Assembly (NCBI GenBank): GCA_024398365.1
Contig: JAKSJG010000007.1
Span: 1-48,716 of the forward strand
DNA from: Bacteroidales bacterium
Lineage (GTDB): Bacteria > Bacteroidota > Bacteroidia > Bacteroidales > UBA932
DNA length: 48,716 nucleotides
Reading direction: 5' to 3'
A model generated the notes under the pieces. That model saw only the letters and a program-made list of their open reading frames with translations. It was not told the DNA's origin and searched no databases. Position 1 is the stretch's first letter. Each line of letters opens with the position of its first letter. Of the stretch, positions 1 to 48,716 are shown piece after piece. The position numbers and the translations under genes were made by a program.

Positions 1-2002
1 CCAGAGTTGCGTTTTTCCATACGGCTATGCCGCCGCCATTCTTCGCGCTGCAGTTTTCGATCCTGACATTGCCGCCGATAGTGTAAGTACCCGCCTGGTA
101 GAGACCGCCGCCCTTGCCCGTGCAGGAGCAATTGTCTATCAGGGCATTCTCAGAGACTGTCATGGTTGATGCAGTGGCATTGTCACGGATTCCGCCGCCG
201 TCTCCATCGAGAGCCTTGCAGCCCGTAATGTGCGCGTTGCCCTTCATTTCAATGCTGATTCCCGAGGTGGTTCCGGTATTGCAGATACCGCCACCATGCG
301 TTTTCGAAGTACAGTCTTTTATGAGGATATCACCTGCGAGGGTGAGATTTGCACCGACGGCCAAAGCGATGGCTCCGCCGACTGTCTCTGCGGTACAGTT
401 CTCGACAAGCACCTTGCCGCTGAGTGCGGTCACCTTTCTGGCTTCAAAAGCACCGCCGCATGTGCCGGCCTGGCAGCCTGATATCGTGACTTCATCTGAA
501 AGTTCAATCTTGCCGTTGCCGTAGAATCCGCCGCCGCCCTTTCCTGACTTACAGTTTTCGATGCGGGCTCTGCCGGACATTATCAACTTGCTTGTTTCAT
601 TGTTGTAGTTGGAGAGTATGGCGCCGCCCCAGAATGCGCTTGAGCATCCGGAGATGAGCACGTCATCCTGCACATAAACGGAACCGTCGCTGCAGAGGGC
701 GCCGCCGCCATAACTTGATGAAGCAGGCGCATTGTGGCAGTTGGTGATTTTCAGATTGTCCTTTAAATATATAACGGATTGTTTGTTACCCCAAATCGCA
801 CCACCGTATGGACGGGAGTTCTTGAAGTCCGAGATGGTGACGTCCTTGCCGAATGAAGCAGTGGATGCGACCACGGCGAAAGGACGGTCTGTAGCTGTTT
901 CGCTTGTGCCCTGACCGACAAACTTGGTGTCGGTGAAATCGACATCGGAACTTGACATTACATGGATAGCGCCCTGGTAATTGTCAGTAATCTCATCATA
1001 TTTGCTGACGAAACTTACTGTGTGTCCATTGCCGTTCCAGATAAATTTCTTGCCGCTGATCTTAACCTGGGATTCGATGGTGCAGTCCTTAAGCAATTCA
1101 ACCTTTCCATCTGCCTTTGCAGTGGTGGTGATGCCGTTGATGGCAGCAGCAAGAGACTCGGCATATGTCCAGGTCGCTCCACCGTCATTTGAATAACGCG
1201 CCGGGCTGCCGACGAATTCAGGGGTGAATTCGGCAGAGTAGATCTTATTGGCCTCGACGGTTGCAGTTCTGACGGCAGTCGTGCTCCAGCTGTTGTTGTC
1301 AGCAGTGTGGACGGAAATCTTGAGTCCTGTGTATTCGCCTGCAGGTACCGGCACATAGAACTTAGTACCCTCGGATGTGAGAGCGATGCCGTCGCCACAA
1401 TCAAGAGTGACAGATCCCTTTTCGTTGTCAATGATCGTTGCAGACTGTCCGTCAAGAACCGTGAACTTGCCGGAAAGACCGATATTGTCAGCGGAAACTT
1501 CGATGTCCTTGACGGTCTTGGTGCCCTTGAGGTTGATTTCGAGGACACCGCAGATGTTGAGGAATGAGAGACTCGTATTCTCGCTTACAGCCACCATCGG
1601 AGCCGGGAGCATGTTTGCGGCGGTGCATACCTGCTTTGCAGGGATAATGCCTTCGCCTGTCTCAGGGTCGAATGTGCAGCGGTAAGTTGCATAATACTCG
1701 CCGAAGATATCCTTTGCATCGGCATCTGAGGCGTTCTTCTTTTCGAATGTCGCCTTTGTGGCATCCGATGGATCCGGAGTCGCTACATAAGCTACACCGT
1801 TTATGAGTATCTCGTCTCCTGCCACCCAGTTGACCTTGCCGGCGCTGCCGTCGATGTCAATCGATGTCCTGGTGGCATTGGCGATGGTAGCTGTGAAAAC
1901 GAGGGATTCGCCCTTCGGGGCGCTGAAATTATCCTGTGCGCAGCTTGCGAACAGTGGGATTGCTGCAATAGAGAGCAGGAAACTTTTGATAATGTTCTTC
2001 AT
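1..2002 (-). CDS. Surface lipoprotein, fimbrillin-like N-terminus plus beta-helix repeats (3' end cut by window)
   Basis: An open frame runs from an ATG at 2002 to the window edge without a stop, so about 667 residues of a longer protein are visible. It begins with a lipoprotein signal ending in LFASC (Cys21), followed by an acidic stretch as in surface-exposed Bacteroidales lipoproteins. Residues about 25-280 look like the fimbrillin/Mfa-type adhesin domain (TRTSIDIDG followed by VNWVAGDEI, a common opening of such proteins). From about residue 300 onward the chain is a run of roughly 20-30-residue repeats with GGGI/GGAI turns, ISGC/IENC motifs and regularly spaced Cys and Asn, typical of right-handed parallel beta-helix (Pmp-like) proteins. 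A strong AGGAGG ribosome site lies 6-7 nt before the start. A small-peptide gene ends just upstream. Probable role: cell-surface adhesion or glycan contact. That role is inferred from architecture only. Confidence 0.8.
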   Translation of the reverse strand, partial: MKNIIKSFLLSIAAIPLFASCAQDNFSAPKGESLVFTATIANATRTSIDIDGSAGKVNWVAGDEILINGVAYVATPDPSDATKATFEKKNASDADAKDIFGEYYATYRCTFDPETGEGIIPAKQVCTAANMLPAPMVAVSENTSLSFLNICGVLEINLKGTKTVKDIEVSADNIGLSGKFTVLDGQSATIIDNEKGSVTLDCGDGIALTSEGTKFYVPVPAGEYTGLKISVHTADNNSWSTTAVRTATVEANKIYSAEFTPEFVGSPARYSNDGGATWTYAESLAAAINGITTTAKADGKVELLKDCTIESQVKISGKKFIWNGNGHTVSFVSKYDEITDNYQGAIHVMSSSDVDFTDTKFVGQGTSETATDRPFAVVASTASFGKDVTISDFKNSRPYGGAIWGNKQSVIYLKDNLKITNCHNAPASSSYGGGALCSDGSVYVQDDVLISGCSSAFWGGAILSNYNNETSKLIMSGRARIENCKSGKGGGGFYGNGKIELSDEVTISGCQAGTCGGAFEARKVTALSGKVLVENCTAETVGGAIALAVGANLTLAGDILIKDCTSKTHGGGICNTGTTSGISIEMKGNAHITGCKALDGDGGGIRDNATASTMTVSENALIDNCSCTGKGGGLYQAGTYTIGGNVRIENCSAKNGGGIAVWKNATL

Positions 2003-2020
2003 TTTCTGTCCTCCTTCAGA

Positions 2021-2158
2021 TTAAAACCAGTCGGCAGAATTGCCGTAACCGTAGTTCTGGTTACCGTTGTCTGTGCTGGCGCAGAGTACAGACTCTGCTG
2101 TCAGATCGACTACATCAGCCTTCGGCGAAGTGTAGCCGGTGGTTGTCGGTTGTTTCAT
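2021..2158 (-). CDS. Small 45-residue peptide ending in DWF
   Basis: A short frame from ATG 2158 to TAA 2021 encodes 45 residues. It starts MKQPTTTGYTSPKADVVDL, has an ESVLCAS core and ends in a Gly/Asn/Tyr-rich tail, GYGNSADWF. It sits 18 bp upstream of the large surface lipoprotein on the same strand, and that gene's ribosome site lies in the gap. Short proteins of this look (a tyrosine-proline near the N-terminus, a V-x-L-x-x-E-x core, a single Cys, then a Gly-rich tail with a terminal aromatic) are frequent in Bacteroidales next to surface-protein genes. I know of no assigned function. The case for it being real is its composition, which resembles that family, and its position. There is no signal peptide. 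It could be translated in coupling with the downstream lipoprotein. Confidence 0.6.
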   Translation of the reverse strand: MKQPTTTGYTSPKADVVDLTAESVLCASTDNGNQNYGYGNSADWF

Positions 2159-2194
2159 TTGTTTGTGGTATGTGAGTATGAATTAATGGAATTT

Positions 2195-3064
2195 CTACGG
2201 CAGGGATGATGACCTGATGATTTCCGTTTGCAATTTGAATATCACTGGAAAGATCAAGGAGCATTCGGCTGGTTTCCCGCGGACAGTGGCGGGAGCCCAT
2301 TTCGGTGCGTCGGCCACAACCCTCAATGCCTCCGCGTTGAAGGCAAGCAGCGAATATTCGATGATCTGATAATCTGCGTTGCCATCGGCATCAATGCCGA
2401 TCTTGAGTTTCACCAGCCCTTCCTTTCCGGCAAGTCTCAGATCCTCCGGATAATGGAGGCGGGCATTCACCCATTTGGAAAAGCTGTTCCTGTTCTGTCC
2501 AAGGAAGGCCGGATATTTGATAACTTCATCATACGGACATGTGCCTGTCCGCTGTTCTTCCCTTGAAGCCGCGCCATCCACCAGAGAAATGTCCACCCTG
2601 GTCCAGTCGCCGGACAGTGATTCAATGAAGTCGAAACTGCTCACATCTTCCGGCAAGGCACCGAAATACAGTGTGAATTCAAGTTTGTCACCAGCTTTGT
2701 AAACAGTTTCTTTCAGTGAAGACATCTCTTCCTCTGTGCCAAGGGGGATGCCTTCTGCTGCTGTCAGTCCGGTCGTCGCTACGCTGTCCGCCGTCCGGTA
2801 GTACAAGTGGCAGTCTCTTTCAATGAAACAGTGGCCTTTTGCCCTTTTTCGGAAAAGCACTTCGCATGACAATGCTGTCTTTTCGGAAGATGCGCTGACA
2901 TTCACAATCCTGAACTCACAGGCCGGTTTCTTGTCCGGCTTTTTCCCCTCCTTCACCAGAATTTTGCTGGAGGGAAAGTTTACCGACCGGTCTGCAGCAT
3001 ACGAAGGGGCGGCGGAGATCAATATCAGAATGGAAAAGATTATATCTTTCAGGCGTATTCTCAT
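2195..3064 (-). CDS. Periplasmic protein with TonB C-terminal domain
   Basis: A 289-residue protein with an N-terminal hydrophobic signal (MRIRLKDIIFSILILISAA) and probable cleavage near SYA-A. The middle region (about 30-180) is not recognised. The C-terminal part, from about residue 195, has the TonB_C signature: a short helix with LHYPEDLRLAGKEG, then VKLKIGIDADGN and PKWAPATVRGKP. This is the domain that links the inner-membrane proton-motive machinery to outer-membrane receptors or, in Bacteroidota, often occurs alone in exported proteins. There is no ExbB/ExbD neighbour, no N-terminal TonB anchor and no proline-rich spacer, so it is unlikely to be the main TonB. I chose ATG 3064. A TTG three codons upstream would also keep the frame. 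Confidence 0.7.
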   Translation of the reverse strand: MRIRLKDIIFSILILISAAPSYAADRSVNFPSSKILVKEGKKPDKKPACEFRIVNVSASSEKTALSCEVLFRKRAKGHCFIERDCHLYYRTADSVATTGLTAAEGIPLGTEEEMSSLKETVYKAGDKLEFTLYFGALPEDVSSFDFIESLSGDWTRVDISLVDGAASREEQRTGTCPYDEVIKYPAFLGQNRNSFSKWVNARLHYPEDLRLAGKEGLVKLKIGIDADGNADYQIIEYSLLAFNAEALRVVADAPKWAPATVRGKPAECSLIFPVIFKLQTEIIRSSSLP

Positions 3065-3137
3065 CTTTGGCAATTTTTTATCAAATTTCGAAAATAATTG
3101 TCAAAACTGAAACAGCTTCATTAATTTTTTAGTCCCT

Positions 3138-3169
3138 GTTGCGAAACTCAATACTTTTCGCTACTTTTG
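3138..3169 (+). promoter_or_regulatory. Putative Bacteroidota promoter of pyrH operon
   Basis: TACTTTTG at 3162-3169 matches the Bacteroidota -7 element TAnnTTTG. A GTTG at 3138-3141, 20 bp upstream, stands where the -33 TTTG belongs. The predicted leader to the pyrH ATG at 3200 is about 25 nt. Confidence 0.5.
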
Positions 3170-3199
3170 ACAAGATAATCGTATATTGAAACAGCAGAT

Positions 3200-3907
3200 A
3201 TGAAATACAATAGAATATTGCTCAAGCTCAGCGGCGAAGCGCTCGGCGGAGCCGAAGGAAAGGGCCTGAACGAGGCTGTTCTCGAGAAGTTTGCGGAACA
3301 GATTGCGGAAGTTGCCAAGAGCGGCGTCCAGGTGGCGATCGTCATCGGCGGCGGTAACATCTTCCGCGGCCTCCAGGGCATCAAGAAGGGCTTTGACCGC
3401 GTGCACGGCGACCAGATGGGAATGCTCGCGACCGTCATCAACAGCATCGGACTCTCCCTCTTCATCAAGGATCAGGGAGTGCCTGCAGAGGTGTTCACTT
3501 CCACTCCAATGCGCCCTATGGCGAAGTACTATATGCGCGACGAGGTGGTTGAATATATGGAGAAGGGCGGCATAGCACTGCTGGCCGGAGGTACCGGCAA
3601 CCCGTTCTTCACCACTGACTCCGGAGCTGCATTGCGCGCCTGCGAGATCAAGGCTGACGCCATCTTCAAGGGCACCAAGGTGGACGGTGTGTATGACAGC
3701 GACCCTATGAAGAACCCTGATGCAAAGAAGTATCAGGAGCTCTCGTTCACCAAGGCCATAGCCGACAACCTCGGTGTGATGGACATGACAGCCTTCACCC
3801 TCTGCAACGAGAACGACATCCCTGTGGTGGTGTTCAACATCAACAATGAAGGCGACCTCAAGAAGGCCGTTGCAGGAGAGCCTGTGGGCACATTGGTAAG
3901 AAAATAA
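3200..3907 (+). CDS. pyrH: UMP kinase
   Basis: Phosphorylates UMP to UDP with ATP in pyrimidine nucleotide synthesis, as a cytosolic hexamer. The 235-residue length is normal for bacterial PyrH. The amino-acid-kinase fold is visible from KLSGEALGG at the N-terminus, through IGGGNIFRG, which binds the phosphates, to GGTGNPFFTTDSGAA and the DGVYDSDP segment near residues 150-175. These are classic UMP-kinase signatures and exclude glutamate-5-kinase or aspartokinase. frr follows 11 bp downstream. The pyrH-frr pairing is common in bacteria and supports a shared transcript that also reaches the DAHP synthase gene. Start ATG 3200 lies about 25 nt behind a plausible promoter. Confidence 0.97.
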   Translation: MKYNRILLKLSGEALGGAEGKGLNEAVLEKFAEQIAEVAKSGVQVAIVIGGGNIFRGLQGIKKGFDRVHGDQMGMLATVINSIGLSLFIKDQGVPAEVFTSTPMRPMAKYYMRDEVVEYMEKGGIALLAGGTGNPFFTTDSGAALRACEIKADAIFKGTKVDGVYDSDPMKNPDAKKYQELSFTKAIADNLGVMDMTAFTLCNENDIPVVVFNINNEGDLKKAVAGEPVGTLVRK

Positions 3908-3918
3908 TTTCAGAAGAC

Positions 3919-4482
3919 ATGATAGACAAAGCTAAACAAGTCGTTGCTGATGCCAAGGCCAAGATGACCGACACAGTGACGCACCTTGACGAAAACCTCA
4001 AGAATTACCGTGCCGGAAAGGCCAATACCGGTGTTTTCAACCAGGTGATGGTATCTTATTACGGCAATATGACCCCGCTGCCTCAGACAGCCAGCATCAC
4101 TGCTCCTGACGCCAAGACCATGCTTATCCAGCCTTGGGACAAGAGCCTCATCCACGCTATCGAAAAGGCCATCATCGACGCCAACCTCGGCTTCACCCCT
4201 CAGAACAACGGCGAATGCATACGCATCAACGTGCCTGCCCTCACTGAGGAACGCCGCCGCGAGCTCGTGAAGAAGTCACGCACCGAAGGCGAAAGCTCCA
4301 AGGTCAGCATACGCAATACCCGTCGCGATGCTGTGGACGCTCTCAAGAAGATGGTTAAGGAAGGCCTTCCTGAGGATTCCGAGAAGGATTTCGAGGACGA
4401 GGTTCAGAAGCTCACCGACAACTTCTCCAAGAAGGTGGAGGAACTTCTTGCTGCCAAGGAGAAGGAGATAATGACTGTCTAA
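3919..4482 (+). CDS. frr: Ribosome recycling factor
   Basis: A 187-residue protein that, with EF-G, splits post-termination ribosomes. The length matches the usual 185 residues. Family features are visible: the N-terminal helix with an LDENLKNYRAGKAN segment (equivalent of the LxxxRTGRA motif), a middle beta domain containing MLIQPWD, and the C-terminal triple-helix part with LTEERRRELVKKSR and the Lys/Glu-rich end. It lies 11 bp behind pyrH and 11 bp before the next gene, consistent with an operon. Confidence 0.97.
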   Translation: MIDKAKQVVADAKAKMTDTVTHLDENLKNYRAGKANTGVFNQVMVSYYGNMTPLPQTASITAPDAKTMLIQPWDKSLIHAIEKAIIDANLGFTPQNNGECIRINVPALTEERRRELVKKSRTEGESSKVSIRNTRRDAVDALKKMVKEGLPEDSEKDFEDEVQKLTDNFSKKVEELLAAKEKEIMTV

Positions 4483-4493
4483 TCCGAGGGATT

Positions 4494-5528
4494 TTGACTG
4501 AAATAATTTCAGGTCCGTGCAGTGCGGAGAGTGAGGAGCAGGTCCTCGCCACCGCCGGCGCGCTCAGTGCTCTGGCGTTTCCCGAAGGGATGCGCCTTTG
4601 CGCTTTCAGAGCGGGCCTGTGGAAGCCGCGCACCCGTCCCGGAAGCTTCGAGGGCGTGGGTGAGGCCGGTATTCCCTGGCTGAAGAGGGTGCAGGAGGAG
4701 CTGCATCTGCCGGTTGCGGTGGAGGTGGGCACTCCGGCGCATCTGGAGGCTGTGCTCAAGGCCGGGCTGGACATGGTCTGGATAGGTTCCCGCACCGTCA
4801 CCAATCCTTTTGCGGTGCAGGAGCTGGCCGACTGCCTCAAGGGCGTGGACGTGCCTGTATTTGTCAAGAATCCTATCAATCCCGACGTGCAGCTGTGGAT
4901 GGGGGCTCTCGAGCGCGTGCGCAAGGCAGGTGTGAGGAGCGTCTCAGCCATACACAGGGGCTTCTCCTTCTATGAGGAGAGCCGCTATCGCAATGCCCCG
5001 AAGTGGCAGGTGCCCATAGAGCTCAAGCGTCTGATGCCGGATGTGCCGGTGTACTGCGACCCGAGCCATATCTGCGGTTGCCGCGAATACCTGGGCGAGG
5101 TGTCCCAGCGCGCGTTGGACCTGGGCTTCAACGGCCTTTTCATCGAGAGTCACATTCAGCCGGAGGCGGCTCTGAGTGACGCTTCGCAGCAGGTGACTCC
5201 GGCTCAGCTGAAGGAGCTGCTGGACGCCCTGACGATAAAGGCATCCACTTCTTCGGATGCCGGGATACTCTCGCAGATTGACGCTCTGCGCAGCCAGATA
5301 GACCGCATAGACGACGAGCTGCTCGACCTGCTTGCCGCCAGGATGCAGGTGTCAGCCCAGATCGGAAGCTGCAAGAAGCGCGGCAACGTGCAGGTGCTTC
5401 AGCAGTCCCGCTGGGACGCGGTGCTCTCCGCTGCCCTGGCCGGCGCAAGGCAGAGAGGCCTTGACGAAAGGGCGGTGAAGGACATATTCGAAGCCATCCA
5501 CAGGGCTTCAATAGAGAAACAGATTTAA
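4494..5528 (+). CDS. Bifunctional DAHP synthase / chorismate mutase
   Basis: A 344-residue fusion of two shikimate-pathway enzymes. Residues 1 to about 250 form a class I DAHP synthase barrel of the KDO8P-synthase-like subgroup: GPCSAES at the start, a FRAGLWKPRT-like active-site loop, FVKNPINPD, IHRGFS, and CDPSHICG carrying a metal-binding His. Residues about 258-340 are a helical AroQ-type chorismate mutase (LRSQIDRIDDELLDLLAARM). The first half condenses PEP with erythrose-4-phosphate. The second turns chorismate into prephenate, so the fusion probably serves feedback control of Phe/Tyr synthesis. This arrangement is known from Bacteroidota. The start is TTG at 4494, 11 bp after frr and preceded by GAGG. 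No upstream ATG is in frame. Confidence 0.92.
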   Translation: MTEIISGPCSAESEEQVLATAGALSALAFPEGMRLCAFRAGLWKPRTRPGSFEGVGEAGIPWLKRVQEELHLPVAVEVGTPAHLEAVLKAGLDMVWIGSRTVTNPFAVQELADCLKGVDVPVFVKNPINPDVQLWMGALERVRKAGVRSVSAIHRGFSFYEESRYRNAPKWQVPIELKRLMPDVPVYCDPSHICGCREYLGEVSQRALDLGFNGLFIESHIQPEAALSDASQQVTPAQLKELLDALTIKASTSSDAGILSQIDALRSQIDRIDDELLDLLAARMQVSAQIGSCKKRGNVQVLQQSRWDAVLSAALAGARQRGLDERAVKDIFEAIHRASIEKQI

Positions 5529-5538
5529 TTTTTTTGAT

Positions 5539-6933
5539 ATGACACGCAATTACATTTTCAAGAGTGTGGCTGCCGCAGCTTTGGCAGCTCTGGTGTTCGC
5601 GGCGGCAAGTCCGGATGCAAGTGCCAGAAAGAAGAAGAAAGTCGAGGAGCCTGCACCTCTGCAGACATCCGAAACAGGCTTCTATAAGGACATTTTCATG
5701 GACAGCGGCATCGGTCTTACCTCCAGGGTTGACCTGCCTGCAGCCCGCTACCTCAATCTGCAGATGGAGGAGTTCGTCTCCACACCGGGCCTGAGCAATT
5801 CAGTGCAGATGGATACCATCATCCAGAATCAGATGCTCCTTGGCAATGCCATGGACGAGAACGGAGTGCTCTTCTTCCCTGACGGCGCACCGCGTTTCCG
5901 CGTGATCTACGTCAACGGAGGTAATGCGATGATTCATTCAAAGGGCATGGGTCAGGAAGGCCGCGACGCATTCGTCAACTTCATCCATGCCGGCGGCAGC
6001 TACATCGGCACCTGCGCCGGAGCCTTCTTTGCCTGCCACTACAAGCTGATGGGCGATGCTCCGGATGCTCTTACCGTGGATGATTACAGCCCTAAATATA
6101 TCGGTATCTGGCCGGGTGTGGTACGCAATACAGTTTTGAGCAAGTCCAAGACAGGCGTTAAGATCGAACCGGGTTCAGCTCTTCTGAAGTACTACGATTT
6201 CGGCGGTGACATGTATGTGGACAGCGTCACTCACAACGGTGGCTGCTACGGCATCACTGACACCCTCTGGCCTGCAAAGGGCGAGGTCCTTGCACGTTAC
6301 GACCTGACCGTGCTCGAGAAGCAGCCGAAGCGCAATTTCAATGACTTCCCTGTGATCTGGTCAATCAAGGAGAAGGACGAATGGGGCCGCGTGATTTCCT
6401 GCGGTTCGCATCCTGAAGGTGTGACTTACGGCGACCGCCTGCATCTGATGTGCGCGATGGTGAAGTATGCCATGGACGGCAATCCCGGTCCGAAGGTGAA
6501 GGCTGAACTCACTATGGGCGAGACCCGCAGGATGGACAAATATACCCATGACAATATGCCGGAATATACGGCGGTGGGCGACAGGCAGTATCATCATTTC
6601 ACAGTTGAGGTACCTGAAGGTACTGATACGCTGAAGGTGTCTCTCGGCAGTGTGAAGGCCAGGAAGAATTTTGACGTGTATCTGTTTGTCAACAGGGACC
6701 AGTTCGCTTTCAAGGACAACGCCACATGGCAGAACATTTCCCTGGGTGTGGACAAGACCGTCACCATCCCTGCCCCTAAGCCTGGCAAATATTACATCTC
6801 AGTATATTGCGACACCACTGTGGATGCCACTCTCACGGAGAAGGGCACTCAGTACAGCGGACGCACTGACGTTCTCAACGGCGTGCCTTACACCATCGGT
6901 GTCAATGTGAAGCCTGCGGAGCCGAAGAAGTAA
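5539..6933 (+). CDS. Exported BPL_N/amidotransferase-fold protein with C-terminal beta-sandwich
   Basis: A 464-residue protein with a cleavable signal (residues 1-28, ending DASA-R) followed by a basic RKKKK stretch. Residues about 80-315 have the class I glutamine-amidotransferase-like fold of the biotin-protein-ligase N-terminal (BPL_N) family. The nucleophile elbow is GTCAGAFFAC with Cys159, preceded by VNFIHAGGSYI and followed by WPGVV and SHPEGV. The C-terminal 120 residues (about 340-460) look like a prepeptidase/PPC-type beta-sandwich. The protein therefore appears to act in the periplasm or at the surface as a hydrolase of unknown substrate. It lies 10 bp behind the DAHP synthase gene but is probably not functionally linked to it. 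It is the first of three exported amidotransferase-fold genes here. Confidence 0.75.
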   Translation: MTRNYIFKSVAAAALAALVFAAASPDASARKKKKVEEPAPLQTSETGFYKDIFMDSGIGLTSRVDLPAARYLNLQMEEFVSTPGLSNSVQMDTIIQNQMLLGNAMDENGVLFFPDGAPRFRVIYVNGGNAMIHSKGMGQEGRDAFVNFIHAGGSYIGTCAGAFFACHYKLMGDAPDALTVDDYSPKYIGIWPGVVRNTVLSKSKTGVKIEPGSALLKYYDFGGDMYVDSVTHNGGCYGITDTLWPAKGEVLARYDLTVLEKQPKRNFNDFPVIWSIKEKDEWGRVISCGSHPEGVTYGDRLHLMCAMVKYAMDGNPGPKVKAELTMGETRRMDKYTHDNMPEYTAVGDRQYHHFTVEVPEGTDTLKVSLGSVKARKNFDVYLFVNRDQFAFKDNATWQNISLGVDKTVTIPAPKPGKYYISVYCDTTVDATLTEKGTQYSGRTDVLNGVPYTIGVNVKPAEPKK

Positions 6934-6956
6934 TAGCTTTCAGATCAATACATAAT

Positions 6957-6989
6957 AAAAGGTGCGGAGCCCGGCGGCCCGCACCTTTT
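6957..6989. terminator. Bidirectional intrinsic terminator
   Basis: A perfect 11-bp inverted repeat, AAAAGGTGCGG with CCGCACCTTTT, encloses an 11-nt loop. It has A and T tracts on its two sides and lies between the convergent genes ending at 6933 and 7007, so it can stop transcription from both directions. Confidence 0.85.
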
Positions 6990-7006
6990 ATTGTATCATC
7001 AATACT

Positions 7007-8089
7007 TTAGAAGCAGTACCTTACACCGATGTTGAACGAAAGGGTTGACAGGTCGAATTTGCTGCCGTTGTCCTCTCTGGTGGAGCCGTCGAGGTTGGTG
7101 ACTTTGGACCGTGTCGCCATGCCGATCATATAGTCCATACCGGCGCCGAGTGAGATGTTGTCGGTCAAAGCATAGTCATATCCGATGCCGAGGCTGCCTC
7201 CGATAGTGGCGGCGAATGTCTTGAATGGTACGTTGTCCTGCAGTTTCTGTGTCGGCATGTTCGCATCGATCCTGTTATTATAGAGCAGACAGCCTGCGCC
7301 GATATTGGCCAGGAATGTGTGTTTCTGGTTGCCGGACATCACGCGGATGGCGTAGAACGGACCTGCGTATGTGATATTCCGCGACTCGCTGTAGCTTGCC
7401 GTATGCTCCTGATTTTTTACCAGCAGGTATATGTCATCAGTGGCTGACGAATGATAATTGTGGACTTTCAATCCGAATCCGTTGTTGTGGTCAAAGAATA
7501 ATGACGCCTCGGCGCTGACAGTGAAGCCAAGATTCATCTTATTGTTGTGGTTGTACATTTCCGTGGAGATGTACTGGTCCTCATTGTTCGCCATCATGCT
7601 TTTGCCCGCGCCGCAGTTGAGCGCGAAACGGAAGGTGTACGGGAGAGCGGAAGGCCTCTTGAGGTCGTAGATATCGCGTATTTCAGTGAATCTTGACGGT
7701 GCCGGGGCTGAGGTGATTGACTTGAGCCCTGTCAGGTCATTGAGATAATAGACATCCATCCAGATGCGGTCTGCGATGGCATCCTCTCCCTGCGGCAGGT
7801 AATCCGTGATGCGTATGATATTGCCACCATGTGACTTGGCCTGTTTGATGGCTGCTTTGAGGAGGTTGTCGTACGAACTCTTTTCTTCCGGCGTGAATTT
7901 GCCGGGAGTAATGGAAATGGAGCCGACTTTGATGCTCTTTTCCGGAGCTTTTGAAGTGTTGTCAAGGACGATGACATCCGCCTTTTCATTAAGGGCGGGG
8001 TATGCGTCAGAGAGGGAACCGGTCAGTTTTGGAGCGCAGCTTGAAAGAATGATGGCCGCAGCAGCTGTGAGGATGGTTGATCTTTTCAT
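7007..8089 (-). CDS. Lipoprotein with predicted outer-membrane beta-barrel, paralogue 1
   Basis: A 360-residue protein with a lipoprotein signal (lipobox LSSC, Cys18). The first half (about 25-145) contains the motif VIVLDNTS, then VGSISITPGKF, a YDNLLKAAIKQAKSHGGN helix and RIWMDVYYL. It is similar in sequence and order to the neighbouring gene at 8111-9238. The second half has alternating hydrophobic/aromatic strands (NLGFTVSAEASLFF, GPFYAIRVMS, LGIGYDYAL) and ends NIGVRYCF, as expected for a small outer-membrane beta-barrel. I do not recognise a named family, so the function is unknown. It lies 21 bp behind its paralogue, in one transcription unit. Confidence 0.65.
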   Translation of the reverse strand: MKRSTILTAAAAIILSSCAPKLTGSLSDAYPALNEKADVIVLDNTSKAPEKSIKVGSISITPGKFTPEEKSSYDNLLKAAIKQAKSHGGNIIRITDYLPQGEDAIADRIWMDVYYLNDLTGLKSITSAPAPSRFTEIRDIYDLKRPSALPYTFRFALNCGAGKSMMANNEDQYISTEMYNHNNKMNLGFTVSAEASLFFDHNNGFGLKVHNYHSSATDDIYLLVKNQEHTASYSESRNITYAGPFYAIRVMSGNQKHTFLANIGAGCLLYNNRIDANMPTQKLQDNVPFKTFAATIGGSLGIGYDYALTDNISLGAGMDYMIGMATRSKVTNLDGSTREDNGSKFDLSTLSFNIGVRYCF

Positions 8090-8110
8090 ATCTTGAATAA
8101 TGCTGATTCT

Positions 8111-9238
8111 TTAGAAGAGGTTGATTCTAAGGCCTATATTTGCCGAAACATGCTGGAGGCCGACCCTTGTGCCGTCGTCCTGGATGAATTCGTTGCCGTC
8201 GGCATCAAAGACTGTGGCGCGGGAGATGTATCCGTAGATATATGAGACATTCGCGCCGATTGCAAACTTCTTGTTGATGGCGTAGTCATAATTAATGTCC
8301 GCCATGCCGCCGAGGTTGCCGCCGACGGTTTTTGTATATATGCCGGATCTTAACTCCTTGTCCTTGAAATTGACCCTGCCGGCTCCAAGATTCAAGATCA
8401 GGCTTTGTTTGTAGTTCTTGTCCAACAGTCTCAGTGACAAGAAAGGACCGATGAAAGAAATGTCGGTCTGCTCATCAAGCACGAAATCGCTTTTCACGTA
8501 ATTAGTTGTTGTGGTGATGACGTCCTTGCCGGATGAGTGTAGGTTGCTGTATTTGATGCCGATTCCGGCATAGTAGTCAAAATAGAAAGTGGCTTCGGCA
8601 CCATAGCTGTAGCCGAGCTTCATTTTGCGGTTATGTTCAAGCTCTTCCGGCCTTATTCCGCCAGTAGAGCCTGGATTGTCCATTGGGATATCATCCGTAT
8701 TGGACCCTCCTGAAACCGCTGCTCCATCCAACTGGATGAGCCTGTAGCCGGCACCGCCGTGGACAGCGATTCTCAATGTCGGCGGCAGTTCCCCGATGAT
8801 ATGGAATTTTTCATACTTGTCCTCGATTTTGGCAAGCGGGGTGGGTTCCGGTGCCGCGGTGATGGATTCGAGGTTCGAAATGTCTTTCCTGTAATAGACA
8901 TTCGCCCATATCCTGGCCGTATTGCAGTCTATGCCGGCCGGGAGGTAGTCCAGTATCTGGACAATGTTGCCGCCATGCTGGCGTGCAGTGACCATTGCGG
9001 TCTTTATGATGTTGTCATATGAGCCCTGTGCGTCGGAAGTGAATCTCGCCGGACCGATCTCGAGCAGTCCGATTTTGAGTGCTTCTCCCGGCACCGGGCT
9101 GGTCATGTCAATTATTGCGACTTCTGCATTCTCACTCAGTGAAGGATATTTTCTGGATAGTTTTCCCGAAATCTTCGGGGAGCAGCCTGACAGTGTGATG
9201 GTGGCCAAAGCAATGATCAGAAGGCTGAAACGTCTCAT
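8111..9238 (-). CDS. Lipoprotein with predicted outer-membrane beta-barrel, paralogue 2
   Basis: A 375-residue paralogue of the downstream gene. The signal peptide ends in the lipobox LSGC (Cys19). The N-terminal domain has the same signposts: AIIDMTS, IGLLEIGPARF, YDNIIKTAMVTARQHGGN and RIWANVYYR. The C-terminal region is barrel-like (KLGYSYGAEATFYF, GPFLSLRLL) and ends NIGLRINLF with the aromatic terminus usual for outer-membrane barrels. An insertion of about 20 residues rich in Gly, Asp and Ser near residues 170-195 (GGSNTDDIPMDNPGSTGGI) is absent from paralogue 1. The pair probably arose by tandem duplication. Function unknown. Confidence 0.65.
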   Translation of the reverse strand: MRRFSLLIIALATITLSGCSPKISGKLSRKYPSLSENAEVAIIDMTSPVPGEALKIGLLEIGPARFTSDAQGSYDNIIKTAMVTARQHGGNIVQILDYLPAGIDCNTARIWANVYYRKDISNLESITAAPEPTPLAKIEDKYEKFHIIGELPPTLRIAVHGGAGYRLIQLDGAAVSGGSNTDDIPMDNPGSTGGIRPEELEHNRKMKLGYSYGAEATFYFDYYAGIGIKYSNLHSSGKDVITTTTNYVKSDFVLDEQTDISFIGPFLSLRLLDKNYKQSLILNLGAGRVNFKDKELRSGIYTKTVGGNLGGMADINYDYAINKKFAIGANVSYIYGYISRATVFDADGNEFIQDDGTRVGLQHVSANIGLRINLF

Positions 9239-9250
9239 AACTATATAATT

Positions 9251-10153
9251 TTATCTTCTTAATCTTGTAAATACGCTGAGCGGCAGGGCTTTGCCGAATC
9301 TGTCGCGCAGTACGGACTCGCCGCATTCGATGCTCTTGAATTCGGGACCGAATGCGCAGCGGACAAGGGTCTCCGCAAGCACTGCGGAATACCCGTTGGA
9401 ATAGAGGTTGAGGACCAGGAAGCTGTCCTTCGGCGCCAGTATCGACGCGCAGCACTGGAGTATCTCGTAGAGACATTCGTCCAATACCCAGCGCTCGCCT
9501 TCCGGGCCGCGTCCGTATGCCGGCGGGTCCAGGATGATGCCCTGATACTGCGTGCCGCGGCGCTGCTGCCTCTTTGCGAACTTGAGGGCGTCCTCGACTA
9601 TCCACCTGATGCCGTCCAGGCCGCTGAGCTCCATGTTGCCGCGCGCCCATGTGACAACCTGCTTCACCGAGTCGAGGTGGGTGACGTCCGCGCCGCCCCT
9701 GCATGCGGCGAGGGATGCGGCTCCGGTATATGCGAAGAGGTTGAGCACCTTCGGCTTCTCAGCCTGGGATGCAGCGATCTCCTTTGTGTTGCGGTATATG
9801 AAATCCCAGTTGGTGGCCTGCTCGGGGAAGATGCCCACGTGCTTGAACGAGGTCAGTCCGAGGCGCAGCTTGAAGCCCACTTCAGGGTAGCTGACAGGCC
9901 ACTGCTCCTGCATCTTGCGGAGCTGGTTCCAGGTGCCGCTGTCTTCCTTGCCGGCTTTGGCGAAACCTGCTCCGGGCTTGAATTCGGTATGAGCCATGTC
10001 GTGCCACTGCTGATCGGTCATCGATTTGTGCCACAGTGCCTTAGGCTCGGGCCTTATCATCACGTACTGCCCGAAACGCTCGAGCTTGAAGAAATCGCCG
10101 GAGTCTATAAGTTCGTAATCCTTCCAGGATGCTGATGGTTGTTCTATAGTCAT
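9251..10153 (-). CDS. Class I SAM-dependent methyltransferase, RlmI/RlmK-like
   Basis: A 300-residue protein with a Rossmann-type methyltransferase domain. The SAM-binding motif is VLNLFAYTGAASLAA near residues 140-155, an acidic loop residue sits in VTHLDSVKQVV, and motif IV is IILDPPAYGRG near 228. The DPPAYGRG motif and overall order match the family of 23S rRNA cytosine methyltransferases (RlmI, RlmK C-terminal half, PF10672). A PUA domain is not obvious; the N-terminal 100 residues (KDYELIDSGDFFKLERFG) form a small beta-rich module instead. Probable substrate: rRNA. The specific base is not determinable here. It is divergent from pgk, with a 71-bp intergenic region. Confidence 0.75.
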   Translation of the reverse strand: MTIEQPSASWKDYELIDSGDFFKLERFGQYVMIRPEPKALWHKSMTDQQWHDMAHTEFKPGAGFAKAGKEDSGTWNQLRKMQEQWPVSYPEVGFKLRLGLTSFKHVGIFPEQATNWDFIYRNTKEIAASQAEKPKVLNLFAYTGAASLAACRGGADVTHLDSVKQVVTWARGNMELSGLDGIRWIVEDALKFAKRQQRRGTQYQGIILDPPAYGRGPEGERWVLDECLYEILQCCASILAPKDSFLVLNLYSNGYSAVLAETLVRCAFGPEFKSIECGESVLRDRFGKALPLSVFTRLRR

Positions 10154-10224
10154 ATTGAATACAAATATATGAAAGTAATTTGTTAAATTTGCGAATTACA
10201 GAAAATCATTAAAGCTATCATAAT

Positions 10225-11475
10225 ATGAATTGCATTGATACTTACGATTTTGCCGGTAAGAAGGCAATCGTCAGAGTCGATTTCAACGTTCCTTTGGACG
10301 AGAACTTCAATATCACGGACGACACACGCATACGCGCTGCCATCCCTACGCTCAAGAAGGTGCTCGAAAGGGGGGGCTCCCTCATCGTGATGTCTCATCT
10401 CGGCAAGCCGAAGGGCCCTGCTGAGAAGTTCTCCCTAAAGCATATCGTAAGCCGCATCGAGCAGTATCTCGGTGTATCGGTGCAGTTTGCTCCTGACTGC
10501 CAGAAGGCGGATGAGCAGGCCGCAGCCCTCAAGCCGGGCGAGGTGCTCCTGCTCGAGAACCTCCGCTTCTACGCAGAGGAGGAAGGCAAGCCGCGCGGAC
10601 TGGCCGAGGACGCTTCAGACGAAGAGAAGAAGGCCGCCAAGGCTGCTGTGAAGGAGAGCCAGAAGGCATTCACAGCGCATCTCGCTTCCTATGCTGACTG
10701 CTACATCAATGACGCATTCGGTACCGCGCACCGCGCGCATGCCTCCACTTCGCTCATTGCGAAGCATTTCCCGCAGGACAAGATGTTCGGCTACGTGATG
10801 GAAGGTGAGATCACCGCCATCGACAAGGTGCTCGACGATCCTGCACGTCCTATGACAGCCATACTCGGCGGCGCAAAGGTGTCCAGCAAGATAGGAATCA
10901 TCGAAAATCTCATAGACAAGTGCGACCATATCATCATCGGCGGCGGCATGGTGTTCACCCTCGTGAAGGCTCAGGGCGGAAAGATCGGCAGCTCGCTCTG
11001 CGAGGATGACCAGATCGAGACCGCGAAGGCAATTCTCGCCAAGGCTGCAGCCAAGGGCGTGAAGCTGACCTACGGCCACGAGGTTGTGGCTGCGGATGCA
11101 TTCAGCAATGATGCCGCCAGGAAGGTAGTCCCGGTGGATGACATACCTGACGGATGGATGGGCATGGATGCCGCTCCTTCCACCATCGAGGAATGCAAGG
11201 CCATCATCGAATCTTCGAAGACCATACTCTGGAACGGTCCTATGGGCGTTTTCGAGATGGAGAATTTCGCCGCAGGCACCAAGGCTATGGCGCAGATGCT
11301 CGCGGATGTCACGGCCAAGGGTACTTTCACCCTCGTGGGCGGCGGTGACTCCGTGGCGGCCGTCAACCAGATGGGCTATGCTGACAAAGTAAGTTATGTT
11401 TCAACCGGCGGCGGTGCCATGCTCGAATATCTCGAGGGCATCGAACTTCCGGGCATCAAGGCAATCAGAGAATAA
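10225..11475 (+). CDS. pgk: Phosphoglycerate kinase
   Basis: Transfers phosphate from 1,3-bisphosphoglycerate to ADP in glycolysis. It is 416 residues long, full length for the family. Visible motifs are [11 protein letters not shown] near residue 17 with the substrate arginine, the MSHLGKPKG loop, LLLENLRFY, the hinge region with [10 protein letters not shown] near 215, GPMGVFE, and the ADP-binding [11 protein letters not shown] near 372. An insertion of charged residues around 120-135 ([14 protein letters not shown]) is mild. A TAAATTTG element at 10184-10191 could be the -7 of its promoter. lgt follows after 6 bp. Confidence 0.97.
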
Positions 11476-11481
11476 ACTACA

Positions 11482-12351
11482 GTGGATCTTTTATCTGTCA
11501 TATGGAATGTCGATCCGATCATCTGCAAGATCGGACCGCTGGCGCTGCGATACTACTCGCTGCTTTTCGTAGCCGGCTTCCCTCTCGGCTACTGGCTTTT
11601 CATCAAGTTCTACAAGAAGGAGGGAGTCAACGTGGACCTTATCGAGCCGCTGCTCTACGCTCTGCTCATAGGCACCATAGTCGGCGCCCGCCTCGGGCAC
11701 TGCCTCTTCTATCAGCCTGACTACTACCTCGGCAGCTGGGAGGGCTTCAAGGAGATATTCATGCCGTGGAAGGGCGGCCTCGCCTCGCACGGAGGCGCGA
11801 TTGGCGTGCTGCTGGCCATCTGGTGGTACACCGCCAAATATGGCAAGAAGAACGGTTTCGACATGATGTGGATGCTTGACCGCCTGGTCATAGCGGTCTG
11901 CTTTGCAGGCTGCTTCATCCGCCTGGGCAACCTCTTCAATTCCGAGATTTACGGCAACGAGACATCCCTGCCGTGGGGCTTCATCTTCGTCCGCCGCGGC
12001 GAGACCGTGCCGAAGCACCCTACACAGATCTATGAGGCTCTGTCTTATCTCATCCTCGGCCTGATACTCCTCTGGGTCTATGCCAGGAAGGCTCACAAGA
12101 TACACAGGGGCTGGCTCTTCGGCGCCTTCCTCATCGGCTGCTTCGGCATGAGATTCCTCATCGAGTTCATAAAGATGCCTCAGGTGGCCTTCGAAGAGGG
12201 CATGCGCATCAATATGGGCCAGATCCTGAGCATACCGTTCATTGTTGCCGGCATCATCAGCATAGTCGTGAGCTATGTCCGCAAGCGTCCTGTGATGCGC
12301 TCCAACGAACCGGTAAAGAATTATTGTCCACCACCAAAGTCCCGGAGATAG
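11482..12351 (+). CDS. lgt: Prolipoprotein diacylglyceryl transferase
   Basis: An integral inner-membrane enzyme that attaches diacylglycerol to the lipobox cysteine of prolipoproteins. The 289-residue sequence has about seven hydrophobic segments. It carries the family signature GGLASHGGAIG near residue 95, R-L-G-N-L-F-N-S-E near residue 150, and HPTQIYEA near 180, which includes catalytic-region residues. The start is GTG at 11482, 6 bp behind pgk. It is followed after one base by a lipoprotein gene, a likely client of the enzyme. The many lipoproteins in this window depend on this activity. Confidence 0.95.
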   Translation: MDLLSVIWNVDPIICKIGPLALRYYSLLFVAGFPLGYWLFIKFYKKEGVNVDLIEPLLYALLIGTIVGARLGHCLFYQPDYYLGSWEGFKEIFMPWKGGLASHGGAIGVLLAIWWYTAKYGKKNGFDMMWMLDRLVIAVCFAGCFIRLGNLFNSEIYGNETSLPWGFIFVRRGETVPKHPTQIYEALSYLILGLILLWVYARKAHKIHRGWLFGAFLIGCFGMRFLIEFIKMPQVAFEEGMRINMGQILSIPFIVAGIISIVVSYVRKRPVMRSNEPVKNYCPPPKSRR

Positions 12352-12352
12352 T

Positions 12353-13825
12353 ATGAAAAAGTCATTTCTGGCCCTGACGGCAGCCGCAACAGCCGCCCTC
12401 ATCTCCTGCAACCAGCTTGCTGTGGAAGACGTGCAGTGTGAAGATCCCGGTATAGGCACCATTCACCTCGAGGCCAGTTTTGGCGGAGATACACGCACTT
12501 CCATTGACAGTGAAGGTCACGTGGGCTGGTGCAAGGGTGATGTCATCAGATATTACAGCAAGGACGCCACCAAAGCCCGCACTCACACCATAGAGGCGGC
12601 AGGGCAGACAATGTCCTTCGATGCAACTCTCGACGGTACGGATTACCTCATTGCTGTAAGTGGCGGCACATCTCTTTCTAGTGTCAGTTCCACCGGTTTC
12701 ACGGTCTCCGGCATACTTGGACAGAAGCAGAGCGGCGAATTCGGTGACTCCCATCTGAGCGTCGCAAAGACCGACCTGTCCACCAATCAGCTGTATTTCC
12801 TCAATGTCGAAGGCTGCCTGAAGTTCAGCATCGCTGACAAGGATGTCGCCAGGCTGGAGCTCATCTCCAATGGTGGGGAGCCTCTGTGCGGTGCAGGTGC
12901 AATCAAGGTCGATATGACGGGAGAATATCCTGCAGCAACATATTACAAGGAATACTCCAATGTCACCATCAATGCCACAGCCAGCGGCGAGTATTACTTC
13001 CTCACCTTGCCTGTGGAGCTTTCCAAGGGCTTTGAGATGAAGCTCTACGATGTGGATTCCTGCTATATCGGCAAAGTGGAGTATGACCAGCCGCTGAAGA
13101 TCGAGCGCAGCAAAAAGAAGAATCTCGGCCAGCTGGATTCGCAGATCAAATATGCTCCGCGCATCGGTCTGATCCATTACGGCAGGCCGGCTCTCGGCTG
13201 GTACAGCTATAAGAACTGCATCAACGACGCCGGCGGCAGACTGGTATATCTGGACCATTACGCCAAGTCCAAGACTGATGCCAGGAGCCTTCTCAAGGAC
13301 ATTGATGCAGTCATAGATCCGGGCAGTTCGTCCGGAGACACAACCAGCCGTGGAACATACGACAACTATGTGGTGCGCGTAGCCCGCGAGACCGGCAAGC
13401 CTATTCTCGGCATATGCTACGGCCACCAGAGGGTGAACACCGTGCTCGGTGGAAAGAATGCCACCGTCACAACGGAGTACGGTACCTCCATTACACACAA
13501 GCTGTCCCTGAACGGGGTGAACGTGGGCCTGCACAATCCTGAGTATTTCCACAAGATAATAATCGACAGGACATCGACTCTCTACAGGCTGCTCGGCGTG
13601 GATGAGATAATGGTCAATACCAGCCATAAATACAGCACCCATGTCATTTCAGACAGTCTCAAGGTGATAGCCAGGGCACCGGACGGAGTCGTTGAGTCCC
13701 TTGAAGGAGAGCGTTTCCTCGGCGTGCAGTTCCACCCTGAATATCTGTACGGCTGCCATCACGACGAAAGGTTCCTGCCTATCTTCGAGTATCTCGTTCA
13801 GATGGCAGAGGATAACAAGAAATAA
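12353..13825 (+). CDS. Lipoprotein: fimbrillin-like N-terminus fused to class I glutamine amidotransferase (peptidase C26-like)
   Basis: A 490-residue protein with lipobox LISC (Cys19). Residues about 25-265 resemble the fimbrillin/Mfa-type domain of Bacteroidales surface lipoproteins (TRTSIDSEGHVGW, GDVIRYYS, LYFLNVEGCLKF). From about 270 a class I glutamine-amidotransferase domain begins (PRIGLIHYGRPALGW). Its nucleophile elbow GICYGHQ holds Cys355, and FHPE holds His461 and Glu463, so the Cys-His-Glu triad is complete. The nearest known activity is gamma-glutamyl hydrolysis of the PuuD/peptidase C26 type. The fusion places that activity on a lipid-anchored, probably surface-exposed protein. 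It starts one base after the lgt stop. I do not know a described protein with this architecture. Confidence 0.8.
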   Translation: MKKSFLALTAAATAALISCNQLAVEDVQCEDPGIGTIHLEASFGGDTRTSIDSEGHVGWCKGDVIRYYSKDATKARTHTIEAAGQTMSFDATLDGTDYLIAVSGGTSLSSVSSTGFTVSGILGQKQSGEFGDSHLSVAKTDLSTNQLYFLNVEGCLKFSIADKDVARLELISNGGEPLCGAGAIKVDMTGEYPAATYYKEYSNVTINATASGEYYFLTLPVELSKGFEMKLYDVDSCYIGKVEYDQPLKIERSKKKNLGQLDSQIKYAPRIGLIHYGRPALGWYSYKNCINDAGGRLVYLDHYAKSKTDARSLLKDIDAVIDPGSSSGDTTSRGTYDNYVVRVARETGKPILGICYGHQRVNTVLGGKNATVTTEYGTSITHKLSLNGVNVGLHNPEYFHKIIIDRTSTLYRLLGVDEIMVNTSHKYSTHVISDSLKVIARAPDGVVESLEGERFLGVQFHPEYLYGCHHDERFLPIFEYLVQMAEDNKK

Positions 13826-13846
13826 CGGGGCCGTAAAACAGCCCCG
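13826..13846 (+). terminator. Hairpin after the amidotransferase lipoprotein gene
   Basis: CGGGGC pairs with GCCCCG around a 9-nt loop directly after the stop codon. There is no long T tract, so it may act as a stabilising or attenuating hairpin together with the stronger one downstream. Confidence 0.4.
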
Positions 13847-13861
13847 CCATATTAATACGGA

Positions 13862-13891
13862 GGCCCTCCCGCCTGAGCGGAAGGGCCTTTT
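13862..13891. terminator. Intrinsic terminator between convergent genes
   Basis: An inverted repeat GGCCCTCCCGC / GCGGAAGGGCC (one mismatch) with a 4-nt loop is followed by TTTT. It lies between the gene ending at 13825 and ferritin ending at 13903. Confidence 0.8.
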
Positions 13892-13902
13892 CGTAATGGA
13901 TC

Positions 13903-14421
13903 CTACTTGTCGGTGAGAGGCTCAGCCTTCTTGTATTGCCTGTCTCCGAGCATGCAGTCGAGTCTGAAAAGCATCGCGCTGTCCTTGCCGGCTTTTTCGA
14001 AATCCGAGACCTGCCCGGAGGCGTTTTCCTCCTCCTCGACCTGCTCGTCCACGAACCACTGCAGCCTGCTCAGGGTTGCGAAGTCCTGCTCCTCGATTGC
14101 CAGCCTGACAAGGTCGTGGATCATCCGTGTAACCTCCTTTTCGTGGTCCAGAGTGTCCTTGAACATATCAAGAGGGTCTCTCCACTCCTGCGGCACCTCT
14201 GCAATCGGTTTGAGCACCACTTTCGCTCCCTGGGAGTTGAGGTAGTTTTCAAAGATCCTTGCGTGGTCCTGTTCTTCGAGCCACTGTACGAAGAACCATT
14301 TTGCTATGCCCTTGAGGGCTTTCGCTTCTGCGTCCATCGCCATTGCGAGGTAGAGGTATGCTGACCAGAGTTCCGCATTTATCTGGTTGTTGATGGCCTT
14401 GTGCATTTTATCTGAAATCAT
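13903..14421 (-). CDS. ftnA: Ferritin (non-haem, FtnA type)
   Basis: A 172-residue four-helix protein that oxidises Fe(II) at a di-iron site and stores iron in a 24-subunit shell. The ferroxidase residues are in place: Glu17 in NAELWSAYLYL, then Glu50 and His53 in LEEQDH, and the later EEQ and DEQVEEE segments on helices C and D. The missing haem-binding Met environment and the length favour ferritin over bacterioferritin or Dps. The stop is 12 bp from the terminator region. It is the last gene of the superoxide reductase-lipocalin-ferritin row, with a 12-bp gap to the lipocalin gene. Confidence 0.93.
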   Translation of the reverse strand: MISDKMHKAINNQINAELWSAYLYLAMAMDAEAKALKGIAKWFFVQWLEEQDHARIFENYLNSQGAKVVLKPIAEVPQEWRDPLDMFKDTLDHEKEVTRMIHDLVRLAIEEQDFATLSRLQWFVDEQVEEEENASGQVSDFEKAGKDSAMLFRLDCMLGDRQYKKAEPLTDK

Positions 14422-14433
14422 AGTGCTGTTGTT

Positions 14434-14955
14434 TTAAAATTCTGTTTCCGGGACTCCCTGTTTTACCCAGATGAGTTTTGATATGTCATAGCCTCTGTTC
14501 GCCGCCTCTACGAGGATATGGTTCAGGGTGCCTTCGGGAACGGCAGGGGTGCGTGAGAGGATCCAGAGATATTTTGCGGACTTCGATCCGACGAGAGCAT
14601 ACTTATAGTCTTTGCTCAGCATCATTATGCGGTAATCGGAGTAGAAAGGTCCGAAGAAGGATACCCTGAGAAGACCGGGATTGTCGGTGAATTTGGCCTT
14701 TCCGACGGAGCTTTTGAGCTTGCCGTTTTTGAGGCCGCTGTTGACGACCCTGATCTTGCCGTCATTCATCAGGGAGTAATTTGCGGTTGCGTAATTGAGT
14801 CCGCGTTCGAACTTGTGATCATACCTGGCAATCTCATACCATTTGCCGAGGTATCTCTCAGGCTCCAGATTGGTGATGGTCGAATTGTCAACCTTCTGAG
14901 CCATACAGCATACTGAAAGTGCAGCCATAGCGATAAGTGTAAAGAGTCGTTTCAT
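14434..14955 (-). CDS. blc: Bacterial lipocalin (Blc-like)
   Basis: A 173-residue exported lipocalin. The signal peptide is MKRLFTLIAMAALSVCCMAQ. The lipocalin fold signature is LEPERYLGKWYEIARYDHKFERGL near residues 30-53, with the G-x-W motif, followed by LMNDGKIRVVNSG and a KSAKYLWILSRTP segment. The VCC in the signal could make it a lipoprotein, as E. coli Blc is, but the site is not a clean lipobox. The frame is open 32 codons upstream, but ATG 14955 is the start because it sits at the signal peptide and leaves 26 bp to the preceding gene. Its place between superoxide reductase and ferritin suggests a membrane-lipid or stress role. Confidence 0.88.
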   Translation of the reverse strand: MKRLFTLIAMAALSVCCMAQKVDNSTITNLEPERYLGKWYEIARYDHKFERGLNYATANYSLMNDGKIRVVNSGLKNGKLKSSVGKAKFTDNPGLLRVSFFGPFYSDYRIMMLSKDYKYALVGSKSAKYLWILSRTPAVPEGTLNHILVEAANRGYDISKLIWVKQGVPETEF

Positions 14956-14981
14956 GGCATTAGCTGTTACTGCGTGAGGGA

Positions 14982-15365
14982 TCAGTGAAGCTCGGTCTTC
15001 CACAGGCCGTGGATGTTGCAGTAGGAATATACTGCCACGGGCTTTTCGCAAACGTTGCAGAATACCGCCTCGGCGGGTTCTCCAGGCTTGAGATACTTGA
15101 TCTGACCTCCGGTCGGGGTCTCAAGATAGATGAAAGAGATGTGGTGCTCGGCCAGCATAGGGTGCGGCATCGCGCCGACCTTCACCCTGATGGTGTGCTT
15201 GCCCACAGATTCAACGACAGGGAGATGTTTCTCCACAGCGCCGTCGGAAGTACCCGGAATGAGTTCAACCATTGCCTTTCCACAGCAGAAAGGTGTAACG
15301 CCGCTGTCTACAAACTTCACGACAACGTTTCCGCAAGTCGTGCAAACGAAAAATTTTGTTGCCAT
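14982..15365 (-). CDS. dfx: Desulfoferrodoxin / superoxide reductase (2Fe-SOR)
   Basis: A 127-residue cytosolic protein that reduces superoxide to peroxide without making O2, typical of anaerobes. The N-terminal desulforedoxin domain has all four rubredoxin-type ligands (Cys8, Cys11, Cys27, Cys28). The catalytic domain has the Glu45-Lys46 pair and ligands His47, His68, His74, Cys116 and His119, which is the complete His4-Cys site. It is therefore the two-iron class. It heads a row with lipocalin and ferritin, plausibly one oxidative-stress/iron operon. Upstream on the same strand is a TAGTTTTG -7-like element (15466-15473) and a short palindrome. Confidence 0.95.
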   Translation of the reverse strand: MATKFFVCTTCGNVVVKFVDSGVTPFCCGKAMVELIPGTSDGAVEKHLPVVESVGKHTIRVKVGAMPHPMLAEHHISFIYLETPTGGQIKYLKPGEPAEAVFCNVCEKPVAVYSYCNIHGLWKTELH

Positions 15366-15442
15366 AATTGAAAGTTGTTAAAATGTAAATGTGTTGGTGT
15401 GTCTCCGTTGTCGCACCACCGGCCGGGCCCGTATCGCCAGAG

Positions 15443-15455
15443 GTTGATGATCAAC
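15443..15455. promoter_or_regulatory. Palindrome upstream of superoxide reductase gene
   Basis: GTTGAT-G-ATCAAC is a perfect 6+1+6 palindrome lying just downstream of the predicted -7 element (15466-15473, minus strand) and about 80 bp before the dfx start. Its position near the expected transcription start suits an operator. No regulator can be assigned. Confidence 0.35.
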
Positions 15456-15556
15456 TTTGACGGTGCAAAACTAATATCGCAAAATGCGTTTGCGATTCGT
15501 TTTTAATACTATTATTCAATGATTGTTATTGATGATATCAATAACTAAAAGACGGC

Positions 15557-16414
15557 TCAGATTGTAATCCATTCAATCTCAATGCCTCTGCGCTCCATGC
15601 CGCGGAACCAGGTCATCTGCCTTTTTGCAAATTGATGGATGGCGATGCGAAGTTTCTCCACCATTTCGTCGTAGCTGAGAGCGCCGGTCAGATAGAGGGT
15701 GAGGAATTTGTATTCGAGGCCGTAATAAAGGAGATCTTCGGCGGGTATGCCGCTGTCGAGGAGCCTGCGGACCTCATCGACCATTCCCTCGTCGAGGCGA
15801 GCCTTGAGTCTGGCATCGATGCGGGCGTTGCGTACTTCGCGCGAGACGGAGATGCCGAGGTATTTGGTATGCTTGGGCAGGAATGATGTCCTTGTGACGG
15901 GGTGGGACTCTTCGTAGATTGCGATCTCGAGGGCGCGGATGAGTCTCTGGCGGGTGTCGTAGTCGGTGGTGTTGTGCGGGGTGCGCATCGACTCGTATTT
16001 CGCGATGAGCTCTTCGGTCGGCAGTTTGGCAAGTTCGGCGCGCAGCTCGTTGTCGGCGGGTACGTCGGGGAGGTAGTAGCCGCAGGTGGCGGCTTCGAGG
16101 TAGAGGCCGCTGCCGCCGCAGAGAATAGGGCGTTTGCCGCGGCTGAGGATGTCCTGATAGGCTTTTTCGAAGTCGTGCTGGTACTGGTAGATGTTGTATT
16201 TGGTACCGGCATCGACGATGTCGATCAGATGGTACGGCACGTCGCCGTAGTCGGCGAGGTCCTTGCCGGTACCTATGTCCATGCCGCGATAGACCTGACG
16301 CGAATCACCGGAAAGTATCTCGCCGTCAAGTTCGCGGGCCAGCTGCACGGCATATTTCGTCTTCCCGGATGCCGTCGGGCCAAGCACACATATCAGATCG
16401 TATTCCTCGTACAT
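15557..16414 (-). CDS. miaA: tRNA dimethylallyltransferase
   Basis: Adds the dimethylallyl group to A37 of tRNAs reading UNN codons. The 285-residue protein is slightly short for the family (about 300-315) but complete. The P-loop GPTASGKT is at residues 12-19, DSRQVYRGMDIGTGK at about 37-51, the RPILCGGSGLY segment at about 95, and the C-terminal RQMTWFRG core motif is present. The tail after it is short. The divergent neighbour is smpB, another translation-quality gene, with only 40 bp between the starts. Confidence 0.95.
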   Translation of the reverse strand: MYEEYDLICVLGPTASGKTKYAVQLARELDGEILSGDSRQVYRGMDIGTGKDLADYGDVPYHLIDIVDAGTKYNIYQYQHDFEKAYQDILSRGKRPILCGGSGLYLEAATCGYYLPDVPADNELRAELAKLPTEELIAKYESMRTPHNTTDYDTRQRLIRALEIAIYEESHPVTRTSFLPKHTKYLGISVSREVRNARIDARLKARLDEGMVDEVRRLLDSGIPAEDLLYYGLEYKFLTLYLTGALSYDEMVEKLRIAIHQFAKRQMTWFRGMERRGIEIEWITI

Positions 16415-16420
16415 ATTTTA

Positions 16421-16447
16421 CAAAAATACAATTTATTCTTATTTTTG
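16421..16447. promoter_or_regulatory. Divergent -7 elements for miaA and smpB
   Basis: On the minus strand CAAAAATA at 16421-16428 reads TATTTTTG, and on the plus strand TATTTTTG occupies 16440-16447. Both match TAnnTTTG and face opposite ways. Each stands only about 7 nt from the start codon it would serve, so the transcripts would have almost no leader. The -33 elements are weak. Confidence 0.45.
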
Positions 16448-16454
16448 CAGCGCT

Positions 16455-16910
16455 ATGGCGAAGACAAAGAGCAATAAGGTCGAGATACGCAACAAGAAGG
16501 CGTCGTTTGAATACGAACTGCTGGAGCATTTCACAGCCGGAGTGGTCCTCAACGGCACGGAGATCAAGAGCATCCGCGCGGGAAAGGCGTCGCTGGTGGA
16601 CAGCTACTGCTATTTCGTCAACAATGAGCTCTTCATCCGCAATATGAATGTCGCGGAATACTGGTGGGCCTCAGCCTTTGACCGCCAGGACCCGAAGCGC
16701 GACCGCAAGCTGCTCCTGAACCGCAAGGAGCTCAACAAACTCCAGCGCTCGGTCAAGGAGAAGGGCATGACCATAGTGGCGACCCGTCTCTTCATCGCCG
16801 AGAACGGCTACGCCAAGATCAATATCTCCCTTGCCCGAGGCAAGAAGGAGTTCGACAAGCGGGAATCCATCAAGGAAAAGGACCTCAGACGCGAAAGCGA
16901 GAGGTATTAA
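16455..16910 (+). CDS. smpB: SsrA-binding protein SmpB
   Basis: A 151-residue cytosolic partner of tmRNA in trans-translation. The family landmarks are the N-terminal NKKASFEYELLE, the beta-barrel segment GVVLNGTEIKSIRAGKAS, the tmRNA-contact region with FIRNMNVAEY, DRKLLLNRKE, and the basic C-terminal tail KKEFDKRESIKEKDLRR that enters the mRNA channel. Length is normal. No tmRNA gene (ssrA) is seen nearby. Confidence 0.96.
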   Translation: MAKTKSNKVEIRNKKASFEYELLEHFTAGVVLNGTEIKSIRAGKASLVDSYCYFVNNELFIRNMNVAEYWWASAFDRQDPKRDRKLLLNRKELNKLQRSVKEKGMTIVATRLFIAENGYAKINISLARGKKEFDKRESIKEKDLRRESERY

Positions 16911-16955
16911 TAATAATCAGGGACGTCCAAACGGGCGTCCCTGACTGTTATTATT
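16909..16955. terminator. Bidirectional terminator between smpB and gcvP
   Basis: CAGGGACG pairs with CGTCCCTG. The stem is extended outward by AATAATAA pairing with TTATTATT after a small bulge. The flanks are A-rich on one side and T-rich on the other. It lies between two convergent genes and suits termination in both directions. Confidence 0.8.
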
Positions 16956-16967
16956 TGGTGTACAGAA

Positions 16968-19781
16968 TTATTCTGCTACAGTAACGAGGTTGCGGTCACC
17001 GTAACCGTTGTCAACGCGTGCGCATGCTGGCCAGAACTTGTTCTCGCGTACCCAGTCGAGAGGGTAAGCTGCCTGTTCGCGGCTGTAAGCGTGGCTCCAT
17101 TCGTTTGCGCAGCACTCTTCTGCTGTGTGAGGCGCCATTCTGACAGGGTTGTCCTCCTTGTCGAGCTTGCCGGCCTTGATGTCCTCGCACTCTGCAACGA
17201 TGAACTTGAGGGTGTCAACGAAGCGGTCGAGTTCAGCGAGAGGTTCGCTCTCTGTAGGCTCAACCATGAGAGTCTCGTGTACAGGGAATGAGAGTGTAGG
17301 AGCGTGGAAGCCGAAGTCCATGAGACGCTTTGCGATGTCTGTAGCGTCAACGCCGTATTCTGCACGGAAGTGCTGGAGGTCGATGATGCACTCGTGTGCA
17401 ACGCGGCCTGTAACGCCTGTGTAGAGGGTGTTGAGTACAGGACGGAGCTTGACGGACATGTAGTTGGCGTTGAGGATGGCAACTGCTGATGCCATGCGCA
17501 GGCCGTCAGGACCGAGGAGTTTGATGTAAGCGTGGGTGATAGGGAGGAGGAGCGGGCTGCCGTAAGGAGCTGCACCTACTGCATCCATGCCCTTGCCGCC
17601 GCACTCTGCAACTACAGGGTGACCAGGGAGGTACGGAGTGAGCTTCTCATTTGCGCAGATAGGACCTACGCCAGGTCCGCCGCCGCCGTGAGGCATTGCG
17701 AAGGTCTTGTGGAGGTTGAGGTGGCATACGTCAGCGCCGATGGTACCAGGGTTGGTGATGCCGACCTGGGCGTTCATGTTCGCACCGTCCATGTAGAGGA
17801 GACCGCCGTTGCTGTGGATGATGTCCACGATCTCGCGGATCTTCACTTCGAATACACCGTGTGTTGAAGGGTAGGTGATCATCATACCTGCGAGGTTCTC
17901 GCCGGCTTCAGCTGCCTTCTGGCGGAGTTCGTCAACGTTGATGTTGCCGTTCTCGTCGCAACCTACGAGGACAATGTTGAAGCCTGCCATAGCTGCGGAT
18001 GCAGGGTTGGTGCCGTGAGCTGAGGTAGGGATGATCATGATGTTGCGGTTCTCGCCACCGTTGGCGGCAAGATAGCGGCGTATGGTCATGAGGCCTGCAT
18101 ATTCGCCTGCTGCACCGCTGGTAGGCTGGAGTGAGCAGCCCTTGAAGCCGGTGATGACAGCGAGGTCATGCTCGAGTTCGCTGATGACCTGGAGAGTACC
18201 TTCGCACTGGTCAGCAGGAGCATAAGGGTGAACGTTGCCGAATTCGCTCCATGACAGAGGCATCATCTCGACAGCGGCGTTGAGCTTCATTGTGCAGGAT
18301 CCGAGAGGGATCATTGAATGTGTGAGGGAGATATCCTTGCGCTCGAGCTTCTTGATGTAACGCATCATCTCAGTCTCAGAGTGGTATGTGTTGAATACCT
18401 TCTGGGTGAGGATAGGGGTCTCGCGGGCCATGAACTTAGGAGCTTCAGGAGCACCAGGGCAGCCTTCCTTGCATCCGAAGATGTCGCCGATGGCCTTTGC
18501 CTCAGCGCAGTTGGAGAGCTCGTCGAAGCTGATCTGGATCTTGCCGTCAGCTGTGTAGTAGAAGTTGAAACCTGCTGCGAGAGCCTTCTTGCGGATGTCT
18601 TCCACGTTTGCACCTTCGATGACGATGGTGTCGAAGAAGTTCTCCTTGGCGATCTTGTAACCTGCTTCCTTGAGCTTTGCAGCCATTGCGTGAGCGTAGC
18701 CGTAAGCGTTCATCGCAATCTCGGTGATGCCCTTAGGGCCGTGCCAGATGGCGAACATACCGGTCATGGTAGCCATGAGTGCGGTAGCGGTGCAGATGTT
18801 GGAAGTTGCCTTCTCTCTCTTGATATGCTGCTCGCGGGTCTGGAGAGCGAGGCGGTATGATGCCTTGCCGAGACGGTCGATGGAGATACCGATGATACGG
18901 CCAGGGAGGTTGCGCTTGTACTTGTCAGAGCAAGCCATGTAACCTGCCACAGGACCGCCGAAGCCCATAGGAAGACCGAAGCGCTGTGCGCTGCCGCAAA
19001 CGATGTCGGCACCCCATGCTGCAGGCTCCTTCAGGAGAGCGAGTGCGAGGAGGTCGCAATATGCTGTAACGAGACCGCCGGCTGCGTGAACCTTTTCGCA
19101 GAATGCGCTGTAATCGCATACTTCACCGTCAGCTGCAGGATACTGCAGGATGGCGCCGTAGAACTTCTCGTCGAGTTCGTAGCTCTTCCAGTCGCCTACC
19201 TTGACCTCGATGCCGAGGTACTTTGCGCGGGTCCTGATGACTGAGAGTGCCTGAGGGAATATGTTGCTGTCAACGAAGAACACGTTCTTGCCGGCCTTGA
19301 TGGCGTCGCGGGAACGGAGCTCGAACATCATACGCATTGCCTCTGCAGCTGCAGTGGCGTCGTCAAGCATTGAGCAGTTTGAGAGGTTGAATCCGGTGAG
19401 GGATGAGATCATGGTCTGGAAGTTCACGAGAGCCTCGAGACGGCCCTGTGAGATCTCAGCCTGGTACGGTGTGTAGGATGTGTACCAGCTTGGGTTCTCG
19501 AAGACGTTGCGGGTGATGACAGCAGGTGATGCTGTGCCGTAGAATCCCATTCCGATGAGGGAGCGGAAGTTCTTGTTCTTGGAAGCGATCTTCTTGAGGT
19601 TTGCTGTGTACTCGTACTCGCTGACTGCTGCGTCAAGCTTCAAAGGTTCCTTGAGAAGGATGTCCTGAGGAACGGTCTGGCCGATGAGCTCATCGATGGA
19701 TGAGCAGCCGAGGACCTTGAGCATTTCCTGCTGCTCGAAGTCTCTTGGACCATTGTGTCTGTCGACAAATTTGAGTGGCAT
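16968..19781 (-). CDS. gcvP: Glycine dehydrogenase (decarboxylating), P-protein
   Basis: The pyridoxal-phosphate P-protein of the glycine cleavage system decarboxylates glycine and passes the aminomethyl group to the lipoyl H-protein. At 937 residues it is the single-chain form (both alpha and beta halves), not the split GcvPA/GcvPB. The N-terminal half has DRHNGPRDFEQQEML and GMGFYGTASPAVI. The PLP lysine is Lys692 in HKTF, followed by a glycine-rich loop, and SCTMKLNAA lies just before the second half. Codon choice is strongly biased (CCT, ACA, GTA, CTC), as in the hydrogenase genes, suggesting high expression. No gcvT/gcvH neighbour is present. There are only 49 bp to rodA, with no glycine-riboswitch-sized leader. 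Confidence 0.97.
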   Translation of the reverse strand: MPLKFVDRHNGPRDFEQQEMLKVLGCSSIDELIGQTVPQDILLKEPLKLDAAVSEYEYTANLKKIASKNKNFRSLIGMGFYGTASPAVITRNVFENPSWYTSYTPYQAEISQGRLEALVNFQTMISSLTGFNLSNCSMLDDATAAAEAMRMMFELRSRDAIKAGKNVFFVDSNIFPQALSVIRTRAKYLGIEVKVGDWKSYELDEKFYGAILQYPAADGEVCDYSAFCEKVHAAGGLVTAYCDLLALALLKEPAAWGADIVCGSAQRFGLPMGFGGPVAGYMACSDKYKRNLPGRIIGISIDRLGKASYRLALQTREQHIKREKATSNICTATALMATMTGMFAIWHGPKGITEIAMNAYGYAHAMAAKLKEAGYKIAKENFFDTIVIEGANVEDIRKKALAAGFNFYYTADGKIQISFDELSNCAEAKAIGDIFGCKEGCPGAPEAPKFMARETPILTQKVFNTYHSETEMMRYIKKLERKDISLTHSMIPLGSCTMKLNAAVEMMPLSWSEFGNVHPYAPADQCEGTLQVISELEHDLAVITGFKGCSLQPTSGAAGEYAGLMTIRRYLAANGGENRNIMIIPTSAHGTNPASAAMAGFNIVLVGCDENGNINVDELRQKAAEAGENLAGMMITYPSTHGVFEVKIREIVDIIHSNGGLLYMDGANMNAQVGITNPGTIGADVCHLNLHKTFAMPHGGGGPGVGPICANEKLTPYLPGHPVVAECGGKGMDAVGAAPYGSPLLLPITHAYIKLLGPDGLRMASAVAILNANYMSVKLRPVLNTLYTGVTGRVAHECIIDLQHFRAEYGVDATDIAKRLMDFGFHAPTLSFPVHETLMVEPTESEPLAELDRFVDTLKFIVAECEDIKAGKLDKEDNPVRMAPHTAEECCANEWSHAYSREQAAYPLDWVRENKFWPACARVDNGYGDRNLVTVAE

Positions 19782-19830
19782 AATAATAAGGTATTAAAGT
19801 ATTAATATTTGGTTTTTTTATTGTGTGTGT

Positions 19831-21264
19831 CTATTTGCGGCTCTCATAATCCAGCCTGATGAAAATGAACAGCAGGATGGTGAAGGCCCAGAGCGAAGAG
19901 CCTCCATAGCTTATGAACGGCAGCGGGATGCCGATCACCGGCATCAGGCCTATGGTCATACCTATATTGATAACCACGTGCATCAGTATGCAGGATGCGA
20001 CGCAGTATCCGTATATTCTCGCGAAGCGGCTCTTCTGCCGCTCCGCGGCATTGAACAGCCTGATCAGCAGGGTCAGGTAGCAGCCTATGACCAGCAGCGC
20101 GCCGACGAAGCCCCATTCCTCGCCGATGGTGCAGAATATGAAGTCGGTGCTCTGCTCCGGTACGAAGTCGAACCTGGTCTGGGTGCCGTTGAGGAAGCCC
20201 TTGCCGAACAGTCCTCCTGAACCTATGGCGATCTTGGACTGATGCACGTTGTATCCTGCTCCCATAGGGTCGTCCTTGATGCCGAGGAGTGACTCGATGC
20301 GCAGTCTCTGGTGGTCCTGAAGGACATGGTCGAACACGAAATCCACTGAGAAGATGAGTCCGATGCCGAGCATGTATGCCAGCATGGAATTGCGCACCAC
20401 GCTCTTGCGCTTGTTGAAGAGGAATTTGCCAGTAAAGTACAGGGCCACAGGCAGGGTCAGGAGCGTAAGCCAGACTTCAGGCTTGAAGATGCCTGTGACA
20501 TTGCTGATGGACTCTATGCGGCAGAGCCTCGGCAGGAATGACACCAGAGTCAGTGAAGCCGCTCCGACAGGGATGTTGATCAGAGGGTTGCGTGACTTGA
20601 GGGAGAGGGAGAGCACTATCATGCCTATCCAGATCACAATGGCCGTGAACGGTGATGTCACCAGAGTCAGTATGAAAAGCACTATGGCGAGCAGGCCTGA
20701 GAGTATCACCCACTGGTTCATGCCCTCGCGGTAGAATGCCAGCAGGAAGCCGACATACACCAGCGCGAGGCCTGTCTCCTTCTCCGCCAGAATGAGGAGC
20801 ATAGGGAAGCCCATTGCGGCGAATACCTTCACCACGTCCTGCATGTTGCTGAAGCGGAAAGTGTATTTCTCCATTATGGTGGCGAGCACCAGGGCTATGG
20901 ATATCTTGGAGAATTCGGCCGGCTGCACCCTGACAGGGCCCAGAGCCAGCCAGGACTTGGATCCGTTCACTTCTGTACCCATCACGATGACGGCCGCCAG
21001 AGCCAGCAGGGTGAAGGCGTATATCCACCAGGAGAATACGCTGTAGAACCTGGCGGGGATGACGTACAGTATGGTCAGAGCCAGCAGCACGGCGGAGCCT
21101 ATCCAGATGATGTGCATGCCGTACTTGGCCTGCCAGTCGAAGACGCTGTGCTCCACATCCACGGAAGATGAGTAGATGTTGAGCCAGCCGCATATCACGA
21201 GGAATATGTAGCAGCCTATCAGCACCCAGTCGAGCTTCTTGCTTATGATGGAATCGGATGACAT
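19831..21264 (-). CDS. rodA: Rod-shape determining peptidoglycan polymerase RodA
   Basis: A 477-residue SEDS-family membrane glycosyltransferase that polymerises lipid II in the elongation machinery together with PBP2. About ten hydrophobic segments are visible, with the SEDS motif region LLILAEKETGLALVYVGFLLAFYREG in the middle and the C-terminal PFISYGGSSLWAF signature. Its ATG overlaps the mrdA stop by one base (TAATG), so translation is coupled. It is the last gene of the mre-mrd row. An extension of about 70 residues in the central part, relative to E. coli RodA, is usual in Bacteroidota. Confidence 0.94.
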   Translation of the reverse strand: MSSDSIISKKLDWVLIGCYIFLVICGWLNIYSSSVDVEHSVFDWQAKYGMHIIWIGSAVLLALTILYVIPARFYSVFSWWIYAFTLLALAAVIVMGTEVNGSKSWLALGPVRVQPAEFSKISIALVLATIMEKYTFRFSNMQDVVKVFAAMGFPMLLILAEKETGLALVYVGFLLAFYREGMNQWVILSGLLAIVLFILTLVTSPFTAIVIWIGMIVLSLSLKSRNPLINIPVGAASLTLVSFLPRLCRIESISNVTGIFKPEVWLTLLTLPVALYFTGKFLFNKRKSVVRNSMLAYMLGIGLIFSVDFVFDHVLQDHQRLRIESLLGIKDDPMGAGYNVHQSKIAIGSGGLFGKGFLNGTQTRFDFVPEQSTDFIFCTIGEEWGFVGALLVIGCYLTLLIRLFNAAERQKSRFARIYGYCVASCILMHVVINIGMTIGLMPVIGIPLPFISYGGSSLWAFTILLFIFIRLDYESRK

Positions 21265-23099
21265 TACTTCTTCTTGACTCTTACTTTATGTTTGAGACTT
21301 GTTTCTGATATCCTCCTTTCGAGGTCCTTGCGCTGAGGGGAAATCTCGCCGTTGAGGTATTTCTCCATGAGAAGCGATGCTATAGGCGCAGCCCAGGTGG
21401 CGCCGAATCCGGCATTTTCCACATAGGCGGCCACGGCAATCTTCGGATTGTCCATCGGGCCGAAGCAGATGAATACCGAGTTGTCGGCTCCGTGAGGGTT
21501 CTGGGCTGTACCGGTCTTGCCGCATACCTCCACGCCCGGCACGGCTGCCACGCGTGAGGTGCCGCCGGTGACGGACATCCTCATACCCTTGACCACTTCC
21601 ACGAAGTGGCAGGAATCGACCATTGTATAATGCTTGACCTTGAAACGCTCGTCAATCGGGCATTCAGGTGTGTCTTTCTGAATGTGCGGGGTGTAGAAGT
21701 AGCCTCTGTTGGCCACGGTGGCTGCGAAATTGGCCAGGTGCAGAGGGGTGCAGCCGATCTCACCCTGACCGATGGACAGGGAAATGATGGAGAGCGCCTT
21801 CCATCTGTTCTTGCCGTGCAGTTTGTCGTACCTTTCAGCCGTTGGCATGGTTCCCGCCTGCTCGGACGGTATGTCGGTGCCGAGCTTGACTCCGAAGCCG
21901 AAGCTCTCCGTATATTCCTTCCACTTGTTGAAGGAAGCCCTGACACTGCCGTACTTGGGGTTGTCGATGACCGCCTTGAATACGTAGCAGAAATACGAAT
22001 TGCAGGAGGTGGCGATGGCGTGGTACATGTCAAGAGGGCTGGCGTGTCCGTGACAGCCGACCCTGAGGTTGCCCATGATGAATCCGTGGTGGCACGGGTA
22101 CATGGTTGACGGCCTCACCACTCCTTCCTGAAGGCCTATCAGGCCGTTGACTATCTTGAAGCAGGATCCCGGAGGCTGAGGTGACATCACCGCGCGGTTG
22201 AACATTGGCTTGTAAGGGTCCGAGATGATCTCGTTGTAATACTTGCTTATCTCAGCCAACTGGCTCACCTCGATGCCAGGACTGGACACCATGGTCAGTA
22301 TATCGCCGGTGGACGGCTCTATGGCCACCAGTGAGCCGACCTTGTTCTTCATCAGGCGTTCGCCGAATGCCTGGAGCTCGGCGTCAATGGTGGTGACCAC
22401 ATCGACGCCGGCCACCGCCGTAACGTCCATTTCGCCGTTGCGGTAATGCTCCTTGATCTGGTTATGCGCGTCGCGGAGGTAGATGGTGTAGCCCTTCTGG
22501 CCCCTCAGCAGGGACTCGTATGCCTCTTCCATGCCTGTGCGGCCGGCATAGTCGCCGCTGCGGTATTCCGGATGCTTGTCAATGAAGTTCTGGTCAACTT
22601 CGGAGATGTAACCAAGCAGGTTGCCTCCGGCGTTGTAATTGTACGTCCTGGACGTACGCGGGGTCCCGGAGAAGCCCGGGAACATGAACGCCTTCTCGAC
22701 GAACATGTTGTATTTCTCTCCTGGCACCTGCTTGAGCAGGGTCATGGACTGATAGCCTATCCTCGTGCGGTATTGCCTGTAATAGCGGAACTTCTCATTG
22801 ATGAATGAGGTGTCAATGTCGAAGATGCGGCAGAACTCGAGGGTGTCGAATTCCTTGACGTAGTAAGGGGTGACCTGGATGTCATAGGTCGTCTTGTTGC
22901 CCACGATGATCCTGCCTTCGCGGTCCTTGATCAGGCCGCGAGCGGGGTATTTGGTCTCATACTTGAGGGCGTTGTTCTCGGCGCTGAGCCTGTATTCGGA
23001 GCTGAGGATCTGGATGGCGAACAATTTGACGATAATGATTGCGAACGCCAGCACCGTGGCCGCAATCAGCACTCTCTTCCTATCAGAATTGACGTCCAT
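21264..23099 (-). CDS. mrdA: Penicillin-binding protein 2 (elongation transpeptidase)
   Basis: A 611-residue class B PBP anchored by one N-terminal membrane helix (about 10-30). The dimerisation region follows, with KYPARGLIKDREGRIIV. The transpeptidase domain has the SxxK nucleophile motif PGSCFKI near residue 320, an SCNS-type SxN motif (ATSCNSYF) near residue 365, and KTGTAQ near 535. It cross-links peptidoglycan during cell elongation with RodA. Start and stop overlap the neighbouring genes by one base each (TGATG with mreD, TAATG with rodA). Confidence 0.95.
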   Translation of the reverse strand: MDVNSDRKRVLIAATVLAFAIIIVKLFAIQILSSEYRLSAENNALKYETKYPARGLIKDREGRIIVGNKTTYDIQVTPYYVKEFDTLEFCRIFDIDTSFINEKFRYYRQYRTRIGYQSMTLLKQVPGEKYNMFVEKAFMFPGFSGTPRTSRTYNYNAGGNLLGYISEVDQNFIDKHPEYRSGDYAGRTGMEEAYESLLRGQKGYTIYLRDAHNQIKEHYRNGEMDVTAVAGVDVVTTIDAELQAFGERLMKNKVGSLVAIEPSTGDILTMVSSPGIEVSQLAEISKYYNEIISDPYKPMFNRAVMSPQPPGSCFKIVNGLIGLQEGVVRPSTMYPCHHGFIMGNLRVGCHGHASPLDMYHAIATSCNSYFCYVFKAVIDNPKYGSVRASFNKWKEYTESFGFGVKLGTDIPSEQAGTMPTAERYDKLHGKNRWKALSIISLSIGQGEIGCTPLHLANFAATVANRGYFYTPHIQKDTPECPIDERFKVKHYTMVDSCHFVEVVKGMRMSVTGGTSRVAAVPGVEVCGKTGTAQNPHGADNSVFICFGPMDNPKIAVAAYVENAGFGATWAAPIASLLMEKYLNGEISPQRKDLERRISETSLKHKVRVKKK

Positions 23100-23617
23100 C
23101 AGTTGCTGCTTTCCTTATCCAGAATTGAATTGCTGATGATAAGCGCAAGAGCTGCGTCTATGACGAGACTTATGGCTATCCTGAAGAGGATGAAGAAGAA
23201 AGGCCTTGCGCCTATGCACTCGAGGAATGTATATACCACGAGGTAGATCAGTGTGCAGAGTGTCAGGTACAGCAGGTAGCTCTCCAGTCCGATGGAGCTG
23301 ATGGAAGGCGTTTCGGTATTGTACCTGTGGTCCCTGTTGATGACATTGTCGTAAATGAGTCCGCGGAATGCCGCCACCATGGTTGCGGCTGCTGCGTTGA
23401 GGCCCATCACCCCGCCGGAGAAAACATCCAGCAGGAGGCCTATGCCGAAGCCCGCGAGTATGGTCACGTTGATATTGGTCTTCAACGGGATGCCGAGTAT
23501 CAGCAGAGGGATGAGGCAGATGTAGGTATATGCACCCACGTCGAGGTAGTTGCATATCAGCACCTGGAGTATGAACACCAGGACATAAAGCAATATGTTC
23601 CAGATATTACTCTTCAT
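23099..23617 (-). CDS. mreD: Rod-shape determining protein MreD
   Basis: A 172-residue integral membrane protein with about five hydrophobic segments. Identification rests on its length, its hydrophobic pattern (LLDVFSGGVMGLNAAAATMVAAFRG is MreD-like) and its fixed place between mreC and mrdA. It overlaps mreC by 11 bp and mrdA by 1 bp. It belongs to the complex that positions wall synthesis along the cell cylinder. Confidence 0.88.
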   Translation of the reverse strand: MKSNIWNILLYVLVFILQVLICNYLDVGAYTYICLIPLLILGIPLKTNINVTILAGFGIGLLLDVFSGGVMGLNAAAATMVAAFRGLIYDNVINRDHRYNTETPSISSIGLESYLLYLTLCTLIYLVVYTFLECIGARPFFFILFRIAISLVIDAALALIISNSILDKESSN

Positions 23618-24413
23618 TGCTCTCCTCCAGACTCTTAATCTCGTCGATATTGTTGTTGGTTATGACATATACATACTGCAGAGCGCTGAAATTCTGGAAC
23701 AGTGCCACGGTGAGGTCGAGTGCGACACCGTTCTCCGAAATCTTCGCAACCCTTCCGATAGGGATGTCGGGAGGGTAGATTGTGGAGAATCCGCTGGTGG
23801 AGATGGTGTCTCCCACGGCCACTTCGGTATGTGCCGGAATCTCGCTCATCACGGCGTTCATCACGGAATGTCCGTTCCAGGACAGAGGTCCGAAGGATCC
23901 GTTCTTGGTCAGTTTGGCGCTGACCCTCTGGTCGGCGCTGAGGAATGATATCACCTGGCAGTGATGTTTCTCCACGGCGTTGACCACACCTACGATACCC
24001 TTGTCGGTGATCACACCCATGCCGGGCTTGATGCCCTTGTCGGCGCCCTTGTTGAGTATGATGTAGTTGTACTGCTTGTTGGTCGAGTTCTTGATGACTC
24101 TGGCCTGTATGTATGAATACAGGGGCTCGACTATCAGCGAGTCCCTGTTGTCCATGATTGTCCTGTATCTTTCCAGATCCTCGCGCAGCTTCAGGTTCTC
24201 CTGGGCGAGCCTTTCATTCTCCACCCGGTAGTTGATGAAATACTGCACTTTGCGGCTGGTGTTCCACATCGCGCTCTGGCTGTTGCGCACACCTCCCATT
24301 ATGCGATAGCGCTGAACAATGCTGTTCTTCGACACCATCACGATGGAAAGCACCTCGAGTGCTATGAACAACAGCACGGTCGAGATGACGCTTATGAGCC
24401 TTGAGCGCTGCAT
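23607..24413 (-). CDS. mreC: Rod-shape determining protein MreC
   Basis: A 268-residue periplasmic scaffold protein with one N-terminal membrane helix (residues about 9-28), a coiled-coil stretch (VENERLAQENLKLREDLERY, near 60-80) and a beta-rich C-terminal domain containing ARVIKNSTNKQYNYIILNKGADKGIKPGMGV, the most conserved part of MreC. It bridges MreB and the PBP2/RodA pair. mreB lies 10 bp upstream. Confidence 0.93.
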   Translation of the reverse strand: MQRSRLISVISTVLLFIALEVLSIVMVSKNSIVQRYRIMGGVRNSQSAMWNTSRKVQYFINYRVENERLAQENLKLREDLERYRTIMDNRDSLIVEPLYSYIQARVIKNSTNKQYNYIILNKGADKGIKPGMGVITDKGIVGVVNAVEKHHCQVISFLSADQRVSAKLTKNGSFGPLSWNGHSVMNAVMSEIPAHTEVAVGDTISTSGFSTIYPPDIPIGRVAKISENGVALDLTVALFQNFSALQYVYVITNNNIDEIKSLEESNEE

Positions 24414-24423
24414 CCGGACAGGG

Positions 24424-25443
24424 CTATCTCATCAGGAAGTTGAATCTGCTTGCGTTCTTGAGGGCGGTGCAGGTACCTCTTGCAACGGCGCGGAGAGGGT
24501 CTTCTGCTACGTGGAACGGAATGTTGATCTTCTTTGCGAGACGCTTGTCAAGACCTCTGAGCAATGCGCCGCCGCCAGTGAGGAAGATACCCTTCTTCAC
24601 GATATCGCCGTAAAGCTCAGGAGGTGTGGCCTCGAGAACCTCAAGTACTGCTGACTCGATGTGTGCGAGTGACTTGTCGAGGCAGTGCGCAATCTCCTGT
24701 GATGATACGGAAGCTTCGACAGGGTGTACGGTCATGAGGTTAGGACCGCTTACCAGGCAAGGCTCCAGAGGTTCGTCAAGGTCTGATATTGCGGCACCCA
24801 CTTCAATCTTGATGCGCTCTGCGGTGATCTCACCGATGCGGATATTGTACTGCTGGCGCATGTACTGCTGGATGTCGTTGGTGAATACGTCACCGCCGAC
24901 CTTGATGCTCTCGTCAGCCACGATGCCGCCGAGGGAGATGACAGCCACTTCGGTGGTACCGCCTCCGATATCCACGATCATGCTGCCTGAAGGCGCTGTG
25001 ACATCCACGCCGATACCGAGTGCTGCCGCCATAGGCTCGAAGATGAGGGCCACGTCGCGGCCACCGGAACGCTCGGCTGCGTCACGGACGGCGCGGATCT
25101 CCACAGGTGTGGAACCTGAAGGGATGCAGACCACCATCCTGAGGCTAGGGGAGAAGAAGCTCTTCTTGTAGTTGATCATCTTGATGAAGCCGCGGATCAT
25201 CATCTCGGCTGCATCGAAGTCCGCGATCACACCGTCCTTCAGAGGGCGGATGGTGCGGATGTTAGGACTTGTCCTCTCGTGCATCTCCTTGGCCTTGGAG
25301 CCAACGGCGATGAGCTTGTTGGTTATCTTGTCTATAGCGACAATAGACGGTTCATCAATGACTTTCTTGTCATTCATGAAGATGACGGTGTTGGCCGTAC
25401 CGAGGTCTATTGCTAGGTCCTGAGTGAGAAATGAAAATGCCAT
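24424..25443 (-). CDS. mreB: Rod-shape determining actin MreB
   Basis: A 339-residue actin-fold ATPase that polymerises under the membrane and directs lateral wall growth. Typical pieces are DLGTANTVIF (phosphate 1), the PLKDGVIADFD segment, VVCIPSGSTPVEIRAVRDAAERSG, the phosphate 2 loop IVDIGGGTTEVAV, and the adenosine motif GIFLTGGGALLRGLD. It is the first gene of the five-gene row and has its own promoter candidate in the 91-bp divergent region shared with ispD. Confidence 0.97.
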   Translation of the reverse strand: MAFSFLTQDLAIDLGTANTVIFMNDKKVIDEPSIVAIDKITNKLIAVGSKAKEMHERTSPNIRTIRPLKDGVIADFDAAEMMIRGFIKMINYKKSFFSPSLRMVVCIPSGSTPVEIRAVRDAAERSGGRDVALIFEPMAAALGIGVDVTAPSGSMIVDIGGGTTEVAVISLGGIVADESIKVGGDVFTNDIQQYMRQQYNIRIGEITAERIKIEVGAAISDLDEPLEPCLVSGPNLMTVHPVEASVSSQEIAHCLDKSLAHIESAVLEVLEATPPELYGDIVKKGIFLTGGGALLRGLDKRLAKKINIPFHVAEDPLRAVARGTCTALKNASRFNFLMR

Positions 25444-25475
25444 ATCTTGATGGTTTAGCTAATTAGTATGAATAG

Positions 25476-25508
25476 CAAAAATACTAATAAAAAATGTATT
25501 TTTGCAAA
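25476..25508 (-). promoter_or_regulatory. Putative promoter of mreB operon
   Basis: On the minus strand TATTTTTG (25483 down to 25476) matches TAnnTTTG. TTTG (25508 down to 25505) lies 21 bp upstream, as in the Bacteroidota -33/-7 arrangement. The predicted leader to the mreB ATG is about 25-30 nt. Confidence 0.6.
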
Positions 25509-25534
25509 GCGAAAGGTTTTTTTGAAAATATTTT

Positions 25535-26215
25535 ATGGACAGACAGAAATATGTCATTGTAACGGCGGGCGGTTCCGGTACCAGGATGCACAGCGACGTG
25601 CCCAAACAGTTCCTTGAAATCGGGGGCAAACCCATTCTGCGCCAGACGATTGAGCGCTTCCTTGAATACGATCCTCAGATAAGGGTCATAGTGACGCTCC
25701 CATCGGCTTCCAAGGAGATGTGGAAGGACTACTGCGCGTCCACCGGATTCATCGAAAGATACACCATCGCCACCGGTGGCATAACCCGTTTCCACTCTGT
25801 CCGGAATGCCCTCAGATATGTCCCGGACGGAGCTCTGGTGGCAGTGCATGACGGAGTGAGACCTTTCGTGACAAAAGAGTTCCTCAGCGGCATATTCGAG
25901 GCGGCGTCACGCTGCGAAGGGGTCATCCCCGTCATCCCGGCAGTTGACTCGATGCGTGAGACCGGGCGCGACGGGCTGTCCCTGCCTGTGGACAGATCCA
26001 GGTTCGTGATGGTCCAGACACCTCAGATTTTCAGGTCCGAAATGTTGCGCAAAGCCTATTCGCAGGCGTATTCGACCTCATTCACGGACGATGCGTCCGT
26101 CTTCGAGGCCGCCGGCTTCAAAGTGTCTGTGTATGACGGTTTGAGAATGAATATCAAGATCACCACTCCGGATGATCTTCTTATAGCAGAGGCTATGCTT
26201 GGCAGCCGTCTTTGA
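25535..26215 (+). CDS. ispD: 2-C-methyl-D-erythritol 4-phosphate cytidylyltransferase
   Basis: The third step of the non-mevalonate isoprenoid pathway: CTP plus MEP gives CDP-ME. The 226-residue length is normal. The nucleotide-binding start is TAGGSGTRMHSDVPKQF, followed by HDGVRPFV (near 107), DSMRE-type loops and VMVQTPQIF (near 158). The usual first glycine-rich element reads VTAGGSGTRM rather than VAAGxGxRM, still within family variation. Its last 23 bp overlap the convergent Lrp gene. It does not adjoin ispF. Confidence 0.94.
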   Translation: MDRQKYVIVTAGGSGTRMHSDVPKQFLEIGGKPILRQTIERFLEYDPQIRVIVTLPSASKEMWKDYCASTGFIERYTIATGGITRFHSVRNALRYVPDGALVAVHDGVRPFVTKEFLSGIFEAASRCEGVIPVIPAVDSMRETGRDGLSLPVDRSRFVMVQTPQIFRSEMLRKAYSQAYSTSFTDDASVFEAAGFKVSVYDGLRMNIKITTPDDLLIAEAMLGSRL

Positions 26216-26684
26216 GCACGTCCGCTTCGTCAAAGCATATCTGCCTTTCGATAGGAAGGTCGAGGGAGATCCAGGTCTCTGTCCTGGTCACGTCAGGGAT
26301 GGCCTGAATGGTGTCGAGGATGAGTTTCATCAGCCTTTCGTCCCTCTTGCAGTAGATCTTGAGCAGCAGGGTGAACTGACCCGTGATGAAGTGGCATTCA
26401 ACCACCTCCGGCACCTGCTTGAGAATCTCTATCACTTCATTGTAGTGATTGGCCTTCAGCGATACTGCTATGAAGGCACAGATATCCAGCCCGATGGCCC
26501 TTGGATTGACGAGCAGTTTTGAGCCATTGATGATGCCGTTGTTCTCCATCTTCTTGACTCTCTGGTGGATGGCAGCGCCTGACACGCCACACTCGCGAGC
26601 TATCTCAAGGTATGGCATTCTTGCGTTTTTGATGAGAGAGCTGAGGATTTTCCTGTCGGTTTCGTCCAGTTGGTAATTGATCAT
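26193..26684 (-). CDS. Lrp/AsnC family transcriptional regulator
   Basis: A 163-residue DNA-binding protein. The N-terminal helix-turn-helix covers about residues 5-55 (LDETDRKILSSLIKNARMPY and GVSGAAIHQRVKKMENNGII). The C-terminal RAM ligand domain covers about 65-145 (FIAVSLKANHYNEV, VVECHFITGQFTLLLKI). The G-x-F/Y-D loop typical of amino-acid-binding RAM domains appears as TGQFTLLL. The effector and targets cannot be told from sequence. Its 3' end overlaps ispD by 23 bp in convergent orientation. topA begins the next unit downstream. Confidence 0.92.
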   Translation of the reverse strand: MINYQLDETDRKILSSLIKNARMPYLEIARECGVSGAAIHQRVKKMENNGIINGSKLLVNPRAIGLDICAFIAVSLKANHYNEVIEILKQVPEVVECHFITGQFTLLLKIYCKRDERLMKLILDTIQAIPDVTRTETWISLDLPIERQICFDEADVLKDGCQA

Positions 26685-26692
26685 AGCGGTGG

Positions 26693-29032
26693 TTATTTGG
26701 TTTTCTTCTTCTTGAAAGATGCCCTTCTGGCAGGTCTTTCACCTGCCTTGGCGATGATGCCCATGGCTGCTTCAGCAGTGATGGAAGCCGGGTCGGTGCC
26801 TTTCGGTATTCTGTAGTTGGCTCCAGCGTGCTTGATGTATGGACCGTATATGCCGTTGAGTATCTGGATGTCCTGTTCTTTGAATTCCGCTATCGGGCCG
26901 CGGTTGGCCGCTTTGGCTGCATCGTCGGCTATCAGCTTGTTGGCCTCTGCCTCGTTGATGTCGTACGGGTTGAGTTCCTTCGGTATGGAAACGTATTTGT
27001 CCTTGCCTGAAGCGTCATCGTGGTACTTGATATAAGGGCCGCGGCTGCCTATGGCAGCGATGATGTCCGTCTGGCCGAATTTGCCGACGAGGCGAGGGAG
27101 CTGCAGCAGGCGCAGGGCCTCCGCGAGTGTCACGGACTCTATCAGCTGGCCTTTCTCGAGAGAGGCGAATTTCTTGTCTGCATCATCATTGGCGCCGAGC
27201 TGCACGATGGCGCCGTAGCGTGCTATGCGCGCGAATACCGGCTTGCCTGTCGCAGGGTCCGTACCGAGCTCTCGCTCAGTCTTCTGCGCGCGTTCCACGA
27301 GGCTGTCCTCCACCATCTTGTGGAAGGAAGAGTAGAACTCGTCTATCATCTTGCTCCAGCCCTTCTTGCCTTCGGCGATCTTGTCGAAGTCCTCCTCCAC
27401 CTTGGCGGTGAATCCATAGTCCATGATGCCTGAGAATGATTTGGTCAGGTAGTCGGTCACGGCCATGCCTATGTTTTCAGGGAAGAGCTTTTTCTTCTCG
27501 GAACCGCACATCTCCTTCTTTGTGGAAGTGCTGATGCGGCCGTCCTTGAGGGAGAGTATCCTGATGGTGCGTTCGCCTGCAGGCTTGTCACCCTTGATGA
27601 TGTATCCCCTGTCTATGATGGTCTTGATGGTCGGCGCGTAGGTGGAAGGGCGTCCTATGCCGAGCTCCTCCATCTTCTTGACCAGGCTGGCCTCGCTGTA
27701 GCGTGCCGGGCACTGGGTGAACGACTCCGTGGCGCGTGTCTCGCCGTTGTTGAGCAGCATGCCCACGGTGAGCCTTGGGAGAAGTGAAAGTGCCTCCTCG
27801 GACTCCTCGTCGTCAGTGCTTTCCATATATACTTTCAGGAAACCGTCGAAAAGTATCTTCTCACCGTGGGCGATGAATTTCTCCTCGAAATTGTCTCCCG
27901 CTATGGTGATGCTTGTCTTTTCCACACGGGCGTCCGCCATCTGTGAGGCGATGGTGCGCTTCCAGATGAGTTCATACAGACGTTTCTCGTAGCTGGTACC
28001 CTCTATGGCCGTATTGCTGATATAGGTGGGGCGTATGGCTTCGTGAGCCTCCTGTGCGCCCTTGGCCTTCGTCTTGTAATTGCGGACCTTGGAATATTTC
28101 TCTCCGTACAGGCCGCAGATCGTCTCCTTGGCGGTGTTGATGGCCAGGGATGACAGATTGGTTGAGTCTGTACGCATGTATGTGATCAGACCGGCTTCGT
28201 AGAGCCTCTGGGCCGTGGACATGGTCTGGTTGACGGAGAAGCCCAGCTTGCGGGCCGCCTCCTGCTGGAGCTGTGAAGTGGTGAAAGGGGCCGCAGGGCT
28301 GCGGGTGCCTTCCTTCTTCTCCACGTCGGCGACCATGAAATTCGCCTCCTTGCATTTCTCCAGGAATGCAAGGGCCTCTTCCTCGGAGGTGAATTTCCTG
28401 TCCAGCACGGCCTTCACCGCCGTACCTTCGTCCTTGGTCGTGAAAATGCCCTCCACCTTGTAGTAGCACTGCGAGTTGAAGGCGTTGATCTCGCGTTCGC
28501 GGTCAACTATCAGACGTACCGCCACGGACTGCACGCGTCCTGCCGAAAGGCCGCTCTTGATCTTCTTCCAGAGCACCGGTGACAGTTCGTAGCCCACCAG
28601 GCGGTCAAGCACCCTTCGGGCCTGCTGCGCCTTGACGAGGCTCATGTCGATGTCGCGCGGATTCTCCACGGCGTTGAGTATCGCATTCTTCGTGATCTCG
28701 TGGAATACGATTCTCCGGGTGTTCTCGGGCTTGAGGCCGAGGGTCTCGTAGAGATGCCATGCTATGGCCTCTCCCTCGCGGTCCTCATCGGATGCGAGCC
28801 ACACCATTTCGGCGTTTCTGGCCGCGGCCTTGAGATCGTCTATCGTTTTCTTCTTGTCCGCCGGAATAATATATTGTGGCTCGAAGGCATCCTGTATGTC
28901 AATGCCGAGCTTGTCGGCCGGCAGGTCGCGGACGTGACCCTTGCTTGCCTTTACCTTATAATCTTCTCCAAGAAATTTCTCAATTGTCTTCGCCTTTGCG
29001 GGCGACTCGACTATTACCAGATTCGCTCCCAT
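26693..29032 (-). CDS. topA: DNA topoisomerase I
   Basis: A type IA topoisomerase, 779 residues from ATG 29032, that relaxes negative supercoils. The Toprim domain starts at NLVIVESPAKAKTIEKFLG. The SDEDREGEAIAWHL motif with the metal-binding acids is near residues 90-105, and the catalytic tyrosine is Tyr285 in GLITYMRTDS. The C-terminal part lacks the tetracysteine zinc fingers of E. coli TopA and instead carries repeated Topo C-terminal modules (RIARYGAIVQLG, IAAIGSRGPYIKY, GIYGPYIKHAG), ending in a Lys-rich tail FKKKKTK. The frame extends 19 codons upstream, but the Toprim start fixes ATG 29032. Confidence 0.96.
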   Translation of the reverse strand: MGANLVIVESPAKAKTIEKFLGEDYKVKASKGHVRDLPADKLGIDIQDAFEPQYIIPADKKKTIDDLKAAARNAEMVWLASDEDREGEAIAWHLYETLGLKPENTRRIVFHEITKNAILNAVENPRDIDMSLVKAQQARRVLDRLVGYELSPVLWKKIKSGLSAGRVQSVAVRLIVDREREINAFNSQCYYKVEGIFTTKDEGTAVKAVLDRKFTSEEEALAFLEKCKEANFMVADVEKKEGTRSPAAPFTTSQLQQEAARKLGFSVNQTMSTAQRLYEAGLITYMRTDSTNLSSLAINTAKETICGLYGEKYSKVRNYKTKAKGAQEAHEAIRPTYISNTAIEGTSYEKRLYELIWKRTIASQMADARVEKTSITIAGDNFEEKFIAHGEKILFDGFLKVYMESTDDEESEEALSLLPRLTVGMLLNNGETRATESFTQCPARYSEASLVKKMEELGIGRPSTYAPTIKTIIDRGYIIKGDKPAGERTIRILSLKDGRISTSTKKEMCGSEKKKLFPENIGMAVTDYLTKSFSGIMDYGFTAKVEEDFDKIAEGKKGWSKMIDEFYSSFHKMVEDSLVERAQKTERELGTDPATGKPVFARIARYGAIVQLGANDDADKKFASLEKGQLIESVTLAEALRLLQLPRLVGKFGQTDIIAAIGSRGPYIKYHDDASGKDKYVSIPKELNPYDINEAEANKLIADDAAKAANRGPIAEFKEQDIQILNGIYGPYIKHAGANYRIPKGTDPASITAEAAMGIIAKAGERPARRASFKKKKTK

Positions 29033-29065
29033 ATCCAATCCTCCTGTGTCTTTAGTTTCGGACTG

Positions 29066-29098
29066 CAAAGTAACGGATAAAGAAAGCAATAATCCAAA
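29066..29098 (-). promoter_or_regulatory. Putative promoter of topA
   Basis: On the minus strand TTTG (29098 down to 29095) is followed after 21 bp by TTACTTTG (29073 down to 29066), one mismatch from TAnnTTTG. The leader would be about 25-30 nt to ATG 29032. Confidence 0.4.
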
Positions 29099-29159
29099 TT
29101 TTTATTTCTAATTTTGTAGGTTAAAACAGTTTTAACATAGTTAAACAATTTGGCAAGAT

Positions 29160-31511
29160 ATGGATCCCGATAAGCAGAAGAAACTGGATAAATGGTTCTG
29201 GAGGATAGTCCTGGCACCGATTGCGTTCATATTCATCATGATCGTCTTCGTCGCTCTGTTCGCGAAGATTCCGTCCTTCGAGGAGCTGGAAGACCCTGAG
29301 AGCAACCTCGCCACGCTTCTCATCTCCGAGGATGGCAAGGTGTTCAACGATTATCACATCGAGAACCGTTCCTATGTCAAATATGAGGACCTTCCGCAGC
29401 ACGTCGTTGACGCGGCCGTGGCCACCGAGGATGCGCGTTTCTACAAGCATTCCGGCATTGACTTCAGGGGCCTTGCCCGAGTGGGCTTCAAGACCATACT
29501 CATGGGCAACTCAAGCCAGGGCGGCGGCAGTACCATCACCCAGCAGCTCGCCAAGTCCCTCTATCCGCGCGAGGCCTGCAAGAGCAGGATACCGGGCGCC
29601 AAATACGTGAAGATGATCAACACCAAGTTCAAGGAGTGGATCACCGCTGTCAAGCTGGAGCGCAACTACACCAAGGAGGAGATAGTGACCATGTATCTCA
29701 ACACCATCTTCTTCGGCAGCAATGCATACGGCATACAGTCAGCGGCCGCCACCTTCTTCAACAAGAGCCCAAATGAGCTCAGCATTGAGGAGGGAGCCTG
29801 CCTCGTGGGAATGGTCAACAAGCCGACCAGATACAATCCTGTGGTCAATCCTGACAAATCCCTGGAGCGCCGCAACCATGTGCTCAAGCAGATGCGCAAA
29901 TACGGCTATCTCACCAGAAGTGAATGTGACTCTGTGTCGGCCATTCCTATCAATCTGAATTTCCATCAGATGGACCACAACTCGGGTATAGGCGCATATT
30001 TCAGGGATATGCTGCGCAAGACCATGAACGCCACGGAGCCGCGCCGTTCGGATTACCGTCAGGTGGAGGATTACCGCGTGGATTCCCTCCTCTGGAAGGA
30101 TGACCCGCTCTATGGCTGGCTCAACAAGAACCTCAAGCCGGACGGCACCCAGTACAATCTCGACAAGGACGGCCTGAAGATATACACCACCATTGACTCA
30201 AGGATGCAGCAGTATGCCGAAGAGGCTGTGAAACAGCATCTTGGCACGGAGCTGCAGCGCGCCTTCAACAATGAGCTCAGGGGCAAGGCCAACAAGCCAT
30301 TCTCCAACAGCGTATCCAAGGAAAAGGCTGAGTCCCTGATGAAGCAGGCCATACGCTGGAGTGACCGCTACCGCGGAATGAAGGAGGACGGGGCTTCGGA
30401 GAGCGAGATCATGGAGTCCTTCCACCAGCCTGTCAACATGCGTGTGTTCTCCTGGAACAAGGACCATTATATCGATACCGTGATGACGCCGTATGATTCC
30501 ATCAGGTATTACAAGTCATTCCTCCGCTGCGCGATGATAGCGATGGAGCCTCACACCGGCAAGGTGAAGGCTTACGTGGGCGGACCTGACTACCGTTATT
30601 TCAAATATGACAACGCCCGTCAGGGCAAGCGTCAGGTGGGTTCCACCATCAAGCCGTATCTCTATACTCTGGCGATGCAGGAGGGGTTCACTCCTTGCGA
30701 CAGGGTGCTTGACATCTCCTATACCTTCGACCAGGGAGGAAGCACCTGGACTCCGCGCAACGGCGACAAGGCCGAATTCATCGGCAAGGCCGTGACCCTC
30801 AAATGGGGCCTCACGCACAGTTCCAACAATATCTCCGCATACCTGATGAAGCAGTACGGTCCGTACGCCCTCGTGGAGATGTGCCACAAGCTCGGCATCG
30901 GCAGCCACCTCGAACCTGTGAACTCGCTCTGCGTGGGTTCCTGCGACCTCTCCGTATATGAGATGGTGGCTGCGTACAACACCTATCCGAGCCGCGGCGT
31001 ATATACCAACCCGATACTTGTCAACCGCATCGAGGACAAGGCCGGCAACGTGCTCGCCGAGTTCTCGCCGCGCAAGAGGGACGCCATCAGCGACCGCACC
31101 GCATATCTTATGGTTGACCTGATGAAGGGCGTGGTTAACGAAGGTACCGCCAGCCGCCTCAAATGGAAGTACGGTCTGTCCGGAATTGCCGGAAAGACCG
31201 GAACCACCAACGACAACTCCGACGGTTGGTTCATAGGTTATTCCCCTAAGCTCACCGCAGGCGTGTGGGTGGGATTCGAGGACAGATACGTGCATTTCGA
31301 GAGCACGGCTCTCGGCCAGGGCGCCAATGCCGCCCTTCCGATCTTCGGCCTCTTCATGAAGAAGGTCTATGCTGACAAGTCCATCCACATCGGACCGGAT
31401 GACCAGTTCATGCCGCCTCTTGGATGGAGCGACGAATATGTCTGCACCGGTTCCACCGCAGATGACCTCAGCGGCTCCGCAGCGGATGCAGGAAGCGCTT
31501 ATTTTGACTGA
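29160..31511 (+). CDS. Bifunctional class A penicillin-binding protein (PBP1A type)
   Basis: A 783-residue peptidoglycan glycosyltransferase/transpeptidase. A single N-terminal membrane helix (about 17-40) is followed by the GT51 domain with EDARFYKHSGID (catalytic Glu), GGSTITQQLAKSLY and NTIFFGSNAYGIQSAA. The transpeptidase domain contains GSTIKPYLYTLA (active-site Ser) near residue 495, SSNN near 555 and KTGTTNDNSDGWFIG near 678. Glycan polymerisation and cross-linking are therefore both expected. It stands alone behind a TAATTTTG -7-like element, divergent from topA. Confidence 0.95.
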   Translation: MDPDKQKKLDKWFWRIVLAPIAFIFIMIVFVALFAKIPSFEELEDPESNLATLLISEDGKVFNDYHIENRSYVKYEDLPQHVVDAAVATEDARFYKHSGIDFRGLARVGFKTILMGNSSQGGGSTITQQLAKSLYPREACKSRIPGAKYVKMINTKFKEWITAVKLERNYTKEEIVTMYLNTIFFGSNAYGIQSAAATFFNKSPNELSIEEGACLVGMVNKPTRYNPVVNPDKSLERRNHVLKQMRKYGYLTRSECDSVSAIPINLNFHQMDHNSGIGAYFRDMLRKTMNATEPRRSDYRQVEDYRVDSLLWKDDPLYGWLNKNLKPDGTQYNLDKDGLKIYTTIDSRMQQYAEEAVKQHLGTELQRAFNNELRGKANKPFSNSVSKEKAESLMKQAIRWSDRYRGMKEDGASESEIMESFHQPVNMRVFSWNKDHYIDTVMTPYDSIRYYKSFLRCAMIAMEPHTGKVKAYVGGPDYRYFKYDNARQGKRQVGSTIKPYLYTLAMQEGFTPCDRVLDISYTFDQGGSTWTPRNGDKAEFIGKAVTLKWGLTHSSNNISAYLMKQYGPYALVEMCHKLGIGSHLEPVNSLCVGSCDLSVYEMVAAYNTYPSRGVYTNPILVNRIEDKAGNVLAEFSPRKRDAISDRTAYLMVDLMKGVVNEGTASRLKWKYGLSGIAGKTGTTNDNSDGWFIGYSPKLTAGVWVGFEDRYVHFESTALGQGANAALPIFGLFMKKVYADKSIHIGPDDQFMPPLGWSDEYVCTGSTADDLSGSAADAGSAYFD

Positions 31512-31519
31512 TAATCAAT

Positions 31520-32371
31520 ATGACATACAGGGAATTCATAACCATAGCTTCGGAACGTCTGGAGCCACTTTATCCCAGGGAGGAGGCCAGGGCCATGGTC
31601 TCAAGGCTGCTCTGCCACAGGCTGGACATACAGCCGTACAAATGTATAGCCGAGCCTCAGGCTGAAATACCAAAAGCCGCGATGGAGAACCTCTCGGCGG
31701 ACCTCGACCAGCTCGCCGAAGGCCGTCCCATCCAGTATGTGCTGGGCTTCACCGAATTCTGCGGACACAGGATACGCGTGAAGGAGGGTGTGCTCATCCC
31801 CCGTCCTGAGACAGAGGAGCTTGCCGGCCGTATCATAGACGAATGCGGTTCCATAGAGCTCGAGGAGGATCAGGAATTCAACATACTTGACATGTGCACC
31901 GGTTCGGGCTGCATTGCATATTCCCTGGCGGCCGAGTTCCCGGCAGCACAGATATACGGCTGTGACATCTCCGACGATGCCCTGAAGATCGCCTGCAAGC
32001 AGCGCGTGAAGCTTCCCGCCGGGCGTCCTGTATTCTTCCAGGCCGACATTCTGCAGGCCCCGCCTGCGGGCTTGCCTCAATTCGACGTGATTGTCTCCAA
32101 CCCGCCGTATGTCCGTGAGTCGGAGAAGGCCGCGATGCGCAGCAATGTTCTGGACTACGAACCTTCGACAGCCCTCTTCGTGCCTGATGACGACCCTCTG
32201 CTTTTCTACCGCGCGATCGCCTTCTGGGCATCGGTGCTGCTGAAGCCGCACGGACGCATCTATCTCGAAGTCAATGAGGCGCTTGCAAAAGAAACGGCGT
32301 CCCTTTTCGGAGACGCCGCCGTATTGAAGGATTTCAACGGCAAGGACCGTTTCGTGGTGCTTGCCCGCTAA
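31520..32371 (+). CDS. prmC: Peptide chain release factor N5-glutamine methyltransferase
   Basis: A 283-residue methyltransferase that modifies the GGQ glutamine of release factors. The N-terminal helical domain covers about residues 1-85. The conserved GFTEFCGHRIRVKEGVLIPRPETEEL segment links to the SAM domain with DMCTGSGCIAYSLA, and the catalytic NPPY is found in VSNPPYVRESE near residue 195. It lies 8 bp behind the PBP1A gene and its end overlaps the convergent symporter gene by 4 bp. Confidence 0.94.
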   Translation: MTYREFITIASERLEPLYPREEARAMVSRLLCHRLDIQPYKCIAEPQAEIPKAAMENLSADLDQLAEGRPIQYVLGFTEFCGHRIRVKEGVLIPRPETEELAGRIIDECGSIELEEDQEFNILDMCTGSGCIAYSLAAEFPAAQIYGCDISDDALKIACKQRVKLPAGRPVFFQADILQAPPAGLPQFDVIVSNPPYVRESEKAAMRSNVLDYEPSTALFVPDDDPLLFYRAIAFWASVLLKPHGRIYLEVNEALAKETASLFGDAAVLKDFNGKDRFVVLAR

Positions 32372-33648
32372 TCGTTTATCGTCATTTCCTCCCCTTCGCT
32401 GTGGGCGATGATCACCGCACCGCAGGCATCGCCGTAGCAGTTGATCATCGTGCGCGGCATGTCGCAGAGCTGTTCCACCGCCAGCACGAGGCCTATGCCC
32501 TCGAGAGGCAGTCCGACCGCCGAGAGCACTATGGTCAGCATCACCATTCCCGCCATAGGGATTCCGGCGGTGCCGATGGCGGCCAGGAGGGCTGTGAACA
32601 CTATCATCACCTGCTGGGCCAGGCTGAGGTCAATGCCATACGCCTGCGCAATGAAAATCGCCGTCACACATTCGTAGAGGGCGGTTCCGTTCATATTGAT
32701 GGTGCTGCCCAGAGGGAGCACGAAGCTTGCGATCCTGTTGGACACGCCGCATTTCTCCTGTGTGTCACGGATGTTGACCGGCAGCGCCGCTCCGGATGAG
32801 CAGGTGGAGAATGCAGTCAGCAGGGTGGTGGACATCTTGGACATGTGCTTCCATGGGTTCTGTTTGCCAAGGAGGCGCACCAGGCCCGGCAGTACCACGC
32901 CGCCCTGGATGAGCAGGCCGGCCCATACCACCAGCACGAAGATGCCGAGGCTGCCCGCCATGCTGAGCAGGGCCTGAGGGTTATCCGCCTGCTTGCCCAC
33001 GACATTGGTCACGATGGCGAACACTCCGTAAGGGGCGAGACTGATGATGAAGAAGGTGATCTTCATGATGATCTCGTACAGGGATGTGAGCAGGTCAGTC
33101 TGGAAATTGCGGTACTTTTCGTCCACCTTGTTGATGAAGAAGCCGAAGATCACGGCGAAGAAAATGACAGGGAGCAGATCCCCCTTCGCCATCGATTCGA
33201 ATATGTTGGAAGGCACTATGCCGACTATCTGGTCGATGAATGACACCTCGCCTGAGGCCGCGCCCAGTGCTTCGACATTTTCGGAGAGGTTGAGCGAAGC
33301 TCCCACGCCCGGCTTCACCAGATTGACAAGGGCGAGACCTATGGTGGCGGCTATGATGGTGGTGATGATGTAGTAGGCGATGGTTTTGCCGGCGATGCGG
33401 CCGAGGGCGGCGGAATCGCCCATTCCGGCGACGCCGAGGGCGATGGAGGAGAAGACAAGTGGAATGACAATCATCCTGAGGCCTCTCAGGAAGATATCGC
33501 CGGCCCATTTGATGTACGGAGACCAGCTCTCGTAAGGTGCGATCCTGCAAAGGAGGATGCCGGTCAGGATGCCGGCTCCGATGCCGATGAGTATCTGCCA
33601 ATGGAGAGCAAGTTTCTTTTTTGTAGTTTTTTTCTGCTTGTCTGCCAT
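32368..33648 (-). CDS. Dicarboxylate/amino acid:cation symporter (DAACS family)
   Basis: A 426-residue inner-membrane carrier of the GltP/DctA (SLC1-like) fold, importing glutamate/aspartate or C4-dicarboxylates with Na+ or H+. About eight hydrophobic segments are visible. The conserved re-entrant loop is SSGAALPVNIRD (family SSSAATLP type), followed by PLGSTINMNGTALYE with the cation-site NMxGT motif, and GIPMAGMVML near HP2. The substrate cannot be settled. The frame is open 36 codons upstream, but ATG 33648 (MADKQKKTTKKKLALH) gives the usual cytosolic basic start. An extension into the upstream region would cover the hydrogenase promoter. Confidence 0.92.
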   Translation of the reverse strand: MADKQKKTTKKKLALHWQILIGIGAGILTGILLCRIAPYESWSPYIKWAGDIFLRGLRMIVIPLVFSSIALGVAGMGDSAALGRIAGKTIAYYIITTIIAATIGLALVNLVKPGVGASLNLSENVEALGAASGEVSFIDQIVGIVPSNIFESMAKGDLLPVIFFAVIFGFFINKVDEKYRNFQTDLLTSLYEIIMKITFFIISLAPYGVFAIVTNVVGKQADNPQALLSMAGSLGIFVLVVWAGLLIQGGVVLPGLVRLLGKQNPWKHMSKMSTTLLTAFSTCSSGAALPVNIRDTQEKCGVSNRIASFVLPLGSTINMNGTALYECVTAIFIAQAYGIDLSLAQQVMIVFTALLAAIGTAGIPMAGMVMLTIVLSAVGLPLEGIGLVLAVEQLCDMPRTMINCYGDACGAVIIAHSEGEEMTIND

Positions 33649-33684
33649 AATGTTTATCGTTGGGTACGACAAAAATAGAAAATC

Positions 33685-33716
33685 TTTGGTTACTACCGAA
33701 ATTTGGATTAAATTTG
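33685..33716 (+). promoter_or_regulatory. Promoter of the hydrogenase operon
   Basis: TTTG at 33685-33688 and TAAATTTG at 33709-33716, separated by exactly 20 bp, form a full match to the Bacteroidota promoter (TTTG, N19-20, TAnnTTTG). The start would be near 33723, giving a leader of about 64 nt ending in a TTGGAGGA ribosome site before ATG 33787. Confidence 0.8.
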
Positions 33717-33786
33717 GCAAATTATTTAGACAACTAAATACTAAGCAAATAATCATTTATCAACTCAAATTTTTTGGAGGAAACCT

Positions 33787-34176
33787 ATGGAGAAAATCAA
33801 GAATCTCGCGGACTTACGCAAGATGAAAGAAGGTATGCTCGGTAAGATGTCGCTGAGAGAAAACAGCAACTCTTCAGAAGCTATCATTCAAATCAAGGTC
33901 GGTATGGCTACCAGTGGTATCGCTTCAGGAGCCAAGGAGACTATGAACTACCTCATCACAGAGCTTGATCGTCGTGACATCAAGGCTCTCGTAATGCAGG
34001 TTGGTGATATGGGCTACTGCCACTCCGAACCTACTATCGAAGTTACCATTCCTGGCAAGGAGCCTGTCGTATTCGGTAAGGTCGACACAGTCCGCGCGGA
34101 AGAGATCATCGACAAGTACATCGTAAAGGGTGAACTCGTTGAAGGTATTCTGCCTGCAAACTACAGAACAATCTAA
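33787..34176 (+). CDS. hndB: HndB-like thioredoxin-fold ferredoxin subunit lacking most cluster ligands
   Basis: A 129-residue subunit of the NAD(P)-linked [FeFe]-hydrogenase, similar to HndB and to the thioredoxin-like [2Fe-2S] ferredoxins of these operons: VGMATSGIASGAKETMN, MGYCHSEPTIEVTIPGKEPVVF, YIVKGELVEG. In relatives I know, the first motif carries Cys (ATCGIAS) and the second two cysteines (GCMGYC). Here residue 43 is Ser, 74 is Asp, and only Cys78 remains, so a [2Fe-2S] cluster is unlikely. It may be a structural subunit. A strong GGAGG site precedes ATG 33787. hndC starts 18 bp downstream. Confidence 0.85.
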   Translation: MEKIKNLADLRKMKEGMLGKMSLRENSNSSEAIIQIKVGMATSGIASGAKETMNYLITELDRRDIKALVMQVGDMGYCHSEPTIEVTIPGKEPVVFGKVDTVRAEEIIDKYIVKGELVEGILPANYRTI

Positions 34177-34194
34177 AACAACAAACAAGGATTT

Positions 34195-35988
34195 ATGGCT
34201 ATTAAAATGCACATCTTGGTATGCGGCGGTACAGGCTGTTCCGCTTCATCCAGCCATGAAGTGATCGCAGAGCTCAACAAGGAGCTCGAGGCACACAACC
34301 TTACCGATTTCGCAAAGGTTGTAGTTACCGGTTGCTTCGGCTTCTGCGAAAGAGGTCCTATCGTTAAGATCATTCCTGACAATACATTCTACACAAGGGT
34401 TAAACCTGAGGATGCCAAGGAAATCATCGAAGAGCACATCATCAAGGGCCGCAAGGTCAACCGTCTCCTCTATGTAGCTCCTGACACAAACGAGCACGTA
34501 AGTGACTCAAAGCACATGGAGTTCTACAAGAAGCAGGTTCGTATCGCTCTCCGCAACTGCGGTTTCATCGATCCTGAAAATATCGAAGAGTCCATCGCAC
34601 GTGAAGGTTACGCCGCTCTCGGCAAGTGCCTCACCGAAATGACTCCTGCACAGGTTATCGAAGAGATCAAGAAGTCAGGTCTCCGCGGACGTGGCGGCGC
34701 AGGCTTCCCTACAGGTACAAAGTGGGAGATTGCTTCCAAGAGCCGCGTAGGCGAGCAGAAGTATGTTGTCTGCAACGCTGACGAAGGTGACCCTGGAGCA
34801 TTCATGGACCGTTCACTCCTCGAAGGTGACCCTCACTCAATCCTCGAGGCAATGGCTATCTGCGGTTACTGTATCGGTGCTGACCACGGTCTCATCTACA
34901 TCCGCGCTGAGTATCCTCTCGCAATCCACCGCCTCCAGGTTGCCATCAAGCAGGCTGAAGAATACGGCCTCCTCGGTGAAGACATCATGGGTACAGGCTT
35001 CAACTTCACAATCGAGCTCCGTTACGGTGCCGGCGCATTCGTTTGCGGTGAAGAGACAGCCCTCATCCACTCAATGGAAGGCAAGCGTGGTGAACCTACA
35101 TTCAAACCACCATTCCCTGCACAGTCAGGTTACCTCGAGAAACCTACCAACGTGAACAACGTTGAGACATACGCCAACATCCCTGTCATCATCAACAAGG
35201 GCGCTGACTGGTTCAACAAGATCGGTACTGAGAAGTCAAAGGGTACCAAGGTATTCGCTCTCGCAGGTAAGGTTAACAACGTAGGTCTTATCGAAGTTCC
35301 TATGGGTATCACCCTCCGTGAAATCATCTACGAGATCGGTGGTGGTATCAAGGGCGGCAAGAAGTTCAAGGCTGTTCAGACAGGTGGTCCTTCAGGCGGA
35401 TGCTTGACAGAGAAGCACCTCGACACACCTATTGACTACGATTCACTCGTAGCTGCCGGCTCAATGATGGGTTCAGGCGGTATGATCGTAATGGACGAAG
35501 ACAACTGTATGGTTGACGTTGCCAAGTTCTACCTCGGCTTCACAGTTGAAGAGTCCTGCGGTAAGTGTACTCCTTGCCGTGTAGGTAACAAGCGCCTCCT
35601 CGAGATCCTCACCAAGATCACAGAAGGCAAGGGCACAATGCAGGATCTTGAAGAACTCAAGAACCTCTCCAACGTCATCAAGGACGCTGCCCTCTGCGGT
35701 CTCGGACAGACATCTCCTAACCCTGTTCTCTCTACAATCAACAACTTCTGGGATGAATATGTTGAGCACGTTACAGAGAAGAAGTGCCGTGCAGGCCAGT
35801 GCAAGGCTCTCAAGCAGTATGTCATCAACCCTGACGTCTGCAAGGGCTGTACAGCTTGCGCAAGGGCATGTCCTGTCGGCGCTATCAGCGGTACTGTCAA
35901 GAATCCGCACGTCATCGACCAGAGCAAGTGTATCAAGTGCGGTACATGCTATGAGAAGTGTAAATTCGGTGCTATCAGCATTAAATAA
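34195..35988 (+). CDS. hndC: NAD(P)H-binding subunit of electron-bifurcating [FeFe]-hydrogenase (HydB/HndC)
   Basis: A 597-residue NuoF-like flavoprotein. Residues 1 to about 100 form a thioredoxin-like [2Fe-2S] domain with four cysteines (VCGGTGCSA and TGCFGFCERG). The NuoF core follows, with the nucleotide/FMN loop GLRGRGGAGFPTGTKW, CNADEGDPGAFMDR and GEETALIHSMEG, and the N3-type cluster SCGKCTPCRVG plus a distal Cys. The C-terminus adds two [4Fe-4S] motifs, CKGCTACARACPVGAI and CIKCGTCYEKCKFGAI. This is the domain set of HydB in trimeric bifurcating hydrogenases, which couple H2 to NAD(P)H and ferredoxin. Codon use is strongly biased, suggesting high expression. Confidence 0.95.
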   Translation: MAIKMHILVCGGTGCSASSSHEVIAELNKELEAHNLTDFAKVVVTGCFGFCERGPIVKIIPDNTFYTRVKPEDAKEIIEEHIIKGRKVNRLLYVAPDTNEHVSDSKHMEFYKKQVRIALRNCGFIDPENIEESIAREGYAALGKCLTEMTPAQVIEEIKKSGLRGRGGAGFPTGTKWEIASKSRVGEQKYVVCNADEGDPGAFMDRSLLEGDPHSILEAMAICGYCIGADHGLIYIRAEYPLAIHRLQVAIKQAEEYGLLGEDIMGTGFNFTIELRYGAGAFVCGEETALIHSMEGKRGEPTFKPPFPAQSGYLEKPTNVNNVETYANIPVIINKGADWFNKIGTEKSKGTKVFALAGKVNNVGLIEVPMGITLREIIYEIGGGIKGGKKFKAVQTGGPSGGCLTEKHLDTPIDYDSLVAAGSMMGSGGMIVMDEDNCMVDVAKFYLGFTVEESCGKCTPCRVGNKRLLEILTKITEGKGTMQDLEELKNLSNVIKDAALCGLGQTSPNPVLSTINNFWDEYVEHVTEKKCRAGQCKALKQYVINPDVCKGCTACARACPVGAISGTVKNPHVIDQSKCIKCGTCYEKCKFGAISIK

Positions 35989-36002
35989 GGGAGGAATAAA
36001 CA

Positions 36003-37778
36003 ATGGATACTATCAAACTTACAATTGACAACAGAGAAGTGGAAGTACCAAAAGGTACTACCATCCTGAAAGCTGCTGCACAGATGGGTATCGACATTCC
36101 TACCCTCTGTAATTTCGAACTCGAAGGCCTCGCCCTCAAGAATCATCCGGGCGGATGCCGTATTTGCGTTGTTGAAGTTGTGGGTCGCCGCAACCTCGCT
36201 CCTGCATGTATTACCGAGTGTATGCCGGACATGGTTGTAAAGACCAACTCACTCCGCGCCATCAACGCTCGCAAGACCGTCCTCGAGCTCATGCTCAGCG
36301 ACCATCCTAATGACTGTCTCCAGTGCGCAAAGAGCGGCAAGTGCGAGCTTCAGGCTCTCGCTGCAAAGCTCGGCATCCGCGAGATCCCTTACAAGGGCGA
36401 GCAGTCACACTATCAGGTAAAGGTATCTCCTTCAATCGTACGTGATATCGACAAATGTATCATGTGCCGTCGTTGCGAGTCCGTTTGCCACGAATATCAG
36501 TCAGTAGGCGCTATCGGTGCTGTTGACCGCGGTTTCCCTGCAGTCGTTTCCACAGCATTCGGCAAGGACCTCATCGACACCAACTGCGTATTCTGCGGTC
36601 AGTGCATCGTAGTTTGCCCTGTAGGTGCTCTCACAGAGGTTGACAATACATCAAAGGTTCTCCGCGACATCGCAAACCCTGCAGTAAAGACCTGCGTCCA
36701 GGTTGCTCCTGCAGTACGCGTTGCTCTCGGCGAGGAATTCGGCATGCCAGCCGGCAGCATCGTTACCGGCAAGCTCACCGCAGCCCTCAAGCAGATCGGT
36801 TTCGACTATGTATTCGATACAGACTGGTCAGCTGACCTTACCATCATGGAAGAAGGTACCGAGCTCATCGGCCGTCTCACCAGCTTCCTCAAGGGTGACA
36901 AGAGCGTCAAGCTCCCTATGATGACATCATGCTGCCCTGCATGGGTTAACTTCTACGAGAAGTTCTATCCTGAACTCAAGGAGAACCCTTCAACAGCCAA
37001 GTCTCCTCAGCAGATGTTCGGTGCTATCGCAAAGACATACTTCGCAGACAAGATCGGCGTTAAGCGCGAAGAGCTTGTAAGCGTTTCAGTAATGCCTTGC
37101 GTTGCCAAGAAGTTCGAGTGCGAGCGTGACGAGTTCAAGACCAACGGCAACCCTGACGTTGACTACTCAATCACCACCCGCGAACTCGCACGTCTGATCA
37201 AGATCTGCAACATCGACTTCACAAAGCTCCCTGAGGCTGAATTCGATTCACCTCTCGGCGAGTCAACAGGTGCAGCCGTCATCTTCGGTGCTACCGGTGG
37301 TGTGATGGAGGCAGCTGTCCGTACAGCTTACGAAGTTCTCACAAAGCAGTCTCTCCCTAAGATCGACTTCACAGAACTCCGCGGCCTCGAAGGTATCCGC
37401 GAAGCCAAGGTCAACATCCCTGGTGTAGCAGAACTCAATCTCGCTATCGTTTACGGTCTCGGAAACGCACGCAAGATCATGGAGCAGATCAAGGCCGGCA
37501 CATGCCCTTACCACTTCATTGAGGTAATGGCTTGCCCTGGTGGATGTATCGACGGCGGTGGCCAGCCTTACCATCACGGTGACGCTGAGATCATCAAGGC
37601 ACGTCACAAGGCTATCTACGAAGCAGATGCCAACATGCCTATCCGCAAGTCACACGAGAATCCTTCTATCCAGGCTATCTACAAGGACTTCCTCGTAGAG
37701 CCTTGCGGCGAGAAGTCTCACCACCTCCTTCACACAACATATTTCGACAAGAAAACTAAGTTTGACCTTGAAAAATAA
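36003..37778 (+). CDS. hndD: [FeFe]-hydrogenase catalytic subunit (HydA/HndD)
   Basis: A 591-residue catalytic subunit. The N-terminal [2Fe-2S] domain (CNFELEGL, GGCRICVVEV) and a His-Cys3 cluster (HPNDCLQCAKSGKC) are followed by two ferredoxin motifs (CIMCRRCESVC and CVFCGQCIVVCPVG). The H-cluster domain has all three canonical signatures: TSCCPAW (Cys310, Cys311), MPCVAKKFE (Cys366) and ACPGGCIDGGGQP (Cys511, Cys515). An active H2-converting site is expected. Maturases HydE, HydF and HydG are not in this window. The short C-terminal small-subunit-like part is included. It lies 14 bp behind hndC with a GGGAGG site. Confidence 0.96.
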   Translation: MDTIKLTIDNREVEVPKGTTILKAAAQMGIDIPTLCNFELEGLALKNHPGGCRICVVEVVGRRNLAPACITECMPDMVVKTNSLRAINARKTVLELMLSDHPNDCLQCAKSGKCELQALAAKLGIREIPYKGEQSHYQVKVSPSIVRDIDKCIMCRRCESVCHEYQSVGAIGAVDRGFPAVVSTAFGKDLIDTNCVFCGQCIVVCPVGALTEVDNTSKVLRDIANPAVKTCVQVAPAVRVALGEEFGMPAGSIVTGKLTAALKQIGFDYVFDTDWSADLTIMEEGTELIGRLTSFLKGDKSVKLPMMTSCCPAWVNFYEKFYPELKENPSTAKSPQQMFGAIAKTYFADKIGVKREELVSVSVMPCVAKKFECERDEFKTNGNPDVDYSITTRELARLIKICNIDFTKLPEAEFDSPLGESTGAAVIFGATGGVMEAAVRTAYEVLTKQSLPKIDFTELRGLEGIREAKVNIPGVAELNLAIVYGLGNARKIMEQIKAGTCPYHFIEVMACPGGCIDGGGQPYHHGDAEIIKARHKAIYEADANMPIRKSHENPSIQAIYKDFLVEPCGEKSHHLLHTTYFDKKTKFDLEK

Positions 37779-37785
37779 TTGAACT

Positions 37786-38265
37786 ATGTGCGGATCAAAA
37801 ATCAAAATCTCTGAAGCAAACTACCTTAAAGTAAAGGAAATCTGCGCTTCATTCAACAACAACCCTGGTGAACTCATCAACGTTCTTCACCAGACTCAGG
37901 GTCACTTCGGTTACCTTCCTGAAGAAGTTCAGCAGGTAGTTGCTGAGTGCCTTCAGATTCCTGTAGGCCGCGTTTACGGTGTGGTATCTTTCTACAGCTT
38001 CTTCACAATGAAGCCAAAGGGCAAGTACGCTATCTCCGTATGCCTCGGTACAGCTTGCTACGTAAAGGGTGGCGACAAGATTCTTGACGCCCTCAAGAGC
38101 GAGCTCAAGATCAATGAAGGTGAAGTTACTCCTGACGGCAAGTTCTCTATCGACGTACTCCGTTGCGTAGGTGCTTGCGGTCTTGCACCTGTCATGACCA
38201 TCAACGGCAAGACATACGGCCGTCTGGTACCTGAACAGGTTAAGGACATCCTCGCTCAGTACTAA
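37786..38265 (+). CDS. hndA: NuoE-like [2Fe-2S] subunit of bifurcating hydrogenase (HydC/HndA)
   Basis: A 159-residue thioredoxin-fold ferredoxin. The N-terminal helical part contains LINVLHQTQGHFGYLPEEVQ, then VYGVVSFYSFF. The [2Fe-2S] ligands are present as CLGTAC and CVGACGLAP, so unlike the HndB homologue this subunit can hold its cluster. It passes electrons within the HydABC-type complex. It is the last gene of the row (order B-C-D-A), ending 26 bp before a strong terminator. Confidence 0.94.
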   Translation: MCGSKIKISEANYLKVKEICASFNNNPGELINVLHQTQGHFGYLPEEVQQVVAECLQIPVGRVYGVVSFYSFFTMKPKGKYAISVCLGTACYVKGGDKILDALKSELKINEGEVTPDGKFSIDVLRCVGACGLAPVMTINGKTYGRLVPEQVKDILAQY

Positions 38266-38291
38266 TATTTATATAAGTACGATATATTCTG

Positions 38292-38327
38292 CCGGACAGC
38301 CCCTTCGGGGACTGTCCGGTTTTTTTG
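38292..38327 (+). terminator. Strong intrinsic terminator of the hydrogenase operon
   Basis: CCGGACAG-CCCC pairs with GGGG-CTGTCCGG (one bulged A) around a TTCG tetraloop, followed by eight T residues. Confidence 0.93.
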
Positions 38328-38372
38328 CTATATTTACAGCCGCTTACGGATTTGCTTATTAATACATTTGAT

Positions 38373-39122
38373 ATGAAGAAGATAAGTTCTTTCTTTCCGG
38401 CCGCATTGGTGCTGGCTCTCTCCATCGCCATGACTTCCTGCTCGCCGGCAAGGTTCGTCCGGTCATCCTATGTCAGTGCCGAGATGACGGATATCGCTCT
38501 GATCGAGCCGCTGGCCTATGTGGAGACCTATGATCATCTTGCGACTTTAACCCGCGGCTTGGAGACGGATTTCAACGATTCTCTCAGTGTCGCAGTCAAG
38601 GCAAATCTCCGTCAAAGTATTACCAACAGCGCTGACCTTGTCAGTATCAACGGATACATCCCTTTGGAGCTGGACGTGGCCAACACGCTCTTCGACTATG
38701 TGCTGACAGTGGCTCCGAACAAGGAATTGAAGGCCAATCTCAATATCCCTCAATCAGTCGGGGATCTCATCCGGGCGTCCGGGCACCGCTTCGCGCTTGT
38801 CGTATCTGTCGATGGAGTGGCTGCTGCCAATAAAAAAGTGGGAGCCCGGAATGTCGCTCGTCAGACGGCTGCTGTTGTCGGAGCGGTTACGGCCGCCGCT
38901 CTCATGGGTTTTGTGACTTACGGATATGGGGTTCCGGCCCAATCCAAGACCGATATGTGCATAATGGTCCTCGATGCGGAGAATGACAACATCGCATATT
39001 TCGACCGCATTGAAGTGTCGGATGCCGTCAACCTTACCCGCCCGAAGTATATCGACAGCAATCTCCGCCGCCTTCTGAAGAAATGCAAATTCCCACTGGC
39101 TCCGGCAGGGCCAGCGAACTGA
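38373..39122 (+). CDS. Small lipoprotein of unknown function
   Basis: A 249-residue protein from ATG 38373 with a lipoprotein signal (AMTSC lipobox, Cys20). It has no domain I recognise. Residues about 30-150 are mixed alpha/beta with ALIEPLAYVETYDH and DLVSINGYIPLELDV. A hydrophobic stretch near 160-185 (AAVVGAVTAAALMGFVTYGYG) could be a membrane-associated helix. The C-terminus is DSNLRRLLKKCKFPL. Codon use is ordinary, unlike the biased hydrogenase genes before it, and a strong terminator separates them, so it need not belong to that operon. Sixteen extra upstream codons are open, but they overlap the terminator and lack a signal sequence. Confidence 0.65.
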   Translation: MKKISSFFPAALVLALSIAMTSCSPARFVRSSYVSAEMTDIALIEPLAYVETYDHLATLTRGLETDFNDSLSVAVKANLRQSITNSADLVSINGYIPLELDVANTLFDYVLTVAPNKELKANLNIPQSVGDLIRASGHRFALVVSVDGVAAANKKVGARNVARQTAAVVGAVTAAALMGFVTYGYGVPAQSKTDMCIMVLDAENDNIAYFDRIEVSDAVNLTRPKYIDSNLRRLLKKCKFPLAPAGPAN

Positions 39123-39172
39123 CATGCCGGCCACCCAAGCTTTCAGATATTCGGCGACCAGTTAAGGGTTTT

Positions 39173-39226
39173 AGCCATGGCAAAGTGCAATATATAGGCT
39201 ATTTGCACTTCGCTATGGCTTTTTTA
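39173..39226 (+). terminator. Long hairpin with T tract containing palindrome P1
   Basis: An 18-bp stem (39173-39190 with 39203-39220; one G-T and one A-C) around a 12-nt loop is followed by six T residues. It could terminate the lipoprotein gene ending at 39122. Its upper part is the first copy of the GTGCAA...TTGCAC palindrome family. Confidence 0.6.
39185..39208. repeat. REP-like palindrome P1
   Basis: A 24-nt unit GTGCAA-N12-TTGCAC, one of four of identical length around the Y1 transposase-like gene. Confidence 0.75.
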
Positions 39227-39236
39227 TCAGCAATAA

Positions 39237-39260
39237 GTGCAAATTACGGGCTTTTTGCAC
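39237..39260. repeat. REP-like palindrome P2
   Basis: A 24-nt unit GTGCAA-N12-TTGCAC, starting 52 bp after P1. With its flanks (39235-39264) it matches P4 and its flanks at 25 of 30 positions in the same orientation, including the trailing GTCG. Confidence 0.75.
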
Positions 39261-39331
39261 GTCGAAGAAAACTGCGGAAACAATATCCTTTTTTGCTTCC
39301 AGCAGATGGCAGTATTGGAAGTGACCGGGCG

Positions 39332-40309
39332 CTATTTCCGTTCCGACGAGCTGTCCGGGAACAGTTCATTGATAATCGATGCATCCAGCTTCAGCATCCG
39401 ACGTATTTGCCCGTTCGATGCGTTGTACTGCCTGTGGAGGATTTTGGCGAGATCCAGCTTTTGTGCGGGTTGGAGCAGATTCGGTGAGTCTGTTCCATAG
39501 GATTTGCGGCATTTGTCCTTTATTACCGCGTACAGGTCACCATCGGCCAGGAATATTTTGTCGCCAAGGCGTGCGGCACTCTCGCTATATGCTTCAAAAT
39601 CTTTTGTGAGTTTATTGAAATAATGGTGTGCATCCCTGAATATGGACATTCCAAGTCGGATGTTGCAGAAGGACTGTGGCAGAACATATCCGTCCGCTGC
39701 TACGAAACGCTCCGGTAAAGATGCTTTGTCGGCCCTGAACATCTTACGCTTTTGCCGGTAAGTAAGGTCCGATGCTTTCGTGGCCACTATCGTCAGTTGC
39801 TCAACAATGCTATAATACAGATATCCGCTGCCCCATCTATATGAATAGGGCGTCTCGCTTTTGCTGGCGACATAACCGTTTCTGTTGACATAGATTATTT
39901 CGTTGCGAAGCATTTCAATGTCTGTGATTTCTATCGGGTCATCGCATTTGAATCCTCTCCAGTCGATATTCCGGCCACGGTGAGTCGTATAGACTCTCAT
40001 CTTTGCACGGAAGATGGACAGCAATTCCAGACAGATTTCGCGCGGTCCGCATATTATGAGGTGGACATGGTCGCTCATCAACTCAAATGTCACTACTTCG
40101 AAGGCAACGCATCCTTCGTCAGTTTCAGTTTTGGACGACAACTCTGCAACAGCAAGTGCTATCGCGTTCATTCCGAACCGAAAATCCTCCTCGGACGTGA
40201 AAATCACTTCCATTTCTTCTCCCGGTGTGCAGATGTGCCAGTACGGTCCGTTTTGTTCGAACAGACATTCGCAGTAATATTCCTTTTGGGAAAAAGTAAG
40301 ATATGTCAT
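39332..40309 (-). CDS. Y1 (HUH) transposase-like protein, RAYT-like
   Basis: A 325-residue protein with the IS200/Y1 transposase fold. The N-terminal strand is YWHICTPG...IFTSEEDFR. The metal-binding HUH motif is MSDHVHLII with His81-Val-His83, and the candidate nucleophile Tyr140 in EIIYVNRNGYVASK corresponds to the YIxxNPVxAG segment of the family. Residues about 160-325 form an extra domain ending in a probable helix-turn-helix (KLDLAKILHRQYNASNGQIRRML). The gene is single-copy here and framed by palindromes, as with REP-associated tyrosine transposases, which nick and join single-stranded DNA at such hairpins. A GAAGGAG site precedes ATG 40309. It is distantly similar to the gene at 47117. 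Confidence 0.75.
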   Translation of the reverse strand: MTYLTFSQKEYYCECLFEQNGPYWHICTPGEEMEVIFTSEEDFRFGMNAIALAVAELSSKTETDEGCVAFEVVTFELMSDHVHLIICGPREICLELLSIFRAKMRVYTTHRGRNIDWRGFKCDDPIEITDIEMLRNEIIYVNRNGYVASKSETPYSYRWGSGYLYYSIVEQLTIVATKASDLTYRQKRKMFRADKASLPERFVAADGYVLPQSFCNIRLGMSIFRDAHHYFNKLTKDFEAYSESAARLGDKIFLADGDLYAVIKDKCRKSYGTDSPNLLQPAQKLDLAKILHRQYNASNGQIRRMLKLDASIINELFPDSSSERK

Positions 40310-40416
40310 AGTCTTTTCTCCTTCACTAATCGTTCAACACAGACTTGTCCGGTGGTCGCCGGAGCATTTTGATGGCACAAAGATAGTGTATGGTTCCACA
40401 AATGGCAAATTCTCTT

Positions 40417-40456
40417 CAATTGGCGTGCAAAAGAGCGTTATTTTGCACGCTAATTG
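40417..40456. repeat. REP-like palindrome P3 (extended stem)
   Basis: The 24-nt core at 40425-40448 (GTGCAA-N12-TTGCAC) lies within a 16-bp stem, 40417-40432 with 40441-40456, that has one G-T pair and an 8-nt loop. It is the most perfect hairpin of the family and lies about 110 bp upstream of the transposase-like gene's start. Confidence 0.75.
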
Positions 40457-40475
40457 AATAAATATGGTCAGGCAA

Positions 40476-40499
40476 GTGCAAAATGCGGTCTATATGCAC
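40476..40499. repeat. REP-like palindrome P4
   Basis: A 24-nt unit GTGCAA-N12-ATGCAC, starting 51 bp after P3. It is followed by GTCG, as P2 is. Confidence 0.7.
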
Positions 40500-40585
40500 G
40501 TCGTTGCTGGCCGGCCGGAATATGGAGTGGTTCGCCGGGAGGCCGGCTGCCTGTCGACCGGATACACGAAATTTATCGATGATTA

Positions 40586-40619
40586 TTTGCCGCCCGTTGC
40601 AAGGCGGCAATAATTTTTG
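40586..40619 (+). promoter_or_regulatory. Putative promoter with embedded inverted repeat upstream of DRTGG operon
   Basis: TTTG at 40586-40589 and TAATTTTTG at 40611-40619 (one base longer than TAnnTTTG) are 21 bp apart. The spacer is largely an inverted repeat, TTGCCGCC (40587-40594) and GGCGGCAA (40603-40610) around an 8-nt loop. It may be an operator, or alternatively a terminator-like hairpin followed by T residues. The first gene starts at 40653. Confidence 0.45.
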
Positions 40620-40652
40620 TATATTGCAAGACATTAATATTAAGAGACTCAA

Positions 40653-40997
40653 ATGAAAGTAGAAGAGATGGCGGCCCTGGTCGGAGGCAAGGTCAGGGGC
40701 AGCCTGGAAAATATGGATTATGAGATCACAAAGGCCTTTGCCTCAGACCTTATGAGCGACGTCCTCAGGGAGGATATGGACGACACAGTGCTCATTACCG
40801 GCCTCTGCAATATACAGACTATACGCACCGCGGACATGGCGGAGCTTCGCATAGCGATACTCAGCCGTGGCAAGGTAGCTGATGACGAGATGGTTGAAAT
40901 GGCTGAGGATAACGGCCTTACCATCATCGAATCACCGTTCACCACTTTCCGTATCAGCGGCCTGCTCTATGATGCGGGTCTGCAGCCATTTTATTAA
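40653..40997 (+). CDS. DRTGG-domain protein 1
   Basis: A 114-residue protein made essentially of one DRTGG domain (family PF07085): LVGGKVRGSLENMDYEITKAFASDLMSDVL, then ILSRGKVADDEMVEMAEDNGLTIIESPF. Such domains also sit beside CBS domains and in phosphotransacetylases, and stand-alone copies are common next to [FeFe]-hydrogenase genes. Their biochemical role is not established; ligand sensing is the usual guess. It is a paralogue of the gene at 42791 (same AYSSDLLSDVM-like motif) and the first gene of a six-gene row with short gaps. Confidence 0.85.
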   Translation: MKVEEMAALVGGKVRGSLENMDYEITKAFASDLMSDVLREDMDDTVLITGLCNIQTIRTADMAELRIAILSRGKVADDEMVEMAEDNGLTIIESPFTTFRISGLLYDAGLQPFY

Positions 40998-41026
40998 AAT
41001 AAGCAAACCATTAAAACCCATACGAC

Positions 41027-41443
41027 ATGCATTACACGTTCAAAATCGAGCAGGGCAATTTCACTGATGCGGGACAGGCGTCCAGCAGCGTCAAGCGTAC
41101 TATGAAGCAGCTCGGTGTACGCCCTGAAAATATCAAGCGCACAGTAGTTGCTCTCTTTGAAGCGGAGATCAATGCAGTCGCACACGCCTATGGCGGACAG
41201 ATCGATGTGGACATCGACGGCGAGAAGATTGTGATGGTGGTGGCCGACAAGGGTCCCGGCATCCCGAACATCGATCTCGCAATGCAGGAAGGTTATTCCA
41301 CGGCGTCCCCTCAGGTCCGCGAGATGGGCTACGGAGCCGGAATGGGCCTCCCTAATATCAAGAAAAACACAGACGATCTTAAAATAGACACCACCGTGGG
41401 CGTAGGCACCACGGTAACCATGACCGTTTATCTCAACAATTAG
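41027..41443 (+). CDS. RsbW-like anti-sigma/serine kinase ATPase (GHKL fold)
   Basis: A 138-residue stand-alone HATPase domain. The N box is EAEINAVAHAYGG (Asn49), the G1 box is ADKGPGIP (Asp74), and the G2 loop is GYGAGMGLPNIKK. This is the pattern of anti-sigma factor kinases RsbW/SpoIIAB rather than sensor histidine kinases, since no dimerisation or receiver domain is present. In [FeFe]-hydrogenase sensing clusters such a protein is thought to relay the signal, possibly by phosphorylating or sequestering a partner. No STAS or sigma-factor partner is encoded here. It ends 5 bp before the hydrogenase-like gene. Confidence 0.85.
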   Translation: MHYTFKIEQGNFTDAGQASSSVKRTMKQLGVRPENIKRTVVALFEAEINAVAHAYGGQIDVDIDGEKIVMVVADKGPGIPNIDLAMQEGYSTASPQVREMGYGAGMGLPNIKKNTDDLKIDTTVGVGTTVTMTVYLNN

Positions 41444-41448
41444 AGCCT

Positions 41449-42777
41449 ATGGCACAGGAACCTTCTTTTTTCCACGCTATCAAGATAGACACAGATGCCT
41501 GTACCGGATGTACAAGCTGCATGAGTGCCTGTCCTACGGAAGCCATCCGCATACGCAATGGCAAGGCCGTAATCTATGAGAACAGATGCGTCGATTGCGG
41601 CGAATGCTACAATGACTGCCCTGTGGGCGCAATCAAAGTGGCCCAGGATGACTTCCACCTCCTCGACAACTACGAATACAAGGTGGCCCTTGTGCCTGCC
41701 GTATTCATCGGCCAGTTCGACGACACTTACAAGACCAAGGAGATATACGCCTGCCTCAAGATGCTCGGCTTCACCCATATTTACGAAGTGGAGCACAGCG
41801 TCGAGTTCCTGACCCAGCTTTACAAGAATTACATGGCCGAACATCCGGAGATCAAGACCTTCATCTCTCCGTACTGCCCGGCTGTCATCCGCCTGATACA
41901 GGTGCGTTTCCCGTCTCTGGTGGACAATATCATCAAGCTCAAGTCACCTCTTGACGCCGCAGCGCAGATCATTTTCAGAAAGCTCCGCGACATCGGCGCC
42001 CCGGAGGACAAGATAGGTATCTTCTACGTGACACCTTGCGCCGCCAAGATTGCATCCGCCAAGAGCCCTGTCAGCATGCAGAACACCCGCATCAACGGTG
42101 TCATCAACATGGACTTCCTGTACAACAAGGTGAAGCTGATGCTCAAGCAGCACAAGTGCAAGGATGCAGAGCCTATCAATCACAGCCTTACCGACAAGAG
42201 CGTGCTCTGGCCATTGACCGGCGGTGAATCGGCTAATTTCAACGATTCTGTTTATGCCATAGACGGCCTCTACAATGCCCTGGATTTCCTCGAGAACCTC
42301 GAGGATGAGAAGATAGACGCGCCGGGCCTCATCGAGATGCGCATCTGCGACCAGAGCTGCGTGGGCGGCATACTGACGGTGCAGAACCGTTTCGTGGCCA
42401 AGCGCCGTCTGGAGGACCGCGCGAAGCTGCTGGCCCGCATACGCCGTGGGGATGACCATGCGAAGGTGGATTACAGTGATCAAGAATCGCAGGATCTTGC
42501 CAAGCTGATGCAGATACCTGACATCAAGCCGCGTTCCCTCTTCAAGCTGGATGACAACCTTGTCACTGCGCTGGAGATGGCTGAGAAGATCAAGGACACG
42601 GAGGCAAAGCTGCCTTCGATCAACTGCTGCGCCTGCGGTGCGCCTTCCTGTTCCGCACTGGCGGAGGACATCATCCGCGGCGAAGCCTGTCTGGAAAATT
42701 GTATATTTGCACACAAGGACATCGACGAGCTCTACGAAAAGATGGAGGACATCTGGGGCAAGGTCGTGAAACTATAA
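41449..42777 (+). CDS. Divergent [FeFe]-hydrogenase-like protein (putative sensory, group D-like)
   Basis: A 442-residue protein. The N-terminal region has two [4Fe-4S] motifs (CTGCTSCMSACPTEAI and CVDCGECYNDCPVGAI). The H-cluster domain follows with altered signatures: SPYCPAV (Cys143, with Tyr142 where canonical enzymes have the proton-relay Cys), TPCAAK (Cys197), and ICDQSCVGG (Cys300, Cys304). The four cysteines that hold the [4Fe-4S] part of the H-cluster are therefore kept. The C-terminus (from Cys393) adds an Fe-S motif CCACGAPSCSALAED of the PF04060 type. No PAS domain is seen. Domain order and neighbours (DRTGG, RsbW-like, PHP) match the putative sensory [FeFe]-hydrogenases called group D. 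Direct H2 sensing is inferred. Confidence 0.85.
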   Translation: MAQEPSFFHAIKIDTDACTGCTSCMSACPTEAIRIRNGKAVIYENRCVDCGECYNDCPVGAIKVAQDDFHLLDNYEYKVALVPAVFIGQFDDTYKTKEIYACLKMLGFTHIYEVEHSVEFLTQLYKNYMAEHPEIKTFISPYCPAVIRLIQVRFPSLVDNIIKLKSPLDAAAQIIFRKLRDIGAPEDKIGIFYVTPCAAKIASAKSPVSMQNTRINGVINMDFLYNKVKLMLKQHKCKDAEPINHSLTDKSVLWPLTGGESANFNDSVYAIDGLYNALDFLENLEDEKIDAPGLIEMRICDQSCVGGILTVQNRFVAKRRLEDRAKLLARIRRGDDHAKVDYSDQESQDLAKLMQIPDIKPRSLFKLDDNLVTALEMAEKIKDTEAKLPSINCCACGAPSCSALAEDIIRGEACLENCIFAHKDIDELYEKMEDIWGKVVKL

Positions 42778-42790
42778 TAACTTTCAAAGA

Positions 42791-43120
42791 ATGAAACTTT
42801 CTGAAATAATCGAAAAACTCAACCTCAAGTGCCTCAACGAGGCTAATCTTGACGCGGACATCACCAACGCATACTCATCCGACCTGCTCAGCGACGTGAT
42901 GGGCAACGCACGCAGCGGCCAGCTGTGGATCACGATGCAGACCCACAAGAACGTCACCGCAATTGCGGCTCTCAAGGACATCCCTGCCATCATCATCGTG
43001 CGCAACGGCGTCCCTGACGACGATATGCTCGAGCATGCAAAGGAGGAGGACATCTGCATCCTCGTAAGCAGCGAGGCTGCATTCCCGGTATGCGGGAAAC
43101 TCTACGAACTGATCAAGTAG
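42791..43120 (+). CDS. DRTGG-domain protein 2
   Basis: A 109-residue DRTGG-type domain, a paralogue of the gene at 40653. Shared features are the start (MKLSEIIEKLNLKCL), ITNAYSSDLLSDVMG, then IPAIIIVRNGVPDDDML and EDICILVSSEAAFPVCGKLYEL. It lies 13 bp behind the hydrogenase-like gene. Its TAG stop overlaps the likely GTG start of the PHP gene (TAGTG), which suggests coupled translation. Two different DRTGG proteins in one operon could form a heteromer. That is a guess. Confidence 0.85.
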   Translation: MKLSEIIEKLNLKCLNEANLDADITNAYSSDLLSDVMGNARSGQLWITMQTHKNVTAIAALKDIPAIIIVRNGVPDDDMLEHAKEEDICILVSSEAAFPVCGKLYELIK

Positions 43121-43854
43121 TGAAGTTCAACGCTGATATGCACATCCACTCGGTGCTTTCGCCTTGCGGCGACATCGAGATGAGCCCTTCTGCAATTGTG
43201 GCACGTGCCCGGGAGAAGGGACTGGACATCATCGGCCTGACTGACCACAACTCGACGCTCAACGCGGAGGTCACCCGCCGCCTTGGGGAGAAGGTCGGCC
43301 TGCACGTGCTGATGGGCGCGGAGGTCACCACCAAGGAGGAGGTGCACTGCCTCGGTTTCATGCCGGATGCGGAGCGCCTTGCCGAATTCCAGAAATTCCT
43401 GGATTCCAAGGTCATCTTCTTCGAGAACGACGTTGACAAGTTCGGCTATCAGCTGGTGGTGGATGAGGAGGAGAATGTCCTCGACATGGTGGACCACCTG
43501 CTCATCAACGCACTCGACCTGCCTATGGAGGACCTCCAGAAGAAGGTCTATGAGCTGGGCGGCATATTCATCCCCGCCCACGTTGACCGCTCCACCTTCA
43601 GCATCAGTTCACAGTTGGGTTTCGTGCCGGACCACCTCAAGTTCCATGCGCTGGAGATCAGCAAATACTGCAAGCGCGACAACTACAAATTCTTCGAGAA
43701 TTGCCCGTGGTTCAGCGATTTCAACTATATACAGAGCTCCGACGCGCACTATGTGGAGGACATAGGGGCCATCCACAGCGTGCTGGAGATGCCGGAGTTC
43801 AGTTTTGAGAATTTCAGGAATGCCCTGCACCAGGGCGAACCAATCATATTGTAA
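43120..43854 (+). CDS. PHP-family metallophosphoesterase
   Basis: A 244-residue PHP-domain protein related to TrpH/YciV-type phosphoesterases. The metal ligands appear in order: DMHIHSVLSPCGD (His8, His10), LTDHNS (Asp42, His43), a Glu in MGAEVTTKEEVHCLG, PAHVDRS, and SSDAHYVEDIGAI near the C-terminus, so an active trinuclear metal centre is plausible. The substrate is unknown; 3',5'-bisphosphonucleotides and RNA ends are known for relatives. The frame is open from 43090, but GTG 43120, which overlaps the previous stop, avoids a 31-bp overlap and starts just before the fold. ATG 43138 is a less likely alternative because it begins directly at the first motif. Confidence 0.85.
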   Translation: MKFNADMHIHSVLSPCGDIEMSPSAIVARAREKGLDIIGLTDHNSTLNAEVTRRLGEKVGLHVLMGAEVTTKEEVHCLGFMPDAERLAEFQKFLDSKVIFFENDVDKFGYQLVVDEEENVLDMVDHLLINALDLPMEDLQKKVYELGGIFIPAHVDRSTFSISSQLGFVPDHLKFHALEISKYCKRDNYKFFENCPWFSDFNYIQSSDAHYVEDIGAIHSVLEMPEFSFENFRNALHQGEPIIL

Positions 43855-43855
43855 G

Positions 43856-44389
43856 ATGAAAAGTCTCGATCTGCATATCATAGACATTACGCACAACTCG
43901 ATACGTGCGGGGGCGACTCAGATCACCATAGAGATGGAGGACAGCGCCGCCAAGGACCTGCTCTACATCAAGATCATCGACAATGGCTGCGGCATGCCAC
44001 AGGACATGATTGACGCCATCAACGACCATTTCTATTCCTGCCGCAAGGAGCGCAAGATAGGCATGGGCATAGCCCTGCTCAAATTCCATTCGCAGCTCTG
44101 CGAAGGTCAGTTCTACCTCAAGTCCAAGGTGGGCGAGGGCACGGAGATTTTCGCGTCCTACAAGCGTTCGCACATCGACATGCAGCCGAAGGGCGACCTG
44201 TCGGACTGCTTCGCGAACTTCATCTGCCAGTATCAGGACATCAATTTCATCATCAGATACATTACCGATGAGGATACCTTCGAGCTCACGACGGCTGACG
44301 TCAAGGAGGTCTTCGAGGGCATGAACCTCAACGATTATCAGATCATAAGCAGTCTCAAGGAACTTATTCACGAAAATATAGGCGCATAG
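43856..44389 (+). CDS. GHKL ATPase-domain protein (second kinase-like ATPase)
   Basis: A 177-residue protein with a HATPase domain at its start. The N box is DITHNSIRAGA (Asn14), the G1 box is IIDNGCGMP (Asp42) and the G2 box is KIGMGIALLK near residue 68. The C-terminal 65 residues (GDLSDCFANFICQYQDINFIIRY, TADVKEVFEGM) form an added domain not seen in RsbW. It is similar to ATPases encoded next to [FeFe]-hydrogenases. Its ATG lies one base after the PHP stop, so translation is likely coupled. With the ATPase at 41027 it gives two GHKL proteins in one operon. radA begins 2 bp after its stop. Confidence 0.85.
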   Translation: MKSLDLHIIDITHNSIRAGATQITIEMEDSAAKDLLYIKIIDNGCGMPQDMIDAINDHFYSCRKERKIGMGIALLKFHSQLCEGQFYLKSKVGEGTEIFASYKRSHIDMQPKGDLSDCFANFICQYQDINFIIRYITDEDTFELTTADVKEVFEGMNLNDYQIISSLKELIHENIGA

Positions 44390-44391
44390 CT

Positions 44392-45780
44392 ATGGCGGGG
44401 AAGATCAAGACGGTGTGGTACTGCAGCTCCTGCGGAAACGAGAGCCCGAAGTGGATGGGCCGTTGTCCGGCCTGCGGCGAATGGAATACTATGGTTGAGG
44501 AGCCCAAGGCTCCGAAGGAGTCCAATGCCGGCGGCGTGGCGGGACGCAGCAGAGCCTACATCTCCACCACCGATGCGCATCCGGAGCCTCTTAACAGCAT
44601 AGATTTCAGCGATGAGAACCGCTTCTCCATAGGCAATGCCGAACTGGACCGCGTCCTGGGCGGCGGCATGGTGGAGGGCTCGATGGTGCTCATCGGCGGC
44701 GAGCCGGGAATAGGCAAGTCCACACTCTCCCTCCAGATTCCGCTGCACTGCCCGCATCTCAAGACGCTTTACGTGTCGGGCGAGGAGAGCGCGAAGCAGA
44801 TCAAGCTGCGTGCGCAGCGCCTCGGAGGCGACGATTCGCAGTGCCTCGTGCTCAGCGAGACATTGCTGGAGAATATTCTGGAGCATGCCCGCAGCGTGCA
44901 GCCTGAGCTGCTCATCATCGACTCCATACAGACCATTTACAGCCAGAGCATAGAGTCCTCCGCCGGCAGCGTGTCGCAGGTGCGCGAATGTGCGTCAGCC
45001 CTGCTGCGCTACGCCAAGGAGACTTCGACTCCTGTCATTCTCATAGGACATATCACCAAGGACGGCACCATCGCCGGTCCAAAGATACTTGAGCACATCG
45101 TGGATGTCGTGCTGCTCTTCGAGGGCGACACCAAGGGCTCGTACCGCATATTGCGCAGCATCAAGAACCGCTTCGGCTCGACCGACGAACTGGCGGTCTT
45201 CGAGATGACCGGCTCCGGCCTGCGCGAAGTGTCCAACCCTTCGGAAATCCTTATCCCCATGCATCAGGATGACCTCAGCGGCGTTGCCGTCAGTGCCATG
45301 ATGGACGGCACACGGCCTTTCCTGGTGGAGATCCAGGCCCTGGTCAGCACAGCCGCATACGGTACTCCGCAGCGCAGCGCGACCGGCTTTGACAGCCGCC
45401 GCCTCAACATGCTGCTCGCCGTGCTGGAGAAACGTTCCGGCTTCAAGCTGGCCGCCAAGGACGTGTTCCTCAATGTGGCCGGCGGCCTCCGAGTCACCGA
45501 CCCGGCCTGCGACCTGGCCATAGTGGCGTCAGTGCTCTCGTCCAATTTCGACCTGTATATTTCGCCGAAGATCTGCTTTGCGGCCGAGGTGGGTCTCAGC
45601 GGCGAGATACGTCCCGTCTCCCAGGTCGAGCGCCGTATCGCCGAGGCGGAGAAGCTGGGCTTCGAGCAGATATTCATCTCCTCCTTCAACCGCTCCGACT
45701 CCATAAAAACCAAAGACGGCCACATACAGGTTGTAGCCGTCTCCGATATCCCGGCACTCTGCCGGAAACTGTTCCAATAG
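44392..45780 (+). CDS. radA: DNA repair protein RadA/Sms
   Basis: A 462-residue RecA-like branch-migration ATPase. The N-terminal zinc finger is CSSCGNESPKWMGRCPACG. The Walker A is GEPGIGKSTLSLQ near residue 100, with Walker B at LLIIDSIQTIY. The RadA-specific KNRFGSTDEL motif is near 260, and the C-terminal Lon-protease-like domain contains GGLRVTDPACDLAIV and AEVGLSGEIRPV. It starts 2 bp behind the second GHKL ATPase and so may be cotranscribed with the hydrogenase-sensing operon, though the function is unrelated. Confidence 0.96.
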   Translation: MAGKIKTVWYCSSCGNESPKWMGRCPACGEWNTMVEEPKAPKESNAGGVAGRSRAYISTTDAHPEPLNSIDFSDENRFSIGNAELDRVLGGGMVEGSMVLIGGEPGIGKSTLSLQIPLHCPHLKTLYVSGEESAKQIKLRAQRLGGDDSQCLVLSETLLENILEHARSVQPELLIIDSIQTIYSQSIESSAGSVSQVRECASALLRYAKETSTPVILIGHITKDGTIAGPKILEHIVDVVLLFEGDTKGSYRILRSIKNRFGSTDELAVFEMTGSGLREVSNPSEILIPMHQDDLSGVAVSAMMDGTRPFLVEIQALVSTAAYGTPQRSATGFDSRRLNMLLAVLEKRSGFKLAAKDVFLNVAGGLRVTDPACDLAIVASVLSSNFDLYISPKICFAAEVGLSGEIRPVSQVERRIAEAEKLGFEQIFISSFNRSDSIKTKDGHIQVVAVSDIPALCRKLFQ

Positions 45781-45782
45781 CA

Positions 45783-45814
45783 GTTGTACATATTTTCATT
45801 TTTAGTTATCTTTG
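45783..45814 (+). promoter_or_regulatory. Putative promoter of the exported peptidase C26 gene
   Basis: GTTG at 45783-45786 and TATCTTTG at 45807-45814 are 20 bp apart, matching the Bacteroidota pattern with one mismatch in the -33. The leader to ATG 45844 would be about 23 nt. Confidence 0.55.
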
Positions 45815-45843
45815 CTTCATAACATCGAATAATCAATCAGACA

Positions 45844-46635
45844 ATGAAAAGACTTATCCTTTCTCTCGCGGCCGTTATGGCAAGCGTGGCAATGTTCGCC
45901 AAAGTTCCTGTCATCGGCATCTCCGGTTATGCTGAAGAAGGCAAGAACATGCTCAGCACCACTTATACAAATGCTGTCCTCACAGCAGGCGGAGCCCCTT
46001 TGGTAGTCCCTGTGACAACTGACGACGCTGTCATCGAAGCCATCGTGGCCAATCTCGACGGCCTGATCATGTCAGGCGGCGAGGATTTCGACCCGCTGAA
46101 GTGGTACGGCGAGGAGCCTCTCCGTGCATTGGGCGAGATCGCTCCTGTACGCGACGAATTTGACGTCAAGCTCATCCGTGCAGCAGTCAAGAAGGGCATC
46201 CCTGTGCTCGGCATCTGCCGCGGTCATCAGCTCACCGCAGCCGCATTCGGCGGCAGCCTCTGGCAGGACATCCCTTCACAGTGCCCGGACAGCTATATCA
46301 AGCACCGTCAGAGCCCGACCCCTGGCAGCTACGGCACACACAGCATCAAGATCGAGAAGGGATCCTTCCTTGCAAAGTGCCTCAACTCCGAGAAGGCAGT
46401 GGTGAACTCCTTCCACCATCAGGCAGTCAAGGAACCGGCTCCAGGCTTCAAGGTAGTTGCCAAGTCCGCTGACGGTATCGTAGAGTCCGTAGAGCGCGTT
46501 GCCCCTCTGAAGGGCTACGCTGACGGCGGTGCCATGATCATCGGCGTGCAGTTCCATCCGGAAGGCCTCATCACCGGCAAGGACAAGAGCTTCAAGGCCA
46601 TCTTCGAACTCCTCGTCAAGGAAGCAAGCAAATAA
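45844..46635 (+). CDS. Exported gamma-glutamyl-gamma-aminobutyrate hydrolase-like protein (peptidase C26)
   Basis: A 263-residue class I glutamine-amidotransferase-fold hydrolase related to PuuD and folylpoly-gamma-glutamate hydrolases. A signal peptide (MKRLILSLAAVMASVAMFA) makes it periplasmic, unlike cytosolic PuuD. The core starts at VPVIGISGY. GGEDFDPLKW is the substrate-loop motif near residue 80, GICRGHQ contains the nucleophile Cys125, SFHHQAV lies near 195, and FHPEG contains His238 and Glu240. The catalytic triad is complete. Likely substrates are gamma-glutamyl amides or peptides. It has its own promoter and a strong terminator, so it is a single-gene unit. Confidence 0.9.
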   Translation: MKRLILSLAAVMASVAMFAKVPVIGISGYAEEGKNMLSTTYTNAVLTAGGAPLVVPVTTDDAVIEAIVANLDGLIMSGGEDFDPLKWYGEEPLRALGEIAPVRDEFDVKLIRAAVKKGIPVLGICRGHQLTAAAFGGSLWQDIPSQCPDSYIKHRQSPTPGSYGTHSIKIEKGSFLAKCLNSEKAVVNSFHHQAVKEPAPGFKVVAKSADGIVESVERVAPLKGYADGGAMIIGVQFHPEGLITGKDKSFKAIFELLVKEASK

Positions 46636-46670
46636 TTTGCACACATGCGAGTGACTCGCGCAGTGTCCAA

Positions 46671-46697
46671 GGCCCGGTTTCCCGCCGGGCCTTTTTT
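46671..46697 (+). terminator. Intrinsic terminator after peptidase C26 gene
   Basis: GGCCCGG pairs with CCGGGCC around a 7-nt loop, followed by TTTTTT. A smaller GCGAGT/ACTCGC-type hairpin lies just upstream near 46648-46659. Confidence 0.88.
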
Positions 46698-46711
46698 GTG
46701 CCTTTGTGGAG

Positions 46712-46790
46712 CTATATGCCAGTTGGCCTGACTCTGCAAGAATGTATTGCCGAAACTTCGCTTTGCCTTCAGGCTGAAGCCCTGCTGCTC
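46712..46790. repeat. Diverged flanking repeat, copy 1
   Basis: Begins CTATAT-CC-GTTGGCC and ends CCTGCTGCTC. The same two anchors, 69-71 bp apart, with patchy similarity between them, recur at 48283-48363. Confidence 0.45.
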
Positions 46791-46872
46791 GTTGGGGGTA
46801 GCGGTCATAGCGGTGGGGTTCGGGGCAGACCAGTAATATTTTACGGATAGCGCAAAATCATCTGGTCTGGCG

Positions 46873-47035
46873 AGTAAGTCGGATTGTGACTTACATGTAT
46901 GGCCGCTGGAGGCACATGTGACAGGGGGCATCGTTTGTCACGGCCTCCTGGAAGGCCCTGACAAACAGCATACCCGCCTCCAGCTTCCTCCCGCAGGGGG
47001 TCATGTTTGTCAGAATGCAAGTTGCTTCGGAGCAG
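46873..47035. repeat. 163-bp direct repeat, copy A
   Basis: It aligns without gaps to copy B at 48076-48238 (constant offset 1203), with 9 differences counted by eye. Within it are GTAAGTC/GACTTAC and a nested hairpin made of GCTGGAGGC/GCCTCCAGC, GTTTGTCA/TGACAAAC and GGCCT/AGGCC. It ends in a TGCT-TCGG-AGCA hairpin. Confidence 0.9.
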
Positions 47036-47116
47036 GCACTTTTTCTTGTATCGCAACAAGGATTTGAATACATTTGCCAATCACTTCACCATTGACGATT
47101 GAGGAGGGAGATTATT

Positions 47117-48019
47117 ATGGAAGAAGTACATTACTATCACATGTACGCGAATGGTGACGATGCTCAAAATTTCATCACCACAGAAGAAGAATTCAAGACT
47201 GCGTTCAACCGCTTTGGCGTATGCCAATATGTAAGCGGAGTGAAATTGCTGTCATGCTCCGACGAAGATTCACATCCCCATTCGCTGCTGTATGGCAGCT
47301 ATGAGAAATGTATGCGCTTCAAGGAGCTCTACGAATCCATTTCCATCAGAAGCATCATACAGAATAGAGGCTCGGCCGATGGAGTGGTGCTCAAGTGTGA
47401 GCTGCTGCAGATAGAGGATATGGAGCACTTGATGAATACCGGTACATATACAATCATTCAGGCGACAAAAGACGGAAAGGCAGTGATGCCTTATGATTAC
47501 AGATTCGGTACAGGAGCTCTATACTTCAGAAGCCGATATTCCGTTCTGCCCTGGCTTGTGGATGATAACGGCAGGGTGTGCGAACCGGTGCCTTTCGGGT
47601 CCCTGACCAGAAGGGCGCAGCTTCGTCTTTGTTCATCCAAGTATTCCATTCCTGATGACTGGCTTGTATGCAACGGCTTCATTCTGCCGACAAACTATAT
47701 AGACGTAAAAGCCTTCGAGAATATATACAGAAGTCACAATTGCTTCAGGGTTTTCCTGGCAAGCAACAAGGCCAGGGATCAGCTGATTCTTCAGCGGATG
47801 GCAATGAACAGGGGAGTGATGGTGGAAGACCTGCTGGCGAGGAAGTATTGCGAAGAGATATGTATTTCACTTATCGGTAGGAAAACGGCGAAGTACGCGA
47901 CAATCGAACAGAGGCTGACAATCGCCAGTACCCTGCGCACCAGATATCATCTCGCTTATCGTCAGCTGGCGACTCTCGTGTATATCCCGGAATCCGAATT
48001 GAGGAAATATGTCAAATAA
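47117..48019 (+). CDS. Divergent Y1 transposase-like protein, RAYT-like
   Basis: A 300-residue protein from ATG 47117, 6-7 nt after AGGAGGGAG. An upstream in-frame TTG at 47099 is rejected because it lies before this ribosome site. Its layout parallels the gene at 39332: HYYHMYANG...FITTEEEFK at the N-terminus, DSHPHSLLYG in place of the HUH motif (His53-Pro-His55), a candidate nucleophile Tyr111 in TYTIIQATKDGK, then YDYRFGTGALYF (cf. YSYRWGSGYLYY). The C-terminal helix-turn-helix is RLTIASTLRTRYHLAYRQLATL. Pro in the middle of HUH is unusual, so activity is uncertain. It lies between two 163-bp direct repeats. Confidence 0.65.
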   Translation: MEEVHYYHMYANGDDAQNFITTEEEFKTAFNRFGVCQYVSGVKLLSCSDEDSHPHSLLYGSYEKCMRFKELYESISIRSIIQNRGSADGVVLKCELLQIEDMEHLMNTGTYTIIQATKDGKAVMPYDYRFGTGALYFRSRYSVLPWLVDDNGRVCEPVPFGSLTRRAQLRLCSSKYSIPDDWLVCNGFILPTNYIDVKAFENIYRSHNCFRVFLASNKARDQLILQRMAMNRGVMVEDLLARKYCEEICISLIGRKTAKYATIEQRLTIASTLRTRYHLAYRQLATLVYIPESELRKYVK

Positions 48020-48075
48020 TGCTGAATACGGAGGGGCGTATCGGCCTTTAGCGAATCAGTAAAGTTTTGCGGGCT

Positions 48076-48238
48076 AGTAAGTCGGGTTGTGACTTACATG
48101 TATGGCCGCTGGAGGCACATATGGCAGGGGGTATCGTTTGTCACGGCCTCCTGGAAGGCCCTGACAAACAGCATACCCGCCTCCAGCCTCCTCCCGCAAG
48201 GGGTCTTGTTTGTCAGAATGCAAGTTGCTCCGGAGCTG
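48076..48238. repeat. 163-bp direct repeat, copy B
   Basis: The ungapped partner of copy A, about 95% identical. Here the nested hairpin is better, because GGGTAT also pairs with ATACCC between the outer GCTGGAGGC/GCCTCCAGC and inner GTTTGTCA/TGACAAAC stems. It begins 56 bp after the transposase-like gene. Confidence 0.9.
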
Positions 48239-48282
48239 GATGCCGGGTTCGCCCACAAACGGCTTTCTGGGCGAACAGGAAA

Positions 48283-48363
48283 CTATATCCCGGTTGGCCA
48301 GTAAAGCAGAGACAGGATATGCGTTGTCCGAACCATAGCCGGCGGGCTAAAGTCCTGCTGCTC
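48283..48363. repeat. Diverged flanking repeat, copy 2
   Basis: Counterpart of 46712-46790. It runs directly into the tandem array, whose first unit begins within the shared CCTGCTGCTC anchor. Confidence 0.45.
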
Positions 48364-48570
48364 AGGATGCAGACATCAAAATGCCTGTCCTGCTGCTCGG
48401 GATGCAGGCATCAAAATGCCTGCTGTGCTGCTCGGGGACGCAGACATCAAAATGCCTGCTGTGCTGCTCGGGGACGCAGGCATCAACATGCATACCCTGC
48501 TGCTCGGGGACGCAGGCATCAACATGCCTGCTGTGCTGCTCGGGGACGCAGGCATCAACATGCCTGCTGT
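48358..48570. repeat. Six-unit 35-36-bp tandem repeat (minisatellite)
   Basis: Units start at 48358, 48393, 48428, 48464, 48500 and 48536, each opening CTGCTC. The later units carry GCAGGCAT-CAAC-ATGCCTGC, a perfect 8-bp hairpin with a 4-nt loop (the fourth has a variant right arm). The first and third units have one mismatch in the stem. There are no spacers, so it is not a CRISPR array. Confidence 0.9.
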
Positions 48571-48716
48571 AAACCCCCTCGCGACCTCGAGTGTCTTCAG
48601 GCGCTGGCGGATCGGCGGCCATAGCGGGCTGTGATACCTTTCGGCAATGCATACCTGCGCTGCCAGGGCCAGCTGGGATATAGTTTCTAAAAATTATCGG
48701 TATCGCGATAGTTTTT

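Follow-up and report, generated by a model that had tools for sequence, protein, structure and literature searches.

What do six genes packed around a non-canonical [FeFe]-hydrogenase do in a Bacteroidales bacterium, and on which target would they act? The window, i.e., the whole stretch of DNA analysed here, comprises positions 1 to 48,716 of contig JAKSJG010000007.1 in assembly GCA_024398365.1. We see an even chance that the six genes encode a two-module, H2- or redox-responsive control device which serves one particular enzyme, an NADH-linked hydrogenase of the HydABC type that may be electron-bifurcating, with the GHKL and DRTGG proteins as its putative signalling partner. What we infer in this reading are the signal, the ligand and the target.

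Gene layout and protein families

The six ORFs lie on one strand at 40653..44389. They are separated by 29, 5 and 13 nt, then by an overlap and finally by 1 nt, and radA starts 2 nt past the sixth gene. The initial annotation had described six tightly packed genes, which is in good agreement with the ORF coordinates and the Pfam and NCBIfam domain matches. The features discussed are:

33787..38265, plus strand: HydABC-type hydrogenase genes (129-aa ORF, HydB, HydA, HydC), from Pfam and NCBIfam matches
40653..40997, plus strand: DRTGG1, 114 aa, first gene of module I (PF07085, 18.9 bits; AlphaFold2 fold)
41027..41443, plus strand: GHKL-a, SpoIIAB/RsbW-like ATPase, 138 aa, module I (HATPase_c_2, 53.3 bits)
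41449..42777, plus strand: group-D-type [FeFe]-hydrogenase (HydS-like), 442 aa, module I (Fe_hyd_lg_C, Fer4, FeS)
42791..43120, plus strand: DRTGG2, 109 aa, first gene of module II (Hpr_kinase_N, 25.6 bits)
43120..43854, plus strand: PHP-family metal-dependent phosphoesterase, module II (PHP, 35.4 bits; PHP_C, 23.1 bits)
43856..44389, plus strand: GHKL-b, ATPase with C-terminal extension, 177 aa, module II (HATPase_c, 47.6 bits)

Two starts were revised because of the sequence and the orthologue lengths. The ORF list has the PHP gene begin at ATG 43090; its most likely start is GTG 43120, which shares the final base of the DRTGG2 stop codon (TAG, 43118-43120). The predicted start of GHKL-b is ATG 43856, 1 nt past the PHP stop, instead of TTG 43805; its HATPase_c score was obtained on the longer ORF from 43805. 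What we take to be a Y1-transposase motif is located at 39332-40309.

Residue conservation was counted in 83 DRTGG1, 82 GHKL-a, 71 DRTGG2, 74 PHP and 72 GHKL-b sequences, with the window included and with identical sequences and partial genes under a score limit left out. The Pfam score of DRTGG1 stays under its cut-off of 25.2 bits. Its AlphaFold2 model (pLDDT 95) matches the solved DRTGG domains 2ioj (TM 0.81) and 3l2b/3l31 (TM 0.77-0.79), and we therefore consider the weak Pfam call right. The best 50 of 854 Foldseek matches (E up to 10) include no STAS structure and are headed by DRTGG domains, the N-domain of HPr kinase and pseudomurein ligase. Each residue of the motif S31-D-L-M-S-D-V-L is conserved in at least 95% of the 83 sequences. 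DRTGG2 passes the Hpr_kinase_N cut-off of 24 bits, matches DRTGG with 14.9 bits, below that cut-off, and cross-matches DRTGG1 in tblastn searches of relatives.

ATPases of the SpoIIAB/RsbW type bind or phosphorylate a partner. For GHKL-a, the nearest solved structures are SpoIIAB (1til) and RsbW (6m36), and SpoIIAB is also the best NCBIfam model. The residues E45, N49, D74, G76, G78, G101, G103, G105 and G107 are conserved in at least 95% of 82 sequences; we take these motifs to form the ATP site, with the Glu as base. Such kinship makes a partner switch conceivable, in which GHKL-a would act as an anti-sigma kinase of the RsbW/SpoIIAB type on an unlinked sigma or STAS protein that controls hydABC transcription. 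We judge this highly improbable: GHKL-a scores 60.9 bits against an equivalog cut-off of 135, and the six genes themselves encode no sigma factor, STAS or receiver target in the Pfam and NCBIfam matches, just as the initial annotation had stated. Moreover, none of the other neighbour families is shared by more than 8 of 94 loci, in a survey of linked genes that used blastp to group ORFs of 80 aa or more lying no further than 5 kb away, can miss diverged families and holds at least two contigs twice (L034 = L070; L036 overlaps L094). The representative of one family, present in 7 of the 94 loci, combines a receiver with an ATPase domain.

In the PHP protein, H12, H14, D46, H47, E72, H80, H158, D212 and H214 (counted from base 43108) are conserved in at least 95% of 74 sequences and are presumably the metal ligands; the nearest PDB structures are 3e0f/3o0f. 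The profile search of GHKL-b has histidine-kinase ATPase domains as best match, and its AlphaFold2 model (pLDDT 90) matches MutL/PMS2 as well as histidine-kinase ATPase domains. A fold as near to MutL/PMS2 as to kinase ATPase domains counts against the control device.

Class of the hydrogenase-like protein

The initial annotation had called the central protein a non-canonical [FeFe]-hydrogenase. This holds and can be made more precise, since by its sequence the protein bears the residues published as typical of group D (M2e), which has already been termed putatively sensory (PMC8163306). Pfam assigns Fe_hyd_lg_C (83.7 bits), Fer4 domains and a C-terminal FeS domain. Group-D residues were counted over 90 hydrogenase sequences, with the window included and identical sequences dropped; correspondence to CpI and TamHydS numbering follows the motif positions given in the papers and not an alignment of those proteins.

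Across these sequences 16 cluster cysteines are conserved. The two N-terminal [4Fe-4S] motifs (C18, 21, 24, 28, 47, 50, 53, 57) and the cubane cysteines of the H-cluster (C143, 197, 300, 304) are present in 89-90 of 90, and the C-terminal Cx2Cx4Cx16C (C393-C396-C401-C418) in 89, the remaining sequence being truncated. By motif position, the M353 equivalent (195) is Thr in 86 and Ser in 4 sequences, the Cys of the C299 equivalent (142) is lost to Phe (68/90) or Tyr (22/90), and the M497 position is Arg throughout (90/90). The group-D proton path E252-E289-S249-D265 was used for matching: its acids E260, E296 and D272 each occur in 90/90, where the match of D272 assumes a one-residue shift, and position 257 is T/S in 83/90. 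The seven sequences with A/P at this position come from loci L033 and L074-L079, all of them in the sub-clade to which the window belongs. T/S195, E260 and R298, which are invariant in all 90, are expected by position near the diiron site.

Membership in group A was rejected. The window protein has SPYCP, TPC and MRICDQSC, not TSCCP, MPC and MACxGGC, reaches 66 bits with the NCBIfam group A model (cut-off 405.95) and falls in a separate clade from HydA. Phylogenetic placement among group A enzymes had been named as the finding that would speak against a sensory hydrogenase; in the tree, the group-D-type protein stands apart from HydA and clades with a Clostridia protein (Subdoligranulum, L167) with support 100/100. 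TamHydS is not part of this tree, and the program flagged a long branch (L050) on its far side. Group C (M2f) was likewise discarded, as a Pfam scan finds no PAS domain at E 0.1 in the window protein; a PAS-bearing protein and relatives fused to histidine kinases fall into another clade.

Two modules and their link to HydABC

The operon consists of two three-gene modules, DRTGG1-GHKL-hydrogenase (I) and DRTGG2-PHP-GHKL (II), which swap order and can be apart among 80 loci. In the scan of the genome collection, 76 of the 80 loci have all three genes of module I together (75 by script, plus L076, where overlapping frames disturbed the order). The hydrogenases of L096 and L130 lack an adjoining DRTGG1/GHKL-a pair, which counts against the control device. 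Module II is unlinked in 9/80 loci, and in all nine the PHP gene is found elsewhere in the genome, next to a DRTGG gene in 9/9 and to GHKL-b in 8/9. Among 247 Bacteroidales genomes, 71 carry the hydrogenase, 75 the PHP gene and 70 both, which leaves one genome with the hydrogenase alone and five with PHP alone (Fisher p 2e-54, kinship ignored). The count of 71 out of 73 was reached after removing two matches of 30% identity (G106, G182), and the G214 match is a 191-aa fragment. A lack of conserved co-occurrence of DRTGG, GHKL and PHP genes would have spoken against a functional unit; the co-occurrence found is very strong, and together with the conservation of module I it rules out chance clustering. 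No relatives were found in viral contigs with the patterns used.

The genes at 33787..38265 are assigned from their domains to a HydABC-type NADH-linked hydrogenase, possibly an electron-bifurcating one. HydA matches Fe_hyd_lg_C with 328.5 bits and the model NF040763 (NADH-dependent [FeFe] hydrogenase, group A6) with 871 bits, above its cut-off of 765. By Pfam, HydB is a Complex1_51K (NuoF-like) and HydC a 2Fe-2S_thioredx (NuoE-like) protein. The 129-aa ORF, which we presume to be HydD, has no Pfam match. This hydrogenase is the likely target of the six-gene device. Window-type HydA, defined as the 96 genomes matching with at least 818 bits (156 genomes have a match at E<=1e-120), occurs in 69 of the 71 carriers of the group-D-type hydrogenase and in 41 carriers lies within 6.5 kb on the same strand. 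Module II directly follows the hydrogenase in 56 loci, 40 of which run on into hyd genes. Against a dedicated device count 27/96 genomes with window-type HydA and no sensor gene, two carriers with no HydA match (G025, G087) and P. distasonis, which has all six genes but, in the surrounding 7 kb or so, nothing annotated as a hyd gene. Labilibaculum and Marinifilum are, like P. distasonis, cultivated carriers.

HydG was found in 60/71 carriers (E<=1e-60; own genome 1e-3), and 11/71 have no match. Eight of these 11 also have neither HydF (1e-30; 1e-20 for G000, G027 and G030) nor HydE above the cut-off (1e-10); HydE matches below it in G133, G142 and G242 are probably other radical-SAM proteins. 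Eight carriers with no detectable HydE, HydF and HydG call H-cluster assembly there into question and speak against simple H2 sensing. Yet HydA is present with its canonical motifs in seven of the eight, and all eight keep the group-D residues, save a Pro at the T257 position in two. The idea that the operon replaces the maturases found no support, since among genomes with window-type HydA the absence of HydG shows no association with the operon (10/69 with it, 2/27 without; p 0.5).

Two genomes (L182, L183) show a sub-type with DRTGG fused to the GHKL ATPase. Their hydrogenase has lost three of four proton-path residues, E260 and D272 among them, as well as Arg298 and one N-terminal cluster cysteine, and keeps the four cubane cysteines. 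It adjoins a NuoE/NuoF/NuoG-molybdopterin-type complex, not a hydrogenase; PHP was not found in these genomes, and both contain HydG. The residue losses and the missing PHP count against an H2-responsive device for HydABC. Two other loci (L187, L188) encode, downstream of HydABC-like genes, a fusion of a related H-domain with HisKA-HATPase. The two modules, the DRTGG-GHKL fusion, the NuoG/molybdopterin-type variant and the carriers with no detectable maturases extend what the initial annotation had described.

From the maturase-less carriers and from L182/L183 with their retained cubane cysteines, lost E260, D272 and R298 and different neighbour, one could argue for a sensor of the cellular redox state (ferredoxin/NADH) rather than H2. 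Here the [4Fe-4S] clusters and the H-domain cubane would sense, and the diiron sub-cluster would be dispensable. We hold this to be rather unlikely, because most carriers have HydG and window-type HydA, both L182/L183 genomes contain HydG, and the invariant T/S195, E260 and R298 persist even in the maturase-less carriers. Alternatively, the genes might serve to assemble or repair HydABC or act as its ATP-gated chaperone; GHKL-b would then be a clamp of the MutL/Hsp90 kind, and the group-D protein an electron donor or scaffold rather than a sensor. This appears distinctly unlikely, as 27/96 window-type HydA genomes do without the operon, HydG absence is unassociated with it (see above) and TamHydS from Thermoanaerobacter mathranii is described as a slow, CO-tolerant H2 converter (PMC8163306).

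Proposed mechanism and known systems

We return to the two-module control device for HydABC. The group-D fingerprint, the separation from HydA in the tree, the pairing of hydrogenase and PHP, the linkage to HydA, the fusions, the retention of an unlinked module II in the genome, the conserved GHKL and PHP sites and the lack of a further recurrent neighbour all count in its favour. Following the published TamHydS chemistry (PMC8163306, PMC10407848, PMC13104023), a full H-cluster in the group-D protein would turn over H2 slowly and equilibrate with it, and electrons would pass on to the N- and C-terminal [4Fe-4S] clusters. GHKL-a together with DRTGG1 may then read this change, with GHKL-a binding or phosphorylating a partner; we propose this step because the genes are almost always linked, DRTGG and GHKL can be fused, and relatives have H-domain-kinase fusions. 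Module II would supply or reset the signal, with PHP possibly cleaving a phosphate ester or a nucleotide. The output would finally act on HydABC and tune it to H2 pressure, most likely at the protein level, since none of the adjoining genes encodes a conserved partner of the DNA-binding, sigma, STAS or receiver kind; that no DNA-binding or sigma partner is conserved nearby would fit control by proteins or by a small molecule somewhat better. The initial annotation had read the operon as a signalling device: gene set, conservation and the sensory-type hydrogenase class agree with this, while the signalling roles themselves stay putative. If true, many Bacteroidales, including rumen species, would have a dedicated device through which an NADH-linked hydrogenase is coupled to the redox state or the pressure of H2.

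A more specific version, which we regard as unlikely, sees DRTGG and the SpoIIAB-like GHKL ATPase as a new signalling pair with DRTGG in place of STAS. The H2-reduced hydrogenase would gate a kinase that marks or releases DRTGG via S-D-L-x-S-D-V, the DRTGG-PHP-GHKL module would reset the system with a nucleotide, and the pair would switch HydABC at the protein level; in some Bacteroidales, the module would have been re-targeted to the NuoG/molybdopterin-type NAD-linked complex.

Group C (M2f), i.e., TmHydS, R. albus HydS and HfsB, comprises proposed sensors with a fused PAS domain. The window protein resembles them in its H-domain and C-terminal FeS motif near a catalytic hydrogenase, but has no fused PAS. 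With SpoIIAB and RsbW, GHKL-a shares the ATPase family and the ATP-site motifs; here, however, a DRTGG protein is co-encoded instead of a STAS antagonist or sigma target, and GHKL-a stays below the equivalog cut-off.

In the accessible text of the open literature, hydrogenase and DRTGG occur together only in one unrelated paper, and nothing was found on the gene set beyond clusters of Halanaerobium and Thermoanaerobacter. Halsa_1862-1871 of Halanaerobium hydrogeniformans, described as one putative operon, shares Fe-hydrogenase, NADH dehydrogenase, ferredoxin-like protein, histidine kinase, NuoE, PHP, iron-sulfur-binding hydrogenase, iron-sulfur protein and anti-sigma-like kinase; it belongs to another phylum, has another gene order, and the available part of the source names neither DRTGG nor a sensing role (PMC4237134). 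Similarly, in the Thermoanaerobacter A1-type clusters the bifurcating-type hydrogenase genes are preceded upstream by those for a histidine-kinase protein and for a hydrogenase whose domain architecture is group-D-like, but, unlike here, no DRTGG or PHP module is described in the available part of the source (PMC3608648).

A 2026 study considers it critical to identify interaction partners of group-D [FeFe]-hydrogenases (PMC13104023). DRTGG1 and GHKL-a are candidates because of their near-constant linkage (76/80 loci) and their fusion with each other, and PHP with GHKL-b is a candidate second unit, kept even when unlinked. Compared by motif position, with TamHydS itself unaligned, our proteins differ from TamHydS in Phe/Tyr instead of Ala at the C299 position and Arg instead of Leu at M497. 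An AraC regulator is named beside TamHydS, whereas the two-module six-gene set here has no recurrent seventh gene. Common to both are the domain order, the C-terminal Cx2Cx4Cx16C and the lack of PAS, the hydroxyl residue at M353, the loss of C299 and the E252/E289/S249/D265-type proton path, as well as the linkage to a HydABC-type hydrogenase with a GHKL-like ATPase alongside (PMC8163306, PMC10407848, PMC11803613, PMC13104023, as far as the available text of these sources goes).

Two gene sets in the window and the linkage of the two modules

The window carries an operon of six genes in the neighbourhood of NADH-linked hydrogenase genes:

33787-38265, HydABC-type genes
40653-44389, six same-strand genes in the order DRTGG1, GHKL-a (SpoIIAB/RsbW-like), a 442-aa [FeFe]-hydrogenase-like protein, DRTGG2, PHP and GHKL-b

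The first three intergenic gaps of the operon measure 29, 5 and 13 nt. Judging from the sequence, PHP most likely starts at a GTG at 43120, whose first base is also the final one of the DRTGG2 stop codon. A gap of 1 nt separates the PHP stop from the GHKL-b start, and radA begins 2 nt beyond GHKL-b. HydA scores above the cut-off of the NCBIfam model for NADH-dependent group A6 enzymes, HydB is NuoF-like and HydC NuoE-like. Two more ORFs, both without a Pfam match, lie between the HydABC-type genes and the operon. One of them (39332-40309, minus strand, 325 aa) contains a histidine motif reminiscent of Y1 transposases. In another species of the same genus (G010; contig L070 of a goat-rumen Bacteroidales MAG), hydC and DRTGG1 are about 114 nt apart. 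A full-length orthologue of the hydrogenase was found in 8 of 25 genomes of the genus examined, including that of the window.

A scan of the genome collection gave at least 574 confirmed matches, the best 80 of which were taken as loci; their titles name Bacteroidota lineages, except for one MAG titled Alphaproteobacteria. Among these best 80, module I (DRTGG1, GHKL-a and hydrogenase) is intact in 76; of the remaining four, L072 and L092 are truncated where the contig ends, and L096 and L130 are exceptions. Module II (DRTGG2, PHP and GHKL-b) adjoins module I in 68 of the same 80, downstream in 56 and upstream in 12; it is non-adjacent in nine, and the contig ends in three. In all nine non-adjacent cases PHP occurs elsewhere in the same genome, accompanied by DRTGG (9/9) and GHKL-b (8/9). 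The 56 loci with module II directly downstream lead on to hyd genes in 40 cases, reach a contig end first in six and stop in ten, five of which have hydC just upstream instead, like the relatives of the window.

Co-occurrence was assessed in an even sample of 247 genomes from the order Bacteroidales, with two hydrogenase hits of 30% identity set aside. Counted irrespective of kinship, the hydrogenase is present in 71 genomes, PHP in 75 and both in 70, and 69 of the 71 hydrogenase carriers also have a HydA close to that of the window. In 60 of the 70 genomes with both, PHP lies within 1.5 kb of the hydrogenase on the same strand. Of the 94 neighbourhoods compared, no more than 8 share any one further family besides the hyd genes.

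Three single loci deserve mention. In L151 (genome G043) a hydrogenase-like ORF adjoins module II, and module I of that genome lies elsewhere (L101). L096 has a 961-aa hydrogenase ORF (1124-4006) running into a thioredoxin-like domain, possibly an assembly or stop-codon oddity, with no DRTGG1 or GHKL-a upstream. L166, a Parabacteroides distasonis record labelled plasmid 34, carries the full set of six with no annotated hyd genes in the vicinity; the presence of gyrA and of a gene for a Clp ATPase on the record suggests chromosomal DNA.

Class of the hydrogenase-like protein and its candidate partners

Residue conservation was evaluated in 90 non-identical hydrogenase sequences, including that of the window, with residue numbering matched by motif. 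The cluster cysteines (eight N-terminal, four cubane, and the C-terminal Cx2Cx4Cx16C) are kept in 89 to 90 sequences. Several residues mark group D according to PMC8163306 and PMC10407848, and they recur here: position M353 is Thr (86) or Ser (4), position C299 is never Cys (Phe 68, Tyr 22), and E260, E296 and D272 are found in 90/90 each. Position 257 is Thr or Ser in 83. A distinguishing feature is position M497, which is Arg in all 90, whereas a Subdoligranulum relative has Asp and TamHydS, the putatively sensory group D (M2e) enzyme of Thermoanaerobacter mathranii, has Leu (PMC11803613).

In a maximum-likelihood tree, a branch with 100/100 support separates 15 Bacteroidales proteins, together with the Subdoligranulum protein and two homologues of the L182/L183 sub-type, from HydA and from relatives with a PAS or kinase domain. 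Support for the Bacteroidales rows by themselves is only 70/93, and one long branch drew a warning from the program. As TamHydS is not among its rows, the tree alone is no proof of group D.

In alignments, GHKL-a retains the ATP-site residues plus a Glu four before the conserved Asn, and PHP its likely metal ligands. The nearest structures are SpoIIAB and RsbW for GHKL-a and the putative metal-dependent phosphoesterase 3e0f/3o0f for PHP. DRTGG1 has a true DRTGG fold, with the HPr kinase N-domain also close. GHKL-b finds its best profile matches in histidine-kinase ATPase domains; its fold matches are MutL/PMS2 (top) and histidine kinases, and it may therefore function as a clamp-like ATPase and not as a kinase.

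Fusions, variant loci and maturases

Two variant arrangements were found, each in two loci:

L182 1087-5787 and L183 9741-14815, a NuoE/NuoF/NuoG-molybdopterin-type complex accompanied by DRTGG, by a fusion of DRTGG and GHKL and by a diverged group D homologue
L187 8647-10632 and L188 10912-12912, a fusion of an H-domain with FeS and HisKA-HATPase that lies downstream of HydABC-like genes

In L182 and L183, which belong to two families, a further DRTGG gene is followed by a single ORF joining a DRTGG domain to the GHKL-a ATPase, the hydrogenase homologue, and then NuoE- and NuoF-like proteins; the complex, possibly a formate dehydrogenase, also includes a protein that is NuoG-like at its N-terminus and bears a molybdopterin domain. 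The homologue retains the cubane cysteines and E296 but not E260, D272, T257 and R298; one cysteine of the N-terminal clusters is lost as well. Neither of the two genomes gave a PHP match. Taken together, the fusions speak for a connection of DRTGG to GHKL and for one between the H-domain and a GHKL-type output. In L188, a receiver-HisKA-HATPase protein comes after the fusion. A HydA-HydC fusion occurs as a single 744-aa ORF in L173 (7836-10067).

HydG has no match in 11 of the 71 carriers, two of which (G030, G071) possess HydE and HydF. Eight have no match to HydE (above cut-off), HydF or HydG (G027, G080, G087, G109, G133, G142, G191, G242), although the completeness rating of G109, G142 and G242 is 99%. 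Seven of these eight have a HydA with canonical, intact H-cluster motifs (L169, L171, L173-L175, L179, L181). None of the three maturases was found in the window's own genome (79% complete). HydG absence shows no association with the operon. HydG is unmatched in 19 of 156 genomes with HydA, and in families f22, f43 and f105 it is missing from every HydA carrier sampled (3, 2 and 2 genomes). If real, the absence of maturases would favour a redox over an H2 signal in those species.

Proposed function and relation to known systems

The observed basis for a putative HydABC control device consists of gene content, conservation and residue integrity. The sensor-type hydrogenase would signal to GHKL-a and DRTGG1, the best candidate partners because they are nearly always beside it. 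Since no conserved transcription partner is nearby and HydA is the usual companion, the simplest reading is that HydABC would be controlled at the protein level. Module II may reset the device via a phosphoester or nucleotide.

The class of hydrogenase is already known. TamHydS is a slow converter of H2 that tolerates CO, and it is believed to act as an H2 sensor (PMC8163306, PMC13104023). Related clusters were noted in Halanaerobium and Thermoanaerobacter (PMC4237134, PMC3608648). As far as the open-licence literature tells, what is new is the two-module organisation across Bacteroidales and its persistence in genomes where the modules lie apart, together with the fusion of DRTGG to GHKL, the form linked to a NuoG/molybdopterin-type complex and an Arg that is invariant at M497.
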